Assembly: GCF_003240565.2 (NCBI RefSeq)
Contig: NZ_CP117258.1
Location: 186,001 to 250,000, forward strand
Length of the DNA: 64,000 nt
Reading direction: 5' to 3'
DNA from: Rhizobium tumorigenes
GTDB taxonomy: Bacteria > Pseudomonadota > Alphaproteobacteria > Rhizobiales > Rhizobiaceae
Below are positions 1-64,000 of the stretch, piece by piece. The notes under the pieces are model-generated. The model saw nothing but the letters and a program-made list of their open reading frames with translations. It searched no databases and was not told the DNA's origin. Both the position numbers and the translations under genes were made by a program. Position 1 is the stretch's first letter, and each line of letters opens with the position of its first letter.

Positions 1-3
1 GGT

Positions 4-29
4 GGGTTCAAGGATGAAGTGCGACTTGC
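4..29. repeat. left terminal inverted repeat of IS30-family element
   Basis: This 26-bp end pairs with 1092-1116 as an imperfect inverted repeat. The shared core is GCGACTTGC, preceded by a GTTCA block in both copies. The exact outer end is uncertain because the window starts three bases away. Confidence 0.65.
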
Positions 30-68
30 AATAGATAACAATGGCTTATCGCTTGCGAGGAATGAGAC

Positions 69-1079
69 ATGGAACGCACCTATTCGCAGATCGACCTGGA
101 TGAGCGGCGCAAGATCGCGCGCTGTAAGACTGCAGGCATCAGCGCCACAGTGATCGCCGAGAAACTCGGTCGCCATCGGTCGACCATTTTCCGGGAACTG
201 CGACGCAATGCTTTTGAAGATTCCGCTATGGAAGACCTCAACGGCTACTACTGCGTCACGGCCCATGAGATGGCGCGCGACCGGCGTGCAAAGCTGCGCA
301 AGCTTGCCCGCTTCTCCGAGCTGCGCCAGGCAGTCATCGAACAGATCATGCATGGATGGTCGCCGCAGCAGGTTGCCGGCCGGCTACAGGTCGAAGGGCA
401 GAAAAACTGCGTCAGCCATGAGACGATCTACAAATTCGCATATTCATCCGACGGCCAGGCGATCAAGCTTTGGCGACATCTGCCTGAGCATCGGGCCAGA
501 CGCCGCCCGAGACACGCCAGGCGCTGCCATGGCCGTCGCTTCGGCCCGGAGGTCAACATTCTCAACCGTCCGGAAGCGGTGGCAGAACGCAAGCAATTCG
601 GCCATTGGGAGTGCGATCTCATCCAGTTTCGACAGAAGTTCGGCAAAGCCAACGTGACGTCACTGGTCGAACGCGTCAGTCGGTTTGCCGTCCTCTTGCG
701 CAACAATGACCGTCAGTCGAAGCCGATCATGGACAAGCTGATTGGCGTGCTGCAATCCCTACCCCATCTCGCCCGCCGCTCGATTACCTTCGACCGCGGC
801 ACAGAGTTTACCGATTGGCCGTATTTGCAGGCAGGGATCGGAACGCAGACCTGGTTTTGCGATCCGCAATCGCCCTGGCAAAAAGGCACTGTCGAAAACA
901 CCAATCGCCGGGCCCGCAAATGGTTGTCGAGAGAGGTCAATCCGCTGTCAATCACCGAGGGCGATCTGGTGGAAATCTGCAACAGGCTAAACTCAACGCC
1001 GCGTAAATGCCTCGGCTACAAAACCCCCGCAGAAGTCTTTCGCCAGAAAGTTCTCGCCCAGATCAGGCGAGCGGGATAG
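69..1079 (+). CDS. IS30-family transposase
   Basis: This 336-residue transposase cuts and joins the ends of its own insertion sequence. The N-terminus (about residues 5-50) is a helix-turn-helix of the IS30 type (DERRKIA ... GRHRSTIFREL), which binds the terminal repeats. The C-terminal half is an RNase H-fold DDE catalytic core. The acidic triad can be read as D183 (in WECDLI), D242 (in FDRGTEF) and E276 (in KGTVENTNRRARK), with the spacing normal for IS30. Length matches full IS30 transposases and there is no frameshift. It fills nearly the whole element between the inverted repeats at 4-29 and 1092-1116. No passenger gene is present. Confidence 0.95.
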   Translation: MERTYSQIDLDERRKIARCKTAGISATVIAEKLGRHRSTIFRELRRNAFEDSAMEDLNGYYCVTAHEMARDRRAKLRKLARFSELRQAVIEQIMHGWSPQQVAGRLQVEGQKNCVSHETIYKFAYSSDGQAIKLWRHLPEHRARRRPRHARRCHGRRFGPEVNILNRPEAVAERKQFGHWECDLIQFRQKFGKANVTSLVERVSRFAVLLRNNDRQSKPIMDKLIGVLQSLPHLARRSITFDRGTEFTDWPYLQAGIGTQTWFCDPQSPWQKGTVENTNRRARKWLSREVNPLSITEGDLVEICNRLNSTPRKCLGYKTPAEVFRQKVLAQIRRAG

Positions 1080-1091
1080 CTTGGGACGTCC

Positions 1092-1116
1092 GCAAGTCGC
1101 GGTTCACCGTGAACTC
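1092..1116. repeat. right terminal inverted repeat of IS30-family element
   Basis: The reverse complement of this segment matches the left end at 4-29, including GCGACTTGC and a GTTCA block. It starts 12 bp past the transposase stop codon, a normal position for an IS30 right end. Confidence 0.65.
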
Positions 1117-1217
1117 ACAATTACAATAGTTTAGATTTTGGAAGATCTTCTACTCCTCCTGACGCCAGCCTGGCTTCAGATCAGTCATCGAATCTGAATA
1201 GCTTAAACTCACTCAGG

Positions 1218-1248
1218 CGATGATGGGCTGCGCAACAGTCCATCATCG
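1218..1248 (-). terminator. hairpin terminator candidate after the chemotaxis receptor gene
   Basis: CGATGATGG at 1218-1226 and its perfect reverse complement at 1240-1248 form a 9-bp stem. Inside it a CTG/CAG extension closes a 5-nt loop after one mismatch. The hairpin starts 9 bp past the stop codon of the receptor gene. No long U-tract follows, so intrinsic termination is plausible but not certain. Confidence 0.5.
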
Positions 1249-1256
1249 TGTGCTCG

Positions 1257-3791
1257 TCAGGCGGCGCGACTGGCGGGTTTGGTGAAGCTGGCGTTCTTTT
1301 CCAGGCTGAAGCGGCCGATGAGTTCGGTCAAGGCGTGGGTTTCGTCGGAGAGTTGGCGTGTCGCGGCGCTCGTTTCCTCGACCATGGCGGCATTCTGCTG
1401 GGTCATGCGGTCGATTTCGTTGACGGACGAGGTGACCGACCGCAGGGACTGCGCCTGCTCCTGGGCGGAAGAGGCGATCCGCTCGACGTGACCGAAGATA
1501 TCGACGATTTCGCCCGAGATTCCGATAAGGGCGCCGCCGGTTTCCTCGACATATTGCGAGCCGATGGCGACTTCGTTGACCGAGGTATTGATAAGCTGGG
1601 CGATCTCCTTGGCGGCCTTCGCCGAGCGTTGCGCGAGTTCGCGGACTTCCTGGGCGACGACGGCAAATCCCTTGCCGGCCTCGCCTGCCCTTGCGGCCTC
1701 GACGCCGGCATTGAGGGCCAGCAGGTTTGTCTGGAACGCGATGCCGTCGATGACAGTGACGATGTTCGAGATCCTGTCAGAGGATTCCTTGATCCGTGCC
1801 ATAGCCGAGACGGCATTCTGCACGACCATGGCCGAGTTTTCCGCGCGCTGCTTGGTGTTCTGCACCAGTTTCAGCGCAAGGCCGGAGCGATCCGAAGAGG
1901 TGTCGACGGTGGCTGCGATCTGTTCGACTGCGGCGGCGGCCTCCTCCAGCGATGCGGCCTGCTTTTCGGTGCGCATTGCCAGATCGTTGACGGCTTCGCC
2001 CATCTGCCGACCATTGTCATAGATCATCTCGGCTGTGCCGCGGATATCGACCAGCGTTGCCCTGAGGCCTTCGATGGACTGGTTGAAATCGTCGCGAAGC
2101 CCGTCAAGGTGGGGGGCAAACGGCACTTCGATCGCAAAATCGAGTTCGCCCTTGGAGAGCCTCTTCAGGGCCAGTCCGAGAGCCTCGATTGCTCCGTCGA
2201 CCTGGACGCGCGCCTCGCGGCGCTCGCGGTCGTTTCTGACGCGCTCTGCCTCGGAGAGCTCTCGCGCGCTCTGCGCCTCCTTTTCCATGACAAGGCGGGA
2301 TGTCGCATTGTCCTTGAAGACCATCAGCGCGCGCGCCATGTCACCGATCTCGTCAGGCCGACCCTCGCCGGCAATGGCGGTGTCGAGCTTGCCTTCGGCG
2401 AGCTTGCGCATCGCTATGGTGATCTGGGCAATCGGTCCCTTCAGCGTCATCACCAGGGCTGCGCCTGCCAGCATGGCGACGAGGACGCCGATGCTCATGG
2501 CGCCGATGGAGATCGTGTTGGCCTGCTGGCGTTCGACACCGGCATTTGCCTTCTGGCTTTCCGCAAACTGCGTCAGCAGGTTCCAGGTACTGTCGATCAG
2601 CTTTGCAGCGGCTGCGAATTGCGCCTGCTTTTCCTGGGAGTTGGCAGCGATGTCGGCAGCCTTGGAGGCAAGCGTGTCGAGCACCGGCTTGACCTTGGTC
2701 GGCAGCACGGAAAGGACCGGATCGTCGCTCACCAGTGCGGCAAGGGCTGCAACCTCGTTGGCGTACATGTAGAGCGACTGCTGGACCTTCTTGACGCTCT
2801 CTTCGTCGGGCTTGGAAACGAGCTCGGCGAAGACGACGCGGATTTCATTGTTGATGTTGACGATGCCGCGCAGCTTGTTGCCGACGGCTTCGGCCATGGA
2901 GATTTCCTTGTCGGATGTGGCAAGATCAAGCACCGAACGGCGCATCAGTGCGTCACTGGTCGTCTTCAGTTTCGCGGTCGGCGCCTGGAGGGCGAGGAGT
3001 GCCTGGTCGGCGAGCGCTGCTGCTGCGTCCGGGCTCGTGGCCTTGCCTTGCTGATCGAGAACAGCGACAGATGCCTGGATGTCGCTTGCAACACTCTTCT
3101 GGTCATCCGGCAGCGCGTCGGCAAGCAGCGAGACTGCAGTGACCAGGTCCGGCCCGAGCTTCTTCAACACCGCGATCTTGGCATCGGGAAGCGATGCTTC
3201 GGAATAGGCTTTTTCGAGGTCGGCAATCATCGAGGCTGCGGTTCCAAGCGTGACCGAAGTCTTCAAGCCGGCCTTGTTGGTGTTGTCCTTCTTCTTTGCC
3301 GCTGCCATCAGCATGAAGGAGCGTTTGCCGATCTGACCTTGCAGATCGAGCAGGGCTGCCGAGTTCGCGACGATGTCATCCCAAATCTTCTGCTGGTTGA
3401 GCTGAAGCTGCCAGATTGCCTCGATCTTGTCGGGAATCGCTGCCGATTCTGAAAGAGACTGGTCCAGCAGGGCGACATCCGTTCCCGCGCGCAAGCCTTC
3501 GGTGGTCTGTTGCAGGAGGCCGAGCTGGTCGCGAGCCTGCGCCGCAGCACCGTCATGCGTTTGCTGCGAAGGCTGCATCAGGAAGGTGCTCATGCTGGCG
3601 AACACATGCTTGAAGCCGCTGAGCGACTGCAGGACGCTGTTCGAGACCTCCATCCTGCCTTCCAGCAACCGCGAGGCATAATAGCCCGTCAGTCCGACCG
3701 CGCCGATACACAGAATAAACGGTGTCACGAGTACCAGAACTTTTGTCTGGATCCGCACCCGCGACATCATCTTGTCCATCATATTCTTCAT
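1257..3791 (-). CDS. methyl-accepting chemotaxis protein
   Basis: A membrane chemoreceptor of 844 residues that would signal through CheW/CheA to steer swimming. After a short cytoplasmic N-terminus there is one membrane span ([21 protein letters not shown]), then a long helical periplasmic sensor of about 380 residues. A second span follows ([23 protein letters not shown]), then a HAMP domain ([20 protein letters not shown]). The cytoplasmic signalling coiled coil carries the conserved hairpin tip ([14 protein letters not shown], then [23 protein letters not shown]). No C-terminal NWETF-type CheR-binding pentapeptide is visible; the protein ends [13 protein letters not shown] at 3791 is preferred; an in-frame TTG at 3824 would add 11 residues. 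The ligand is unknown. No other chemotaxis gene is nearby, so it is an orphan receptor. Confidence 0.93.
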
Positions 3792-4094
3792 TTTCCGACC
3801 CGTCCCCGTCTCATTGTCGGTCAAGGTGCCACGAGTTTATAAAATTGCGGTTAAGCATAACTGGAAACCTGCGGTCGTATTCCCGTTTTACTTGCGCCGC
3901 GCTCAAGCGAAATCGTTCGACGTTGCTTCAGCCGGAAGGCCTTTAGCCGTACGTCATTTTAAAAGTTGTCACCGGCGATCTTTTCGGCGGGCTGGGACGG
4001 TTGTGCGAATTTCCGGTCAGCGGTTGCACTTCGTTGATTAACAACGCATAATTCCACCTCTGCACATTCTGGCAGACAGGAACGTCGCATATCG
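3792..4094. other. divergent intergenic region between chemoreceptor and LacI genes
   Basis: About 300 bp that must hold the promoters of the leftward chemoreceptor gene and the rightward LacI-family gene. I see no convincing operator palindrome, RNA structure or coding frame here. Confidence 0.5.
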
Positions 4095-5129
4095 ATGAAA
4101 AAGCTGACGCACCGGACGATGGAGGATTTTGCGAAATCCAGCGGGATATCGCGTCCGACCCTGTCCAAGTTCTTCGACGATCCGACCAGCGTGAAGCCAG
4201 CCACCCGTGCTCTGATCGAGGCGGCGTTGCGGTCTTCGGACTACCAGCCCAATCTCTATGCGCGCAACCTCAACCGCAAGCGCACCCGCAACATCGGCAT
4301 TCTCGTGCCGGCCCTTGGCGATCCCTTCTATGCCGAGATGGTCAACCGGCTGGAACTTCGCCTGCGCACCAGCGGCTACTGGCCGATCGTGATTTCATCG
4401 CATGGTTTGCCGGATTTGGAGGCAGAGGCCGTCAAAACGATGCTGTCGCTGAAGGTGGCCGGGGCGCTGGTGGCACCACTCGGATTCAAGTCCGATCCGC
4501 GCGTCTTCGAGAAACTCGGCCAGAACCTGGCGATGGTCTATTTCGACACCTTCATCGAGGGCAGCACGCCGTTTGTCGGCAACAACAACAGCCAGAGCGT
4601 CGCGACGATCGTCGACTATCTCTGCCGGTCCGGTGATGCGCCGGCCTATCTCGACATTCCGCATATCAATCACAATTCGCCGGAAAGGCTGGCAAGTTAC
4701 GTTGCTACCGTTGAGGCGGCCGGGTTCGAGCCGCAGGTGATCAAGACCAGCGCGGACTATACCTGGGATTTCGAGCGGATCGGCTATGAACAGATGGACG
4801 ATATGCTGCGCAGGAAGTCGCTGCCGAGTAAGACCATCCTCTGCGCCAACGACCGCCTGGCCTTTGGCGTGATGGCGGCAGCCTTTGCCAACAACCAGAA
4901 GGTCGGACGTCGAAAGGGCGCCCATCTGAGGATCGCCGCCCATGACGACCATCCCCTCAGTCGCTATGCATCGCCGCCGCTGACGACAATGGCGCAGGAT
5001 TTCGCGGCAATGACGGCCAACAGCGTCGACACATTGCTCGCCCTTCTCGGCGAAGGAGAGACGACGACGGGCGCTATCGTCCATGCCATGCGCTCGGACG
5101 GCACCCTTGTGATGCGCCAGTCCGCCTGA
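4095..5129 (+). CDS. LacI-family transcriptional regulator
   Basis: A 344-residue sugar-responsive repressor or activator. Residues about 8-55 form the LacI headpiece (TMEDFAKSSGISRPTLSKFFDDP, then the hinge helix region ending NLYARNLNRKRT). The rest is a periplasmic-binding-protein-like effector domain (NIGILVPALGDPFYAEMVNRLE ... ILCANDRLAFGVMAAAF ... [18 protein letters not shown]). It is clearly a paralogue of the LacI protein at 51587-52627: the headpieces share TMEDF, G.SRPT.SK.F.DP and NLNR, and both effector domains contain DDHPLSRYA. It is convergent with the esterase gene, 15 bp away. The likely target is the sugar operon starting at 7436 or the 5145-7261 pair, by position only. A ribosome-binding site is weak (AGGAA about 12 bp upstream). 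Confidence 0.93.
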   Translation: MKKLTHRTMEDFAKSSGISRPTLSKFFDDPTSVKPATRALIEAALRSSDYQPNLYARNLNRKRTRNIGILVPALGDPFYAEMVNRLELRLRTSGYWPIVISSHGLPDLEAEAVKTMLSLKVAGALVAPLGFKSDPRVFEKLGQNLAMVYFDTFIEGSTPFVGNNNSQSVATIVDYLCRSGDAPAYLDIPHINHNSPERLASYVATVEAAGFEPQVIKTSADYTWDFERIGYEQMDDMLRRKSLPSKTILCANDRLAFGVMAAAFANNQKVGRRKGAHLRIAAHDDHPLSRYASPPLTTMAQDFAAMTANSVDTLLALLGEGETTTGAIVHAMRSDGTLVMRQSA

Positions 5130-5144
5130 CCCACGGTCCACTTG

Positions 5145-6098
5145 CTATGGAGTTGATGTCCCGAAGCTGTTCCACGCAATCACCGCCTCGTCGATGGCCG
5201 CGCGTGCTTCCGGGATGTACTTGCCCATGGAGGCGAAGCCGTGGATCTGCGTCGGCCAATGGCGCAGGACCACGTGCACGCCGTCCTCCTTGAGACGCTC
5301 TGCATAGGCGACGCCTTCGTCGGCGAGGATGTCGTTGCCGGCGATGGCTATAAATGCTGTGGCGGCACCCGATAGGCTCTCTGCCCTAAGCGGCGAGACA
5401 CGCCAATCGCCGATATCGTCCGGCGTGCGAATATAGTGATCGCGAAACCAGCGCATGGTCGAGGCCGACAAGCCGAAGCCCTTTGCATAGCGCCGGTAGC
5501 TGTCTGCGGTCGGGGCAGCGTCCGTGTTCGGATAGAGCAGCAGTTGCGCTATCAATGGCGGCTGGCCGGACTCCCGGGACATCAGTGCCACGACCGCCGC
5601 AAGGTTGCCGCCGGCGCTGTCTCCGGCCACGGCGATTTTTCCTCGGTCGATGCCGAGCGTATCGGCCTCTCCGGTCATAAATGCCAGCGCCGCGAGGCAA
5701 TCCTCAAGCCCGGCGGGGAACTTGTGTTCCGGCGCCAGGCGGTAGTCGGGGCAGACGACCGTGCAGGCCGCGCTATCGGCAAACCACCTGCAGATCTCGT
5801 CGTGGGACTCGAGGCTGCCGATCACCCATCCGCCGCCGTGAAGATACAGCAGCCCGCGCCCGCCGCTCTCCGGTGCACCGAGGCCGCGATATATCCGGAT
5901 GTCGATAGGGCCATTCGGTCCCGTGATCGTGCGGTTTTCAATAGAGGCGACAGGCTGCAAATCGCCTTTTAATGCGGGCGCTCCCGCGTTGTAATCTTTA
6001 CGGGCCTGTTCCGGCGTGCCGTCCTCGAAAGGCCTCGATCTTGCGGCCGTTGCGAGATCGAGCACCCGCTGGGCTCCGGCATCGATGCTTCCGGTCAT
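5145..6098 (-). CDS. HSL-family alpha/beta hydrolase (carboxylesterase)
   Basis: A 317-residue esterase of the hormone-sensitive-lipase (type IV) group, likely cytoplasmic since no signal peptide is seen. The oxyanion-hole motif HGGG is at residues 87-90. The nucleophile is S161 in AGDSAGG, and D256 (GNDILADEG) and H286 (IHGFASM) complete the triad. I place the start at the ATG at 6098 because a strong GGAGAGGGG lies just upstream; an ATG at 6116 would place that site inside the gene. It follows the oxidoreductase gene at 6113-7261 in the same direction with a 14-bp gap, so the two are probably co-transcribed. The family cleaves short acyl esters, so removal of an acyl group from a sugar substrate of this locus is a reasonable inference. 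The substrate is not shown by the sequence. Confidence 0.88.
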   Translation of the reverse strand: MTGSIDAGAQRVLDLATAARSRPFEDGTPEQARKDYNAGAPALKGDLQPVASIENRTITGPNGPIDIRIYRGLGAPESGGRGLLYLHGGGWVIGSLESHDEICRWFADSAACTVVCPDYRLAPEHKFPAGLEDCLAALAFMTGEADTLGIDRGKIAVAGDSAGGNLAAVVALMSRESGQPPLIAQLLLYPNTDAAPTADSYRRYAKGFGLSASTMRWFRDHYIRTPDDIGDWRVSPLRAESLSGAATAFIAIAGNDILADEGVAYAERLKEDGVHVVLRHWPTQIHGFASMGKYIPEARAAIDEAVIAWNSFGTSTP

Positions 6099-6112
6099 CG
6101 TCCCCTCTCCTG

Positions 6113-7261
6113 TCATGCGAGCAAGCTGCGCGCTTCATCCTCGCCGAGCAATGGCGGCTGCTGGAAAGTGCCGTCGATTGTGATCGATTGCTGGCTCTCG
6201 CCGGATGCAAGGATGGCTTCCATAATGTCGAGAACATGCAACGCGAGATCGCCGGACGCTCGCGGCGCCCTGCCTTCCTCGAGCGCCCGGACGAGGTCGG
6301 CGACGCCAAGCATCCGGTAATTTGCCCGGTCCGGTGCGGCATATGGCCAGTTTCTGGCGCCGTAGAGCTCCCCGTCGCTGTCGAAATCCCGCCACTCGGC
6401 GCCGCGCTCGGACAGCGACACAGTACCGCCGAATGTGTCGGGATCCGGCAGGCGCAGCGAACCTTCCGTGCCGTGCAACTCGATCGGATGATTAGAGTGG
6501 CGGAAGACATCCCAGGAGGCACCGAAATTCACCGACGCGCCGGATTTGAATTCCAGAAGCGAGAGGACATTGGTCGGCGTGCCAACGGTGAAGGTGGTGT
6601 TCTGGAACGGGCCTTCAGCGGTGATCAGTCGCTCCTCCTGACCCTTGGTGGCCATCGCCATGACGCGCACCACAGGGCCCAGCAGGTTGACCATCATTGT
6701 CAGGTAATAGGGTCCCATGTCGAAAACGGGGCCGCCGCCTGGCTGGTAGTAGAACTGCGGATTGGGATGCCAGTGCTCCATGCCGCGGCCCATCATGAAG
6801 GCGGTGCCGCTGACGGGACGGCCGATGGCTCCTTCCTCCATCAGGCGCCGCGCCCGCCGGCCGGCCGCACCGAGAAACGTGTCGGGTGCCGATCCGAGCA
6901 GAAGTCCACGTTGCCGTGCCTCTGCCACCAGAGTGCGCCCGTCCGCTGCCGATGTGGTCAGCGGCTTTTCGGTGAAGACGTGCTTGCCGGCCGAAAGCGC
7001 TGACATCGTCACATCGAAATGCACTGCCGGGATCGTGAGATTGAGGACAAGATCGATTTCCGGGTCGGCCAGCAGCTGGTCGACGGTGAGCGCACGGATA
7101 TTATATTCGCCGGCCCGCAAGGCTGCCATATCGGGCGAGATATCCGCGCAGGCTTTCAACTCGACACCGGCAAACAGGGCGGCGTTGCGCAAATAGGTCA
7201 TCGAAATATTGCCGCAGCCTACTACGCCAAGGCCTGTTTTCGTCTTTTTACCGTCCGTCAT
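6113..7261 (-). CDS. Gfo/Idh/MocA-family sugar oxidoreductase
   Basis: A 382-residue NAD(P)-dependent dehydrogenase of the glucose-fructose oxidoreductase/inositol dehydrogenase family. The Rossmann dinucleotide-binding motif GCGNIS is at about residues 15-20. The conserved EKP motif (TEKPLTTS) that lines the active site is at 98-100. The C-terminal alpha/beta domain (about 130-350) has the family's open sheet. ATG at 7261 is chosen because GGAGGAG lies 8 bp upstream; an upstream in-frame ATG at 7288 has no such site. It is divergent from the sugar ABC operon at 7436, with a LacI-like palindrome in between, and sits upstream of the esterase gene. Such enzymes oxidise a ring hydroxyl or C1 of a sugar or cyclitol. 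The substrate is unknown. Confidence 0.9.
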   Translation of the reverse strand: MTDGKKTKTGLGVVGCGNISMTYLRNAALFAGVELKACADISPDMAALRAGEYNIRALTVDQLLADPEIDLVLNLTIPAVHFDVTMSALSAGKHVFTEKPLTTSAADGRTLVAEARQRGLLLGSAPDTFLGAAGRRARRLMEEGAIGRPVSGTAFMMGRGMEHWHPNPQFYYQPGGGPVFDMGPYYLTMMVNLLGPVVRVMAMATKGQEERLITAEGPFQNTTFTVGTPTNVLSLLEFKSGASVNFGASWDVFRHSNHPIELHGTEGSLRLPDPDTFGGTVSLSERGAEWRDFDSDGELYGARNWPYAAPDRANYRMLGVADLVRALEEGRAPRASGDLALHVLDIMEAILASGESQQSITIDGTFQQPPLLGEDEARSLLA

Positions 7262-7347
7262 AAAACTAGCTCCTCCCACGATTTCCACCGGCTGCGAGCG
7301 GCTTTCATGCGCAACCCAGCAGCTGGCAAACGGATTTAAAGCATTTT

Positions 7348-7368
7348 ATTTGTTGACGCGCGACAAAT
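7348..7368. promoter_or_regulatory. candidate LacI-type operator
   Basis: A 21-bp partial palindrome with perfect 6-bp arms, ATTTGT at 7348-7353 and ACAAAT at 7363-7368, around the core TGACGCGCG. The size and the CG-rich centre fit LacI-family operators. It lies in the divergent gap between the oxidoreductase (start 7261) and the binding-protein gene (start 7436), where one site could control both directions. The TTGACGCG core also occurs at 48014-48021, upstream of the SmoE-like gene. No binding data; the assignment is inference. Confidence 0.5.
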
Positions 7369-7435
7369 TTTTCTCGATCATACGGCAATACTGGCGCGGA
7401 GTTTTGGAGGTCGCCGGTCTTCCTGGGAGGGAAAC

Positions 7436-8782
7436 ATGTCTGATTTCAAAAAGGAGCCGTTGGGCTCCGCTTCGACTTTCAATTCGGTGATGATCGATCG
7501 TCGCCGGCTTCTGCTGGGTGCGGCGGGTGCTGCCGTCGGCGCTGCTGCTCTGGGTGTAACGTCTAGCTTTGGCATGCGCTCGGCGCGGGCGGCCGACAGG
7601 ACAGAGATTAGCTTTGCGTCCGCCAGCTTCTTCGGCAAGGAAGGCCTCGGCGATCTCGTCAAGGCGTTCAACGAGTCGCAGGACCGCATCATGGTGAAGT
7701 TCATAGAACTGCCGCCACCGAGTTCGTCGACCGAAGTCTATCAGGGGCTGATCCAGCAACTGGCCCGCCGCAACGGGACGCCCGACGTTTTCACGCAGGA
7801 CGTCGTCTGGATCGCAGGTTTTGCCGCCGCAGGCTGGGCGCTGCCCCTCGACGAGTATTTCCCCAAGGAAAAGCGCACCGACTATTTCCCCGGCACGGTG
7901 GCTGCCTGCACTTATAATGAGAAGCTGACGGCGCTGCCATGGTTCGTCGATTCTGGCATGTTCTATTATCGCAAGGACCTCGTCGAAAAGCACGGCGGCA
8001 AGGTTCCGGAAACCTGGGACGAGATGGCAACGATGGCGGCCGCCGCCCAAAAGGCCGGCGATGCCAAGTTCGGCTACCTCTGGCAGGGCAAGCAGGCCGA
8101 AGTGCTGATCTGCGATGCCGTCGAGATCATCACCTCGAATGGTGGCTCCATACTGGCGCCGGACGGGAAATCCTCCGTGGTCGGAGACAAGGCGGCGATC
8201 GAGGCCATCCAGTTTCTCCACGACACCATCAACAAGACCAAGATCAGCCCGCAAAATGTGCTTTCCTGGGATGAAGAGCCGTCGCGCCAGCCCTTCACGT
8301 CCGGCGAAGCGATGTTCATGCGCAACTGGTCCTATGTCTATCCGATTGCCCAGGATCCGAAGGCCTCGCAGGTTGTCGACAAGGTGGCGGTTGCGCCCCT
8401 GCCGCATTTTGCCGGCGGCAAGAGCGCGGCCTGCCTCGGCGGCTACCAGCTGGGTGTCAACGCCAACTCCAAGAAGCGCGAAGCCGCGATCGAGTTCCTG
8501 ACCTGGATGTCGTCGCCGGCAACCCAGACACGGCTGGCACTGAATTTCGGTCTGGCGCCTTCGCGTCCGGCGATCTTCGAGGATGCCAAGCTCAAGGCCG
8601 AGCAGCCCTTCATGGCGAGCCTGCAAAGCGTCTTCACCGGCGCCACACCACGGCCGATCACGCCACAATATGCCAAGGTCACGCTGGCGCTGCAGTCGAG
8701 CATCTCCAAGGCCCTGGTCAGCGGCGACGTGAAGACCGAGCTCGAAGCTGCCGCTGCGCAAATCAACAAGATCGTCGCCTGA
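7436..8782 (+). CDS. sugar ABC transporter substrate-binding protein (CUT1)
   Basis: A 448-residue periplasmic binding protein that captures the sugar for the permeases encoded just downstream. The N-terminus has a twin-arginine-like export signal: R22-R24 (DRRRLLLG), then a hydrophobic Ala/Gly stretch ending near SARAADR. The mature part is an extracellular solute-binding family 1 protein (ISFASASFFGKEGLGDLVKAFN ... TPDVFTQDVVWIAGFAAAGWALPLDEYF ... NWSYVYPIAQD). GGGAGG 5 bp upstream supports the ATG. It heads an apparent 11-gene operon reaching 17409. Candidate ligands are di- or oligosaccharides or glycosides, typical for this family, but the sequence does not name one. Confidence 0.93.
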   Translation: MSDFKKEPLGSASTFNSVMIDRRRLLLGAAGAAVGAAALGVTSSFGMRSARAADRTEISFASASFFGKEGLGDLVKAFNESQDRIMVKFIELPPPSSSTEVYQGLIQQLARRNGTPDVFTQDVVWIAGFAAAGWALPLDEYFPKEKRTDYFPGTVAACTYNEKLTALPWFVDSGMFYYRKDLVEKHGGKVPETWDEMATMAAAAQKAGDAKFGYLWQGKQAEVLICDAVEIITSNGGSILAPDGKSSVVGDKAAIEAIQFLHDTINKTKISPQNVLSWDEEPSRQPFTSGEAMFMRNWSYVYPIAQDPKASQVVDKVAVAPLPHFAGGKSAACLGGYQLGVNANSKKREAAIEFLTWMSSPATQTRLALNFGLAPSRPAIFEDAKLKAEQPFMASLQSVFTGATPRPITPQYAKVTLALQSSISKALVSGDVKTELEAAAAQINKIVA

Positions 8783-8783
8783 C

Positions 8784-9716
8784 ATGGCGGTTTCCACCAC
8801 AGTCCCGGCAACGGGGCAGTCTCGCAAAGCAAGGAGGGCGCTGCCACGCGCCCTCTGGCCATGGCTCCTGCTGTTGCCGGCTTTCCTGTCGCTTGCATCT
8901 GTGTCCTTCTATCCGATCGTCAACGGCCTCTATCTGTCGCTGACGAACCGCTCGCTGATTACCCAGGACAATGATTTCGTCGGCTTTGCCAACTACGTGC
9001 AACTTTACAACGATCCGGCGTTCTGGAATGCCTGGCGCCACACGATGTGGTTTACCGTCGCATCCACCGTGCTGGAGACGCTGATCGGCCTCGGCATGGC
9101 CCTCATTCTCTGTGAGACCTTCGGGGGACGGGGGATTATCCGGGCGGCCATGCTCGTGCCTTGGGCAATGCCGACCGTGGTCACCTCGAAGATGTTCGGA
9201 TGGCTGTTCGACGGCCAGCACGGCATCATTAATTTCATTCTCCTGCATCTCGGGCTGATCGACCAGAACGTCAACTGGTACGGATCGCCGAACACCGCCC
9301 TCCTCACCATCATCCTTGCCGACGTCTGGAAGACCACGCCGTTCATGGCGCTGCTGCTTCTGACCGGATTGCAGACCGTTCCGAAGTCGCTGATCGAAGC
9401 CGCACGGATGGACGGCGCCAAGGCCTGGGTGATCTTCTGGAACATCCGCTTGCCGCTGCTGCTGCCGACGCTGCTGATCGCCGGACTGTTCCGTGCGTTG
9501 GACGCCTTCCGCATCTTCGACCTCGTCTACGTGCTGACGGGCGGCGGCCCGGCCGATTCCACCGAAACGCTGTCGACGCTGTCCTACAAGATCCTCTTTT
9601 CAACCCTGCAGTTCGGCTACGGCTCGGCAGTCTCCACGGCGATGTTCCTGACTGAAGGCGTGATCGCGGTGGTGTTCTGCCTGTTCCTCGTCCGGCAGAT
9701 AAGGAAGACGACATGA
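8784..9716 (+). CDS. sugar ABC transporter permease (MalF type)
   Basis: A 310-residue inner-membrane permease with six predicted spans, first at WPWLLLLPAFLSLASVSFYPIV. The EAA loop that docks on the ATPase reads EAARMDGAKAWVIFWNIRLP. The motif FDLVYVLTGGGPADSTETL is standard for MalF-type CUT1 permeases. It starts one base after the stop of the binding-protein gene and overlaps the next permease by 4 bp (ATGA), so translation is coupled. It would pair with the second permease and the ATPase at 15851-16936. Confidence 0.94.
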   Translation: MAVSTTVPATGQSRKARRALPRALWPWLLLLPAFLSLASVSFYPIVNGLYLSLTNRSLITQDNDFVGFANYVQLYNDPAFWNAWRHTMWFTVASTVLETLIGLGMALILCETFGGRGIIRAAMLVPWAMPTVVTSKMFGWLFDGQHGIINFILLHLGLIDQNVNWYGSPNTALLTIILADVWKTTPFMALLLLTGLQTVPKSLIEAARMDGAKAWVIFWNIRLPLLLPTLLIAGLFRALDAFRIFDLVYVLTGGGPADSTETLSTLSYKILFSTLQFGYGSAVSTAMFLTEGVIAVVFCLFLVRQIRKTT

Positions 9717-10549
9717 CCCAGGGCCGCTCCGTTCTCCAGAGTACGGTGATCTATGCCGGTGCGCTGTTTATCCTGGTATGGTCAGCCGGGCCTTTCCTCT
9801 GGCAGTTCTCGACCTCGCTGCAGCTCGACAAGGCGCTGACCGAGGGAACGCCATCGCTCATTCCGCATCCCTTCACGCTGGAGCACTACTATAATGCCTT
9901 CGTCGAAAAGGGCCTGCATCACTATGTTCTGAACTCGCTGATCGTCTCGCTGTCGACCACGGCGCTCTGCCTGATCGTCGGTTCGCTGTCAGCCTTTGCG
10001 CTGTCGCGGCTCGATGTGAAGGGCCGGTTCGGCATCCTGATGGTGATCCTGTCGGTGTCGATGTTCCCGCAGATCGCGCTCGTCGGCCCGCTTTATCTGC
10101 TGGCCTCGGATCTCGGTCTCCTCGACACCCATACCGCTCTGATCATCACCTATCTTGCGCTGGGTCTGCCGTTGGTGACCTGGGTGCTGTTTGGCTATTT
10201 CGAAACCCTGCCGCGCGAAATCGACGAGGCGGCGCGGATGGATGGCGTCGGCGTCGTCGGCCTACTCTGGCACATCATCCTGCCGATGTCGCTGCCGAGC
10301 CTTGTGACGACAGGGCTGCTGGCCTTCATCACCGCCTGGAACGAGTTCCTGTTCGCGCTTGCCTTCACCTCCGATCCCGACAGCCAGACCATTCCCGTCG
10401 GCATCGCCAACTTCACGAACCAGTACTACGTGCCCTGGGGAGATATTGCGGCTGCGTCCGCTGTCGTCACCGTGCCGCTCATCATACTCGTGCTGGTCTT
10501 CCAGCGACACATCATCGAAGGCCTGACGCAAGGCGGAATCAAGGAATAG
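9713..10549 (+). CDS. sugar ABC transporter permease (MalG type)
   Basis: A 278-residue inner-membrane permease, second half of the CUT1 channel. Six spans are predicted, and the EAA loop reads DEAARMDGVGVVGLLWHIILP. The C-terminal pattern (FLFALAFTSDPDSQTIPVGIANFTNQY ... FQRHIIEGLTQGGIK) is characteristic of MalG-type permeases. The start overlaps the upstream permease by 4 bp. The next gene, a TIM-barrel enzyme, begins 3 bp after the stop. Confidence 0.94.
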   Translation: MTQGRSVLQSTVIYAGALFILVWSAGPFLWQFSTSLQLDKALTEGTPSLIPHPFTLEHYYNAFVEKGLHHYVLNSLIVSLSTTALCLIVGSLSAFALSRLDVKGRFGILMVILSVSMFPQIALVGPLYLLASDLGLLDTHTALIITYLALGLPLVTWVLFGYFETLPREIDEAARMDGVGVVGLLWHIILPMSLPSLVTTGLLAFITAWNEFLFALAFTSDPDSQTIPVGIANFTNQYYVPWGDIAAASAVVTVPLIILVLVFQRHIIEGLTQGGIKE

Positions 10550-10552
10550 ACA

Positions 10553-11371
10553 ATGACCACGGATTTCAAGGTCGGCTGCCAGACGTTTACATGGGAGATG
10601 CTCGGCGCCGGCTGGACCGGGACCGCGGATGACCTCATGGCAGCAATTGCCGCTGGTGGTTATTCCGGCATCGAAATCACCGATACGATGATCGGCCCCT
10701 ATGCTGACAAACCAGCCGATTTCAAAAAGGCGCTGGCGAGCCACGGGTTGCAACTGGTGTCCTTCGCCTTCGGCTCGCAGACCGGGTTCACGGTTGCCGA
10801 CCACATTGACGCCGATCTGGTCGTCGCGCAGCGCTGGGTCGATTTCGCATCCCATTTCGAGGGCGCACTGGTGTCGATCGGCTCTGCCACGGTCGTATCG
10901 GACGGCCCCCGCGCGGAGAAATTCAAGGTCGCCGCCGAGTTCTACAATCGGGCTGCGGCCCTCGGCCAGGCATCGGGCGTCACGGTGGCGGTGCATCCGA
11001 GTTCGCACCATAACACCCTGCTGTTCGACCGGGCCGATTATGACACGATCTTCGGGCTGCTCGATCCCGCGCTGGTCGGCTGGATCCCGGATACCGGGCA
11101 CATCCTGCGCGGCCACGACGACATCCTCGACACGCTTCAAACCTACCAGGCCCGCATCCGCTACCTCCACCTCAAGGATGTCGATGCCAACGACCAGTGG
11201 GCGATGCTCGGCGAGGGCGTGCTCGACACGCCAGCCGTGCTCGACATCGTCGGCAAGGCGCCGAACTTCAACGGATGGCTGGTGCTCGAGGAAGAATCCG
11301 AGACGGCAGGGCGCGATCCCGCTGCTGCCGTGAAACTCAATCGCCAGACAATGCGCGGCTATGGTGCATAA
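10553..11371 (+). CDS. TIM-barrel sugar isomerase/dehydratase-like protein (IolE-like)
   Basis: A 272-residue xylose-isomerase-like TIM barrel (AP endonuclease 2 superfamily). Metal and substrate residues can be placed at E41 (GIEIT), H148 (VAVHPSSHHNT), D180 and H183 (IPDTGHI), H206 (LHLKDVD) and E246 (VLEEES). The His at 148 and the DTGH motif resemble inosose dehydratase (IolE) more than plain isomerases. The family includes isomerases, epimerases, dehydratases and, with Gfo/Idh/MocA partners, beta-eliminating deglycosidases that act on 3-keto sugars. It lies between the transporter and an oxidoreductase of that very family, with a second TIM barrel after it. A role on an oxidised sugar is inferred; the exact reaction is unknown. 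Confidence 0.85.
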   Translation: MTTDFKVGCQTFTWEMLGAGWTGTADDLMAAIAAGGYSGIEITDTMIGPYADKPADFKKALASHGLQLVSFAFGSQTGFTVADHIDADLVVAQRWVDFASHFEGALVSIGSATVVSDGPRAEKFKVAAEFYNRAAALGQASGVTVAVHPSSHHNTLLFDRADYDTIFGLLDPALVGWIPDTGHILRGHDDILDTLQTYQARIRYLHLKDVDANDQWAMLGEGVLDTPAVLDIVGKAPNFNGWLVLEEESETAGRDPAAAVKLNRQTMRGYGA

Positions 11372-11383
11372 GGAAGAAATGCG

Positions 11384-12460
11384 ATGATCGAGAAAGAACA
11401 GCGTCGATTGCGGGTGGGCGTTCTCGGCTGCGGGCCGATTGCGCAATTTGCCCATCTCGAATCCTGTGTGAAGGCGCGCAATGCCGATCTCTACGCAATC
11501 TGCGATGCAGCACCGGATCTCCTGGCGCGCATGGGTGCGACCTACGAGCCGCAAAAGATGTACGGCGACTACGACGCCATGCTGGCCGATCCAGAGCTCG
11601 AAGCCGTGATCGTCGCCACCTCCGATGCCTACCATGTGCCGATGTCGATCAAGGCGCTCCATGCCGGCAAGCATGTTCTTTGCGAGAAGCCGATCGGCGT
11701 TTCCGTCGAGGAAGGCCAACAGCTGGCCGATGCGGTGGAGCGCTCGGGCAAGATCCTGCAGGTCGGCCACATGAAGCGCTTCGATCCGGCTCTGGAAGCG
11801 GCGCGCGACTTCGTGCGCGACGATATCGGCCAGATCTTTGCGCTCAAGGCCTGGTACTGCGATTCCACGCACCGCTACACCAACACTGACGCCGTCCAGC
11901 CGCTGCCGGTAACCAGCAAGCTGGCACGCAAGCCTGGCGGCAATCCCAAGGCCGATCTCCGGCAGTATTTCATGCTGGCGCACGGCTCGCATCTGGTCGA
12001 TACGGCGCGCTTTTTCTGCGGCGAGCTGGTCGCGGTCCGGGCCCGCCTGCTGGAGCGCGCCGGTGCTTATTGCTGGTTCGTCGAAACCGAATTCGCCAAT
12101 GGCGCGCTCGGCCACCTCGATCTGACCGTTGCCGTCAGGATGGACTGGCACGAGGGCTTCCAGCTCTATGGCGAGCACGGGTCCGTTCTCGCCAAGACCT
12201 TCAATCCCTGGTATTTCCGCGCCAGCGAGGTCGATATCTTCCACGAGAAGGACGCGACCACCCGCAGGCCTCTGGGCGCCGATGGGCATTTCTTCCGCCG
12301 CCAGCTGGAGGGTCTCGCCGATACGGTCCTGACGGGCGCTCCGATGCGCGGCGCCAATGTCGATGACGGCATTGCCTCGATCCGCGCCATGGTCGCCATC
12401 GCCCGTTCGGTTGAAACCAGCGAACGCGTCGAAATCGCATCCGTGACGGGATCGGTCTGA
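11384..12460 (+). CDS. Gfo/Idh/MocA-family sugar oxidoreductase
   Basis: A 358-residue NAD(P)-dependent dehydrogenase. The Rossmann motif GCGPIA is at residues 15-20 and the active-site EKP at 101-103 (CEKPIGVS). KRFDP (MKRFDPALEAA) and a His-rich segment (AHGSHLVDTARFF) sit where the catalytic Lys/His region is found in this family. It starts 12 bp after the first TIM-barrel gene, and its last base is shared with the start of the second (12460). It is the second oxidoreductase of this family in the locus. It is only distantly similar to the one at 6113-7261, so the two probably act on different steps or substrates. Confidence 0.9.
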   Translation: MIEKEQRRLRVGVLGCGPIAQFAHLESCVKARNADLYAICDAAPDLLARMGATYEPQKMYGDYDAMLADPELEAVIVATSDAYHVPMSIKALHAGKHVLCEKPIGVSVEEGQQLADAVERSGKILQVGHMKRFDPALEAARDFVRDDIGQIFALKAWYCDSTHRYTNTDAVQPLPVTSKLARKPGGNPKADLRQYFMLAHGSHLVDTARFFCGELVAVRARLLERAGAYCWFVETEFANGALGHLDLTVAVRMDWHEGFQLYGEHGSVLAKTFNPWYFRASEVDIFHEKDATTRRPLGADGHFFRRQLEGLADTVLTGAPMRGANVDDGIASIRAMVAIARSVETSERVEIASVTGSV

Positions 12461-13281
12461 TGCAGGTCGGTATCTTCGCCAAGACCTTTCCGGGGACAGA
12501 TCCGCTTGCCGTCCTGTCGGCGGTAGCCAGCAACGGCTATTCCGCGACGCAGTTCAATCTTGCCTGCTGCGGCCTGCCATCGATGCCGGACGCCGTGCCG
12601 GAGAGCACTGTCACCGCCATCCGCACGGCTGCCGAGACGAGTGGCGTCTCGCTTGTGGCGCTGTCCGGGACCTATAACATGGCCCATCCGGACCCTGCCG
12701 TCAGACAGGCCGGGCTGCGGCAGCTCGAGGTCGTGATCAGAGCTGCGGCGGCGCTTGCCATTCCGTTGGTCACGCTCTGCACAGGCAGCCGCAACCCTGT
12801 CGATCAGTGGGCGCACCACCCGGACAACGCCGACCCTTCTGCCTGGGGCGACATGGCTCTGGAGATGGCCAAGGCGTTGGCGCTGGCCGAAGGCTACGGC
12901 GTCATGCTCGGCATCGAGCCCGAGCAGGCGAACATCGTGACATCGGCCGAAGACGCCATGCGCCTGATCGCCGAGATGGGATCGCGCAAGCTGCGCATTG
13001 TCCTCGACCCCGCCAATCTCTTCGAGGCGGCCACGCCTGACGAGGCGCGATCCATCGTGGCGCGAGCGGTCGATACGGCTGCCGGACACGTCGCCATGGC
13101 GCACGCCAAGGACCGCCATGCGGATGGCAGCTTTGCCACTGCCGGCAAGGGCGTCGTGGATTTCGGCGATTTCCTCGTCCGCCTTAAAGCCTCCGGCTTC
13201 GATGGCCCTGTCGTTACCCATGGGCTCTCGGCCGATGAGGCCTCCGGAGTTGCAGCCTTCCTGAAGGGAATGGTCGGATGA
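12460..13281 (+). CDS. TIM-barrel sugar phosphate isomerase/epimerase family protein
   Basis: A 273-residue xylose-isomerase-like TIM barrel. The expected metal ligands are E153 (LGIEPEQ), D183/N186 (VLDPANLF) and H215/D218 (AHAKDR), with a later GKGVVDF motif. Unlike the barrel at 10553-11371 it carries the canonical Glu at the first ligand position, so the two are not simple duplicates. It overlaps the oxidoreductase gene by one base and the hydrolase gene by 4 bp. The family's chemistry is sugar isomerisation, epimerisation or elimination. The substrate is unassigned. Confidence 0.87.
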   Translation: MQVGIFAKTFPGTDPLAVLSAVASNGYSATQFNLACCGLPSMPDAVPESTVTAIRTAAETSGVSLVALSGTYNMAHPDPAVRQAGLRQLEVVIRAAAALAIPLVTLCTGSRNPVDQWAHHPDNADPSAWGDMALEMAKALALAEGYGVMLGIEPEQANIVTSAEDAMRLIAEMGSRKLRIVLDPANLFEAATPDEARSIVARAVDTAAGHVAMAHAKDRHADGSFATAGKGVVDFGDFLVRLKASGFDGPVVTHGLSADEASGVAAFLKGMVG

Positions 13282-14108
13282 GCGAGCAAGTCTATCTTAC
13301 CCGCGACGATGCCGAGCTTGCTGTCTTCGACTTTGGCAGCGGCCTGCCGGTGCTCTTCCAGCACGGGCTGGGAGGCAGTGACGCGCAGGTGGCGCAGGCC
13401 TTTCCCGATGGCGATGGCTTCAGGCGAATGACTGTGGAATGTCGCGGCCATGGCAGCTCGTCGCTCGGTAGCCGGCGGCCATTTTCCATCGCCATGTTTG
13501 CCGAGGATGTTCTCGCGGCTGCCGATCGGTGCGGCATCGAGCGCCTCGCCGTCGGCGGTATTTCCATGGGCGCCGCCATCGCCCTCCATCTGGCCCATTT
13601 CCACAAGGACCGCATCGCAGCTCTGGTGTTGGTGCGGCCGGCCTGGACCTTCGATGCCGCGCCCGAAAACATGGCGCCGATCCGCACTGTCGGCAAACTG
13701 ATCCTTGCTCACCCGATCGAGCAAGCCCGCGACCTTTTTGTCGCCTCCGAGACGGGGGCTGAACTTGAACGGGACGCGCCGGACAATTTTGCATCCTTGC
13801 TCGGCTATTTCGATCGACCTGACGCTGCTGCCTTCGCAAAGGTACTCGTCGATATCGCGAGCGACGGACCGGACGTGACCAAGGCCTCGGCCGCTGCGCT
13901 CGCCGTTCCGACGCTCGTCATAGGCAACCGGCAAGATGCCATCCATCCGCTGTCATCAGCCGAAACGCTTGCGGCCACCATTCCGGGCGCTGCCTTCGTC
14001 GAGGTGGCGGCCAAGGCTGCCGACAAGGCCCGTCATTTCGCAGAGACCCAAAGCGCCATCTCGCAATTCCTCTCCTCTGAAACCCTCCGGAGCCGTTTCG
14101 CATCATGA
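13278..14108 (+). CDS. alpha/beta hydrolase (lactonase/esterase-like)
   Basis: A 276-residue alpha/beta-fold hydrolase. The oxyanion strand motif QHGLGG is at about residues 29-33. The nucleophile is S96 in GGISMGAA, and an Asp in VIGNRQDAIHP and a His in KARHFAE complete the triad. The sequence resembles 3-oxoadipate enol-lactonase-like hydrolases. Within this operon, opening of a sugar lactone or cleavage of an ester made by the preceding enzymes is a plausible role, but it is inferred. It overlaps both neighbours by 4 bp (ATGA type), so it is translated as part of the operon. Confidence 0.85.
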   Translation: MSEQVYLTRDDAELAVFDFGSGLPVLFQHGLGGSDAQVAQAFPDGDGFRRMTVECRGHGSSSLGSRRPFSIAMFAEDVLAAADRCGIERLAVGGISMGAAIALHLAHFHKDRIAALVLVRPAWTFDAAPENMAPIRTVGKLILAHPIEQARDLFVASETGAELERDAPDNFASLLGYFDRPDAAAFAKVLVDIASDGPDVTKASAAALAVPTLVIGNRQDAIHPLSSAETLAATIPGAAFVEVAAKAADKARHFAETQSAISQFLSSETLRSRFAS

Positions 14109-14830
14109 TCACGAAGACCCTCTCTGGCCCTGCGGCAATCGCAGCCCTCCCCCGCGACCGATTGCTCGGCGAATTCTCCCTCTGGTCGGCCGACCTCGCA
14201 AACATGGAATCCGATCTCAAACGGATCGAGGATCATGTCGACCTGCATCATATCGACGTTGCGGATGCGCGCTTCACTCCCGGTTTCCTGTTCTTTCCCG
14301 ATTTCGTGGCCCGCATTGCCAAGTCCACCGCAAAGCCCATCCACGTTCACCTGATGGTCGAAGCCGAGATCGTCGAGGAGCAGACCCGTCAGTTCATCGA
14401 GGCCGGTGCCGATCTCATCAGCGTCCATGCGGAAAACGGCGAGGCCGGTCTTCGGGCGTTGGCGATCGCCAAGGAAATGGGCGCAGCCGGCGGTGTTGTC
14501 CTGCGGCTGGAGACGCCGGTGGAAGCGGTCAAGCCGTTCCTGCCGCATATTGCCTTCGTGACGTTACTCGGAACGTCGATCGGCGTGAAAGGCCAGAGCC
14601 TGTCGGAAAAGGCGTGTGACCGGCTGATCGAGGCCCGCTCGCTCATCCGCGCTGCCGGCCGTGAAGGCGAAATCGTCCTTGCGGCGGATGGCGGCATTCG
14701 TGAACAGACCGTGCCGCTTCTGCGCGCTGATGGCGCCGAGACAGTCGTCCTGGGGTCGCTGGCCTTTGGAGACAAGGATCTGGCCGCCCGGATGAAATGG
14801 CTGCATGCCCTGGAAAGCCACGCCCAGTGA
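14105..14830 (+). CDS. ribulose-phosphate 3-epimerase family protein
   Basis: A 241-residue TIM barrel of the ribulose-phosphate epimerase family. The metal and acid/base residues are kept: H49 and D51 (LHHIDVADARF), H82 (VHLMVE) and D195 (AADGGI). Two signatures differ from true Rpe. The usual MDG after the first Asp reads ADA, and the phosphate-loop GFGGQ is replaced by GTSIGVKGQ. That suggests a different sugar, perhaps another ketose 6-phosphate as for allulose-6-phosphate epimerase. It overlaps the hydrolase by 4 bp and the ROK kinase by 4 bp (GTGA). Confidence 0.85.
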   Translation: MITKTLSGPAAIAALPRDRLLGEFSLWSADLANMESDLKRIEDHVDLHHIDVADARFTPGFLFFPDFVARIAKSTAKPIHVHLMVEAEIVEEQTRQFIEAGADLISVHAENGEAGLRALAIAKEMGAAGGVVLRLETPVEAVKPFLPHIAFVTLLGTSIGVKGQSLSEKACDRLIEARSLIRAAGREGEIVLAADGGIREQTVPLLRADGAETVVLGSLAFGDKDLAARMKWLHALESHAQ

Positions 14831-15864
14831 CAGACGCCGCCCTCGCATTCGACCTCGGTGGAACGGAGCTGCGGGCCGCGATGGTGAACCGCGCGGGCGA
14901 CCTGCTGTCATTCCTGTCGGTGCCAACGCTGGCAGCGGACGGGCCGCGTGCCGTCATCGGACAGATGCAGGCGCTAGCCGCCGAGATAAGGGGGCAAACG
15001 CCAAACATCGAACCGGTCGGCATCGGCGTCGGTGCTCCCGGGCCGCTCGATCCCGTTTCAGGCATCGTCATTGCGCCGCCGACCCTCACCGGTTGGCATG
15101 ACGTGCCGCTCGCAGACATCCTGCTGGAGCACTTCAAGCTGCCGGTCTGGCTCGAGAACGACGCCAACGCTGCCGCTCTCGGCGAGTGGCGATACGGCGC
15201 CGGCAGAGGTGCGGCCTCGATGGTCTTTGCCACCGTTTCGACCGGTATCGGTGGCGGCGTCATCGCCGATGGCCGCATCCTGCACGGGCGACGGGGGCTT
15301 GCGGCTGAAATCGGCCATATGACGATCACCAACGAGGGAGAGCGCTGCTTTTGCGGCGCGATCGGCTGCTTCGAAGCCTTGGCCTCGGGCACCGCGCTCG
15401 GCCGAAGGGCAACCACCGGTACGCGGCCTTTCGACGGTTCGATGATGCGGGCGCTGTCGGCCGATGGCGATGTCACCGGCCGGCATGTCGTCGATGCGGC
15501 ACGCCGGGGTGATCGGCAGGCGCTGGAGATGCTGGCGGTCGAAGCTCGCTGGCTCGGCATCGGTCTCACCAATCTGCTGCACCTCTATTCGCCGGACATC
15601 ATCGTCGTCGGCGGTGGCATCTCCCACGGCTTCGATATGCTGCATGGTGAGATCAAGGCCACGGTCGCCGAGCGTGCCATGTCCGCCTATCGCGACGTTC
15701 CCATCGTTGCAGCACAGCTCGGGCGTCACGCCGGGCTCATCGGGGCGGCGAGCCTGGTCCTGCACAGCGACGACAGGGATACCGCCGCGCTTGCGGCCCA
15801 CCCGAACAATTCAGGCGGGGACGATCCCGCCAGCACAATGGAGGCCCGTCATGGCCAATCTTAA
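14827..15864 (+). CDS. ROK-family sugar kinase
   Basis: A 345-residue ROK protein without a DNA-binding domain, so a kinase rather than a repressor. The ATP-binding motif DLGGT is at residues 9-13 and the catalytic Asp is in LENDANAA (about D112). The ROK zinc site is H164 with the CxCGxxGC cysteines C174, C176 and C181 ([11 protein letters not shown]). The start is the GTG at 14827, which overlaps the previous stop in a GTGA; an ATG at 14797 would add ten residues unlike the family. It probably phosphorylates the sugar that the Rpe-like enzyme then epimerises, or the reverse. It overlaps the ATPase gene by 14 bp. Confidence 0.9.
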
Positions 15865-16936
15865 ACTGCGCGACGCCCGCAAGGCCTATGGTGCGGTCGA
15901 AGTCATCAAGGGCATCGACCTCGACGTCGTGGACCGCGAATTCGTGGTCTTCGTCGGGCCGTCGGGCTGTGGCAAGTCCACCCTGCTGCGGATGATCGCC
16001 GGCCTCGAGAATATCACCGGCGGCGATCTGATGATCGATGGCGTCCGGGCAAATGACATCGATCCGTCCGAGCGCGGGCTGGCCATGGTGTTCCAGTCCT
16101 ATGCGCTCTACCCGCACATGACCGTGGCGGAGAACATGGGCTTTGCCCTACGGATCGCCGGCATCCCCGTCCCCGAGCGCGACGCCAAGGTCAATGCGGC
16201 AGCCAAGGTCCTGGAGCTGTCGCATCTGCTCGACCGGCGGCCCAAGGATCTGTCCGGCGGCCAGCGCCAGCGCGTCGCCATCGGCCGAGCCATCGTCCGC
16301 AATCCGAAGATCTTCCTGTTCGACGAGCCGCTGTCCAATCTCGACGCTGCCCTGCGCGTCAACATGCGTCTCGAACTCATGCGCCTGCACCAGACGCTGG
16401 AAGCGACGATGATCTACGTCACCCATGACCAGATCGAAGCGATGACCATGGCAGACAAGATCGTCGTGCTGAACGCAGGCCGCATCGAGCAGGTGGGATC
16501 GCCGCTCGATCTCTACAATCACCCGGCGAATATCTTCGTTGCCGGCTTCATCGGCTCGCCGAAGATGAACCTGCTGCGGGTGCGCGTCGATGCCATTGGT
16601 CCGGCCGGCGTGACGGTGGTTGCTGCGGAAGGTGTTGCGATACCCGTCGCCGTCGCCCCGGGCGAGGTCAAGGTCGGCGATGAAATCACGCTCGGGATCC
16701 GGCCGGAGCATATCCGCATCGGCGAGGGCGGTCAGTTCCACGGCAAGGCTGTCCTTGCCGAACGGCTCGGTGGATTGACGGTCTTTCACGTCGATATTAC
16801 CCCTGAGGTATCGCTTGTGGTACAGACCGATGGCGCTGATAAAACTAGCCTCCATGTCCCGATCACGCTCGGGATAGAGCCGCACAACTGCCACCTGTTC
16901 GACACGGCCGGGAAGGCTCTCGCCAAGTTGAACTGA
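15851..16936 (+). CDS. sugar ABC transporter ATP-binding protein (UgpC/MsmK type)
   Basis: A 361-residue cytoplasmic ATPase that powers the CUT1 transporter. Walker [10 protein letters not shown] is at 36-44, the signature LSGGQ at 134-138 and Walker B IFLFDEP at 154-160. A C-terminal TOBE/regulatory domain follows ([16 protein letters not shown] ... [11 protein letters not shown]). The ATG at 15851 lies inside the end of the ROK gene. Being encoded at the far end of the operon from the permeases is common in rhizobia. It completes the transporter of 7436-10549. Confidence 0.94.
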
Positions 16937-16989
16937 CAAGGACCGTCCACGATGCGATCGGTCATCCCTTTGAAATCGAGGTAAAAGAA

Positions 16990-17409
16990 ATGACATTCAT
17001 ACGCGAAACCCTGACGCTCAGCCATGCCGGCGCGTTGCAGGCCGTATCGGCCGCCGTCGACAAGGCCGTCGCGATGGGCGTGCCCCAGTGCGTCCACATC
17101 GTCGATGCCAGCGGCGAGACGATCGCCAGCCTGCGCATGGACGGCGCCAAATACCTCAGCATGCACACGGCCCGCGCCAAGGCCCGCACCGCAGCGTCGA
17201 TCAACGCGCCGACGGGCGGCATGGCCTTTGAATTCGGGGCCGCCGCCGGCATTGCCTCCCAGGGCGGCGTCACCCACCTGCCCGGTGGCCTGCCGATCCG
17301 TTTCGCCGGCAAGCTCGCTGGCGCCATCGGCATCGGCTCCGGCAGCGGCGACCAGGATTTCGAAGTCGCCCGCGCCGCGCTTGCCGCCATTGGCGCAGAT
17401 CCGGTCTGA
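16990..17409 (+). CDS. GlcG/HbpS-family protein
   Basis: A 139-residue protein of the GlcG/HbpS (DUF336) family. The family pattern is clear: AVDKAVAMGVPQCVHIVDASGE near the start and KARTAASINAPTG in the middle. It ends with GGLPIRFAGKLAGAIGIGSGSGDQDFEVARAAL. No signal peptide is seen. Some members bind haem or corrinoids, and glcG lies in glycolate operons, but the function is not settled. It follows the ATPase gene by 53 bp and ends the sugar operon, followed by a strong hairpin at 17420-17447. It also lies 446 bp from the glycolate oxidase genes, which run in the opposite direction. Confidence 0.85.
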   Translation: MTFIRETLTLSHAGALQAVSAAVDKAVAMGVPQCVHIVDASGETIASLRMDGAKYLSMHTARAKARTAASINAPTGGMAFEFGAAAGIASQGGVTHLPGGLPIRFAGKLAGAIGIGSGSGDQDFEVARAALAAIGADPV

Positions 17410-17419
17410 GGATTTTCTG

Positions 17420-17447
17420 GCGTTAGCAGCTGAAGGCCTGCTAACGC
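17420..17447 (+). terminator. strong hairpin closing the sugar operon
   Basis: GCGTTAGCAG at 17420-17429 and its perfect reverse complement at 17438-17447 make a 10-bp stem with an 8-nt loop, 10 bp past the stop codon of the GlcG/HbpS gene. There is no U-tract after it, so it may be an mRNA 3-prime stabiliser or a weak terminator. Confidence 0.6.
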
Positions 17448-17493
17448 AGAAAGCCGTCACGCGGTGGACGACCGAAGGCACGGAGCTTGCGAC

Positions 17494-17769
17494 ATGATTG
17501 TTTTCGATTCGCGCCGGATGGCGTTCGTAGCCATCTCGGCATTATTTCTAGTAAGTTGGGGTATCGCCGCTGCTGACGAGGTCAAAGTAGTTCCACGACC
17601 GCCGGAGCAAGGTGCCGCGAGCACGTCCGCCGCTGCGTCGCGGGATCAGTCGGCGCACATCGGTATCAGGTGCGGTGTCTCCGGACGAAATGGCAAGGAC
17701 GGGAAAGCCGGCAAAGGTACCGCTGCTGGCAAGGGCGGAAGAGGCGGGGTGGCACCTTGCGCAAACTGA
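17494..17769 (+). CDS. small secreted Gly/Lys-rich collagen-like protein
   Basis: A predicted 91-residue protein not tied to any family I recognise. Residues about 8-27 look like a Sec signal peptide (RRMAFVAISALFLVSWGIAAAD). The mature part has a Pro/Ser/Ala linker. It is followed by a basic, glycine-repeated stretch, GRNGKDGKAGKG and then GKGGRGG, in rough Gly-X-Y triplets. Two cysteines flank this stretch (IRCGVSG and VAPCAN) and could form a disulphide. ATG 17494 has GGAG about 9 bp upstream; an earlier in-frame start at 17464 would bury the signal peptide. It lies alone between the sugar operon hairpin and glcF. It may be real but is short, hence moderate confidence. Confidence 0.5.
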   Translation: MIVFDSRRMAFVAISALFLVSWGIAAADEVKVVPRPPEQGAASTSAAASRDQSAHIGIRCGVSGRNGKDGKAGKGTAAGKGGRGGVAPCAN

Positions 17770-17854
17770 GTTTATCTTTGCCGACAGGCGAATGATCGCT
17801 CTCAGGCCCTGGCATAGCTTCTCCTCGGATGATGCAGAGGGAAATTACCGTAAG

Positions 17855-19198
17855 CTATTGAGCCGACGGAGCTTTAGCGTTATCTCCCAGTCCAGCCAAA
17901 CCCTGCAGCTTTTGCGGGACGTCGCCGCCATAGGCCCAGTCCAGGAGTTCTATCGTGTGCAGGATCGGGGTTGCGGTGCCGGTGGCGATCTGGGTGATGC
18001 AGCCGATGTTGCCGGTGGCGATGATATCGGCGCGGGTGGCTTCGAGATTGCGCACCTTGCGTTCTTTGAGCTGGCCGGAAATGACGGGTTGCATGATATT
18101 GTAGGTGCCGGCCGAGCCGCAGCAGAGATGACCTTCGGCGGGATCCTTCACGGTAAAGCCAGCAGCTTTCAGCAGCAGCTTCGGCGCGGTGGTGATCTTC
18201 TGGCCATGCTGCATCGAGCAGGCGGAATGATAGGCGACGGCGATGCCCTTTGGCTGCTGTCGCGGCAGGTCCAGCCCTGACAGATATTCAGTGATGTCCT
18301 TGGCCAGCGCCGAGACCCGGGCGGCCTTTTCTGCATAGGCTGGATCGAGCCGCAGCATATGGCCGTAGTCCTTGATGGTCGTGCCGCAGCCGGAAGTGGT
18401 GATGATGATGGCATCAAGGCCACCCCGGTCAATTTCGCCGTTCCAGACGTCGATATTGGCGCGTGCCTGCACCAGCGCCTGATGCTCGCGGCCCATGTGG
18501 TGGACAAGCGAGCCGCAGCATACCTCGCCGGCCGGCACCACGACCTCGACGCCGAGCCGTGTCAGCAGCCGGATCGTCGCCGCGTTGATCGCCGGATCGA
18601 GCACCGGTTGCGCACATCCCGTCAGGATCGCCACGCGACCGCGCTTTTCGGCCTTTGGGGCATGGGTGCCGGGCTTTGCGAATGGCGAGGACGGCGGGAT
18701 GGCGCGGGGTGCGAGGTCGAGCATCGCTGCAAAAGGCAGCAGCGCCGGTACGCTCCGAAGCAGGGAGGCAAGCGGCCGGCCCAGCCTGGCGAGACCGAGC
18801 GCCAGCCGGAAGCGGCGGGGGTAAGGCAGGACCGATGCCAGCAGGTTGCGGATCATCCGGTCCATCAGCGGCCGCTTGTAGGTTTCCTCGATATGGGCGC
18901 GGGCGTGGTCAATGAGATGGGTGTAATCGACGCCGGACGGACAGGTGGTGACGCAAGCGAGGCACGACAGGCAGCGGTCGATGTGGGTCACCACTTCGGC
19001 GTCGGCAGCCCGGCCGTTTTCCAGCATGTCCTTGATCAGGTAGATCCTGCCGCGCGGGCTATCGAGCTCGTTGCCGAGTGTCACATAGGTCGGACAGGTG
19101 GCGGTGCAGAAGCCGCAATGGACGCATTTTCGCAGGATCTGCTCCGAAAAGGCAACGCTCGGATCGGTCAGCTGTTCGGCGGTGAAATTGGTCTGCAT
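17855..19198 (-). CDS. glcF: glycolate oxidase iron-sulfur subunit
   Basis: A 447-residue subunit of the membrane-associated glycolate oxidase, which oxidises glycolate to glyoxylate and passes electrons to the respiratory chain. Two ferredoxin-type 4Fe-4S sites are intact: C25, C28, C31, C35 (CVHCGFCTATCP) and C76, C79, C82, C86 (CLSCLACVTTCP). Two CCG cysteine-rich domains follow (EVCCGSLVHHMG and HLCCGSAGTYN). Length is normal for GlcF. It is last in the order glcD-glcE-glcF, 31 bp downstream of glcE. Confidence 0.96.
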   Translation of the reverse strand: MQTNFTAEQLTDPSVAFSEQILRKCVHCGFCTATCPTYVTLGNELDSPRGRIYLIKDMLENGRAADAEVVTHIDRCLSCLACVTTCPSGVDYTHLIDHARAHIEETYKRPLMDRMIRNLLASVLPYPRRFRLALGLARLGRPLASLLRSVPALLPFAAMLDLAPRAIPPSSPFAKPGTHAPKAEKRGRVAILTGCAQPVLDPAINAATIRLLTRLGVEVVVPAGEVCCGSLVHHMGREHQALVQARANIDVWNGEIDRGGLDAIIITTSGCGTTIKDYGHMLRLDPAYAEKAARVSALAKDITEYLSGLDLPRQQPKGIAVAYHSACSMQHGQKITTAPKLLLKAAGFTVKDPAEGHLCCGSAGTYNIMQPVISGQLKERKVRNLEATRADIIATGNIGCITQIATGTATPILHTIELLDWAYGGDVPQKLQGLAGLGDNAKAPSAQ

Positions 19199-19229
19199 CG
19201 GATCTTTCGCTGATGGGGAACGTCACCGC

Positions 19230-20426
19230 TCATCCCATCTTCCCTGGATTGAATATGCCTGCCGGATCGAATTTCTGTTTGATACGCGCCGCGAGAAGCG
19301 CCACCGCTGGCTGTTGCGGTTCGAAGGCGTCGTTCTGCGCGCGGGCCTCCACCGTTGCGCGCAGCAATGTCGCGTGACCGCCGCCGGCATTGGCGATGTG
19401 ACCGCGCAGCACTGCGTCATCCGGCTCGGCTTCCATCCGCAGCCAGACCAGGCCGCCCTGCCAGTCGTAGAAGGCATCGACTCCGGCCTCCTGCCTGAGG
19501 GCCGCGACCAGCAGATGCCCGGCGCTGGGGGCAACGGAGACACGCCAGACCGGCCGCATCGTGCCGTCGGCAAAGGGCAGCACATCGCGTATCGCGCGCC
19601 ACAGGGCTTTGCTATCAGCATCCTGCAACTGGCTGACGGGGCCGAAGCCTGCCATGGCGCGACTGAGTTTCTCCATCCGCACGTCAACGGATGCGGCGAG
19701 GCCTTCGATGCGCAATACCATGGCGGAATGCGTTGACCAGGCGGCGGGCGCGAATGTCGAGGCGACCGTGACCGGCAGGTGTGCGGCACCCGATACCTCG
19801 ACCGACAGCGCCATGGCGGCGGCCATCGCCTTGCTCGCTGCTTCATCCGTGAGGTCGGAAACAATCAGCGTCTGCTCCGTCTTGGGGCTCGGCGGTACGC
19901 GAAAAGTGACCTCGGTCAGAAGGCCAAGCGTGCCGTGCGACCCCGCCATCAGTTTCGGAAGGTCCAGCCCGGTGACATTCTTCATCACCCGCCCGCCCGC
20001 CTTGACGATCTCGCCGCGGCCGTTGATGAAACGCACGCCAAGCAGGCTGTCGCGGGCGGCCCCTGCGAGGATGCGACGCGGGCCGGACGCATTGGCGGCA
20101 AAGATGCCGCCGATGGTCGGAACCCCGGTAGTTGCCATCAGGGGGGAATGGTTCATTGGCTCAAAGGCCATCATCTGGTGGCTGGCAGACAGCGCCGCCT
20201 CGATCTCCTCGACCGGCGTGCCGGCACGCGCCGTCATCACCATCTCGCCGGGATTATAGGCGACGATGCCAGCCATGCCGCGCGACGTCAGGACGGAATG
20301 GCTGGGAAATGCATTGCCGAAACCGGCGCGACTGTTGCCGCCGACGATCGCCAGTGCATGGCCTTGCGAGGCGTGGTCGCGGATGATCGTGGCGGCTTCC
20401 TCTTCCGTGCTCGGGGTCAGCGTCAT
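19230..20426 (-). CDS. glcE: glycolate oxidase FAD-binding subunit
   Basis: A 398-residue FAD-binding_4 protein. The FAD site is seen as LAIVGGNSRAGFGN near residues 25-38, and NASGPRRILAGAARDSLLGVRFINGRGE is typical of GlcE. The ATG at 20426 overlaps the glcD stop (ATGA); the frame is open further upstream, but that part is only the shadow of glcD. GlcD, GlcE and GlcF are all needed for glycolate oxidase in E. coli. The C-terminus is ordinary and complete. Confidence 0.94.
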   Translation of the reverse strand: MTLTPSTEEEAATIIRDHASQGHALAIVGGNSRAGFGNAFPSHSVLTSRGMAGIVAYNPGEMVMTARAGTPVEEIEAALSASHQMMAFEPMNHSPLMATTGVPTIGGIFAANASGPRRILAGAARDSLLGVRFINGRGEIVKAGGRVMKNVTGLDLPKLMAGSHGTLGLLTEVTFRVPPSPKTEQTLIVSDLTDEAASKAMAAAMALSVEVSGAAHLPVTVASTFAPAAWSTHSAMVLRIEGLAASVDVRMEKLSRAMAGFGPVSQLQDADSKALWRAIRDVLPFADGTMRPVWRVSVAPSAGHLLVAALRQEAGVDAFYDWQGGLVWLRMEAEPDDAVLRGHIANAGGGHATLLRATVEARAQNDAFEPQQPAVALLAARIKQKFDPAGIFNPGKMG

Positions 20427-21862
20427 CGGGCAGCGCGTCCATCGAGGGGGAAGACTTTGGACGGGTTGAGAAGCCAGCCCTCGTCGAAGGCGCTGCGGGC
20501 TGCCATCATCTGGGCGAGGTCGACCTCTGCATACTGATGCCGCATGAGATCGCGTTTCTCGATGCCGACCCCATGCTCGCCCGTCAGACAGCCGCCTGCA
20601 TCGATGCAGAGCCTCAGGATGTCCATCCCGGCCGCCTCGGCGTCGGCGGATTCCTTCGGGTCGTTGGCATTGAACAGGATCAGGGGATGCATGTTGCCAT
20701 CGCCGGCATGGAAGACATTGGCGACCCGCAGGCCGTAGCGCGCAACGATCTCGCCGGTCTTCTGCAGCACGTGGGACAACTGGCTGAGTGGCACTGTGCC
20801 GTCCATGCAGATATAGTCGGCAATGCGGCCCGTGGCGCCGAAAGCCGATTTGCGGCCCTTCCATATCAACGCCGCTTCGGTGGCCGACTGGCATTCCCGG
20901 ACCGTCTTCACCTGATGCCGGCCGGCGATCTCGACGATGCTCTTCAGCATCAGATCCATCTCGGCCTCCGATCCCTCGACCTCGACGATCAGCAGCGCTC
21001 CTACATCGAGCGGATAGCCGGCATGGGCGAAGGCTTCGCAGATCTCGATGGCCTGCTTGTCCATGAATTCCATGGCAACGGGGATGATGCCTGACGCGAT
21101 GACCTCGGAAACGCAGGCCCCGGCATGTTCCGACGTGTCGAAGCCGAACAGCACGGGCCGCGCACCCTCGGGCTTGGCAATCAGCCGCACCGTCGCCTCG
21201 GTGACGATGCCGAGCTGGCCTTCAGAGCCGCAGACGAGGCCGAGGAGATCGTAGCCGGACGCATCGAGCGCCTTGCCGCCGAGCGTGATGACGGTGCCAT
21301 CGACGAGCACCATGGTGACGCCGAGCAGGTTGTTGGTCGTCACGCCGTATTTCAGACAGTGCGCGCCGCCGGAATTCATGGCGATATTGCCGCCGATGGT
21401 GCAGGCGAGTTGTGAGCTCGGGTCCGGGGCATAGAAGAAGCCGTCGCCGGAGACGCGTTCGGAAATGCTGAGATTGGTGACGCCGGCCTGAACGGTGGCG
21501 GTGCGGTTGGCAAAATCGATATCGAGGATGGCGTTCATCTTGGACAGGCCGATGACGACGGCGTCTTCCTGCGGAATGGCCCCGCCGGAGAGAGACGTGC
21601 CCGCGCCGCGCGGCACGACCGGGATACCGTTTCGGTGGCAGTAGCCGAGCACGGCGGCCACATCGTCGGTCGTGCGCGGCAAAGCCACGGCCAGCGGCAT
21701 GCGCCTGTAGGAAACGAAGGCGTCCGTCTCGAACGGCATGAGTTCGCGCGGCTCGTGGATGAGGCACTCCGGCGGCAGGAGACCGACGAGGTCGGCAACG
21801 ATCTCCGCGCGTCGGGCCAGTACATCCGGCCGCAGCGTCAGGAACTCGATCGCATCAGTCAT
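20423..21862 (-). CDS. glcD: glycolate oxidase FAD-linked catalytic subunit
   Basis: A 479-residue flavoprotein, the catalytic subunit of glycolate oxidase. The N-terminal FAD-binding_4 domain has PVVPRGAGTSLSGGAIP. The C-terminal FAD-oxidase_C domain includes VANVFHAGDGNMHPLILF and ends with CLTGEHGVGIEKRDLM. I start it at the ATG at 21862, preceded by GAGGAGG; an upstream in-frame start at 21922 lacks one and would extend into the promoter. It is divergent from the LysR regulator at 22043, with a LysR-type palindrome between them. Confidence 0.96.
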   Translation of the reverse strand: MTDAIEFLTLRPDVLARRAEIVADLVGLLPPECLIHEPRELMPFETDAFVSYRRMPLAVALPRTTDDVAAVLGYCHRNGIPVVPRGAGTSLSGGAIPQEDAVVIGLSKMNAILDIDFANRTATVQAGVTNLSISERVSGDGFFYAPDPSSQLACTIGGNIAMNSGGAHCLKYGVTTNNLLGVTMVLVDGTVITLGGKALDASGYDLLGLVCGSEGQLGIVTEATVRLIAKPEGARPVLFGFDTSEHAGACVSEVIASGIIPVAMEFMDKQAIEICEAFAHAGYPLDVGALLIVEVEGSEAEMDLMLKSIVEIAGRHQVKTVRECQSATEAALIWKGRKSAFGATGRIADYICMDGTVPLSQLSHVLQKTGEIVARYGLRVANVFHAGDGNMHPLILFNANDPKESADAEAAGMDILRLCIDAGGCLTGEHGVGIEKRDLMRHQYAEVDLAQMMAARSAFDEGWLLNPSKVFPLDGRAAR

Positions 21863-21933
21863 GGCGCCCTCCTCAGCGACACCCAGAAGCGTCATGTCTA
21901 GCATATCCGGCATTCTTGCCAAGCGGTGAATAG

Positions 21934-21950
21934 TGCAAAGGACTTTTGCA
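21934..21950. promoter_or_regulatory. LysR-type binding site in the glcD/lysR gap
   Basis: TGCAAA at 21934-21939 and TTTGCA at 21945-21950 form a perfect 6-bp-arm palindrome with a 5-bp centre. This satisfies the T-N11-A rule of LysR-type regulators. It lies in the 180-bp divergent region between glcD (start 21862) and the LysR gene (start 22043), the usual place for such a site. Binding is inferred. Confidence 0.6.
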
Positions 21951-22042
21951 AAGCTGGAACAAATGTCCTATCGAAGAAGCCCTCGCACGCCCGGAAATTC
22001 CGGCTCGTCGGGGCACGAACAGGATAGGACGGGGATCTCCGA

Positions 22043-22939
22043 ATGATCAATCTCCATGACCTTCAGATCTTCATCGCAGTCGTCTCGAGCGGCAGCATGT
22101 CCGATGCCGGGCGCGCACATGGGCTTTCGCCGGCAGTAGTGTCGAAACGCATCAAACGGCTGGAAGACCAGCTTGGAACGCGGCTGCTGCAGCGGACAAC
22201 GCGGCAGCTGTCGCTGACGGAGATAGGCCAGGGCTTCTACGACCGGGGGCTCGCGATCCTTGCGGGGCTGGAGGATGCCGAGTCCTACATCGCCGGTCGT
22301 TCTGCGGAAACACAGGGCACCCTCAAGATTTCGGCGCCGACCTCCTTCGGCCGCATGCATGTCGCGCCGAACCTGAAGGCCTTCATGGCCCGACACCCCA
22401 ATCTGGCGATCAACCTCGTCCTGACCGACGAGATGACGGATATCGTCGGTGGCGGTTTCGATGTTGCCATCCGCATCGCGGAGCTGATCGATTCCAGCCT
22501 CGTAGCACGCCGGCTGGCACCGGTGCGGCGAGTGCTGTGCGCCTCGCCGGCCTACATCGCCGAACACGGCGCGCCATCCAATATCGACGATCTCGACCGC
22601 CATACCTGCATTCCCGCCCATAACAACGATGCCTGGCGGCTCGAGGGGCCGAGCGGGCATGTGACGCTGAGGCCCGAGGGCATGCTCAATACCAACTCCA
22701 GCGAGGTGATCCGCGAGGCGGTGATCGCCGGCCTGGGCATTGCCCTGCGCTCGACATGGGATATCGGTCCGGAGCTGAAGCAGGGCAGGCTTGTGCAGGT
22801 CCTGCCGCAATTCGAGGGATCGCAGAATGTCGCCCTCTCCGCTGTCTATCCCAGCCGCCAGCACCTACCGTCCAAGGTTCGCCTGTTCATCGACTTTCTG
22901 GCCGACCTCTATGGCCCAGTCCCCTACTGGGAGCTTTAG
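22043..22939 (+). CDS. LysR-family transcriptional regulator, probable regulator of glcDEF
   Basis: A 298-residue LysR regulator. The winged helix-turn-helix spans about residues 3-62 (MSDAGRAHGLSPAVVSKRIKRLEDQLGTRLLQRTTRQLSLTE). The rest is the two-lobe effector domain. Its sequence belongs to the large LysR group with the AESYIAGR and GTLKISAPTSFGRMHVAP pattern. It is divergent from glcDEF and followed by malate synthase G, so control by glycolate or glyoxylate is the simplest inference. E. coli uses a GntR protein (GlcC) for this job, so the regulator type differs here. Confidence 0.92.
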   Translation: MINLHDLQIFIAVVSSGSMSDAGRAHGLSPAVVSKRIKRLEDQLGTRLLQRTTRQLSLTEIGQGFYDRGLAILAGLEDAESYIAGRSAETQGTLKISAPTSFGRMHVAPNLKAFMARHPNLAINLVLTDEMTDIVGGGFDVAIRIAELIDSSLVARRLAPVRRVLCASPAYIAEHGAPSNIDDLDRHTCIPAHNNDAWRLEGPSGHVTLRPEGMLNTNSSEVIREAVIAGLGIALRSTWDIGPELKQGRLVQVLPQFEGSQNVALSAVYPSRQHLPSKVRLFIDFLADLYGPVPYWEL

Positions 22940-23047
22940 CCGGGCGTTATTTCTCAGACGGCATAAATGTTATTCACTATCGCCGAATTGACTAGGTGAG
23001 TTCGTCGCCGCTAACTACGCGCCATGTGAATTTCAGGAGCGAGCGAC

Positions 23048-25210
23048 ATGAAGCGGATTGACAAGAACGGACTGCAGATCGACGCGGCGCTGCACGATTT
23101 CCTGGTCGACGAGGCATTGCCCGGTTCCGGCGTTGCGGCCGAGGCTTTCTTTGCCGGCCTGTCGGCCATCGTCCATGATCTCGCCCCGAAGAACCGGGCA
23201 CTGCTTGCCCGCCGCGACGAGCTGCAGCTTCAGATCGACGAGTGGTATCGCAAGAACGGCGCGCCCTCCGATATGGAGGACTACCAGGCCTTCCTGCGCG
23301 AGATCGGCTATCTGCTGCCGGAAGGTCCGAATTTCAGCGTTTCCACCGACCACGTCGACGCGGAGATCGCAACCATCGCGGGGCCGCAGCTGGTCGTGCC
23401 GGTCATGAACGCACGCTATGCGCTGAATGCTGCCAACGCCCGCTGGGGCTCTCTCTACGATGCTCTCTACGGCACCGATGCCATTCCGGAGAGCGACGGG
23501 GCCGACAAGGGCAAGGGCTACAATCCAACGCGCGGTGCCAAGGTGATCGCCTGGGTCCGTGACTTCCTCGATGCGGCCGTGCCGCTCTCCGGTGCCAGCT
23601 GGAAAAACGTCACGGGGTTCGCAGTCGTCGACGGAAAGCTCGACGTTACAGAGGCCAGTGGAAAGCCGGTTGGGCTGACTAGCGCTGCGCAGTTTGCCGG
23701 CTATCTCGGCGACAGCGCCGCGCCGACCCATATGCTTTTGAAGAACAACGGCATCCATATCGAGATAGTCATCGATGCGACGACGGCGATCGGCAAGAGC
23801 GACGCCGGCCACATCTCCGATGTCCGGCTGGAATCGGCGATCACCGCGATCATGGATTGCGAGGATTCCATTGCCGCCGTCGACGCGGAGGACAAGACGG
23901 CTGTCTATCGCAACTGGCTGGGGCTGATGAAGGGCGATCTCACGGAAGAGGTGGAAAAGGGCGGCAAGACCTTCACGCGGCGCCTCAACCCGGATGTCCC
24001 CTACACGGCGCCGGATGGCACCAGCGTCCTCGTGCACGCCCGCTCGCTGATGCTGATCCGCAACGTCGGCCACCTCATGACCAATCCGGCCATTCTCGAC
24101 CGCGACGGGCACGAGGTGCCGGAGGGCATCATGGATGCCGCCATCACGGCGCTGATCGCCCTTCACGACATCGGCCCCAACGGACGGCACCAGAATTCGC
24201 GCGAAGATTCCATGTACATCGTCAAGCCGAAGATGCACGGGCCGGAAGAAGTGGCCTTCGCTGCCGAGATCTTCTCGCGCGTTGAGGACATGCTCGGCAT
24301 GCCACGCAACACCATCAAGATGGGCATCATGGACGAGGAGCGCCGCACCACCATCAATCTGAAGGAGTGCATCCGGGCGGCCCGCGAGCGCGTGGTGTTC
24401 ATCAACACAGGCTTCCTCGACCGCACCGGCGATGAGATCCACACCTCGATGGAAGCAGGTCCGATGATCCGCAAGGGCGATATGAAGCAGGCCGCCTGGA
24501 TCGCCGCCTACGAGAACTGGAATGTCGATATCGGCCTTGCCTGCGGCTTGTCCGGCCATGCGCAGATCGGCAAAGGCATGTGGGCCATGCCGGACCTGAT
24601 GGCGGCGATGCTGGAGCAGAAGATCGCCCATCCCAAGGCCGGCGCCAACACCGCCTGGGTGCCATCTCCGACAGCCGCCACGCTGCATGCCACGCATTAC
24701 CATCGCGTCAATGTCGCAACCGTCCAGCAAGGACTGAAGGACCGCGCCCGCGCCAAGCTGTCCGATATTCTTTCCGTTCCGGTCGCCGTCAGGCCGAACT
24801 GGACACCGGAGGAAATCCAGCACGAACTCGACAACAATGCTCAAGGCATCCTCGGCTATGTCGTGCGCTGGGTCGACCAGGGCATCGGCTGCTCGAAGGT
24901 GCCCGACATCAACAATGTCGGCCTGATGGAAGATCGCGCGACGCTGCGCATCTCCGCCCAGCACATGACCAACTGGCTGCACCACAAGGTGGTGAGCGAG
25001 AGCCAGATCATTGAGACCATGCGGCGGATGGCTGAAGTCGTCGATCGTCAGAATGCAGGCGATCCGCTCTACCAGCCGATGGCAAAGGACTACGATGCCT
25101 CCATCGCGTTCCAGGCGGCGCTTGAACTGGTGCTCGAAGGCCGCACTCAGCCGAACGGCTACACCGAGCCTGTCCTGCACCGCCGGCGGATCGCGCTGAA
25201 GGCCGCCTGA
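23048..25210 (+). CDS. glcB: malate synthase G
   Basis: A 720-residue malate synthase of the G form, condensing glyoxylate with acetyl-CoA to L-malate in the cytoplasm. Length and segments are standard: [25 protein letters not shown], then [24 protein letters not shown]. These are followed by [15 protein letters not shown] with the catalytic-site Arg and [14 protein letters not shown] with a metal Glu. AGGAG precedes the ATG. Placed beside glcDEF, it consumes the glyoxylate made by glycolate oxidase. The enzyme is a single copy in the window and looks complete. Confidence 0.97.
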
Positions 25211-25583
25211 CCCCGCAACTGTAGCCGTCGAGATCCTGTTTGTTGCCAGAGTGGGGCGCTGGGTTCCATCTCCACTTTGGCATTCATGTCAGGCTTGGCT
25301 GCTCCATTGCCACATCGGTTCGGATGATCAGTGGCCTTCGAGCATCCGGTGGCAGATAGAGCGGCGACAGGCATTCGAGGTGTGTAACCAGCCGACGCCG
25401 CCCGTGTCGATGCTGATGCCATTTCGCAACTGTCCGAAACCGCGGCAGTCCGCAATGCATCCGGCGAAAGGTAGTCCGCCACCAGATATCGAACTACGCA
25501 TCGATCGACCGTATATCGAGGCCACACTCGATATGGCGTGCTTGCATCGTAGTTCACGTGGCCTCACTAAAATTTCGCCAATT
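25211..25583. other. 373-bp intergenic region, no gene recognised
   Basis: This stretch separates malate synthase from a leftward acetyltransferase gene. Open frames exist on both strands (for example 25251-25589 rightward and 25159-25557 leftward), but none has a ribosome-binding site, family-like composition or motif. No clear hairpin or operator was found. Confidence 0.5.
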
Positions 25584-26135
25584 TCATGAGGTTTTGCACC
25601 GGCCACCCGCTATTCGAGCCATGAGATAAGAATCGACATATTCCCCGTCGCGGAATGCATTCTGTCGGAGAGTGCCTTCGCGGACGAAACCGAACTTTTC
25701 GTACAGATGGATCGCCGGGCCGTTGTCTACGAACACATCGAGTTCGATGCGTCGGATATCATGCCATCTGTCAGCCGTTTCGATCAAAGTATTCAGGAGA
25801 GTGGTGCCAACCCCCTTGCCTGTGAAATCGTCGTGCACGCCGATTGCTAGCGTTGCCACATGATACTGACGCCCGGATTTTCGGTGTAGACCGGCATTGC
25901 CGACGATATTGCCACGCCACTCAGCACAAATGAAAATGTCCGTGGGGGATATACTTTCGATGTATTTTCGTGTCTTTTCAACACTGTGAAACGGCTGGCG
26001 CAAGGTGCCAAACCTGAAGCCTGGCAGGTTGAGAATTTCAGTGATACCTTGGGCATCCCGCAGATCCGTTGCACGAATGACGATATCGGTGATATCAAAT
26101 TCAGGGGCACTCGCTGGATCTCGTTCGATTGACAT
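25584..26135 (-). CDS. GNAT-family N-acetyltransferase
   Basis: A 183-residue acetyltransferase that moves an acetyl group from acetyl-CoA to an amine. The GNAT fold is seen in the beta4-alpha3 segment with the acetyl-CoA loop (VATLAIGVHDDFTGKGVGTTLLNTLIETAD). The end strands (RIELDVFVDNGPAIHLYEKFGFVREGTLRQNAF) are also typical. The C-terminal half recalls RimJ/RimL and phosphinothricin acetyltransferase-like proteins. ATG at 26135 is chosen because GGAGAG lies upstream; the ATG at 26159 lacks it. The substrate is unknown, and none of its neighbours points to one. Confidence 0.9.
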   Translation of the reverse strand: MSIERDPASAPEFDITDIVIRATDLRDAQGITEILNLPGFRFGTLRQPFHSVEKTRKYIESISPTDIFICAEWRGNIVGNAGLHRKSGRQYHVATLAIGVHDDFTGKGVGTTLLNTLIETADRWHDIRRIELDVFVDNGPAIHLYEKFGFVREGTLRQNAFRDGEYVDSYLMARIAGGRCKTS

Positions 26136-26366
26136 TGCGACTCTCCAAATTGAAAACACAGTGAAAAGCTTTTGTCGTTGTGTTGATTTCGCCTAAGCCG
26201 GATGGTGCTGCTAGACATCGCTGCCCAGAAATTCCCTGGCGGTCAGCATCTGAAGCTTTGGAGGTGGTCTGTATTAGGCGCTGTAACCTCTCACGTTGGT
26301 ATGTGGTCACACCCGGAACTCCGCAGATTTTTTTAGCCATAGCGTTGCTTCACGCGCGGTGGCCTG

Positions 26367-26894
26367 TCAGCCACGTTCTGCCGGATCTTTATCGCCAAGT
26401 GCGCGCAGCATTTGAACTTCGCTGATGTGCCTGCCATCCTCGACGAGCCCGCCTGGCAGCTTGCACAATTGCGAAAAATGCTGCCTGCGGTAGAATTCTA
26501 TGGCGGACGTATTCTCGGCGCTGACGCATAGCTCCAACTGCAAAATCCCCTCAGATTTTGCGAACGAGCTGACGTGTTGCAACAGACCTGAAGCAGTACC
26601 CATTCTACGGTAGTCGTCGCGGACATATGCCATGACCACCACTGCTCTGTGCCTGAGTTTCGCGGGGTGCTTTCTAATAAGGCCCATCAGCCCTATTGGA
26701 TCGCATCCGGAAAACGCACCGAAAACCGGATCGGCCAGCCTCCTGTTCCATTCCTCGTCCGGGAGGTCTTGCCAATCCTGAAGAACACTCGCGTAAGACG
26801 AAGGCGTAGATCTCAAGGCCTCCAGCCATATCTGCTTAAAGAGATTGCCTTCGCCCGCAACGATTCGTCGGTACGATATATTTTCAGGTGACAT
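26367..26894 (-). CDS. GNAT-family N-acetyltransferase
   Basis: A 175-residue acetyltransferase. The acetyl-CoA-binding segment reads VVVMAYVRDDYRRMGTASGLLQHVSSFAKS, followed by LELCVSAENTSAIEFYRRQHFSQ. GGAGAGG just upstream puts the start at the ATG pair 26897/26894; longer starts to 26945 have no such signal. It has the same direction as the GNAT gene at 25584-26135 but is 231 bp away and only distantly alike. The two are neighbours rather than a recent duplication. The substrate is unknown. Confidence 0.87.
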   Translation of the reverse strand: MSPENISYRRIVAGEGNLFKQIWLEALRSTPSSYASVLQDWQDLPDEEWNRRLADPVFGAFSGCDPIGLMGLIRKHPAKLRHRAVVVMAYVRDDYRRMGTASGLLQHVSSFAKSEGILQLELCVSAENTSAIEFYRRQHFSQLCKLPGGLVEDGRHISEVQMLRALGDKDPAERG

Positions 26895-27043
26895 CATATC
26901 CTCTCCATACTCGATGATTGTCGCGACGGAGTTGCCGCGCTCCACTCAAATTGCTCACTTGCCGTCCAGTTTTTGCCGTGGCCAACAAATGCTGCGGCTT
27001 TGGATTTAAGGTCGTCTTCCCTGCATATGCGCCTCCGGGCCGG

Positions 27044-28075
27044 TCAAGTCTTCGCCGCTTTGGCGAATGTCGGATCGAAGGTCTTGCTGAAGGGGACATC
27101 GGCATTGGCGAGTCCCGGATCGAGCGTCTTCAGCACGCCCATCATCGACTCGTAGCCTTCCTTGGTGACCAGTCCATCCAGCGAGTACATCTCCTTCGAG
27201 TTCTTGAAGGCCTGCATGTACAGATCGCGGTTACCCAGCTGGTATTCCGTTGGCACCACGCTGGCCACATCCTCGGGGCTGGCCTGCCCAATCCATTTCA
27301 ATGCCTTCATGAACGCGTTGACGGTGCGCTGCGTCGTCACCGGATTGGCAATGGCGAAGTCCTTCTTGAGGTAGACAGTCGCAGCCGGGTTGGGGCCGCC
27401 GAACAGGGACCGCGTGCCGGCCTCCGTGCGGGTGTCGAGGAGAATGGCGATGTCGTTGTCGTATTGCAGCTGCGCGATGACAGGGTCGACATGCGATATG
27501 GCATCGATCTGACCGCTCTTGAAGGCTGCAAGTGCGGCGGCACCGCCGCCGATCCCGATCAGCGAGGCATCGTCGGCCTTCAATCCGCTCTTCAGCATTG
27601 CGTACTGGAACATCAGCGCTGTCGAGGAGCCGGGCGCGGTAATGCCGACCTTGCGCCCCTTCATGTCAGCCATCGACTTGATCTCGCCGGCGAGATCCTT
27701 GCGCACGGCAATGACGATACCGGGGAAGCGGCCGAGATTGCAGATCCCGACGATATCCTGTCCCTTGTTCTGCATGCGGATCGTGTGCTCGTAGGCACCG
27801 GCGACGATATCGAGCGAACCGCCGACGAGGCCCTCGAGAGACTTCGAGCCGCCCGCAAAATCGTTGATCGTAACGTTCAGGCCCTCTTCCTTGAAGAAGC
27901 CTTTGCGTTCCGCGATTGTCAGCGGCAGGTAGTATAACAGCGGCTTGCCGCCTACCCCTATCGCCACGTCGGTCTTTTCAGGCTTTGCGTCCTGCGCCAT
28001 CGCCGACGTGATGCCGTTGAGGGATGCGCCGAATATCGCACCCGTCGTTCCGATTAGAAAAGTCCTGCGTTTCAT
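27044..28075 (-). CDS. nitrate/sulfonate/NMT1-type ABC transporter substrate-binding protein
   Basis: A 343-residue periplasmic binding protein of the SsuA/TauA/NMT1 type. The N-terminus has KRRTFLIGTTGAIFGASLNGI and a likely cleavage after SAMAQ. The mature part contains LTIAERKGFFKEEGLNVTINDFAGGSKSLEGLVGGSLDIVAGA, the family signature. It is last in the operon ATPase-permease-binding protein (29710 to 27044). Ligands of the family range over sulfonates, taurine, nitrate, bicarbonate and thiamine precursors. No sulfonatase or nitrate gene is nearby, so the ligand is open. Confidence 0.92.
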   Translation of the reverse strand: MKRRTFLIGTTGAIFGASLNGITSAMAQDAKPEKTDVAIGVGGKPLLYYLPLTIAERKGFFKEEGLNVTINDFAGGSKSLEGLVGGSLDIVAGAYEHTIRMQNKGQDIVGICNLGRFPGIVIAVRKDLAGEIKSMADMKGRKVGITAPGSSTALMFQYAMLKSGLKADDASLIGIGGGAAALAAFKSGQIDAISHVDPVIAQLQYDNDIAILLDTRTEAGTRSLFGGPNPAATVYLKKDFAIANPVTTQRTVNAFMKALKWIGQASPEDVASVVPTEYQLGNRDLYMQAFKNSKEMYSLDGLVTKEGYESMMGVLKTLDPGLANADVPFSKTFDPTFAKAAKT

Positions 28076-28124
28076 GTCTGCTCCTTGGTTTCAGTTTCGG
28101 TACAGGGTTAACTGGGCAAGTCAT

Positions 28125-28895
28125 TCATTCGCCACGCCAGGCCAGAAGTCGGCGTTCGACGACAGTCACCAGACCGTCGACAATCAAGACGAACGTCATC
28201 AGCACGAACATGCCGGCAAAGACGCCGGTCACGTCGAACACCCCCTCGGCCTGTTGGATCAGATATCCAAGACCGGCGGATGAACCGAGATATTCGCCGA
28301 CCACCGCGCCAACCACTGCGAAGCCCACCGAGGTATGCAGGCTGGAGAACATCCACGACAGGGCGGAGGGCAGGTAGACGTGGCGAAGCAAGTGTCGTTC
28401 GTTCATGCCGAGCATGCGTGCATTGGCGAGGATCGGCTGGCTCACTTCCTTGACGCCCTGATAGACGTTGAAAAACACGATGAAGAACACCAGCGTGAAA
28501 CCAAGCGCGACCTTGGACCAGATGCCGAGCCCGAACCACAATGCGAAGATCGGCGCCAGCACGACGCGGGGCAAGGCGTTTGCCGCCTTGACATAGGGAT
28601 CGAAGACCGCAGCGAGCATCGGTTGCCGGGCAAACCAGAAGCCCAGAAAAACACCGCCGAAAGAGCCGAGCAGGAAGGCAAGCGTGGCCTCCGATAGCGT
28701 TATCCAGAGATGGTACCAGATCGAGCCGCTCACAAACCAGTCAACGATGCGCAACAAAACTTTCCACGGATCCGCAAAGAAAAACGCCATCGTTTTCGGG
28801 TTTCCGAACAGCGTTGTGGTGGTTGCCACGTGCCAGATCGCCAGGATGACGGCAGCGACCAGCACCTGCAGGGAGAAGAGAAGCATGCGGTTCAT
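28125..28895 (-). CDS. SsuC/TauC-type ABC transporter permease
   Basis: A 256-residue inner-membrane permease with about six spans, the first MLLFSLQVLVAAVILAIWHVA. The EAA-like loop (ANARMLGMNERHLLRHVYLPSALSWMFSSLHTSVGFAVVGAVVGEY) is characteristic of the SsuC group. It overlaps the ATPase gene by 4 bp and precedes the binding-protein gene by 49 bp. Confidence 0.93.
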   Translation of the reverse strand: MNRMLLFSLQVLVAAVILAIWHVATTTTLFGNPKTMAFFFADPWKVLLRIVDWFVSGSIWYHLWITLSEATLAFLLGSFGGVFLGFWFARQPMLAAVFDPYVKAANALPRVVLAPIFALWFGLGIWSKVALGFTLVFFIVFFNVYQGVKEVSQPILANARMLGMNERHLLRHVYLPSALSWMFSSLHTSVGFAVVGAVVGEYLGSSAGLGYLIQQAEGVFDVTGVFAGMFVLMTFVLIVDGLVTVVERRLLAWRGE

Positions 28896-29710
28896 CGGGC
28901 AGCCCCGCTTGTCTGCCGGTAAGCGGTCATCACCTCGTCGCGCAGCGCCTCCCAGATCTCGCGGTGGAGTTCGTTGAACGTCGCGTCGTGGCGGATGTCG
29001 GCAATGTCGCGCGGGCGGGCGAGCGGCACCCTGAAATCACCGATAATGTGCGACCGGGGGCCGGCCGACATGATCAACACCCTGTCGGCAAGGGCAATCG
29101 CCTCATCCAGATCGTGGGTGACAAACAGGACAGCCTTGCGATCCTCCGACCACAGTTTCAGCAGCAGATCTCCCATGATCTGGCGCGTCTGGGCATCGAG
29201 CGGACCGAAGGGCTCGTCCATCAGCAGGATCTTCGGGTTGCGGATCAAGACCTGGGCAAGGCCGGTGCGCTTGCGCTGGCCGCCGGAGAGCGTTGCTGGA
29301 AAGCGGTCGGCAAAAGCACCAAGCCCAACGCGCTCCAGCCATTGGAGCGCCGTCCGCCGGGCGTCGATCGAGGGCTTACCTGCAACCTCCAGGCCGATCG
29401 CGACGTTTTCGAGAACAGTCTTCCACGGCATCAGGGCGTCTTGCTGGAAGAGATAGCCTGCTTCGCGGTTCAAGCCCTTCAATGGTTTTCCTAAGATCTC
29501 CACCGATCCCGAGGCGGGCGCGAGAAGACCGGCAACGGCGTTGAGAAGCGTGGACTTGCCGCATCCCGTCGGCCCAACGATGGCCAGGAATTCATGCTCG
29601 TCGATATCGATATTCGTCGGGGCGACGGCTTCGTATTGCTTCTTCCCGACGTGGCCGAATGAAATCGCCACATTCTTCAGACTGACCGCTCTTGAGGAGG
29701 CTGACGTCAT
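28892..29710 (-). CDS. SsuB/TauB-type ABC transporter ATP-binding protein
   Basis: A 272-residue ATPase. Walker A is [11 protein letters not shown], the signature LSGGQRKRTG and Walker B ILLMDEPFGPLD, followed by FVTHDLDEAIALAD. The signature Lys-Arg-Thr differs slightly from the usual QRVA, which is tolerated in this family. It is the first gene of the three-gene operon. The region 29711-29895 upstream separates it from the peptide-type permeases, which run in the same direction. Confidence 0.94.
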   Translation of the reverse strand: MTSASSRAVSLKNVAISFGHVGKKQYEAVAPTNIDIDEHEFLAIVGPTGCGKSTLLNAVAGLLAPASGSVEILGKPLKGLNREAGYLFQQDALMPWKTVLENVAIGLEVAGKPSIDARRTALQWLERVGLGAFADRFPATLSGGQRKRTGLAQVLIRNPKILLMDEPFGPLDAQTRQIMGDLLLKLWSEDRKAVLFVTHDLDEAIALADRVLIMSAGPRSHIIGDFRVPLARPRDIADIRHDATFNELHREIWEALRDEVMTAYRQTSGAAR

Positions 29711-29895
29711 GCCGTGCGTTCCTCTCTCGACTGCCCCTTACCGTCCCAGGAACTTGATGCGCCTATTTGCTTCACAAAATCAAAGCCCCGTTCTGCCGTC
29801 AATCTCCTCGGCGGACTATAGCCGAGACATTATTGGCAAATTATGTCAGCTCTATCCCGTGGTAGCGAGGCAGAAGAAAGGCGCTTTCTCGTGCA

Positions 29896-30741
29896 TCAGC
29901 GGCTTGCGTTGCGTGGATCGAGCAGGTCGCGCAGGCCGTCGCCGAGCATGTTGAAGCCGAATACGGATAGGGCGATGGCAAGGCCGGGCAGGATCGCAAG
30001 CCAGGGGGCCAGCGCCAGATAGGTCTGCGCATCGGCCAGCATGCGCCCCCACGTCGGGGCCGGCGGGGAAAGTCCCAGCCCCAGGAAACTGAGCCCTGCC
30101 TCGGTCAGGATCGCAAGCCCCAGCTGGATGGTTGCCTGGACGATGATCTGGCTGGCGATATTCGGCAGCACGTGCCGAACGGAGATGGCAAGGCGGGTAT
30201 TGCCGAGCGCGCGGGCGGCGAGAACGTAGTCCCGGCTCCAGGCCTGCAGGGCGCTTGCCATGCTGACGCGGGCAAAGACCGGGATCATGAAGGTGGCGAT
30301 CGCCAGGATCGCCGTCAGACGACCGGGCCCGAGAAAAGCCCCGAGCAGCATTGCAGACAGGATCGGCGGCAGGGCGAAAACTACATCGCACATCCGCATC
30401 GTCACGGCTTCGAAGGCGCCACGCAGGGCCGCCGCCGTGATGCCGATGGCAGAGCCGAGCGTGCCGCCGATGGCGACCGAGACGATGGCGATCGACAGGG
30501 AATTCCAGCATCCGACCATCAGCATCGACAGCACGTCGCGTCCGAACTGGTCGGTGCCGAGCAGGCCGTAGGCGAGCGGCGGCTGCAGCTTGTGGGCGAT
30601 CTGCATTTTAGCCGGTGACGCCGGCGTCCAGGCAAGCGACAGCAGCGCCACCGCAATCTGCAGCACAACAAGGGTGGCGCCGGCAACGAGCGCTTTTCGC
30701 CGGCGGTAGGCGCCGATGTCGGGGAAAAAGTCGGCCACCAT
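29896..30741 (-). CDS. peptide-type ABC transporter permease (DppC/OppC family)
   Basis: A 281-residue inner-membrane permease. The N-terminal TM is followed by the family motif HKLQPPLAYGLLGTDQFGRDVLSMLMVG. The EAA loop is VLAARALGNTRLAISVRHVLPN, and the C-terminus reads WLAILPGLAIALSVFGFNMLGDGLRDLLDPR. All are standard for DppC. It starts one base after the stop of the DppB-type gene. Dpp/Opp systems need one or two ATPases (DppD/DppF); none is encoded here. It must use ATPases encoded elsewhere or, less likely, the neighbouring SsuB-type ATPase. Confidence 0.94.
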   Translation of the reverse strand: MVADFFPDIGAYRRRKALVAGATLVVLQIAVALLSLAWTPASPAKMQIAHKLQPPLAYGLLGTDQFGRDVLSMLMVGCWNSLSIAIVSVAIGGTLGSAIGITAAALRGAFEAVTMRMCDVVFALPPILSAMLLGAFLGPGRLTAILAIATFMIPVFARVSMASALQAWSRDYVLAARALGNTRLAISVRHVLPNIASQIIVQATIQLGLAILTEAGLSFLGLGLSPPAPTWGRMLADAQTYLALAPWLAILPGLAIALSVFGFNMLGDGLRDLLDPRNASR

Positions 30742-30742
30742 C

Positions 30743-31690
30743 TCAGCCTCCTTTTCGCAGGCGAGGATCGATCGCCAGATAGGAGAGGTCGATGAGGAAG
30801 TTCATGACGATCACGAGCGTTGCAAAGAACAGCACGACATCTTGGAGGACGATGACGTCTCGTTGCGACAGAGCCTGAAGCGCCAGCCTTCCGAGGCCCG
30901 GAAGATTGAAGACGTTTTCGACGAGAACCGCACCCGCCACCAGGAAGGTGAACTGCAACCCGAGCACCGTCAGGATGGGGATCAGCGCGTTCGGTACGGA
31001 CTGTCGCCAAAGCACGGCTCTGTCGGAGAGGCCCTTTGCCCTTGCCGTGCGGGTGAAATCCTCGTGCGTGGTCTCGATCACAGCTGCTCTGGTCACGCGG
31101 GTTAGCACCCCCGCCTGCGGCAGCGCCAGGGCAACGGCCGGCATCAGCAGTGCCTTGACGGCAGGCCAGAAGCCGCCGCTCCAGCCGGGAAAGCCGCCCG
31201 AAGGCATAAGCCCCAGCGTGGACGAAAACAGCATGATCAGCAACAGCGCCACCCAGAAGGCAGGTACGGCGATGCTGACCTCGGCTATGACAGAGGCGAC
31301 CCAGTCGAACAGCCCACCCCGGCGCGATGCAGCGAGCGCGCCGAGCGGAATGGCGATGGCCATGGAGATGAGGACTGCACCAAGCGCCAGCGGCAGCGTG
31401 ACGGCCAGCCGTTCGACGATGAGGCTGGCGACGGGGACAGAGTAGGTGGACGACTGGCCAAGATCCCCCGTTGCAACGCCGGCCAGCCAATGGCCGTAGC
31501 GCAGCGGCAGAGGCTGATCGAGGCCAAGCTGGTGGCGCAGCGAGGCAAGGGTTTCCGGCGAGGCAGAGGTGCCGAGCATGATCGAGGCCTGGTCGCCCGG
31601 CATGAGATCGACCACCGTGAAGAGCAGCAGCGAGACAATCATCAGGGTCGCGAGGAGGCCGGCAAGGCGCCGCGCAATGAGTGCGATCAA
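30743..31690 (-). CDS. peptide-type ABC transporter permease (DppB/OppB family)
   Basis: A 315-residue inner-membrane permease. The N-terminal segment ARRLAGLLATLMIVSLLLFTVVDLMPGDQA is the DppB hallmark. The EAA loop reads TARAKGLSDRAVLWRQSVPNALIPILTVLG, and VENVFNLPGLGRLALQALSQRDVIVLQ is also typical. It pairs with the DppC-type gene downstream and takes substrate from the binding protein at 31821-33398, 130 bp upstream. Confidence 0.94.
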   Translation of the reverse strand: MIALIARRLAGLLATLMIVSLLLFTVVDLMPGDQASIMLGTSASPETLASLRHQLGLDQPLPLRYGHWLAGVATGDLGQSSTYSVPVASLIVERLAVTLPLALGAVLISMAIAIPLGALAASRRGGLFDWVASVIAEVSIAVPAFWVALLLIMLFSSTLGLMPSGGFPGWSGGFWPAVKALLMPAVALALPQAGVLTRVTRAAVIETTHEDFTRTARAKGLSDRAVLWRQSVPNALIPILTVLGLQFTFLVAGAVLVENVFNLPGLGRLALQALSQRDVIVLQDVVLFFATLVIVMNFLIDLSYLAIDPRLRKGG

Positions 31691-31820
31691 GCGGTCGCTC
31701 CCGGCCGGCGTGAGCGGGCGAGCAACGGTGTGCCACCTGGCCCCGATACGCTCGGCGAGGAGGATGGCAATACCATCGCCTTTTCAGGCGTCCTGATGCC
31801 GGTTTTGGCCACGCCTGCTC

Positions 31821-33398
31821 TCACTCTTCCCAGAAGACATTGGTGAGAACGTTCGACGGGACAGGCTCGTTTTCCCATAGCCCCTTCAATTTCCGGTTCC
31901 AGACGCCGAGCTTCGGCATGACGAAGAGAAAGAGCGCCGGCACATCGTCTGCGAGAGTAGTCTGGGCCTTGCCATAAATCTCGGCCTGTTCGGCCGGATC
32001 GGTGGTTTCCTGCACTTTCTTCATCAAGGCGTCGAAGGCCGGATTGCGATAGTTGAAGTAGTAGGGATCGCGCGAATAGATGTCGATGTCCATCGGCTCC
32101 GCATGGGCGACGATGGTCATCTGGTAGTTTCGGTCCTGCATGACATCCTGCACCCACTTGGCCGGAAATTCGGTGGTCTCGATGGTGACAGTCACGCCGA
32201 TGTCCGCCAGCATCGCCTGGATGATCTCCGCACTGCGCGAGGCGTAGGCCATCTGCGGCGACTTGATGGTGAAGGAAAAGCCCTGCCGATAGCCGGCATC
32301 GGCGAGAAGCGCCCTCGCCTTCTGCGGATCGTAGGGCCACCTGGCGGTCAGGTCGACATAGCCCGGATCGTTCGGCGTGTAGTGACTGCCGATAGGCGTG
32401 CCGAGGCCGGACCAGGCGCCGTCGACAACCGTCTTGCGGTCGATCGCCATCATCAGCGCCTGCCGGACGCGCTTGTCGTCGAAGGGCTTCTGGCGGTTGT
32501 TCATACCGGCCACGACCTTGAGTTCGGTGTTGCCGATCCTGGTCACAAGCGCCTCGTCGCCCGCAAAGGATGCCATCAGCTCCGGTGCTGCAAATTCCGG
32601 AATGGCATCCACCCCGCCGGACTTCAGCGCCGCAGCCTGGGCCTGCGGATCGGCGATGAACCGGAACGTCACCTTGTCCAACCTGACAGACACCGCCTTG
32701 TTCCAGTAGTTGTCGTTCCTTTCGAGCTCGACCTTGTCGCCCTTCGCCCAGCTGACGAACCTGAACGGGCCGGTGCCGATCGGTCGGGTCCTGTCATCGG
32801 CGGCCGAATTGGGCGCCACCATCACGGCAGCCGGCCAGCCGAGCCAGGAGATCAGGCTGCCCGTCGGTGCCGACAGATGCAGCACAAGGGTTTGCGGGTC
32901 CGGCGTGTCGATGGAGGCGATGGTGGTGAAAAACCGCTTTTGCGGATTGACCGAGCTGCTGCCACGGGCGCGATCCAGGGTGAATTTGGCGGTTGTCGAA
33001 TCAAATGGCTGGCCGTCGTGGAATTTGACGCCGGATTGTAGATGGAACGTATAGGTCAGGCCGTCCGGCGAGATCTCCCAGCTTTTGGCCAACTGCGGCT
33101 GCACCTTGCCGGCCTCGTCTATCGCGACCAGTCCCTCGAATATGTTCTGCCAGCTGACCTGGCCGATGGCGACGGGAGCGGCGATGGTCGGGTCGAGACC
33201 CGAAGGCTCGATCGTCATGCCGAGATCGAGCGAGCTTTTTGCCGCCTCTGCAGGCGCAAGACCGAAAATCAGAAGGCTGGTGGAAACTGCCCCCCAGATC
33301 GCCAGACGTCGAGCCGGTCGGATCAACGATGAGCGCGAGACCGTCGTCAAATGCGCTCCTGCACACGCGTTGCGCCTTTCTCTCGTCCAATTCCTCAT
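31821..33398 (-). CDS. peptide-type ABC transporter substrate-binding protein (family 5)
   Basis: A 525-residue periplasmic binding protein of the DppA/OppA class. A long N-terminus precedes the signal hydrophobic stretch at about residues 32-52 (LAIWGAVSTSLLIFGLAPAEAA). The mature protein shows SLDLGMTIEPSGLDPT, WEISPDGLTYTFHLQSGVKFHDGQPFDSTTAKFTLDRA and NRQKPFDDKRVRQALMMAIDRKTVVDGAW. These are family-5 signatures. AGGGAAG 8 bp upstream supports the ATG at 33398. Family-5 proteins also bind glutathione, nickel, opines or oligosaccharides, so peptide is only a class label. The divergent TetR gene at 33686 may regulate it. Confidence 0.93.
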   Translation of the reverse strand: MRNWTRERRNACAGAHLTTVSRSSLIRPARRLAIWGAVSTSLLIFGLAPAEAAKSSLDLGMTIEPSGLDPTIAAPVAIGQVSWQNIFEGLVAIDEAGKVQPQLAKSWEISPDGLTYTFHLQSGVKFHDGQPFDSTTAKFTLDRARGSSSVNPQKRFFTTIASIDTPDPQTLVLHLSAPTGSLISWLGWPAAVMVAPNSAADDRTRPIGTGPFRFVSWAKGDKVELERNDNYWNKAVSVRLDKVTFRFIADPQAQAAALKSGGVDAIPEFAAPELMASFAGDEALVTRIGNTELKVVAGMNNRQKPFDDKRVRQALMMAIDRKTVVDGAWSGLGTPIGSHYTPNDPGYVDLTARWPYDPQKARALLADAGYRQGFSFTIKSPQMAYASRSAEIIQAMLADIGVTVTIETTEFPAKWVQDVMQDRNYQMTIVAHAEPMDIDIYSRDPYYFNYRNPAFDALMKKVQETTDPAEQAEIYGKAQTTLADDVPALFLFVMPKLGVWNRKLKGLWENEPVPSNVLTNVFWEE

Positions 33399-33559
33399 GG
33401 AGATTCTTCCCTGACGGCGATATGCGGAAAGCTACAGCGGAATTTGCGGGTCGATGCAAGTCCGCTGACACACGGGAGGTCGCGCACTACCATCCTTGAC
33501 GCATCCTCTTCCATGCTGCACCGCGAAAGGATGTGACTTGCAACGCCCGCCGCGATGGT

Positions 33560-33588
33560 ATATCGAACTGTACGGTTCGGTTCGATAT
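33560..33588. promoter_or_regulatory. candidate TetR operator
   Basis: ATATCGAAC at 33560-33568 and its exact reverse complement at 33580-33588 form a palindrome with perfect 9-bp arms and an 11-bp centre. The centre itself contains another GGTTCG half site. Length and arm spacing fit a TetR-family operator. It lies in the divergent region between the binding-protein gene (start 33398) and the TetR gene (start 33686), where one site could repress both. Binding is inferred. Confidence 0.65.
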
Positions 33589-33685
33589 TTCACTGTGTGA
33601 CTTTTGTAAGTCATTGCATTTGCAGGCTTGTTCGGCCCCGTCGGCGTGACGGCGTTCACGCCATCAAGATTTAAGCGGTACAGAT

Positions 33686-34318
33686 ATGTCTGTCACTGAA
33701 AATGAAGCGGTTCACCGTTTGCCTCGCGGCCGACCCCGCCTGGACCCCGATCTCCGCAAGACAAGTATCGTCGAGACCGCTCTCAGGGTTTTCATCGAGG
33801 TGGGTTTCGTGGACGCGACGATGGAAATGATCGCTGCACGTTGCGCCATCTCCAAGGCTACCCTTTACAGTGCGTTTTCGAGCAAGCGGGACCTTTTCAC
33901 ATCGGTGGTCGAGGTTGCCGTCCGCCTGGAAATTCCGGATGAAATCGAAGGTGGCTCGGTTGCCAAGACCCTCGAGACGATCCTTCTGCCACCGTCCGAC
34001 GGTCATGAGTCGGAGCTGGACGACCGGGATGCCATCCTCCGGATCGTTTATACCCAGGGACAGGACCATCCCGAGCTCTGGGAGATCTATCGGTGCACGA
34101 CTAGCAAGGAGTCCGAGCGGCTGACGGCCTGGCTGCTGCAGCAGCAGGCGCAAGGACGGCTGATCATCGACGATGCAACGATGATCGCCCAGATGCTCAT
34201 GAACGTCGCCCTGGGCTATCCGCCAAACCGGTCCGAGGCCGTGGTCGGTCCCCTGACGCGGGTGCCGTACCTCAGGGAGTTCGTGACGATATTCTGCCGC
34301 GGGATTTCCGTCTCCTGA
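33686..34318 (+). CDS. TetR-family transcriptional regulator
   Basis: A 210-residue repressor. The N-terminal helix-turn-helix covers about residues 25-70 (KTSIVETALRVFIEVGFVDATMEMIAARCAISKATLYSAFSSKRDLFTSVVE). The remaining helical domain would bind a small-molecule effector. It is divergent from the peptide-type transporter with a strong palindrome between them, so autoregulation and control of that transporter are likely. The effector is unknown. Confidence 0.93.
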   Translation: MSVTENEAVHRLPRGRPRLDPDLRKTSIVETALRVFIEVGFVDATMEMIAARCAISKATLYSAFSSKRDLFTSVVEVAVRLEIPDEIEGGSVAKTLETILLPPSDGHESELDDRDAILRIVYTQGQDHPELWEIYRCTTSKESERLTAWLLQQQAQGRLIIDDATMIAQMLMNVALGYPPNRSEAVVGPLTRVPYLREFVTIFCRGISVS

Positions 34319-34342
34319 CTGCAATTGACTCAGGTCGTCGTT

Positions 34343-34756
34343 TCAGTGGCGATCGACAAGCACCGAGCAACTTGCCCCGCGCGTGACGCGGTCGACGATC
34401 GACCCGAACAGGGCATCCGTGATGTCCTGCACATGAGTACCGACGATGACGAGGTCGGCATTGCGCTCACGGGCCGCATCGAGGATCGTCGGGGCAACGC
34501 GGCCGGCCTTGATCATGTAGGTGGCTTCAATGTTGAGGCGCGAGCAGAGGGATTTCAGCTTTTCCTCCACGTCGCTCATCCAGTCCATATCGGCGCTCGA
34601 TGGCGCGGATTGGGGTGTGTAATGCGGAACTGATTCCACGACGTGCAGCGCGATGATCTCGCCGTCACTATCGAGCAGCGCGGATGCGCGACGCAACATG
34701 TGTTCCGCCTTCTCTCGCGGGCCTAGTCCTATGGCGCAAATTATCCTGGAATACAT
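34343..34756 (-). CDS. universal stress protein (UspA family)
   Basis: A 137-residue UspA-fold protein. The first strand is MYSRIICAIGLG, and the ATP-binding-type motif is seen as DLVIVGTHVQDITDALFGSIVDRVTRGASCSVLVDR. The spacing of G-2x-G-9x-G(S/T) is not perfect: GTHVQ replaces the usual G(S/T)HGR, so nucleotide binding is uncertain. Such proteins help survival under stress; the specific role is unknown. The gene stands alone, convergent with the TetR gene. Confidence 0.88.
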   Translation of the reverse strand: MYSRIICAIGLGPREKAEHMLRRASALLDSDGEIIALHVVESVPHYTPQSAPSSADMDWMSDVEEKLKSLCSRLNIEATYMIKAGRVAPTILDAARERNADLVIVGTHVQDITDALFGSIVDRVTRGASCSVLVDRH

Positions 34757-34903
34757 GCTGTCTATACCACCGAGAGAGAGTTGATCCGTCCAAGATTACT
34801 TGGACCTTTCACCCTCGGCTTGGCTTTGACAAAGATCAACCGGAATAACAGTTTTGGTCGTTCTATTGGATAGTCGGCACCATAAGCCTGGTCATGTGGC
34901 GTT

Positions 34904-35593
34904 TCAGGGAAATAGACCGGCGCAGCGCGCGGTGTTGCGGACATGGGTTTCCATGGCGAGCCTGGCGCGTTCGACATCGTTGGATTTCAGCGCCGCGATG
35001 ATGGCGCGATGCTCGGCCACCGATGCCAGCATGCGCGAGGGTTCGGTGATCGGGATCGGCTGTCGCTGCGTTTCGGTCAGTTGCTCGCGGACCGTCTGGT
35101 AGAGTGCCCGCAGCATGGCATTGCTGCAGCCCGACGCAATGATGCCATGGAACTCGAGATCGGCTTCGACATTCGTCAGCAGATCCTCGCTGGCCCAGCA
35201 CTCCTCCATGGTCTTCGTTGCGTCCTCCATTGCCTGCAACTGGCCTCCCGTCAGCCGTCCGGCCGCAAGCGCCGCAATGTTGCCTTCGAGCATGATGCGC
35301 GTCTGGAAGACGTCGAATACCGAATAGCTGTCGGCGTAGCGCCACGGTGCCATGGCGTTGGTTGCCGACGGGCGGTTGCCGGCCACGAAGGTGCCCCTGC
35401 CCGCCTCGGTCTTGAGCAGGCCCAGCGTTTCAAGCGTCAGCAGCGCCTCGCGCAGCGACGCCCGGCTTATGCCGAGTCGAACGGAAAACTCCCGCTGCGA
35501 GGGGATCTTCTGCCCCGCCTTCAACTCCCCGGCCTTGATCATATCCTGGATAAGCCGGGCGGCCGATTGTGGAACAAGTGTTCTGGTGAGCAT
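34904..35593 (-). CDS. GntR-family regulator, FadR subfamily
   Basis: A 229-residue regulator. The winged helix is at about residues 25-70 (KIPSQREFSVRLGISRASLREALLTLETLGLLKTEAGRGTFV). A C-terminal FCD helical domain has the metal-binding pattern: DLEFHGIIA with Asp/His, then EHRAII and METHVRN with further His residues. It is divergent from the amino-acid ABC operon that starts at 35767. The palindrome at 35701-35729 in the gap matches the FadR-type TGGT-N3-ACCA pattern. It therefore likely controls that operon and is released by a small organic acid or amino-acid-derived ligand. Confidence 0.93.
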   Translation of the reverse strand: MLTRTLVPQSAARLIQDMIKAGELKAGQKIPSQREFSVRLGISRASLREALLTLETLGLLKTEAGRGTFVAGNRPSATNAMAPWRYADSYSVFDVFQTRIMLEGNIAALAAGRLTGGQLQAMEDATKTMEECWASEDLLTNVEADLEFHGIIASGCSNAMLRALYQTVREQLTETQRQPIPITEPSRMLASVAEHRAIIAALKSNDVERARLAMETHVRNTARCAGLFP

Positions 35594-35700
35594 TCAACGT
35601 CTTCTTTGTGCCGGCGCGGCCGATGCTGTCGTGCCACTAATGTCGTCAACTCTATTTTACTTTATTGCCGTCTTGCAAATGCCAGGCCGCCATGCTTGAT

Positions 35701-35729
35701 TGGTCGAACTGGTCTGACCAGTTCGACCA
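35701..35729. promoter_or_regulatory. operator palindrome for the FadR-type GntR regulator
   Basis: TGGTCGAACTGGTC at 35701-35714, one base, then its exact reverse complement at 35716-35729. The core TGGT-CTG-ACCA at 35710-35720 fits the TNGTNNNACNA pattern reported for FadR-subfamily regulators. The arms extend it with TGGTCGA at both ends. It lies 37 bp before the binding-protein start and 108 bp before the divergent regulator start. Confidence 0.8.
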
Positions 35730-35766
35730 CATAAAACTGATGGGTAAAATAAATCAAGGGGAACCC

Positions 35767-36564
35767 ATGCGCACTCCGTCATTTCTGAAGACTACCGTTC
35801 TGACCGCTATCCTGGCCTTTGCCGGATCTTCGATCTCTTTCGCAGCCGATCTCTCGGTCGGTGCCAACATCGGCAACGTGCCCTGGGAGTTCCAGGACGA
35901 TACCGGCAAGACAGTGGGCTTCGAAGTCGACCTCGTTACTGAAGTCGCAAAGCGCCTCGGCAAGTCCGTCGAGTTCGTCAACATCCCGTTCAACGGGCTT
36001 TTCTCAGCGGTGCAATCCGGCCGTATTAACATGGCCGTTTCGTCGATCACCATCACGCCCAAGCGCCTCGAATCCGTCACCTTCGCTCAACCCTACTACG
36101 ATAGCGACCAGTCGCTGACGGTGACGGCAGCCAGCGGCATTGCCGATCTTGCCGGGATGAAGGGCAAGGTCGTGGGTGTCGACACCGGCTCCACCGGCGA
36201 CATGTGGGCGACCGAGAATACCGGCAAATACGGGCTCGGCGAAATCCGCCGCTTCGAAGGCTTGCAGCCTGCGATGCTCGATCTCGTTGCCGGCCGCATC
36301 GACGGCTACATCAGCGACATCCCGGCGCTGCAGTATTACGTCAAGGACAAGCCGAACCTGAAAGTTGTCGAGCGTATTCCGACCGGCGAGAAGTATTCGA
36401 TCATGTTCAATAAGGGCGATGCGCTTGCCAAGCAGGTCAATGACGTCATCACCACGCTGAAGGGCGAAGGCTATATCGCCAAGCTGCACCAGACTTGGTT
36501 CGGCGCAAAGGCCGAAGACACCACCTCGACGGTCAAGGTCATGGATATGCCGGCCGCCAAGTAA
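35767..36564 (+). CDS. amino-acid ABC transporter substrate-binding protein
   Basis: A 265-residue periplasmic binding protein of the polar/basic amino-acid class (family 3). The signal peptide runs to about residue 26 (SFLKTTVLTAILAFAGSSISFA). The mature part reads IGNVPWEFQDDTGKTVGFEVDLVTEVAKRLGKSVEFVNIPFNGLFSAVQSGRINMAVSSITITPKRLESVTFAQPYY, the SBP_bac_3 signature. ATG at 35767 has AGGGG upstream; longer in-frame starts would lie across the operator palindrome. It heads the operon to 40773. The ligand is unknown. The downstream enzymes suggest a compound with a cyclic amide or ureide and an amino group. Confidence 0.93.
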   Translation: MRTPSFLKTTVLTAILAFAGSSISFAADLSVGANIGNVPWEFQDDTGKTVGFEVDLVTEVAKRLGKSVEFVNIPFNGLFSAVQSGRINMAVSSITITPKRLESVTFAQPYYDSDQSLTVTAASGIADLAGMKGKVVGVDTGSTGDMWATENTGKYGLGEIRRFEGLQPAMLDLVAGRIDGYISDIPALQYYVKDKPNLKVVERIPTGEKYSIMFNKGDALAKQVNDVITTLKGEGYIAKLHQTWFGAKAEDTTSTVKVMDMPAAK

Positions 36565-36580
36565 CCGGCTAGCCCGACGG

Positions 36581-36608
36581 GGATGGCGGCTGATGTCGCC
36601 ATCCTTTT
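36581..36608 (+). terminator. intercistronic hairpin with short T-run
   Basis: GGATGGCG at 36581-36588 and CGCCATCC at 36597-36604 form a perfect 8-bp stem with an 8-nt loop, followed by TTTT. It lies between the binding-protein and permease genes. Such a partial terminator commonly lowers permease expression relative to the binding protein. Confidence 0.65.
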
Positions 36609-36632
36609 CCCGACGATCTGACCGGCGGTTTC

Positions 36633-37307
36633 ATGGATATTTTCACGACATTCTTCAACGTTCCTGTCCTCATCAGGGCGTTTCCACTTCTGATATCGGG
36701 GCTCTGGGTGACGCTCGAGATCGGTATCACCAGCATTATCGCCGGCCTTGTCGGCGGCATGCTCCTGGCGCTGCTTCGCCTCTACGCGCCGGCACCGGTG
36801 CGGGCGATCGCCAAGATCTACACGGATTTCTTCCGGTCCATCCCGCTGCTCGTTTTGTTGATCATCGTCTACTATGCCCTGCCCTTCGTCGGCATCCGCT
36901 TTTCGCCGTTCTTCTCGGCCGTGGCAGCCCTGACGCTGGTGTCGATTGCCTATACTGCGGAGATTTTTAGGGCCGGCATCGAGGCTATCCCCCGTGGCCA
37001 GTTCGAGGCTTCTGAGGCACTGGGTCTTTCCTATCGGCCGATGATGATCGACGTCATCCTGCCGCAGGCGATCAAGATCGTCATTCCGCCGCTGACCAAC
37101 AACTGCATCAACGTCATAAAGGACACGGCGCTCGCCTCCGTCGTCGCCATGCCGGATCTGTTGAAGCAGGCGACACAGGCACAGGCGCTGATGGCTAACC
37201 CCTCGCCGTTGATCGGCGCTGCCATCATCTATGTCGCCTTCCTCTGGCCGCTGGTGACCATCGTTGCCCGGCTTGAGAAACGCTTCAATGTCGGGAGGCG
37301 CTCATGA
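36633..37307 (+). CDS. amino-acid ABC transporter permease
   Basis: A 224-residue HisMQ-type permease. TM segments include [29 protein letters not shown]. The EAA loop reads [54 protein letters not shown]. One permease gene is present, so it would act as a homodimer. It overlaps the ATPase gene by 4 bp. Confidence 0.94.
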
Positions 37308-38041
37308 GGCCGATCATCACTATCCAGCGCCTCAAGAAGTCATACGGCGATTTCGAGGTGCTGCACGGCATCGATCTCGAGATTGGCGAAGGCGAGGTGG
37401 TCTGCGTCATCGGGCCATCCGGCTCCGGCAAGTCGACCCTGATCCGCTGCATCAACCATCTCGAGGCATTCTCGCCGGAGAGCACAATCCATGTCGACGG
37501 CATCAAGGTCGAGCGCGGCAAGGCGCTGGCGCAGGTCCGCGCCGAAGTCGGCATGGTGTTCCAGTCGTTCAACCTCTTTCCGCACCTGACCGTCCTGAAA
37601 AACGTCATGCTGGCGCCGATGCGGGTGCGCGGCACGACAACTGCAGATGCGGCCCGCAAGGCGCGCGAGTTGCTGACCCGCGTGGGCATCTCCGAGCAGT
37701 CCGACAAATATCCGGAGCAGCTTTCCGGCGGCCAGCAGCAGCGCGTCGCCATTGCCCGGGCGCTGGCCATGGAGCCGAGGGTCCTGCTGTTCGACGAGCC
37801 CACCTCCTCGCTCGATCCGGAGATGGTCGGCGAGGTGCTCGACGTCATGCGCAAGCTTGCCGGCACCGGCGTGACGATGATCGTCGTCACCCACGAGATG
37901 GGCTTTGCCCGCCAGGTGGCCGACAGGGTGATCTTCATGGATGGCGGGCGAATCATCGAGGCCGGCACGCCGGCGGAGATATTCGACGCGCCGCAACAGG
38001 AGCGCACCAAAAGCTTCCTGCGCGCCGTTCTCAATCATTGA
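37304..38041 (+). CDS. amino-acid ABC transporter ATP-binding protein
   Basis: A 245-residue ATPase of the HisP/GlnQ group. Walker [19 protein letters not shown], signature [17 protein letters not shown] and Walker [21 protein letters not shown] are all intact. The H-loop is [15 protein letters not shown]. It closes the transporter of 35767-38041, and the aminotransferase-fold enzyme follows 30 bp later. Confidence 0.95.
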
Positions 38042-38071
38042 AAAACAAAATATTCCGGGAGAGATCACCTC

Positions 38072-39334
38072 ATGCAACGCCCCCTCGACATCGATTTTGC
38101 CAGAAGCCAGTTTCCAGGGCTCGGCAACGGATGGACATTTTTCGACAACGCCGGTGGTTCGCAAATCCTGAAGCCGGCGGTCGATCGCATGACCAGCTTC
38201 CTCTATGACAAGAACGTCCAGATCGGCGGCAGCTACGACGTCTCGCTGCAGGCGGCAAAGGCGCTTGCGGACGGGCGGATGGCGGCAATGCAGTTGGTCA
38301 ATGCGTCGCGTCCCGAGGAAATCGTCTTCGGCGGCTCGACGACTGTCCTGCTGCAGAACCTGGCGAAGGGCATGCGCAGCCAACTGAAGCCGGGCGACGA
38401 GATCATCGTCACGATCTCCGACCACGAATCGAACATAGGCCCCTGGGAAGGCCTGACGGATGCCGGCATCGTCCTCAAGTTCTGGCCGCTTGATACCGAG
38501 ACCTACGTGCTCGACATGGCCGATCTCGCGCCGTTGATGACGGAGCGGACGAAGCTCGTCTGCGTCACCCATGTCTCGAACATTCTCGGATCGATCAATC
38601 CAATCGCCGAGATTGCCGCTTTCGTCCATGCACGTGGCGCCCGTATCTGCGTCGACGCCGTCGCCTACGCGCCGCACCGCGCCATCGACGTGCAGGCATG
38701 GGATGTCGATTATTACGTCTTCAGCCTCTACAAGACCTACGGCCCACACTACGCGATGATGTACGGCAAATACGATCATCTGCTCGAGCTGGATCCGCTC
38801 TATCATTTCTTCTACGGGCGGGACAAAGTGCCCGGCAAGCTCGAGCCCGGCAATGCCAACTACGAGCTCGCTTATTCGCTGACCGGCATCGTCGATTATC
38901 TGGCCGAACTCGGTGAACGCGCCGGCGCAAGCGGCGGTCTGCGTGAAAAGATCGTCACGGCCTTCGACGTCATCGCGAAGCAGGAAAACGCGCTGGCGGA
39001 CCGGCTGCTCGGCTACCTCGGCAGCCGCAACGACTGCCACATATTCGGCGAACGCGACAATGCGCGCGGAAGCCGCATACCGACCATCAGCTTTGCCTTC
39101 GAGGGGCGCAATTCCGAAAGCATCTGCAAGGCCATGGATGCCCACAAGATCGCCATCCGCTTCGGAGATTTCCACGCGCGACGGCTTGGCGATCACATCG
39201 GCTTGCCGCAATATCATGGGGCTGTGCGCGTCTCCATGGTCCACTACAACACGCTGGAGGAAGTCGACCGGTTGATTGCGTCGCTTGACGCGATCCTTGG
39301 CAGCGACGTCGGCATGCTCAGCGCGACAGCCTGA
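38072..39334 (+). CDS. class V aminotransferase-fold PLP enzyme (cysteine desulfurase-like)
   Basis: A 420-residue fold-type I PLP enzyme of the class V group, like cysteine desulfurase or isopenicillin-N epimerase. The PLP lysine is K221 (FSLYKTYGPH), and the PLP-contacting D195 lies in CVDAVAYAPHRA. The substrate-side motif DHESNIGPW is at 118-126, and the N-terminal FFDNAGGSQ is typical. No nearby sulfur-transfer partner (SufE, IscU) is seen, and context is catabolic. Removal of an amino or other group from the imported compound is therefore more likely than Fe-S assembly. The precise reaction is unknown. Confidence 0.88.
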   Translation: MQRPLDIDFARSQFPGLGNGWTFFDNAGGSQILKPAVDRMTSFLYDKNVQIGGSYDVSLQAAKALADGRMAAMQLVNASRPEEIVFGGSTTVLLQNLAKGMRSQLKPGDEIIVTISDHESNIGPWEGLTDAGIVLKFWPLDTETYVLDMADLAPLMTERTKLVCVTHVSNILGSINPIAEIAAFVHARGARICVDAVAYAPHRAIDVQAWDVDYYVFSLYKTYGPHYAMMYGKYDHLLELDPLYHFFYGRDKVPGKLEPGNANYELAYSLTGIVDYLAELGERAGASGGLREKIVTAFDVIAKQENALADRLLGYLGSRNDCHIFGERDNARGSRIPTISFAFEGRNSESICKAMDAHKIAIRFGDFHARRLGDHIGLPQYHGAVRVSMVHYNTLEEVDRLIASLDAILGSDVGMLSATA

Positions 39335-39363
39335 AGAAGAGCCCGAAAGAGAGAGAGTGCAGC

Positions 39364-40773
39364 ATGCGGTTCGATACGATCATCAGGAACGGAACTGTCG
39401 TCACCGATAGCGAAACGTTCGAATGCGACGTCGGCATTATCGATGGCCGGATCGCAGCGCTCGAAACTGGTCTCGCTGATGCCGCCGAGATTATCGACGC
39501 GACAGGGCTCTACGTCATGCCGGGAGGCATCGACAGCCACGTCCATCTCGCCCAGCCTTCCGGCGACGGTATCGTCATGGCCGACGATTTCGCCAGCGGC
39601 ACGTTATCGGCGGCCTTTGGCGGCAACACGACGGTGCTGCCTTTCTGCATGCAGGAGAAGGGCACGAGCCTGCGCGAGGGCCTGAAGGTCTATCATGCCA
39701 AGGCGGATGGGGAGTGCTACGTCGATGTCGCCTTTCATCTCGTCGTCACCGACCCGACCGCGGCCGTCCTCGGCCAGGAGCTTCCGGCGCTGGTCAATGA
39801 CGGCTACACCTCGATCAAGGTGTTTATGACGTATGAAAGCCTGCGGCTTCGCGATGACCAGATCCTCGATACGCTCGACGCCGCAAGACGGTCCGGTGCT
39901 GTCGTCATGGTCCATTGCGAGAACGAAGACGCCATCCAGTTTCTGATCGGTAAGCACGAGGCACAAGGCGAGCTAGCGCCGAAATACCACGCCTCCAGCC
40001 GGCCGATAGCCGCCGAGCGGGAAGCCACCCATCGCGCCCTGTCGCTGGCCGAAATCGTCGAGACGCCGATTGTCATCGTGCATGTCTCCAACCGACAGGC
40101 GATGGAAGAGATCCAGCGGGCGCGCTCACGCGGCGTCAACGTCGCCGGCGAGACCTGCCCGCAATATCTGCTGCTGACCGCTGACGATCTCGATGCGGCC
40201 GAGCTGGAAGGCGCCAAGTTCGTCTGCTCGCCGCCGCCGCGCGATGCGGAAAGCCAGATCGCCTGCTGGGAGGGCCTGCAGAACGGTACCTTCGAGCTGT
40301 TCTCCTCAGATCATTGCCCTTTCCGCTACGACGACGACCAAGGCAAGCTCAATGAGAAGGGAAAGCACAATTTCCGCTGGATACCGAACGGCATTCCGGG
40401 TGTCGAGACGCGGTTGCCGATCCTGTTCTCCGAGGGTGTCGGCAAGGGGCGGATCGATCTCAACCGCTTTGTCGCGCTGTCGTCGACGAACCATGCCAAG
40501 CAATACGGTCTTTACCCGCAGAAGGGCACCATCGCCATCCGCTCGGATGCCGATATCGCTCTCTGGGATCCCCTGCGGTCCGTGACCATCAGCAACGATA
40601 TCCTGCATCACGGCGCCGACTATACGCCCTATGAGGGCCTCGAGGTCACCGGCTGGCCGGTGCGCGTCATTCTCAGGGGCAAGACCATCGTCAACGGCGA
40701 TAGTCTGGAAGGCACCAAGCAGATGGGCCGCTACCTCCAGCGTCCGGGTGGTCTCAGCGCCGAGCGTGCCTGA
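39364..40773 (+). CDS. dihydropyrimidinase-like cyclic amidohydrolase
   Basis: A 469-residue zinc amidohydrolase of the dihydropyrimidinase/hydantoinase group. All binuclear metal ligands can be read: H59 and H61 (DSHVHL), the carbamylated K152 (SIKVFMTY), H184 (VHCENE), H240 (IVHVSN) and D316 (FSSDHCPF). The enzyme opens cyclic amides such as dihydropyrimidines and hydantoins. No beta-ureidopropionase or carbamoylase is seen, and the neighbouring PLP enzyme is unusual for pyrimidine breakdown. The natural substrate is therefore open. It closes the operon of 35767-40773 and is convergent with dctD, with an 11-bp gap. Confidence 0.92.
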   Translation: MRFDTIIRNGTVVTDSETFECDVGIIDGRIAALETGLADAAEIIDATGLYVMPGGIDSHVHLAQPSGDGIVMADDFASGTLSAAFGGNTTVLPFCMQEKGTSLREGLKVYHAKADGECYVDVAFHLVVTDPTAAVLGQELPALVNDGYTSIKVFMTYESLRLRDDQILDTLDAARRSGAVVMVHCENEDAIQFLIGKHEAQGELAPKYHASSRPIAAEREATHRALSLAEIVETPIVIVHVSNRQAMEEIQRARSRGVNVAGETCPQYLLLTADDLDAAELEGAKFVCSPPPRDAESQIACWEGLQNGTFELFSSDHCPFRYDDDQGKLNEKGKHNFRWIPNGIPGVETRLPILFSEGVGKGRIDLNRFVALSSTNHAKQYGLYPQKGTIAIRSDADIALWDPLRSVTISNDILHHGADYTPYEGLEVTGWPVRVILRGKTIVNGDSLEGTKQMGRYLQRPGGLSAERA

Positions 40774-40784
40774 GGCGCCATCCC

Positions 40785-42134
40785 CTACTTCACATAGTCT
40801 CCGCGCGTAATACCGTGCCTTTGCAGCTTGTCGTAAAACGTCTTGCGGGGGATGCCGAGTGCTTCGATCGTCAGCCGTATGTCGCCGTCGTGTTCCCGGA
40901 GAGTGCTTCGGATCAGATCGGCTTCGTATTGCTCCATCCGCGCAGGCAGCGATAGGATCGGGCTGGATCCGTCATTGGCTCCCGGCGGCGCAAGGCCGGT
41001 GTCGGCGAGGCCGAGGACGAAGCGCTCAGCGAAATGCGCCAGTTCGCGGACGTTGCCCGGCCATTCGTGCGCCTGGAGATAGCGGTGCACATCCGGCGGC
41101 ACGGCCGGTGGCTGCTTGTTGAACCGGACGGCGGCACGATCGACGAAATGGCCGAAAAGCAGCGGGATGTCGGCGCGCCGGTCGCGCAGCGGCGGAATGG
41201 AGATTGTCACCACGTTGAGCCGATAGAACAGATCCTCGCGAAAGCCTTGCCGCTGACCAGGATCGCTAAGGTCGATCTTGGCGGCCGCGACGACACGAAG
41301 ATCGACCGGCCGGATGTCGTTGGTGCCGAGCGGTGTGACTTCGCGCATCTCCAGCACCCGCAGCATCTTGACCTGCGCCGACTGCGGCATGCTCTCGATC
41401 TCGTCCAGAAACAGCGTGCCCTCGCCGGAGTGTTCGATGCGGCCGATGCGCTTCTTCTGGGCGCCGGTGAAAGCGCCGGCTTCGTGGCCGAACAGCTCGC
41501 TCTCGATCACGCTTTCCGGCAGCGCGCCGCAATTGAGTGCGACGAAATTGCCCTTCGAGCGGCGGCTCCAGCGATGCAGCAGGCTGGCCACGACTTCCTT
41601 GCCGCTACCCGTCTCGCCTGTCACGAGCACGTCGACATCGGTATCGGCAATCTGGCGCAGTGTGCGCCGTAGCCGCTCCATCGCCGGTGTCTGGCCGATC
41701 AGTGGCAGGCCGTCCTGCGCCTGGTCGGTTGCTTCGCGCAGCCTCCTGTTGTCGAGAACGAGCCGCCGTTTCTCGACGGCCCGCCGCACGCTCTGCACCA
41801 GCCTGTCCGTTGCGAAGGGTTTCGGGATGAAGTCATAGACGCCGTCCTTGATGGCCTGCACCGCCATCGGGATATCGCCGTGGCCGGTCATCAGGATCAC
41901 CGGCAGGTCGTCGTCCTGTTGCTGGACGCGGTCAAAAAGCTCCAGCCCGTCCATGCCAGGCATTCGGATATCCGAGACGACGACGCTGACGGCAGCGATG
42001 TCGAGGGCCTCGACAGCATCGCGTGGCCGAGAAAATGCGCTGACGGAAAAGCCGGCAAGTTCAAGTGTCTGGGCCGTTGCCCGCAGCAGGTCGGCATCGT
42101 CGTCGACGAGCAGGATGAGCGGCGCTTCGTTCAT
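40785..42134 (-). CDS. dctD: sigma-54-dependent response regulator DctD
   Basis: A 449-residue NtrC-type activator for C4-dicarboxylate uptake. The receiver domain has phospho-acceptor D55 (VVSDIRMPG). The AAA+ domain has Walker A GETGSGKE at 173-180 and the sigma-54-contacting loop GAFTGA at 220-225. The C-terminal Fis-type helix-turn-helix reads [20 protein letters not shown]. It shares a 4-bp overlap with the sensor gene dctB. The target dctA, with its sigma-54 promoter at 44122-44137, lies beside it in divergent orientation, as in other rhizobia. Confidence 0.95.
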
Positions 42135-44005
42135 GAGGGTGCCTTTGGCAGATGGAGGACGAAGCGCGTGCCGGTCTCGCCGCTGTCGACATCGATGCGA
42201 CCGCCGAAATCGGCCGCGATGTCCTTGGAGATGACGAGGCCAAGACCAAGGCCGCCGGGCTTCGAGGTGTTGAACGGGGTAAACAGCGAATCGAGAATTT
42301 CCGGCGCGATGCCCGGCCCGTTGTCGGCGATGCTGATGGCGATTTCGTGTGGCGTCTCGCAGACCGATACCGCAACCCGCGCGTCGTTGCGCCCCTCGAG
42401 CGCTTCCAGCGCATTCTGGAAGAGATTGATCAGCACCTGCTCCAGCCGGACGCGGGTGCCCATGACCATCATGCCCCGGGGCGGCAGGTCTATCGCCAGC
42501 GCCTCGATTTGCCCGGCAAAGCGACTGCGGAGCAGCACCACGGCGCCTTCGATGATGCCGCGGACATCGACCGGCACAGGCGACGTCCGGCCTTTGCGGG
42601 CAAAGGCTTTCAGTTCCTCCGTGATCGTGCCGATCCGCTCGGTCAGCGAGGCGATCAGGCTGAGGTTTTCCCTGGCAGGCCCGGGTTGATGGCGTTCCAG
42701 AAAGATCTGGGCGTTGTCGGCATAGGCACGGATGGTGGCAACCGGCTGGTTGATTTCATGGGCGACGCCGGCCGCCACCTGGCCGAGGATCGCCAGCCGG
42801 TTCGCCTGGACGAGTTCCTGCTGAACCACCTGCAGCTTGGCCTCCGTCGTCCGGTGGCCGGAAATCTCTGCCTCGAGACGGTCTCGCGCGCGGCTGAGAT
42901 CGTCGGTGCGCTCGAGCACCCGGCGCTCCAGTTCCTCGCGGGCTACACGCCCGACGGCAAGCTCCATCGCGGAGACATGCCGGCGACGCAACAGGAAGGC
43001 GGCAAGCGCCAGAACCGGCAGGACTATCGCAAGCGCGATGAAGCGATCCTCGCGGATATTGGTCGCGATCGCAGCGTCCGTCGGCACGAGATAGTTCAGC
43101 GTCCACGGCGTCGAGGGCACCGCCGCTTTCAGGCGCAGATATTCTCCGGCGTTGGTGCCGGGCAGCACAGCGCGGACAATCGATGCATCCGCATCGCGCG
43201 CCACCGGCGCGGTGATCGGCAGGGGGGTGAGCGTCGCGTCGCCAAACTGCAGGCTTCGGCGGATGGCCGACAGGCGGTCGCTCGCCAGCGGTGCATCCGT
43301 CATGAAACGCCAGGACGGGATGCTGGTCACAAGGACGATGCCCCGGTCGTCAGTGACATAGGCAGGGCGCGCGGTCTCGCGCCAGTCGGCTTCCAGCTGA
43401 TCGAACTCCATCTTGACGACGACCACGCCGATGGGTGACCGAGGGTCTCCGACGCGGCGGGAGATATAGAGGCCGGGCCGATTGCTGGTGTTGCCGAGGG
43501 CGAAATGTTCGGCCGTTCCGTCGACAATGGCGCGGCGAAAATAGTCGCGGAAAGAGTAATCCTTGCCGACGAATGTCAGCTGGTCCTGCCAGTTGCTGGA
43601 GGCAATCGCGATCCCGTTTCTGTCGATGACATAGAGCACGGAGGCCTTGGTGCCGGAGACCAGGCTTTCCAGTTTGCGATCCAGTAGCCGCACGGGCTGG
43701 TCGTCTGCGGTAGCAAGGGCGTCGCGCACCTGCAGGTCGTCGGCCAGCAGCAACGGCAGGGCGCGTGGCCGCTCGAGGACCGCCCGCAGCAAGGCGATTT
43801 TCAGATTGGCATCGGTCCGCCCCTGGTCTGCCAGCGCATGTACTGCAACCGACCGTCCGTAGATGCCGGCCGTATAAAGCACGACAGTCAGGACCAGCGC
43901 GCTGGTGGCAGCAAAGGCGAGCCATATGCGGCGGTGGCGCTGAGCAAGGTCCAGAGGTGTCTGGTTGTGAGGTTGGGGGCGATGAAACATGCTGCATCTG
44001 TGCAT
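42131..44005 (-). CDS. dctB: C4-dicarboxylate sensor histidine kinase DctB
   Basis: A 624-residue membrane sensor kinase. Two spans, at about residues 28-50 and 322-340, flank a periplasmic double-PAS-like sensor that in DctB binds succinate, fumarate or malate. The phospho-acceptor is H416 ([17 protein letters not shown]). The N box ([14 protein letters not shown]), G1 (IADNGPGI) and G2 ([13 protein letters not shown]) boxes complete the ATPase domain. It phosphorylates DctD, whose gene overlaps by 4 bp. The start at 44005 is the longest; an ATG at 43990 is an alternative. Confidence 0.95.
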
Positions 44006-44031
44006 AATCCCAGCCAGACCTCAACGGCTTT

Positions 44032-44047
44032 GTGCGGATTTCCGCAC
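44032..44047. promoter_or_regulatory. DctD-type upstream activating palindrome
   Basis: GTGCGGA at 44032-44038 and TCCGCAC at 44041-44047 form a perfect 7-bp-arm inverted repeat with a 2-bp centre, about 75 bp upstream of the sigma-54 promoter. It resembles the DctD-binding palindrome upstream of dctA in other rhizobia. Only one clear copy is visible; characterised dctA genes usually have two tandem sites. Confidence 0.75.
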
Positions 44048-44121
44048 TACAAGCGCCGAATTGGTCGAACGGCTTTCACTAAACTCCATTTTACGCAAAC
44101 ACTTATGACATCTGCGGAGAT

Positions 44122-44137
44122 TGGCATGGATGTTGCA
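44122..44137 (+). promoter_or_regulatory. sigma-54 (-24/-12) promoter of dctA
   Basis: TGGCATGGATGTTGCA has GG and GC separated by exactly 10 bases and matches the TGGCAC-N5-TTGCA consensus at all but one base. It lies 85 bp before the GTG start of dctA and downstream of the DctD-type palindrome. Confidence 0.88.
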
Positions 44138-44222
44138 AGTCATGCAGCTTGCAGTCGGAGGGCTGCTTGTCATTTGCAGCCCGGAGGGCCGAGAGATCGG
44201 TTTGGGCGAAGAGGAGGATCTT

Positions 44223-45551
44223 GTGATAATTCCTGACGCTGGTAGCCCGACCAAGGGCAAACTTCCCTTTTATCGACAGATGTACGTGCAGGTTCTGACG
44301 GCCATTGCCGCCGGTATTCTGCTCGGACATTTCTATCCCCAGGTTGGCGCTTCCATGCAGCCGCTTGGAGATGCCTTCATCAAGCTGGTGCGTATGGTCA
44401 TCGCTCCCGTGATCTTCCTGACAGTGACGACCGGTATCGCCGGCATGTCGGACCTGAAGAAGTTCGGTCGCGTCGTCGGCAAGGCGCTGCTCTACTTCCT
44501 GATCTTCTCGACGCTTGCTCTCGTCGTCGGCCTCGTGGTGTCGAATGTCCTGCAGCCCGGCGCGGGCATGCATATCAATGCAGCCACTCTCGACACCAAG
44601 GCGGTCAACACCTATGCCGCCCAGGCGCACGATGCGACGATCATCGGCTTCCTGATGAACATTATCCCCGACACAATCGTCGGCGCCTTTGCCAAGGGCG
44701 ACATCTTGCAGGTGCTGTTCTTCTCGGTGTTCTTTGGCATCGCGCTCGGTGCCGTCGGAGAGCGTGGACGCGTGGTCTCGGATTTCCTTCAGGCGCTGAC
44801 GGCCCCGATCTTCCGCCTCGTCGCCATCCTGATGCGCTTTGCGCCCATCGGCGCCTTCGGTGCCATGGCCTTTACCATCGGCAAATACGGGATCGGCGCG
44901 ATTGCCAATCTCGCGTTCCTGATCGGCACTTTCTACCTGACCTCGATCCTGTTCGTGCTGGTCGTGCTCGGTGCCGTCGCATGGTACAACGGTTTCTCGA
45001 TTCTCAACCTGCTTCGCTACATCAAGGAAGAGCTCCTGCTCGTTCTCGGTACGTCTTCCTCGGAGGCTGCGTTGCCAGGCCTGATGAACAAGATGGAGCG
45101 GGCCGGCGTCAAGCGGTCGGTCGTCGGGCTGGTCATTCCGACCGGTTATTCGTTCAATCTCGATGGCACCAACATCTATATGACGCTGGCGGCATTGTTC
45201 ATTGCCCAGGCAACCGACACACCACTGACCCTCGGCGACCAGATCCTGCTGCTGGCGGTGGCGATGCTGAGTTCCAAGGGTGCTGCCGGCATCACCGGCG
45301 CCGGCTTCATTACGCTGGCCGCGACACTGTCCGTCGTCCCCTCGGTGCCAATCGCCGGCATGGCGCTTATCCTCGGTATCGACCGCTTCATGTCGGAATG
45401 CCGTGCGCTGACCAATCTGGTCGGCAATGCGGTTGCGACTGTCGTCGTGGCGCGTTGGGAGAACGAACTGGATGAAGTCCAGTTTGCTGCGGCGATGAAG
45501 GGGGAGCTTTCGGGCGACCCGGAGGTCCCTGCCCTGCAGGCCGCCGAGTGA
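44223..45551 (+). CDS. dctA: C4-dicarboxylate transport protein DctA
   Basis: A 442-residue inner-membrane symporter of the DAACS family that takes up succinate, fumarate and malate with protons or sodium. Conserved features are [49 protein letters not shown] and the re-entrant loop [20 protein letters not shown]. The start is the GTG at 44223, with GAGGAGG 6 bp upstream. An ATG at 44121 would translate across the sigma-54 promoter and cannot be the start. In rhizobia DctA is required for nitrogen fixation by bacteroids. Confidence 0.96.
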
Positions 45552-45653
45552 TATCAGGCGTTGACTGATCTTCGGCATGGCGCTCGCACCTCGATCGCCA
45601 TGCCCCCTAAAAATCACCTATCCGCCGATGCGTTAAGCGATGTCTCCGCTGCA

Positions 45654-46937
45654 TCAAGCGGACGCCGGTTGCTCCAGGCACGCGGCGTCATAGGTCTCAA
45701 GGACGGCATCGACCGACCGGATGAGAACGAGTTCGGGATCTATCGGAATCCCCGACGATATAGCAAGGTTCGGCAGGAACTGCCTGGCGACGGTTTCCGG
45801 GATGACGACGCCACGCAGCGCCAGCAGCAAATTTTTGACCGCCTCCGCTGCCTGCGGCTTGCCCCAGTAATAGCGTATCCGGTCGCTGTAGCTGTAATGC
45901 CGCTCCACTCTCAGCGCATTCCCCTCCCCATGATAATGGCCAAGCCAGTTCGCGGGATCGGCGAGCATCGTGTCTTCCATGGCGTGTATCAGCGATCGGT
46001 CGCCATAATCCGAGACCAGTTCCGACGCGATCAGGTCGAGGCCGTACAGGGCTTCGCGGTAGGCGAAAGTCAGGCCGGGTCCGACCTTCAGGATAGGATA
46101 GCCATCGCGCACCAGTGCCGACAGCGCCTCGGCGGTCTGGTAGTCGGTGGAATGGGCCTCGAAGACGAAGTGAGGGACCTCATCGAGGACAGCGCCGAGA
46201 TCCGATGCCGCCTCCGGCCTGTAGGCGATGACGTTGGCATTGCCGAATTCGACGCCGGGCTGGACGACGAAGGCGATCACCCGGGAGAAGGCATCGGCAA
46301 GTCCTGCCCGCTCGAATACCTCGCGGTGAATCTCGATGGTCGAACGTGCGTCACTGGCTGAAGTCGGCGCCACCGTATCGAGGGCGTGGTCGGCGCCGCC
46401 GGGTATCGGTACCTCGGTACCGAGCACATAGACAGGCGGGGCGAGGCCGTTGGCCCGGGCTGCCTGCTCGGCGACTGCGGCAAGACGGGCTGCACGCTCG
46501 GCGATGATCCGGTCGCCGAGGCTCGCTGGCTCGCCGGCGCAGGCCATCGACGTATCCAGATGGATCTTGCTGAAGCCTGCCAGAACGTAGTCCCGGACCA
46601 GCGTCTCGGATTTCGACATGGCCGCCTCGGCAGTCTCTTTCTTCCATGGGTTTGGACCGAGATGATCGCCGCCGAACAGGATGCGGGAGCGCTCCAGGCC
46701 TTCGTCTTTGGCGATCGCGCAGACAAAGTCGATGAAGGCTGCCGGCGTCATGCCAGTGTAGCCGCCAAACTGATTGACCTGGTTGCACGTTGCCTCGATC
46801 AGCACCTGGCGACCGTTATTTTTGGCTCGGCGCAACGCTGCCCGCAGCACCGTCGGGTGAGCGGAGCAGACAGAGGTGATGCCGAACGGCGAGCCCTCTT
46901 TCCGGCAGGTGGCGAGGCATGTCAGCAGCTGGTTCAT
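45654..46937 (-). CDS. GatZ/KbaZ-family protein (tagatose-6-phosphate pathway)
   Basis: A 427-residue COG4573 protein. Signature segments are SVCSAHPTVLRAALRRA, EATCNQVNQFGGYTGMTP and FGGDHLGPNPWKKE. In enterobacteria GatZ/KbaZ supports tagatose-bisphosphate aldolase. In Agrobacterium a member of this family is, as I recall from published work, a D-tagatose-6-phosphate 4-epimerase that makes fructose-6-phosphate. No GatY/KbaY aldolase is encoded here, which fits the epimerase role. Its start overlaps the stop of the PfkB kinase gene by one base (TGATG). Confidence 0.88.
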   Translation of the reverse strand: MNQLLTCLATCRKEGSPFGITSVCSAHPTVLRAALRRAKNNGRQVLIEATCNQVNQFGGYTGMTPAAFIDFVCAIAKDEGLERSRILFGGDHLGPNPWKKETAEAAMSKSETLVRDYVLAGFSKIHLDTSMACAGEPASLGDRIIAERAARLAAVAEQAARANGLAPPVYVLGTEVPIPGGADHALDTVAPTSASDARSTIEIHREVFERAGLADAFSRVIAFVVQPGVEFGNANVIAYRPEAASDLGAVLDEVPHFVFEAHSTDYQTAEALSALVRDGYPILKVGPGLTFAYREALYGLDLIASELVSDYGDRSLIHAMEDTMLADPANWLGHYHGEGNALRVERHYSYSDRIRYYWGKPQAAEAVKNLLLALRGVVIPETVARQFLPNLAISSGIPIDPELVLIRSVDAVLETYDAACLEQPASA

Positions 46938-47926
46938 CAGGTTACCCTCGGTGTGGTTCGCGCAAATTCCTGCAGTTCCTCAAGGCTGGAGACGCCCTCC
47001 ATCGGCCCCTGCCGCGTGACGTTGCGGGCGCCGGCGGCGTTGGCCAGCAACAGCGCGCGCTCCGGCGTCGAGCCCATTCGCCGAGCGGTAAGATAGGTGG
47101 CGCCGAAACAATCGCCGGCGCCGGTCGGATCGACTTCGGAAACCGCGAAGGCGGCGGCATGAAGCGGCGGCGATCCCGGCGCAAAACAGGAAGAGCCATG
47201 GCGGCCGCGCTTCAGCACGATCTCGCCAATGCCGATACCGAGAAGCTTGTCGATGGCAGTCGGTTCGTCGCTGGTATCGGCTGCAATCAGCAGTTCGTCA
47301 TCGGACGGCAGCAGCAGGTCGGTGACGGCGAGCATGTCATCGAGCACCTGCCTGCCCTCCCCGCCATTTGCCAGTTCCTTCCGAACATTGGGGTCGAAGG
47401 ATACCGAGCCGCCACGGGCCTTTATCGCCGAGACGGCAAAATGGATAATGTCGGAGACGCCCGGAATGGCGAAAGCCGATCCCATGACATGCAAGTGGCC
47501 GCCGCGCTCGATCAGCGCCCTTGCGGGTGCCGTCAGCTGGATCCGGCCGGCAGCGGAGCTGGCGATATTGAAAACGAAATCGCGGGCGCCATCCGGTCGG
47601 TAGCGTACGAAAGCGCTGCCCGTTGGGAGATCGCCGATGACAGATATGGCCGAGACGTCGACACCGTCGCGCCGCAGCCTGTCGATATTGAGCTTGCCGA
47701 AATCGTCGTTGCCGACGCTGGCGATGATGCCAGCCGATCCGCCCATGCGCGCGACCTGGTCGATGAAGATCGCGGGCGCGCCGCTGGCAAAGGGGCCGAT
47801 CAGAGCCTGCGGCTCCAGAAAACCGTGGCCGACCGTCGTTGCCATGATCTCCACCAGGATTTCGCCGATCGTGATCGTCGGCCCGAGCGCTTCAGGCGCA
47901 AGCCCTCCGGTCTGTAAAGCAGACAT
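46937..47926 (-). CDS. PfkB-family sugar kinase, probable tagatose/fructose kinase
   Basis: A 329-residue carbohydrate kinase of the PfkB/ribokinase family. The catalytic Asp and anion hole are in [14 protein letters not shown] near the C-terminus, and the N-terminal GEILVEIMA and [22 protein letters not shown] segments are typical. GGGAGG lies just upstream of the ATG at 47926; the open frame continues far upstream only as the antisense shadow of other genes. Coupled to a GatZ-family gene, it most likely phosphorylates D-tagatose or a related ketohexose. It is divergent from the SmoE-like binding-protein gene at 48239. Confidence 0.9.
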
Positions 47927-48238
47927 CTTACCTCCCTCGCCCCGCCAAGGACGGATAATGCAATGCGGCGGTCCCTCTTGGCTAAAGAAAGGGAAATCGC
48001 GAGTCAACAGAATTTGACGCGAGTAAATTAGCGCATGCCTTGCGGATTGCTTATTTCCTGTGCAGGTAAGCGTAATCAAGCAAATAAAACAGCCATTATG
48101 CCGTATGATTTTCGAGATATGACCGGAAATTCGGCAGCGTTCATCTTCGGTCGGTTGACAGCAGGACGCTTCGTTGCAATAAAACTTTACGCATGTAATT
48201 TTATGCGTAGGTTTTCTTTCGGGAGGAGAAACGAAGTC
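47927..48238. other. divergent regulatory region of the hexitol cluster
   Basis: A 312-bp gap between the leftward kinase and rightward binding-protein genes. It contains the TTGACGCG core at 48014-48021 in an AT-rich setting. It also has a 7-bp-arm inverted repeat (TACGCAT at 48188-48194, ATGCGTA at 48203-48209) right before the binding-protein start. The region is AT-richer than its surroundings, as expected for promoters. No gene seen. Confidence 0.6.
48188..48209. promoter_or_regulatory. inverted repeat before the SmoE-like gene, candidate operator
   Basis: TACGCAT and its exact reverse complement ATGCGTA are separated by 8 bp, ending 30 bp before the ATG at 48239. Position suits a repressor site for the LacI protein at 51587-52627, but that link is inferred. 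Confidence 0.5.
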
Positions 48239-49552
48239 ATGACAACAATTATTCGCACGCTGACCGCATCTGCCGTCGGCATCGGCCTGATGGCAGGAAT
48301 GGCCCAGGCCGAGGAACTGACGATTGCCACCGTCAACAATGGTGACATGATCATCATGCAGAAGCTGGCGCCCGAGTGGGAGAAGAAGACGGGCAACAAG
48401 CTGAACTGGGTGGTGCTCGAGGAAAATGTCCTTCGCCAGAAGCTGACCACCGACATTGCCACGAAGAGCGGCCAGTTCGACATCATGACCATCGGTGGCT
48501 ACGAGGCGCCGATCTGGGGCAAGTCCGGCTGGCTGGAGCCGGTTGGCGATCTCGGCAGCGACTATGACTACGACGACCTTCTGGCGCCGATCAAGGCCGG
48601 CCTGACAGTCGACGGCAAGCTCTACGCGGTACCGTTCTACACCGAAAGCTCGTTCACGCTGTACCGCAAGGACCTGTTCGATGCGGCCGGTCTCAAGATG
48701 CCGGAGAAGCCGACCTACGACCAGATCAAGGAATACGCGGCCAAGCTCACCGACAAGTCGAAGGAGCATTACGGTATCTGCCTTCGCGGCAAGCCGGGCT
48801 GGGGCGAGAACATGGCGTTCCTCGGAACCATGATCAACACCTATGGCGGCAGCTGGTTCGACATGAAATGGAAGCCGCAGATCAATTCGGCGCCCTGGAA
48901 AAAGGCCGTCACCGACTACGTCGAGCTGCTGACCAAATACGGTCCTCCCGGTGTGACATCGAATGGCTTCAATGAAAACCAGGCGCTGTTTGCGACCGGC
49001 CATTGCGCCATGTGGATCGACGCAACGTCGGCCGCCGGCCGCGTGTTCGATCCGAAGCAGAGCAAGGTTGCCGACAAGATCGCTTTCACGGCCGCCCCGA
49101 TAGCGGTCACCCCGAACGGCGCTAGCTGGTCCTGGTCGTGGAACCTGGCGATCCCGGCAACATCGACCAAGGTCGAGGCCGCCAAGTCGTTCGTCAAATG
49201 GGCGACCTCCAAGGACTATGTGAAGCTGGTGGGAGAGAAGGAAGGCTGGGTCGCCGTGCCGCCGGGCACGCGCAAATCGACCTATGACCTGCCGGAGTAC
49301 CAGAAGGCAGCGCCATTTGCCGCGGCCGTGCTGAAGGCCATCCTGTCGGCCGATCCGACCAAGGCCACGAAGGATCCGGTGCCCTATACCGGCGTCCAGT
49401 TCGTCGCCATTCCTGAGTTCCAGGGCATCGGCACCATCGTCGGCCAGCAGATATCGTCTGCGCTTGCCGGTCAGCAGACCGTCACCGCCGCCCTCGACAA
49501 TGCCCAGAAACAGGTCGAGCGCGACATGAAGAAGGCCGGCTATCCGAAATGA
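48239..49552 (+). CDS. polyol ABC transporter substrate-binding protein (SmoE-like)
   Basis: A 437-residue periplasmic binding protein. Residues 1-24 are a clear Sec signal peptide ([16 protein letters not shown]). The mature part ([28 protein letters not shown], then [22 protein letters not shown]) is closely like SmoE, the sorbitol/mannitol/galactitol-binding protein of rhizobia. GGAGGAG precedes the ATG at 48239. Directly downstream comes a hairpin and then an SDR gene. The two permeases and the ATPase that normally follow smoE (smoFGK) are absent. It must work with a transporter encoded elsewhere, or the cluster has lost them. Confidence 0.92.
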
Positions 49553-49560
49553 TCGATACC

Positions 49561-49583
49561 GCTCGCGGCTTGCCGCCGCGAGC
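49561..49583 (+). terminator. hairpin after the SmoE-like gene
   Basis: GCTCGCGGC at 49561-49569 and its exact reverse complement at 49575-49583 form a 9-bp GC-rich stem with a 5-nt loop, 8 bp after the stop codon. No U-tract follows. Such hairpins often protect abundant binding-protein mRNA from 3-prime decay. Confidence 0.65.
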
Positions 49584-49669
49584 ACCCTCCCGGGCGTTGG
49601 AAGTTTAACCTTCCCAAGGTCAGGGCTTTCCGGCAGACATTCGTCAGTATCTAGAATTTGGAGCGTGTT

Positions 49670-50440
49670 ATGAGATTGAAGGACAAAGTCGCGCTGATTA
49701 CCGGCGGTGCCCGCGGTATCGGCCTTGGTTTTGCAGAAGCCTTCGTCAAGGAAGGTGCGCGGGTCGTCATCGCCGACATCGACATCGACCGTGCCTCCAA
49801 GGCCGCCGCTGTCATTGGCGATCGCGCCAGCGCCGTCAAGCTCGACGTCACCGATCTTTCGGCCATCGAGAGCGTCGTCAAGTCGGTCGACCAGGAGTTC
49901 GGCGGCATCGACATCCTCATCAACAATGCCGCCATCTTCGACATGGCGCCGATCAACGAGATTACCGAGCAGAGCTACGAGCGTATCTTCGACATCAATC
50001 TCAAGGCGCCGCTGTTCATGATGAAGGCGGTCTCCAACGCCATGATCGCACGCGGTCGCGGCGGCAAGATCATCAACATGGCGAGCCAGGCCGGTCGTCG
50101 CGGCGAAGCGCTGGTGACCCTCTATTGCGCCTCCAAGGCGGCGATCATCTCGGCCACCCAGTCTGCGGCGCTCGCCCTCGTCAAGCACGGCATCAACGTC
50201 AACGCCATCGCCCCCGGTGTCGTCGACAGCGAAATGTGGGATGTCGTCGACGCCAGCTTTGCCAAGTGGGAAGGCCTCCAGCCCGGCGAGAAAAAGGCAG
50301 CCGTCGCCAAATCCGTGCCGATCGGCCGCTTCGCGACACCCGACGATCTCAAGGGTATCGCTGTCTTTCTCGCATCCTCCGAAAGCGACTACATTCTCGC
50401 CCAGACCTACAATGTCGACGGCGGAAACTGGATGAGCTGA
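49670..50440 (+). CDS. short-chain dehydrogenase, SmoS-like polyol dehydrogenase
   Basis: A 256-residue classical SDR. The NAD-binding motif TGGARGIG is at residues 12-19, NNAA at about 86-89, the catalytic Ser in NMASQAG, and YCASK supplies Tyr and Lys. It closely resembles sorbitol/L-iditol/galactitol 2-dehydrogenase SmoS of Rhizobiales. The ATG at 49670 has GGAG 6 bp upstream; a TTG at 49658 is in frame but badly placed. It probably oxidises galactitol to tagatose or sorbitol to fructose. The next gene is a zinc alcohol dehydrogenase, 42 bp away. Confidence 0.92.
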
Positions 50441-50482
50441 CCTTACGGTCGGCGATCGCCTGAAGGCGTGCGGGAGGAAGTG

Positions 50483-51493
50483 TTGGAAGCCATCAATTAT
50501 ACGGCCCTCGGCGTTGCCTATATCGCCGACCTGCCGATGCCGACGCTTTTGCACGGCCAGGCGCTGATCCGGGTCAAGGCATCCGGTCTGTGCCACACGG
50601 ATATCGACGTTCTCTATGGTCGCTACGGCGAGGGGCATTTTCCAGTTGTCCCCGGCCATGAATATGCGGGCGTCGTCGAGGCCGTCGCCGACGATGTGCA
50701 GTCGGTCAAGGTCGGCGCCCGCGTGGTCGTCGATCCCAACCTCACCTGCGGGCATTGTGACGCCTGCCTGAAGGGGCTCGGCAATCTCTGCCGGACGCTG
50801 AAGGCCTACGGGGTCACCCACAATGGCGGTTTCGCAGCCTACAGCGCCGTCGACGCCGGGCACCTGCACGAGATCGGCGACATGCCCTTCGAGCTCGCAG
50901 CACTTGCCGAGCCGCTCGGCTGCGTCCTCAACGGTCTGCGCAGTGCCAACCTTGTCACCGGTGCCCACGGCACGCAGAGGGCATTGGTCTTCGGTGCAGG
51001 GCCGATCGGGCTGCTGCTCGCCCTGTCGCTGAAGGCCGAGGGCGTCGCCGCCGTGACGGTTGCCGACATCAACGAACGTCGTCTCGACTTTGCCGGTAGC
51101 CTCGGGCTTGGCACCGCCGTCTCTGGGTCGGCGGATCTGGCCCGCTGCCTGCGCCAATTCGATTTCGTCGCCGATGCCACGGGAATTCCCGCTGTCGTCG
51201 AGGGCATGGCCGATTTTACCGCCGATGGCGGCACCATGCTGGTGTTCGGCGTCTGCGCGCCGGATGCCCGGGTGGCGATCGCACCGTTCGAGATTTTCAG
51301 GCGGCAATTGAAGCTTGTCGGTTCCCATTCGCTGAACGGGACCATTCCAGATGCACTTGCGATTCTGAAACGGGATGCAGACCGGATGGGGCGGCTTGTG
51401 TCGCACCGGCTGCCTCTCGCCGAGGTGCTGCCGTTCCTGACCAGCAAGTCGAAGGACGCGGCGACCATGAAGGTACAATATGTCGCCGACTAA
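50483..51493 (+). CDS. zinc-dependent alcohol/polyol dehydrogenase (MDR family)
   Basis: A 336-residue medium-chain dehydrogenase. The catalytic zinc ligands are in SGLCHTD and the GHEYAG segment ([11 protein letters not shown]). The structural zinc Cys cluster is seen as [15 protein letters not shown]. The Rossmann motif is FGAGPIG. I prefer the TTG at 50483, 5 bp after GGGAGG; GTG at 50480 or 50468 are in-frame alternatives. In the known Agrobacterium altritol/galactitol pathway a gene of this family is an altritol 5-dehydrogenase, so a similar role is plausible here. Confidence 0.9.
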
Positions 51494-51586
51494 GTGAATT
51501 TCCGGCATCGATTGCGCGCGGATTCCGGCTTTTCGCCCGGAGGCGCGTGATCTACAGGTGAACTCCTGACCGATGGGAGAGACAAT

Positions 51587-52627
51587 GTGGCGAAACCGAT
51601 AAGGACGATGGAGGATTTTTCCGAACTCGTCGGCCTGTCCCGTCCGACCGTGTCGAAATACTTCAACGATCCGAGCTCGGTGCGCCGCAAGACGCGGGAT
51701 CTCATCGAGGATGCGCTGAAGAAATCCGGCTTTCGTCCCAACATGTTCGCCGTCAACCTCAATCGCCGGCGCAGCAATATCATCGGCGTCATCATCCCGA
51801 ATTCGACCGATCCGTTCTACATGGCGCTCACCCGCCGGATCGAGCTCATCGCCAACGAGGCCGGGTTTCTGGCTTTCGTGCTGTCCTCGGATGGCAAGGC
51901 CGGCATGGAGGACGAGGCGATCAAGACCTTCAAGTCGCTGAATGTTGCCGGCGCCATCATCGCGCCGCTCGGGATAGAATCGCACCACGCGACGCTGCAG
52001 CAGCTCGGCCAGAGTATTCCCCTCGTCTATGTGGACTCGCCGCTCGACGAGACCTCTGCTTTCGTCGGCACCAACAACCGCCAGAGCTTCAGCCTCATCG
52101 TCGACTACCTCTGCCGCTCCGGCGAGCCGCCCTGCTATTTCGGAATGCCTGACGTCAACACCAATGCCGCGACCAGGCGCCTTGCCTATATCGAGGCGAT
52201 GGAGCAGTTCCGCCTCACCCCCGAACTCGTGGGGCTGTCCCCCGTTGCCAGTTGGGATTTCGAGCGTTTTGGCTTCGAGGAGGCAAACCGTATCCTCGCG
52301 TCGACATCCGGCTTTCCCTGTAGGACCATCCTTTGCGCCAACGACCGCGTCGCCTTCGGCGTTATTTCCGCCGCCTACCAGAAGGGACTGCGGGTCGGGC
52401 ACGGCGCCGATTGCGACCTGCGCGTCGCCGGCCATGACGATCATCCGCTGTCGCGCTACGCCTGTCCGCCGATCACCACGGTTGCCCAGAACTACAACGA
52501 GATCGGCAAGCTCGCCATCGAACTCCTGCTCGACAAGCTCGGCGAAACCACCGGTACCTCACCATCCGGCACCGTCGAGGAACGCATCCTGCTCAATGCC
52601 GAACTCATGCTGCGAAGTTCCGCCTGA
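51587..52627 (+). CDS. LacI-family transcriptional regulator
   Basis: A 346-residue LacI protein. The headpiece ([20 protein letters not shown], then [12 protein letters not shown]) and the hinge ([14 protein letters not shown]) precede a sugar-binding effector domain ([25 protein letters not shown], then [20 protein letters not shown]). GTG at 51587 is preceded by GGGAGA. An ATG two bases earlier is out of frame. It follows the hexitol dehydrogenases by 93 bp and probably regulates this cluster. It is a paralogue of the LacI protein at 4095-5129. Confidence 0.93.
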
Positions 52628-52827
52628 TGGCATCGGTTTGATCCAGGGGCTCGGTTACCGGCAATTGTCGTCTGCATGGCTTCTCGTAGAGTGGCCCACG
52701 CCTCTCCGTTCACGCGGCCTGTTCGGTCCGTGTCATGACAATTCTGATGGCCGGGGCACACCGAGTGCCTGATGATTTTTTAGTTAAGTGACACCAGATG
52801 TGCCCCGTTCGACAGTTTTTATCCGCA

Positions 52828-52883
52828 ACTCCGGATCCTCTGTTTCCGACCCAGGTCCCGTTTCGGGGAAAAGCTGCCGGAGT
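52828..52883. repeat. inverted-repeat module 1 of palindromic mosaic
   Basis: ACTCCGG at 52828-52834 and CCGGAGT at 52877-52883 enclose a 42-bp loop with a small CCCG/CGGG hairpin in it. It is immediately followed by module 2. Confidence 0.65.
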
Positions 52884-52892
52884 TATGCCACA

Positions 52893-52956
52893 CAGGCACG
52901 CCGAGCCTAGGGGCTCGAAGGGATCCACTTTCTGCGGACCCTCGAAGACGTGCCTG
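52893..52956. repeat. inverted-repeat module 2, three-way-junction fold
   Basis: An outer stem CAGGCACG (52893-52900) pairs perfectly with 52949-52956. Inside it sit two hairpins. CGAGCC-TAGG-GGCTCG spans 52902-52917. AGGGATCC (52919-52926) pairs with GGACCCT (52936-52942) around a bulged A. This nested order is characteristic of a structured RNA or a mobile palindromic element rather than random sequence. Confidence 0.7.
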
Positions 52957-53055
52957 CGTAGACAGCAACCCCTCCAAGACCCGGTCCCACCTCGCCGGCA
53001 ACGCAGACCGGTGTATCCGATGGCGGAACGGCCCGAGTATAGATCGGGTCGAAAG

Positions 53056-53120
53056 CATGGGGATGAAATTATGATGCCGGCATTGTTTCCAAACGGAAAT
53101 CCCAACGGCTTATCCCCATG
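53056..53120. repeat. inverted-repeat module 3 of palindromic mosaic
   Basis: CATGGGGAT at 53056-53064 and its exact reverse complement at 53112-53120 form a 9-bp stem. Inside is a short TTTCC/GGAAA hairpin near 53086-53099. Confidence 0.65.
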
Positions 53121-53207
53121 AGGTGCCGCGAGCAGGGGCGATGGAGGAATATGTGTGGATGGTCTGGGTCTGGGTGTGCGTATGAGGTCAGAGAGCAACC
53201 CCAACTT

Positions 53208-53344
53208 CCCTCATTCCTGTGCCTGTCACAGGAAACCAGCCGCCCAAGTCCTTGGGCGATAAACACTTTCGCCACCAGCAGAGAGTCCTCCCACGGCCCA
53301 GACGCGCCGTGACTGGATTCCTGTGACGGGCACAGGAATGAGGG
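53208..53344. repeat. long inverted repeat resembling a rhizobial intergenic mosaic element
   Basis: The 32-bp arm at about 53208-53239 and the arm at about 53313-53344 are inverted copies with only two mismatches. Each arm is itself a near palindrome built on TTCCTGTG/CACAGGAA. Between them is a perfect CGCCCAAG/CTTGGGCG hairpin at 53241-53258. The size (137 bp) and structure recall the RIME family of palindromic intergenic elements in Rhizobium. The family name is inferred from structure. Confidence 0.75.
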
Positions 53345-53712
53345 GTTTGGGGGCGTCCTAGGCGAGGTTTGACCTTAAAGGGTGTGGCAGTAAGTGACCG
53401 GTCTTTCACTGGGAAGTTTGCCTCAATCTGCTTGCGTTTGCAATATCTTGACTATCCTACTCGGTTTTCCTCCGGAATATGGCCATGGCCGAAGTCTCGG
53501 TGGGTGCTCGGCGGAAAGCGGAATTTTGAGGGGGTGCGGAGAACGCGCTGCCGACATATGCGCATTTGTCTAACGGTCTTCCTGTCAATGGCAACTACTG
53601 AACCTAAAGCCCCGCCCAGACCTTAGCCGAAATGACGTCCATTGTCATAAAGTCAATCGCGCGATGACAACCACGACGCGGAGGCTTTACCGCCTCCCCT
53701 GATGATCAGCCT

Positions 53713-54642
53713 CTACTTCGTCGAAGCAAGCAGCGCCTCGATCTCGCTGCGCGTCGGCATGGCGGGCGCTGTTCCGCGGCGCGTCACGGCTATGCCGGCG
53801 GTGGCGCAGCCGAAGCGGACGGCATCGAGCGGCGCCGAACCGCGCGATATCGCCGCGGCAAAACCGCCGACGAAGGCATCGCCAGCGCCCGTGGTGTCGA
53901 TCACCGGTCCGTAGCTCATGGCCGGGACATGCACGGATGTGCCTGCGTCGTGGTAATAGACGCCGCGCCCGCCGAGCGTGATGACGGCGGCACCGACACC
54001 GCGCGCGACCAGCGCTTCGCCGGCCCGCTTCGCATCCTCGATGGTGTCGAGGGAAAAGCCGACGAGGGCTGCAGCTTCCGTCTCGTTCGGGACGATATAG
54101 TCGCAGAGGTCGAGCATCGCCTCGGGAAAGGCTTCGGCCGGTGCCGGATTGAATATCGTCGTGACGCGGGCCGCCCGTGCAATGGCAATGGCATGCAGTG
54201 CGGCGACGGCCGGCTGCTCGAGTTGCGTGACGAAGACTGCCGACTGGCGGATCGTCTCGCGCGCTGCCTCGACATCATCGACACCGATGGTGCCGGCAGC
54301 GCCCGGATAGACGATGATGGCGTTGTCGCCGGTGCTGTCGTTGACATAGATGAAGGCCGCGCCCGTCGGCTCGTCGTCCATGACCACCAACAGCGGCTTC
54401 ACCCCGGCATCGGCGTAGGTTTTCTGCGCAAGATCGCCGAAAGTATCGCGGCCGATCTTGGAGATGAACGTGACCTCAGCGCCGGCCTTGGCGGCGGCGA
54501 CCGCCTGGTTCGAGCCTTTTCCGCCGGGGCCGACGGCAAAGCCGCTGCCCTTGATGGTCTCGCCGACATCCGGCATCCGGGGTGCCAGATAAGCTGTGTC
54601 GGCCACGAAGATACCGAGGATCGTAACGCCTGTTCCCACCAT
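53713..54642 (-). CDS. ribokinase-like PfkB sugar kinase
   Basis: A 309-residue kinase that phosphorylates a sugar using ATP. The ribokinase signatures are GPGGKGSNQAVAAAKAG near residues 35-51 and the catalytic DTTGAGDAFVGGFAAA near 253-268. ATG at 54642 is preferred over the GTG at 54648 for spacing to AAGGGG. It is the last gene of the operon ATPase, binding protein, two permeases, kinase (59685 to 53713). The imported sugar is likely a pentose or ribose derivative, but this is inferred. Confidence 0.92.
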   Translation of the reverse strand: MVGTGVTILGIFVADTAYLAPRMPDVGETIKGSGFAVGPGGKGSNQAVAAAKAGAEVTFISKIGRDTFGDLAQKTYADAGVKPLLVVMDDEPTGAAFIYVNDSTGDNAIIVYPGAAGTIGVDDVEAARETIRQSAVFVTQLEQPAVAALHAIAIARAARVTTIFNPAPAEAFPEAMLDLCDYIVPNETEAAALVGFSLDTIEDAKRAGEALVARGVGAAVITLGGRGVYYHDAGTSVHVPAMSYGPVIDTTGAGDAFVGGFAAAISRGSAPLDAVRFGCATAGIAVTRRGTAPAMPTRSEIEALLASTK

Positions 54643-54730
54643 GATCACCCCTTGTCGACATTCAGTGTCTGCGCCGGATCATATCCGTCCTATCGGCCGT
54701 CTCGCAACTGCCAGCTTCGATGCAGTCCGG

Positions 54731-55663
54731 CTACTTGACGGCACCTGCCGTCAAGCCCTTGACGATGTAGCGCTCGAGGAAAATACCGATGAGGATCAGC
54801 GGCAGGATCGCGGCCGTCGAGATGGCGGCCATCGACCACCAGTTGATCCCCTGCGATCCCGTCTGGCTCGCCACCATGACCGGCAGTGTCTTGGCGCTGG
54901 AACTGGTCAGCAGGGCTGCAAAGAAATATTCGTTCCAGCAGAGAATGACGGAGAGGATGAAGGCCGCCACCATGCCGGGCAACGCAATCGGCAGCACGAT
55001 GCGCACGAAGGCGCCCCAGATGGAGCAGCCATCGACCAGGGCTGCCTGTTCCAGCTCGACCGGGATCGTGTCGAACTGGTCGCGCATGATCCAGATGACG
55101 ATCGGCAGCACCATGAGCGTGTAGATGAGGATGAGGCCGACCAGCGTGTCGAGCAGCATCAGGTGCTTGTAGAGCACGAGGAAAGGCATGGCGAGAACCA
55201 CCGGCGGCAGGATCAACTGCGACAGGAAGAAGAAGGAGATATCCTTGTTGCGCATCCAGAGAAACCGGTAGGAGAACCGGCTGAGCCCATAGGCGGCGAG
55301 CGAGCCGATGACGACCGCAAGCAGTGCCCCGCCGGACGATGCGATTATGCTGTTCAGGAACCGCATCATGAACTCGTCGCGCACGGTCGACTGCACGAAG
55401 ATCGTGTCCGGCGACAGGCCGAGAGAGCGCCAGCCTTTCCAGTCCGGGGTGAAGTCGACGAACGGGATCATATTGCCCTGCGTCACATTCACAGCCGTCT
55501 TGAACGACGTGGTGATGGTCCAGTAGATCGGAAAGAGTGAGATGAACGCCCAGAACACCAGTGCGGCATAGATCAGCAGGCTGCTTGTCAGAAACGCCGG
55601 ACGCCGCGCCCAGAGGCCGGGCTGCCTGGTCGAGGATGCGTGAACGGGTTGGCTTGTCGACAT
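54731..55663 (-). CDS. sugar ABC transporter permease (MalG type)
   Basis: A 310-residue inner-membrane permease with six predicted spans. The first span region is LLIYAALVFWAFISLFPIYWTITTSFK. The EAA loop is LEQAALVDGCSIWGAFVRIVLPIALPG, with EQAALVDG in place of the more usual EAARIDG. It pairs with the permease at 55674-56783, which ends 10 bp before its start. Confidence 0.94.
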   Translation of the reverse strand: MSTSQPVHASSTRQPGLWARRPAFLTSSLLIYAALVFWAFISLFPIYWTITTSFKTAVNVTQGNMIPFVDFTPDWKGWRSLGLSPDTIFVQSTVRDEFMMRFLNSIIASSGGALLAVVIGSLAAYGLSRFSYRFLWMRNKDISFFFLSQLILPPVVLAMPFLVLYKHLMLLDTLVGLILIYTLMVLPIVIWIMRDQFDTIPVELEQAALVDGCSIWGAFVRIVLPIALPGMVAAFILSVILCWNEYFFAALLTSSSAKTLPVMVASQTGSQGINWWSMAAISTAAILPLILIGIFLERYIVKGLTAGAVK

Positions 55664-55673
55664 CGGTCAGCCC

Positions 55674-56783
55674 TCAATTTGCACGTTGCATCCACCGGCT
55701 CGCCAATTTCAGGATCAGCGAGACGAAGATGATGATGACGACGAGGTAGAATTCCGCGAGCATCGTGCCGTATCCGACATTCGAGCGATCCCGGTATTCG
55801 CGGAAGATGAAGCTCGACACCGTATCGGTGGCGCCGCCCGGCCCGCCCGCGGTGACATTGATGACGATATCGGCGAGCTTCAGTTCGAAGATGACGCGCA
55901 GGATGACGACGGTCAGGCTGACCGGCAGCATCAGCGGAAAGGTAATCTCCTTGAAGCTCTGCCAGCCCGAGGCGCCATCCACCTTGGCGGCTTCCTTGAC
56001 CTCCGTCGGCAGGGCCTGGAGGCCGGCCAAAAGCAGGATCATCATGAAGGGGATGGAAACCCAGCCGTCCATCGCCATGATCGAGGCGCGGGCCAGCGCT
56101 GGGGTCGAGAAGAAGGCGGGATTTTCCCAGCCGAGATGACGCGCCAGCGTTGCCGCCGGGCCAAAGCGATATTCCATCAGCGATTTGCCGATCATCCAGC
56201 TGACGGCGACCGGGCTCAGCATCAGCGGCAGAAGGAACGCGACGCGGAAAAACTTGCGAGCCCTGATCTCGGCATTGAGCAGCAGCGCCAGTCCGAATGC
56301 GATCGCGTACTGCACCAGCACGGAGAGAACATAGTAGACCATGTTCAACAGCGCATTCCAGAAATAGACATCCGCAAACAGGGTGCGGAGATTGTCGAGG
56401 CCGTTGAACTGCCGGCCGTTCGCCGCGCTGAGGTTCCAGTCGGTGAAGGCGATGTAGAGGCCGAAGACCGTCGGGAAGATCACCATCGCCACGGTGAACA
56501 GGACTGCCGGAAGCACGAACGCGGCCCGCTGTCCGGCTTCGCCACGGATCATCACCTGGGCTGCACAGAGCGCCACAGACCAGACGACATAGGCATAGAC
56601 CAGCGGTCGCCAGCTGACGAGCCCGATGGCCGTCACGCCGGATGCATCGAGGATCTGCAGGATGAGCACGGTCACAAGCAGGACGCTTGCCCCGATCAGC
56701 AGAAGGCGGCCCTGCCGCGCGGACGGGCTTGGCGCCCCCACCGGCTCGATCGTGCCGATAACCGGCATATTCGCATGCGACAT
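55674..56783 (-). CDS. sugar ABC transporter permease (MalF type)
   Basis: A 369-residue inner-membrane permease. It has extra N-terminal spans (LLLIGASVLLVTVLILQIL, then VSWRPLVYAYVVWSVALCAAQVM) ahead of the standard six. The EAA loop is VKEAAKVDGASGWQSFKEITFPLML, and ADIVINVTAGGPGGATDTVSSFIF is typical of MalF-type proteins. ATG at 56783 is preferred, with GGGA upstream; an earlier in-frame ATG at 56810 is weaker. Confidence 0.93.
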   Translation of the reverse strand: MSHANMPVIGTIEPVGAPSPSARQGRLLLIGASVLLVTVLILQILDASGVTAIGLVSWRPLVYAYVVWSVALCAAQVMIRGEAGQRAAFVLPAVLFTVAMVIFPTVFGLYIAFTDWNLSAANGRQFNGLDNLRTLFADVYFWNALLNMVYYVLSVLVQYAIAFGLALLLNAEIRARKFFRVAFLLPLMLSPVAVSWMIGKSLMEYRFGPAATLARHLGWENPAFFSTPALARASIMAMDGWVSIPFMMILLLAGLQALPTEVKEAAKVDGASGWQSFKEITFPLMLPVSLTVVILRVIFELKLADIVINVTAGGPGGATDTVSSFIFREYRDRSNVGYGTMLAEFYLVVIIIFVSLILKLASRWMQRAN

Positions 56784-56896
56784 AAGCACATCCCTGGCTA
56801 ACCCGGACAAATTCTGCAGCCGGCCGGACTCCGGTCCCGCAGTCCGTCAGGCAACGCACGCAGCGGCGCCTGACGGGGTAGGCTTCTTAGGCGCGA

Positions 56897-58558
56897 TCAG
56901 ACGCCGAGCGAGGCCTTGTAGAGCGCGATCTGTTTTTCGCGCCCGAGCTGGTCGGTGATCTTCTCCCAGGCAGCCGCGATGGCATCGGCGCCGGCCTGTG
57001 GCTTCACCTGACTGGCGAACACCTTGGCCAATTCATCTTCCGCAACGCTGTAGTACTGGAAGATGCCGGGAATGCGGGGTTCGATTGCCGCATTCGGGTG
57101 GTTGTACGAGTTCGACTGCGAGGCGAGGTAGTTGGAGATGTAGGCCTCCTCGTAGCCGGCCGCGACCCATTCCTTGATGTCGAACTGGCTCTTGCGGTAG
57201 CACTGGAAGCCGGACGGATAGGCGGCGGTCCAGAGTGCCAGGTCCTTGCCGCCGAGATGGGCAGCGGCGCTCCAGGCGGCCTTCTTCTTCTTCTCGTCGC
57301 TGTCGACCCTCGCCATCACGTAGACGCCCCAGCCGAGATAGGCCATGTTCGGCGCATAGTTCGGCCCGCTGGCGAGCTTTTCCCATTTGCCGGTCTTGGA
57401 ATTATAGACATCGTCCGATCCGGGCAGGATGTCGAAGGCGACCGTCGTGCCGACCACGGAGCTGTCGCTGGTCTGCGCGCTCTGGCCGACGTCACCCCAC
57501 CAGGAGATCATCGAGCCGGTGCCGGCGAGGAACTGCTGGAAGGCCGTCGTGCCTGGATCGGCGTTCAGCTGATCGCCCGATTCCGATGGCAAAGCGTCGA
57601 CCACGTCCTGGATCGCGCGCACCCAGGCCGGGTTGTTGATGCGTGGCTTCATCGTGTCGATGTCGAACAGCCAGGCCTTGTCTTCCGGATGCTTGGCATA
57701 GGCCGTGGCGCGGCTGCCGAGGAAATAGAAGCCGAAACCGCCCCAGGCCTTGGGCGCATCGAGGTAGCCGATGGCATCGGCGCCGGCGATCTTCTTGCCC
57801 TTCAGGAACTTGGTGACTTCCTGGACCTTCTGCCAGGTCTTCGGCACGCCCCACTCGCCTTCATGGCCTTCGCTCTTCCAGGCCTTGGCAAGGTCGGCGT
57901 CGGTGAAATAATCGGTACGGTAGTTGAAGTTGTGGCAGTCGCCGTCGACGGAGACACGGTAGGTCTTGCCATCCCAGGTGCCGACCGGCGCCTTCAGATA
58001 ATCGACGTAGTCGTCCATGTCGATCTGCGCCTTGACCCAGTCGGGCATGACCGAGGCAAGGCCCTTGCCGCAGACGTCACCCTCGAACGGTGCGCCCATT
58101 TCGAGAAGGTCGAAGTCGACGGTGCCGGTGGCGATGGCCTGCTGCAGGCGCGGATTATAGTCGGCCTGGGCAAGGTCGATCCAGGTGATCTTGGCGCCGG
58201 TATAGTCTTCCCAGGGCTTCAGGAAGCCACGGAAGAGGAGGTTGTGGAGGTTCTGGTTGTTCAGCCCCATGAAGGAGAGCTGGACACCGGCGAACTCGCC
58301 CTGCTTGACGTTGGCCTTCGTCGCATCGAGGCACATCTGGCCGACCTTCTGCCAGTCGGCATCGGTCGGCGACCCCTTGCCGACGCCCGGCACCTGCAGG
58401 ATCTGCGAGCGCAGCGACGCGTCGGCCGCAAAGGCATTGCCAAATGGCGCAAGCACGCTGCCAGCCGCAGCAAGCGCCCCAAGGCCCGCGCTTGTCTTCA
58501 AAATGGCGCGGCGGCTGAGCGCCATGGCCATCATTCGTTCGTAATCGCCAACTTTCAT
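56897..58558 (-). CDS. sugar ABC transporter substrate-binding protein, large form
   Basis: A 553-residue extracellular solute-binding protein, longer than the usual 400-450. The N-terminus has a twin-arginine-like signal: SRRAILKTSAGLGALAAAGS, ending near NAFAAD. The mature body includes LLFRGFLKPWEDYTGAKITWIDLAQADYNPRLQQAIATGTVDFDLLEMG, a family 1 pattern. An inserted region and a long C-terminus (AAYPSGFQCYRKSQFDIKEWVAAGYEEAYISNYLASQSNSYNHPNAA) explain the size. GGAGGAG precedes the ATG at 58558. The ligand is unknown. Confidence 0.9.
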   Translation of the reverse strand: MKVGDYERMMAMALSRRAILKTSAGLGALAAAGSVLAPFGNAFAADASLRSQILQVPGVGKGSPTDADWQKVGQMCLDATKANVKQGEFAGVQLSFMGLNNQNLHNLLFRGFLKPWEDYTGAKITWIDLAQADYNPRLQQAIATGTVDFDLLEMGAPFEGDVCGKGLASVMPDWVKAQIDMDDYVDYLKAPVGTWDGKTYRVSVDGDCHNFNYRTDYFTDADLAKAWKSEGHEGEWGVPKTWQKVQEVTKFLKGKKIAGADAIGYLDAPKAWGGFGFYFLGSRATAYAKHPEDKAWLFDIDTMKPRINNPAWVRAIQDVVDALPSESGDQLNADPGTTAFQQFLAGTGSMISWWGDVGQSAQTSDSSVVGTTVAFDILPGSDDVYNSKTGKWEKLASGPNYAPNMAYLGWGVYVMARVDSDEKKKKAAWSAAAHLGGKDLALWTAAYPSGFQCYRKSQFDIKEWVAAGYEEAYISNYLASQSNSYNHPNAAIEPRIPGIFQYYSVAEDELAKVFASQVKPQAGADAIAAAWEKITDQLGREKQIALYKASLGV

Positions 58559-58632
58559 TTCTCTCTCCTCCCGTGAAGTTGCCACGCATCGTGGCGTTTG
58601 CCGCTCCCCCCTCGGAGCGCATTCCTGAAAAC

Positions 58633-59685
58633 TCAGTCGAGACGCAAGCCGCTCTCAGCATCGAAAAGATGCACCATCGCCGGATTGGGCGTCATCGCAA
58701 TGGGCTGGCCGGATGCAGCCTCGACGCGGTCGCGAAAGACGCCGATAATCTTCTGCTGTCCGAGGCGGGCAAACACTTGCGTCTCGGAGCCGGTCGATTC
58801 GACGATGGTGAGATCAGCCCTGACATCGCCGCCGAGCACGAAATGCTCCGGTCGGATCCCGTAATAGGCAGGCTTTCCATCGGACCCTGCCGGTGCTCCG
58901 GAGAGCGGAAGCCGGATGCCGTCGTCGGTTTCGAAGAACGGCTCTGCGCCTGCACGGATATGGCCCTTGACGAGGTTCATCGACGGCGAGCCGATGAAGC
59001 CGGCGACGAAGGTGTTGGCCGGCCTGTCGTAGAGCGTCAGCGGCGAGCCGATCTGCTCGACCCGGCCATCCCGGAGGACGACGATGCGGTCGGCCATGGT
59101 CATGGCCTCCACCTGGTCGTGGGTCACGTAGATCATCGTCGTCGCAAGGCGGCGCTGCAGTTCCTTGATCTCGGCGCGCATCTGGACGCGCAGCTTGGCA
59201 TCGAGGTTGGAGAGCGGCTCGTCGAAAAGGAACACCTTGGGATCCCGCACGATGGCGCGTCCCATGGCCACACGCTGCCGCTGGCCGCCGGAAAGCTGGC
59301 GCGGATAGCGAGAAAGATAGGGCACGAGATCGAGGATTTCAGCTGCCTTGCGGACGCGGGCGTCGATATCGGCCTTGCGCTCGCCGCGCATCTTCAGCGC
59401 AAAACCCATATTGTCGGCCACGGTCTTGTGGGGATAAAGCGCGTAGCTCTGGAACACCATGGCGATGTCGCGATCCTTGGGCGGCAGGTTGTTCACCACC
59501 TTCCCGTCGATCTCGATGTCACCGAAGCTGATGGGCTCGAGGCCAGCGACCATGCGCAGCAAGGTCGACTTTCCGCAGCCGGACGGCCCGACCAGAACGA
59601 CGAATTCGCCGTCCGGGATTTCAACGGAAACGCCGTGGATAACCGTCAGGCTACCGTAGGCCTTACCGACATTGACGATATTCAT
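58633..59685 (-). CDS. sugar ABC transporter ATP-binding protein (UgpC/MsmK type)
   Basis: A 350-residue ATPase. Walker [12 protein letters not shown], signature [12 protein letters not shown], Walker [13 protein letters not shown] and the H-loop [13 protein letters not shown] are all present. A TOBE domain ([17 protein letters not shown]) follows. It is first in the five-gene operon running to 53713. The ATG at 59685 is preferred; a TTG at 59700 would add five residues and sits too close to GGAGA. Confidence 0.94.
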
Positions 59686-60059
59686 CGATGCCAAAAACAA
59701 ATCTCCTGCCCAATAGGCTGCGCTCTCCCCGCAGCATGCGATCGGTCTCCGCTACCTGCGGTGGCGAGTGCCGGATCGCCGACACCCGCCCCGTGCAGTC
59801 TGCCCTGGGAGGCTCAATCACATGGGCAAAACTTCACATGTAAAAATTCGAACTGTAAAGTGTAAAGTTTTGGTGAATTGGGATTCTTGCCTAAATGCCT
59901 CTATTGAAAAGGTTCTTTTTCCGATCTTAACCTCATTGCAGGTGCAGGAAAATGGACAACCTGAATTTCACTGCAGTGCACTAAGGCTCCGGATTGCATG
60001 CATCACGATTATCGGGTACTTCGTGAAGTCATGGAGAGCTTTTTCGGGAGGGAACAGCC
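59686..60059. other. divergent regulatory region between ATPase and FucU/RbsD genes
   Basis: About 370 bp between two divergent start codons. It contains an 11-of-12-bp inverted repeat at 59827-59838/59861-59872 in a notably AT-rich stretch, and the ribosome-binding site GGGAGGG before 60060. No gene is seen in the rest. Confidence 0.6.
59827..59872. promoter_or_regulatory. candidate operator, inverted repeat CAAAACTTCACA
   Basis: CAAAACTTCACA at 59827-59838 pairs with TGTAAAGTTTTG at 59861-59872 with one mismatch, around a 22-bp AT-rich centre that could hold promoter elements. It lies 142 bp before the ATPase start and 188 bp before the mutarotase start. The regulator is unknown. Confidence 0.55.
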
Positions 60060-60500
60060 ATGCTCAAAGGCATCGATCCGGTCATCAGCGCGGAACTCAT
60101 CCACGTTTTGATGCTGATGGGTCACGGCGATACGCTTGTCGTCTGCGATATCAACCATCCGGCCCAGACTATCGCACGGCAGACCACCCATGGCCAGTTG
60201 CTGAACGTATCGGGATGCGGTCTGGCGCGGGCGACTGAAGCAATTTTGACGCTGATGCCGCTGGATACTTTCGTCGATGCCCCCGTCAAGCGCATGCAGG
60301 TGGTCGGCGATCCCGACGGCCAGATGCCGATCTTTCCGGTGATGCAGGCAGTCTTCGATGCGGCGGAAGGGCGGCCTGTCACCGTAGAGGGTTTGGAGCG
60401 ATTTGCGTTCTACGATGCCGCCAAGCGCGCCTTCGCCATCGTCAGGACGTCCGATCCCGGACCTTATGGCTGCTTTATCCTGACCAAGGGCGTCATCTAG
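60060..60500 (+). CDS. RbsD/FucU-family sugar mutarotase
   Basis: A 146-residue protein of the RbsD/FucU family, which interconverts anomers or pyranose/furanose forms of ribose or fucose. The conserved His in MGHGDTLVVCDINHPA is the family hallmark. It ends FAIVRTSDPGPYGCFILTKGVI, like FucU. GGGAGGG precedes the ATG. It is divergent from the CUT1 operon and convergent with the ribose-type operon (4-bp overlap of ends with the kinase gene). It may serve either, supplying the right sugar form to a kinase. Confidence 0.93.
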   Translation: MLKGIDPVISAELIHVLMLMGHGDTLVVCDINHPAQTIARQTTHGQLLNVSGCGLARATEAILTLMPLDTFVDAPVKRMQVVGDPDGQMPIFPVMQAVFDAAEGRPVTVEGLERFAFYDAAKRAFAIVRTSDPGPYGCFILTKGVI

Positions 60501-61384
60501 CCCCGCTCGCTCTCGGGCGTCGAGACCAGCAATGCGGCCGCCTCATTGGCGTTACGCAGAGCGATCTGAATGTCATCGTCCGAGGCCATGCCTGCGGCCA
60601 GCACGCCGATGAATTCGTCGCCCGCACCGTGGGTGCTCTCGACCTTGATCGGCAGGGCGGCCATGAAAGCCTCCTTGCCATCGGCATCGGCATAGGCAAC
60701 CCCTGCTCCGCCGGCGGTCACCACTGCCTGCCGGTAGCTTTTCGACAACAGCCGCGCGGCGGCGAGCGCGCCTTCCAGCGTCTCGACGACAGGCACGCCT
60801 GCCAGCATTTCCGCCTCGATCCCGTTGACGACGATGACATCGACAAGAGACTGGAGCTCAATCGACAGCGCGCGCGCCGGGGCTGCGTTGAGAAGCACCA
60901 GGCCGCCCGCATTCCTGACTGCCCGCGCTGCAGCGACGTTGGCCGCATCCGGCACCTCGTTCTGCAGGACGAGGACAGTGGTCTTTTCCAGCACGCCTGC
61001 CGCAGCAGCAATATCGTCATCGCCGAGCGTCAGATTGCTGCCGGAGACGATGACGGCACCGTAGTCGCCGTCGGCGTCGAAGATGGCGACGCTCATGCCG
61101 GTGGACAGCGACGCGTTGCGCCGTACGAACCGGGCATCGACCTTCTTGCGCTTGAGGTTGGCAAGCAGCGCATGGCCGAAATCATCATCGGCGACAGCGC
61201 CGATCATGGCGGTCGCAACGCCGGTGCGGGCGGCAGACACCGCCTGGTTGCCCCCTTTGCCGCCGCTCTTCGGGTGCCACGACACGCCTGTAATGGTTTC
61301 GCCCTTGCGCGGTCGCGCAGGTCCATTGACGGCGATATCGTAATGCAGGCTTCCGAACACGGTAACGAGGGGCGAAGACGTCAT
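60497..61384 (-). CDS. ribokinase-like PfkB sugar kinase
   Basis: A 295-residue kinase. Signatures are HPKSGGKGGNQAVSAARTG near residues 35-53 and the catalytic STHGAGDEFIGVLAAG near 245-260, where GAGDEF has Glu in place of the usual Ala/Thr/Cys. The ATG at 61384 overlaps the stop of the RpiR gene (ATGA), so the two are translated together. It is the third PfkB kinase in this window and belongs to the ribose-type operon. Confidence 0.92.
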   Translation of the reverse strand: MTSSPLVTVFGSLHYDIAVNGPARPRKGETITGVSWHPKSGGKGGNQAVSAARTGVATAMIGAVADDDFGHALLANLKRKKVDARFVRRNASLSTGMSVAIFDADGDYGAVIVSGSNLTLGDDDIAAAAGVLEKTTVLVLQNEVPDAANVAAARAVRNAGGLVLLNAAPARALSIELQSLVDVIVVNGIEAEMLAGVPVVETLEGALAAARLLSKSYRQAVVTAGGAGVAYADADGKEAFMAALPIKVESTHGAGDEFIGVLAAGMASDDDIQIALRNANEAAALLVSTPESERG

Positions 61385-62256
61385 AAAGGTCGTTCTTTCC
61401 GTTTGGATGTAACTGCGGACATGGTCCGGTCGAGGTTTCGTTCGGCAGCCTGATAATCGCGTTGGGCGACCGACACGAAGATAGCGTCGAGGATATTCAG
61501 CTGCGCTATGCGGGCGGCAGCATTTTCGCCCATCAGCGGCGAACCTTGCGCAGTCGAACACAGCACCACGTCTGCGGATTGCGCCAAGGCAGAAGAATTG
61601 TAGTTGGTTATGGCAATCGTGCGGGCGCCGTTGCGGCGCGCAAGCTGGATCGCCTCGATCACTGCCGTCGTATTTCCCGAATGGGAAAACCCGATGGCGA
61701 TATCGCCGTCGCCGAGCAACGATGCCGACATCAGCATCATGTGGCTGTCGTCGAACATATTCGCCCGCACGCCGATCCGCAGGAATTTGTGCGCGACATC
61801 GCGGGCAATCTGTGCCGATCCGCCGACGCCGTAGAAATCGCGCTGCCTTGCCCGGTGTATGAGGTCGGAGGCCCGGTCGAACGCCTCCATGTCGAGGATC
61901 GACAGTGTTTCCTCAAGCGCGTTGATGGATGTGCGGAACACCTTCTGGACGATTTCCTGCGACGTATCGTCAGCCGACAGCTCCTGATGCATCTCCGCCG
62001 TCGGCTGACGGTTGTACTGGCTGACAGCGGTGCGGAAATCGCGGTAGCCTGCAAATCCGAGCTTCTTGGTAATTTTCACCACCATCGCTTCCGAGACGCC
62101 TGCATCGTCCGCAATCTGCTTCAGCGACGTGCTGTCGCCGAAGTCACGGAGGGCGAAGACGGTATCGACGACCTTTGCTTCGAGTGGTGTCAGCAGCGGC
62201 ATCATCATTCGGATGCGTGGGCCAACAGCCTTAGTATCGAAGCTTTCGGTATTCAT
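61381..62256 (-). CDS. RpiR-family transcriptional regulator
   Basis: A 291-residue regulator. The N-terminal RpiR helix-turn-helix is at about residues 45-80 (SLKQIADDAGVSEAMVVKITKKLGFAGYRDF). The C-terminal SIS domain (GVGGSAQIARDVAHKFLRIGV, then GFSHSGNTTAVIEAIQLARRNGART) binds phosphosugars. It overlaps the permease gene by 4 bp and the kinase gene by 4 bp. A regulator translated inside its own operon suggests feedback by the product sugar phosphate. Confidence 0.94.
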   Translation of the reverse strand: MNTESFDTKAVGPRIRMMMPLLTPLEAKVVDTVFALRDFGDSTSLKQIADDAGVSEAMVVKITKKLGFAGYRDFRTAVSQYNRQPTAEMHQELSADDTSQEIVQKVFRTSINALEETLSILDMEAFDRASDLIHRARQRDFYGVGGSAQIARDVAHKFLRIGVRANMFDDSHMMLMSASLLGDGDIAIGFSHSGNTTAVIEAIQLARRNGARTIAITNYNSSALAQSADVVLCSTAQGSPLMGENAAARIAQLNILDAIFVSVAQRDYQAAERNLDRTMSAVTSKRKERPL

Positions 62257-63233
62257 CCTCGTCCCCTTGTGGCGCGATCGATCATCATTGCGACAAGGAT
62301 TATAAGGCCAGTGGCGAGCAGTTGATAGAAGGCCTGCACATTCATCAGGGTAAGACCGTTGCGCATCGCGCCGAGGATGATCGCCCCGAGGATCGTTCCG
62401 AGCACGCTCCCCTTGCCGCCCATCAGCGAAGCGCCGCCAATGGCAGAGGCCGCAATCGCGTCGAGTTCCCAGAGATTGCCGAGGATCGGTTCCGCAGCGC
62501 CGAGGCGGCCGACGAGGATCAGGGCAGCCAGTGCCGCCAGTGCGCCGGAGATGACGTAGGCGGTGATCTTGGTGCGGGCGATGGGGACGCCGGCAACATA
62601 GGCTGCTTCCTCATTGCCGCCGACGGCCAGGAGATATTCGCCGATCGGCGTCTTTTTCAACAGGATCCATGCTGCAACTGCCACGACTGCTACGATCCAG
62701 ACAGGTGTCGGCAAGCCCAGGAGGTTGCCGTTGAACAGGCTGCGGAAGCCGACAGGAATGCCGAGCACGGGATTGCCGCCCGTGTAGATCAGCGCAATCG
62801 CCCTGTAGGTGCTGAGCGTACCGAGCGTCACGATGAACGGCTGCAGCCCGACATAAGCGACAAGCACGCCGTTGATGAAACCGCAGACGGCGCCGATGCC
62901 GATGCCGGCAAGGATCGCCAGCGGGATCGGAACGCCCGAAAGCAGCATGGTTGCCGATATCACAGCCGCGATGGCAGCCGTCGGCCCCACCGAAAGATCG
63001 ATGCCGCCGGAGATGATGACCAAAGTCATGCCGAGCGCGAGGCAGGCATTGATGCTGGACTGCTGCAGGATATTGACGAGGTTGCGTTCGGAGATGAAGC
63101 CCGGGACGATCGCTGCAAACACTGCCAGAATGACGAACAGTCCGATCAGGGTGCCGGCGTCACGCAGCGAAAAGGAGAAGCGGCCGAAACCGGAGGAAAG
63201 CTTTGTCGCATCGGCGGGTGACGTATGACTCAT
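62253..63233 (-). CDS. ribose-type ABC transporter permease (RbsC family)
   Basis: A 326-residue CUT2 inner-membrane permease. The family motif SGGIDLSVGPTAAIAAVISA is intact, along with INGVLVAYVGLQPFIVTLGT and AIGGASLMGGKGSVLGTILGA. About eight to ten spans are predicted. It lies 25 bp downstream of the RbsA-type ATPase. The sugar may be ribose or another pentose; no binding protein is in view. Confidence 0.94.
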   Translation of the reverse strand: MSHTSPADATKLSSGFGRFSFSLRDAGTLIGLFVILAVFAAIVPGFISERNLVNILQQSSINACLALGMTLVIISGGIDLSVGPTAAIAAVISATMLLSGVPIPLAILAGIGIGAVCGFINGVLVAYVGLQPFIVTLGTLSTYRAIALIYTGGNPVLGIPVGFRSLFNGNLLGLPTPVWIVAVVAVAAWILLKKTPIGEYLLAVGGNEEAAYVAGVPIARTKITAYVISGALAALAALILVGRLGAAEPILGNLWELDAIAASAIGGASLMGGKGSVLGTILGAIILGAMRNGLTLMNVQAFYQLLATGLIILVAMMIDRATRGRG

Positions 63234-63258
63234 GATGAGCTCCTATACTTTTCAGCGC

Positions 63259-64000
63259 TCACGCAGCCGGAGCTGACATGGGAGATTGACTGACGCCGGG
63301 AATGGCATGGGCGACGATGGCGCTTTCGGACAGATCGGCGCGCTCGATCTCGGCGGCAATCCGCCCCTCGCGCATGACTAGCACCCGGTCGGAGAGACGA
63401 ATGACTTCTGGCAGCTCGGACGAGACAACGATGATGGAATGACCGTCGGCGGCCAGGGCCTCGATCAGCTGGTAGATTTCCGACTTCGCTCCGACATCGA
63501 TGCCGCGCGTGGGTTCGTCGAACAACAATATCTGCGATTTGGCCGCCAGCCAGCGCGCAATGATCGCCTTTTGCTGATTGCCGCCGCTGAACAGCCGGAT
63601 CGGTCGGTCCAACTGGAAAGGCCGCAGGTTGACGCGGCGCAACAAGTCGGTCGCCGTCGTCCGAAGCTTGCCGTTGCGGATGATGCCCGCCTTGGAAAAG
63701 CTGCCCAAAGACGCAAGCGCCATGTTGTTGGTCACGGAGCGACCGGGAATGATGCCTTCGCGTTTGCGCTCTTCCGGCACAAGACCGATGCCGGCAGCGA
63801 TAGCGTCGCGCGGGCTGCGCAGAGGCAGCGGCTTTCCGTCGATCTCGACCGAACCAGAGGTGATACGATCGACGCCGGCGAGCAGGCGCAGCAGTTCGGT
63901 GCGTCCGGAGCCGACGAGCCCGGCCACGCCAAGCACTTCGCCCCGGTGCAGGCGAAACGAGGCATCGCCGATCTTCGTCGCCGAAGACAGGTTCTTGGCT
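63259..64000 (-). CDS. ribose-type ABC transporter ATP-binding protein (RbsA family), partial
   Basis: The 3-prime part of a tandem-domain CUT2 ATPase; the gene continues past the window's right edge. The visible second nucleotide-binding domain includes LGVAGLVGSGRTELLRLLAGV (degenerate Walker A), VPEERKREGIIPGRSVTNNM and LFSGGNQQKAIIARWL. It also has Walker B LLFDEPTRGIDVGAKSEIY and the C-terminal VVSSELPEVIRLSDRVLVMREG. All are characteristic of RbsA/XylG-type proteins. The N-terminal domain and true start are outside. Confidence 0.94.
   Translation of the reverse strand, partial: AKNLSSATKIGDASFRLHRGEVLGVAGLVGSGRTELLRLLAGVDRITSGSVEIDGKPLPLRSPRDAIAAGIGLVPEERKREGIIPGRSVTNNMALASLGSFSKAGIIRNGKLRTTATDLLRRVNLRPFQLDRPIRLFSGGNQQKAIIARWLAAKSQILLFDEPTRGIDVGAKSEIYQLIEALAADGHSIIVVSSELPEVIRLSDRVLVMREGRIAAEIERADLSESAIVAHAIPGVSQSPMSAPAA

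Follow-up and report, generated by a model that had tools for sequence, protein, structure and literature searches.

The genes at positions 7,436 to 17,409 of the window, the 64,000-nucleotide stretch of Rhizobium tumorigenes DNA analysed here, constitute together with a divergent arm a system of two modules, presumably under one LacI-type regulator: module 1 comprises GfoC, a CUT1 importer, and TIM1, and module 2 comprises Gfo1-TIM2-hydrolase-Rpe-ROK. In our preferred, though tentative, reading, module 1 would oxidise and cleave a glycoside and module 2 would rearrange the resulting keto sugar for entry through a kinase and a 3-epimerase. What is new here appears to be the combination of two enzyme modules, each of a known kind. 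A literature search returned no described function for the operon, and the available parts of PMC3333776, PMC10318746, and PMC10064268 contain nothing on it.

Gene organization

Eleven ORFs, all on the + strand, occupy this interval and were each assigned to a named family by Pfam (Table 1), which confirms the one-direction operon of the initial annotation. The intergenic gaps are, in order, 1, -4, 3, 12, -1, -4, -4, -34, -14, and 53 bases, so that six of the ten joints overlap; a start of the ROK gene at GTG 14827 turns the -34 into -4, and the length of the gene then equals that in the R. tumorigenes 932 annotation. The families named earlier are right, except that the separately listed transporter and ATPase are one importer. 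The substrate-binding protein (SBP), both permeases, and the ATPase make up a CUT1 ABC importer set (SBP_bac_1, two BPD_transp_1, and a MalK/UgpC-type ATPase), and the ATPase, at 467 bits against the UgpC subfamily cut-off of 432, is the sole scanned protein reaching an NCBIfam cut-off. Characterised homologues of a simple known route, which would have spoken against the initial interpretation, were not found, as ten operon proteins and GfoC lie below the NCBIfam cut-offs among the matches listed.

Table 1. Features of the cluster, with positions in the window.
Feature	Position	Strand	Basis or remark
LacI-type regulator	4095..5129	+	LacI and Peripla_BP domains; called in 46/80 named loci (best 80 of 178)
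Abhydrolase_3-type esterase, divergent arm	5145..6116	-	Called in 45/80 named loci (best 80 of 178)
GfoC, Gfo/Idh/MocA oxidoreductase, divergent arm, module 1	6113..7261	-	Pfam
Candidate LacI operator TTGACGCGCGACAA, GfoC/SBP divergent promoter	7353..7366		Pattern shared with orthologous promoters
CUT1 substrate-binding protein, module 1	7436..8782	+	SBP_bac_1
ABC permease A, module 1	8784..9716	+	BPD_transp_1
ABC permease B, module 1	9713..10549	+	BPD_transp_1
TIM1, lyase-type PF01261 barrel (IolE / 3-keto-glucoside 1,2-lyase-like), module 1	10553..11371	+	Pfam, NCBIfam, profile matches
Gfo1, Gfo/Idh/MocA oxidoreductase, module 2	11384..12460	+	Pfam, NCBIfam
TIM2, epimerase/isomerase-fold PF01261 barrel, E153 D183 H215 H254, module 2	12460..13281	+	Pfam, fold, alignment
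Alpha/beta hydrolase, presumed S96-D220-H253 triad, module 2	13278..14108	+	Pfam, NCBIfam matches below cut-off
Rpe-like 3-epimerase of sugar phosphates, set apart from Rpe and AlsE by score, module 2	14105..14830	+	Pfam, NCBIfam
ROK sugar kinase, module 2	14827..15864	+	Pfam; ATG 14797 is an alternative start
ABC importer ATPase, UgpC/MalK type, module 1	15851..16936	+	UgpC subfamily cut-off passed
GlcG/HbpS-like protein, accessory	16990..17409	+	HbpS-like (Pfam)

The eleven genes are not the full extent of the system, to which the previously missed divergent half (GfoC, esterase, and LacI) belongs. On the present evidence, neither the ATPase, which is an importer part, nor the GlcG/HbpS-like protein, an accessory, is a pathway enzyme. 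The GlcG/HbpS-like gene is present in only 3 of the 80 named loci (the best 80 of 178 confirmed TIM2 matches), which rules it out as a core member; its product has a paralogous locus in the same genome at 81%, and a 'heme-binding protein' is annotated after ROK on an Agrobacterium plasmid. A scan of the window gave no Rfam match at the gathering cut-off and no tRNA.

Two separable modules

Gfo1-TIM2-hydrolase-Rpe is contiguous in all 80 named loci (best 80 of 178), followed directly by ROK in 77 and preceded directly by TIM1 in 75, and GfoC is found in 74. The same gene order in other genomes, proposed earlier as a check, is thus found, and an order unbroken from Gfo1 to ROK in 77 of these loci, with TIM1 upstream in 75, is not due to chance, in a sample that is selected and related because it was picked by TIM2 and is mostly from Rhizobium and Mesorhizobium. 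A tblastn recount located Gfo1 in 44 further loci, accompanied by TIM2 in 44, the hydrolase in 42, and Rpe in 35. This recount was used for the core figures because an earlier gene-caller count missed genes (e.g., Rpe of L142); both counts omit L131, L138, and L146, L128, L130, and L135 have no Gfo1 at the tblastn cut-off, L176 is probably a duplicate record of L094, and the kinase and importer flags of the further loci are taken from the gene-caller count alone. Plant-associated Rhizobium and Mesorhizobium commonly carry the cluster, often on plasmids, and Gfo1 relatives at E 1e-60 occur in 118 plasmid records. A class-wide Gfo1 search at E 1e-100 returned this genome alone among 289, and a phylum-wide TIM2 search at 1e-60 returned 6 of 398 genomes, this one included.

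The independence of the two modules is seen in a TIM1 search of 38 genomes, a subset of those with a match (G280, G186, G104, G115, and G040 are among those outside it). TIM1 is present in 14, at the Gfo1 locus in six and elsewhere in eight of the other 32, and 24 gave no TIM1 match at E 1e-40. All eight stand-alone TIM1 genes directly follow relatives (67–76%) of the window SBP and permeases, GfoC lies divergently beside the TIM1 module in six of the eight genomes, and the importer ATPase comes directly after TIM1 in four of the eight loci. In this window, module 2 lies between TIM1 and the importer ATPase. TIM1 is found in 0 of 17 core loci carrying ribose-type importers. Families, synteny, and regulation lend good support to the initial proposal in so far as it describes carbohydrate breakdown with import, oxidation, keto-sugar conversion by TIM barrels, and kinase-epimerase entry, but a glycoside as the only substrate is too strong a claim, given these TIM1- and GfoC-less cores with ribose-type importers and the 24 of 38 genomes without a TIM1 match.

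Import and regulation

The solved sequences nearest to the window SBP are named maltose-binding MalE3 and trehalose/maltose-binding protein, with SmoF further down. The palindrome of the candidate operator is found in its strict form in 64 of 74 orthologous divergent GfoC/SBP regions, whereas a search of the promoters of the stand-alone module 1 did not find it. Elsewhere in the same genome the pattern occurs at three places, all inside predicted ORFs, so additional operon targets there were ruled out; a tagatose-type cluster at 45654–52627 of the window was likewise rejected as a regulon partner, since it carries its own LacI. Where an allose-type binding-protein gene adjoins the operon, an operator-like site was found in 13 of 13 loci (23.6–31.8 bits). 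The binding protein of L115 matches PDB 5dkv at 5.9e-165, the ligand of which we take to be D-tagatose. Across the loci, one lineage has a TRAP importer, and the other importers are of sugar types by family.

Enzymes of module 1

The cluster contains two sugar-type oxidoreductases, Gfo1 and GfoC, both GFO_IDH_MocA by Pfam. The best NCBIfam match of GfoC is levoglucosan dehydrogenase (NF052479), at 68.5 bits against a cut-off of 650. The TIM1 profile has IolE as its top match among solved sequences (9.5e-15), followed by three at 2e-13 to 5e-8, two of which, 8tct and 8tcd, are titled 3-keto-beta-glucopyranoside-1,2-lyase; by fold, the 1,2-lyases tie with many other structures. TIM1 residues H148, H152, D180, H206, and E246-E248 are each kept in at least 98% of 73 named loci. 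His148 sits where epimerases have Glu, and AtOGE has His132 at the corresponding position, according to the accessible text of PMC10628242.

Like the myo-inositol (iol) system, the operon has IolG-like and IolE-like family members, and a cyclitol pathway, with Gfo1 as an inositol-type dehydrogenase and TIM1 as an inosose dehydratase, would agree with IolG and IolE as the top NCBIfam matches among those listed and with the top solved match of TIM1. Such a pathway is nevertheless very improbable, because both scores are far under the curated cut-offs (123.6 of 355 bits for IolG and 71.6 of 290 for IolE), the scan of the operon proteins gave no match to IolB, IolC, IolD, or IolJ, TIM1 can occur apart from Gfo1, and a sugar kinase and a sugar-phosphate epimerase do not fit it. 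TIM2 might instead act on a glycal made by TIM1 (2-hydroxy-3-keto-glucal). This is unlikely, since 24 of the 38 TIM2-module genomes searched gave no TIM1 match at E 1e-40 and would thus have no TIM1-made glycal, although another eliminase is possible there, and since the Rpe-like enzyme and the hydrolase are left unexplained.

Enzymes of module 2

Gfo1 shows the highest conservation of the seven enzymes compared, with a mean identity of 90% (near-full-length calls: GfoC 49, TIM1 73, hydrolase 74, ROK 76, Rpe 79, Gfo1 80, and TIM2 80, after removal of two ROK paralogues under 45%), and K102 of EKP, H203, and D206 are conserved. Its top solved match is DgpA, which a partly available source describes as oxidising puerarin at C3; against LgdA NF052479 it scores 70.6 bits, with a cut-off of 650. 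In TIM2, E153, D183, H215, and H254 are invariant in 23 aligned sequences, and in fold the protein is similar to AtHYD and, equally, to many epimerases. The H254 column is Glu in an allulose-epimerase-like protein and in YcjR. D-Tagatose/D-allulose 3-epimerases are defined by a Glu-Asp-His-Glu site, and a plain enzyme of this type was ruled out because His254 replaces the last Glu. The best NCBIfam matches of the hydrolase are the PcaDC/PcaD enol-lactonases, below cut-off, and S96-D220-H253 is presumably its catalytic triad, by fold position and motif.

The Rpe-like protein is a member of the Rpe superfamily (Ribul_P_3_epim domain, 132.2 bits against a cut-off of 21.1) and keeps the His/Asp/His/Asp site (H49, D51, H82, and D195). 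Its best model is Rpe (TIGR01163), at 141.3 bits with a cut-off of 212.6, and the AlsE equivalog scores 101.4 of 271. The genome has another rpe-like gene, 28% identical to it, on which ground the operon gene was rejected as housekeeping rpe. The available part of PMC5118466 tabulates pRL120033, which we infer from gene order to be the Rpe-like gene RL_RS33100, as a 'putative D-allulose-6-phosphate 3-epimerase', scored non-essential. The ROK protein reaches 113.4 of 253 bits against the AlsK equivalog, and in loci without Rpe the ROKs best match allose kinase (4/4 scanned). The kinase within the operon of L191 best matches tagatose kinase, a fructokinase-like PfkB overlaps Gfo1 in L119, and tagatose kinase and GatZ-like genes are present in 15 of the 80 named loci (best 80 of 178).

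These enzymes could also be arranged as an aldonate route, in which the hydrolase opens an aldonolactone, Gfo1 forms a 3-keto-aldonate, and decarboxylation by TIM2 yields a pentulose, which ROK converts to the pentulose-5-phosphate that the Rpe-like enzyme epimerises. The PcaD-type lactonase matches, Rpe as the best-scoring model for the Rpe-like protein (141 of 213 bits), the lineage with a TRAP importer, and the D-apionate work, in which PF01261 members reportedly decarboxylate 3-keto acids, count for it. However, the other importers are of sugar type by family, the replacement kinases are hexose-type by best match, and module 1 is left unexplained, which together make the aldonate route quite improbable.

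Proposed pathway

The preferred two-module route is built on gene content, synteny, module independence, the operator, conserved residues, and fold classes, and from these each individual reaction, the oxidation at C3, which of the two oxidoreductases acts first, and the substrate are all predicted. The CUT1 importer would bring in a glycoside or disaccharide, GfoC would oxidise a ring hydroxyl, most likely at C3, and TIM1 would eliminate the C1 substituent from the product. The first oxidation is assigned to GfoC rather than Gfo1 because TIM1 elsewhere in eight genomes revealed the stand-alone module 1. Module 2 would receive the keto sugar from module 1 or, in relatives, a monosaccharide imported directly. 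Gfo1 would be the redox enzyme for the sugar so received, TIM2 would epimerise or isomerise the keto intermediate, and the hydrolase may open an ester or lactone, which is the least certain step. The freed hexose, probably a ketohexose, would be phosphorylated by the kinase, and the Rpe-like enzyme could invert C3 of the ketose phosphate to give fructose-6- or tagatose-6-phosphate. It is possible, if rather doubtful, that Gfo1-TIM2-hydrolase-Rpe-kinase is an undescribed route with hexose C3 oxidation, a Glu-Asp-His-His barrel, and a new ketohexose-6-phosphate 3-epimerase, which rhizobia nested inside an importer and 3-keto-glycoside lyase module for glycosides.

Comparison with known systems

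An operon plan of two barrels and two oxidoreductases has already been published, as the available portions of PMC10628242 and PMC7676230 indicate. The Agrobacterium GlycDH-OGE operon and levoglucosan lgdA-B1-B2-C both have two oxidoreductases and two sugar phosphate isomerase/epimerase-type barrels, and the levoglucosan locus also has a sugar ABC importer, a LacI regulator, and a conserved lgdA-lgdB1 with variable later genes; the first oxidoreductase of the GlycDH-OGE operon is a flavoenzyme (accessible text of PMC10628242, PMC7676230, and PMC10066097). The present cluster differs from both in that the hydrolase, Rpe-like epimerase, and ROK belong to a conserved second module, which is also found where the lyase module is absent. 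The Caulobacter lac (periplasmic 3-ketolactose) cluster is set apart by its description, with periplasmic oxidation and a DUF1080 hydrolase (PMC9007349, in the part available).

Escherichia coli ycjQRS (D-guloside to D-glucoside) similarly places a Gfo/Idh/MocA 3-dehydrogenase beside a PF01261 3-keto epimerase, with a CUT1-type importer and a LacI-type repressor. However, identities are low between Gfo1 and YcjS, annotated as D-glucoside 3-dehydrogenase (24% over 364 positions, E 3e-19), and between TIM2 and YcjR (22%, E 3e-5), TIM2 has His for the last Glu of YcjR, and ycjQRS has phosphorylases where the operon here has a kinase and epimerase. The E. coli als (D-allose) operon also pairs a ROK kinase with an Rpe-family epimerase, but at identities of 24% and 32%, and the oxidoreductase/barrel core is extra here. 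As for the rhizobial thu operon, the orthologous locus on pRL12 of R. johnstonii is directly followed by an importer, ThuA, and a Gfo/Idh/MocA gene, whereas the operon itself is without ThuA; ThuB makes 3-keto derivatives.

Conclusions

Solving the cluster would name the sugar and would assign functions to enzyme subfamilies that so far carry no more than the labels 'sugar phosphate isomerase', 'Gfo/Idh/MocA', 'ribulose-phosphate 3-epimerase', or 'ROK'; it would probably also set right a mistaken rpe label.

Composition and Conservation of the Operon

All eleven open reading frames claimed for the operon are found in the window, with overlaps at six of the ten joints between neighboring genes. 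The transporter and the ATPase, listed as separate parts in the initial annotation, are present as genes, but the binding protein (SBP), two permeases, and end ATPase form a single CUT1 importer. The nearest solved relatives of the SBP are named maltose- or trehalose/maltose-binding, and the sulfoquinovosyl-glycerol-binding SmoF is lower in the list. The divergent arm opposite the operon encodes GfoC (a Gfo/Idh/MocA oxidoreductase), an Abhydrolase_3 esterase, and a LacI regulator. The operon is very probably carbohydrate catabolic. Convergent to it lie glcD, glcE, and glcF (glycolate-oxidase-type); GlcD/GlcE-like genes also follow the ROK sugar kinase in another locus (L184), one small ORF intervening. 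The host genome comprises 5,977,727 bases in six contigs.

One scan with TIM2, an epimerase/isomerase-fold PF01261 barrel, supplied the named loci, the best 80 of 178 confirmed matches. Within these best 80, Gfo1 (the second Gfo/Idh/MocA enzyme), TIM2, hydrolase, and the Rpe-like epimerase are contiguous in all 80, ROK is next after Rpe in 77, and the lyase-type PF01261 barrel TIM1 is immediately upstream in 75. GfoC belongs to at least 74 loci, LacI to at least 46, and the esterase to at least 45; the gene counts are minima because contig ends cut some loci. The importer varies, being of the window type in 33, and a DeoC/LacD-type aldolase with a PfkB kinase occurs in 39, mostly with a different CUT1 set. 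Mean identities to the window, for near-full-length sequences from these loci, are 90% for Gfo1, 85% for GfoC, 81% for Rpe, 74% for TIM2, 73% for TIM1, 69% for ROK, and 61% for the hydrolase. The closest named TIM2 (97%) is from Rhizobium sp. L51/94, and plasmids of Rhizobium tumorigenes and R. rhododendri carry Gfo1 at 98.9%. Counting the host genome, TIM2 relatives (E 1e-50) occur in 29 of 297 genomes from the order, and Gfo1 relatives (E 1e-130) in 21 of 199 from the family. A protein from a eukaryote collection (P0149; 77% identity to TIM1) is probably bacterial contamination.

Two Separable Modules

A profile search of 38 genomes (E 1e-40) detected TIM1 in 14, at the Gfo1 locus in six and elsewhere in eight, and detected none in the other 24. 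Each of the eight stand-alone loci has TIM1 immediately after relatives of the SBP and of both permeases of the window (67-76% identity), with a divergent GfoC in six of them and the ATPase next after TIM1 in four. The order in the window, SBP-permA-permB-TIM1-[Gfo1-TIM2-hydrolase-Rpe-ROK]-ATPase, is therefore the module 1 order (GfoC, importer, and TIM1) with module 2 (the bracketed genes) set inside it, after TIM1 and before the ATPase; either insertion here or loss at the stand-alone loci may have produced it. This arrangement associates GfoC and TIM1 with the importer, and Gfo1 and TIM2 with the kinase branch. In L196, L197, L200, and L201, the neighborhood of stand-alone module 1 includes, judged by sequence, a LacD-like aldolase (28-29%), SDRs, and DeoR-type regulators.

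Module 2 was followed by tblastn counts of core genes in 47 further loci from other genomes and plasmid records. Gfo1 is present in 44, and these have TIM2 in 44, hydrolase in 42, Rpe in 35, and window-type ROK in 29; TIM1 and GfoC occur in only six. The adjoining importers are ribose-type, CUT1, or TRAP, and TIM1 is found in 0 of 17 loci flagged with a ribose-type importer only and in two of nine flagged CUT1. In L124, L130, and L137, a TRAP-type importer and sulfatase genes adjoin Gfo1 and/or TIM2 relatives, which makes an acidic or sulfated substrate possible at these loci. On the same contig as the window, the host has a paralogous module 2 (L111, 5741-11056 of that locus; Gfo1 66%, TIM2 59%, hydrolase 44%, and the HbpS-like GlcG 81%) beside an allose-kinase-like ROK, an SDR, and ribose-type importer genes. 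On R. johnstonii 3841 plasmid pRL12 (L141), the genes directly after the orthologous locus are those of a further sugar importer, ThuA, and a Gfo/Idh/MocA protein.

Regulation

The site TTGACGCGCGWMAA is strictly present in 64 of 74 GfoC divergent promoters, and a matrix built from these strict sites gives a site of at least 10 bits in all 74. It is found whichever gene stands opposite GfoC (SBP in 33, DeoR-type regulator in 23, aldolase in 10, and TIM1 in eight). Shared descent accounts for part of this conservation. The matrix scan found no site of at least 13 bits in the eight stand-alone module 1 promoters. Strong sites (23.6-31.8 bits, in all 13 loci of 13) precede an allose-type binding-protein gene that comes shortly after the operon, and those between the tagatose kinase and LacI genes are weaker (4.7-26.6 bits; above 10 in 10 of 14). 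Of the four occurrences of the pattern TTKWCGCGCGWMAA in the host genome, only the candidate operator of the window, to which we infer that LacI binds, is outside predicted ORFs.

Coordinates of features in the window
Feature	Position	Content
Candidate operator	7353-7366	
glcD, glcE, glcF	17855-21922	
Second sugar cluster	45654-52627	GatZ/KbaZ-like gene, tagatose-kinase-like gene, lone binding protein, SDR, zinc-type alcohol dehydrogenase (by sequence), second LacI
Tagatose-kinase-like gene of second cluster	about 46961-47875 (-)	
Operator-like sites of second cluster	48011 and 48183	

Proposed Pathway and the Freed Sugar

The operon shares its plan of two oxidoreductases and two PF01261 barrels with systems already described for the breakdown of glycosides in Agrobacterium and of levoglucosan (PMC10628242, PMC7676230, PMC10066097). 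In mainly open-access literature, no paper assigning a function to this gene set was found, which does not prove novelty. By the proposed scheme, module 1 would oxidize and then cleave a glycoside, and module 2 would rearrange the keto sugar and bring it into metabolism as a ketose phosphate. The scheme as a whole is tentative, with a somewhat less than even chance; it competes with a full four-step deglycosylation, in which TIM2 would be a hydratase, and with aldonate decarboxylation and cyclitol routes. Taken singly, action of the kinase followed by the phosphate-sugar epimerase is likely; a lyase role for TIM1 is moderately favored, oxidation at C3 is favored by a slight balance, and the role of the hydrolase is a guess.

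The kinases that vary among loci bear on the freed sugar, all with matches below the model cut-offs. In L191, a PfkB kinase between importer and Gfo1 best matches tagatose kinase (266 of 420 bits), and in L119, a PfkB gene with a 4-base overlap with Gfo1 best matches fructokinase (193 of 450 bits). Another ROK occurs in six loci, all six of which lack Rpe; each of the four scanned best matches allose kinase (82-148 of 253 bits). An extra barrel in L121 best matches D-psicose 3-epimerase (182 of 300 bits). Jointly, the sequences of the replacement kinases and this barrel point to a ketohexose or a rare aldohexose as the freed sugar.
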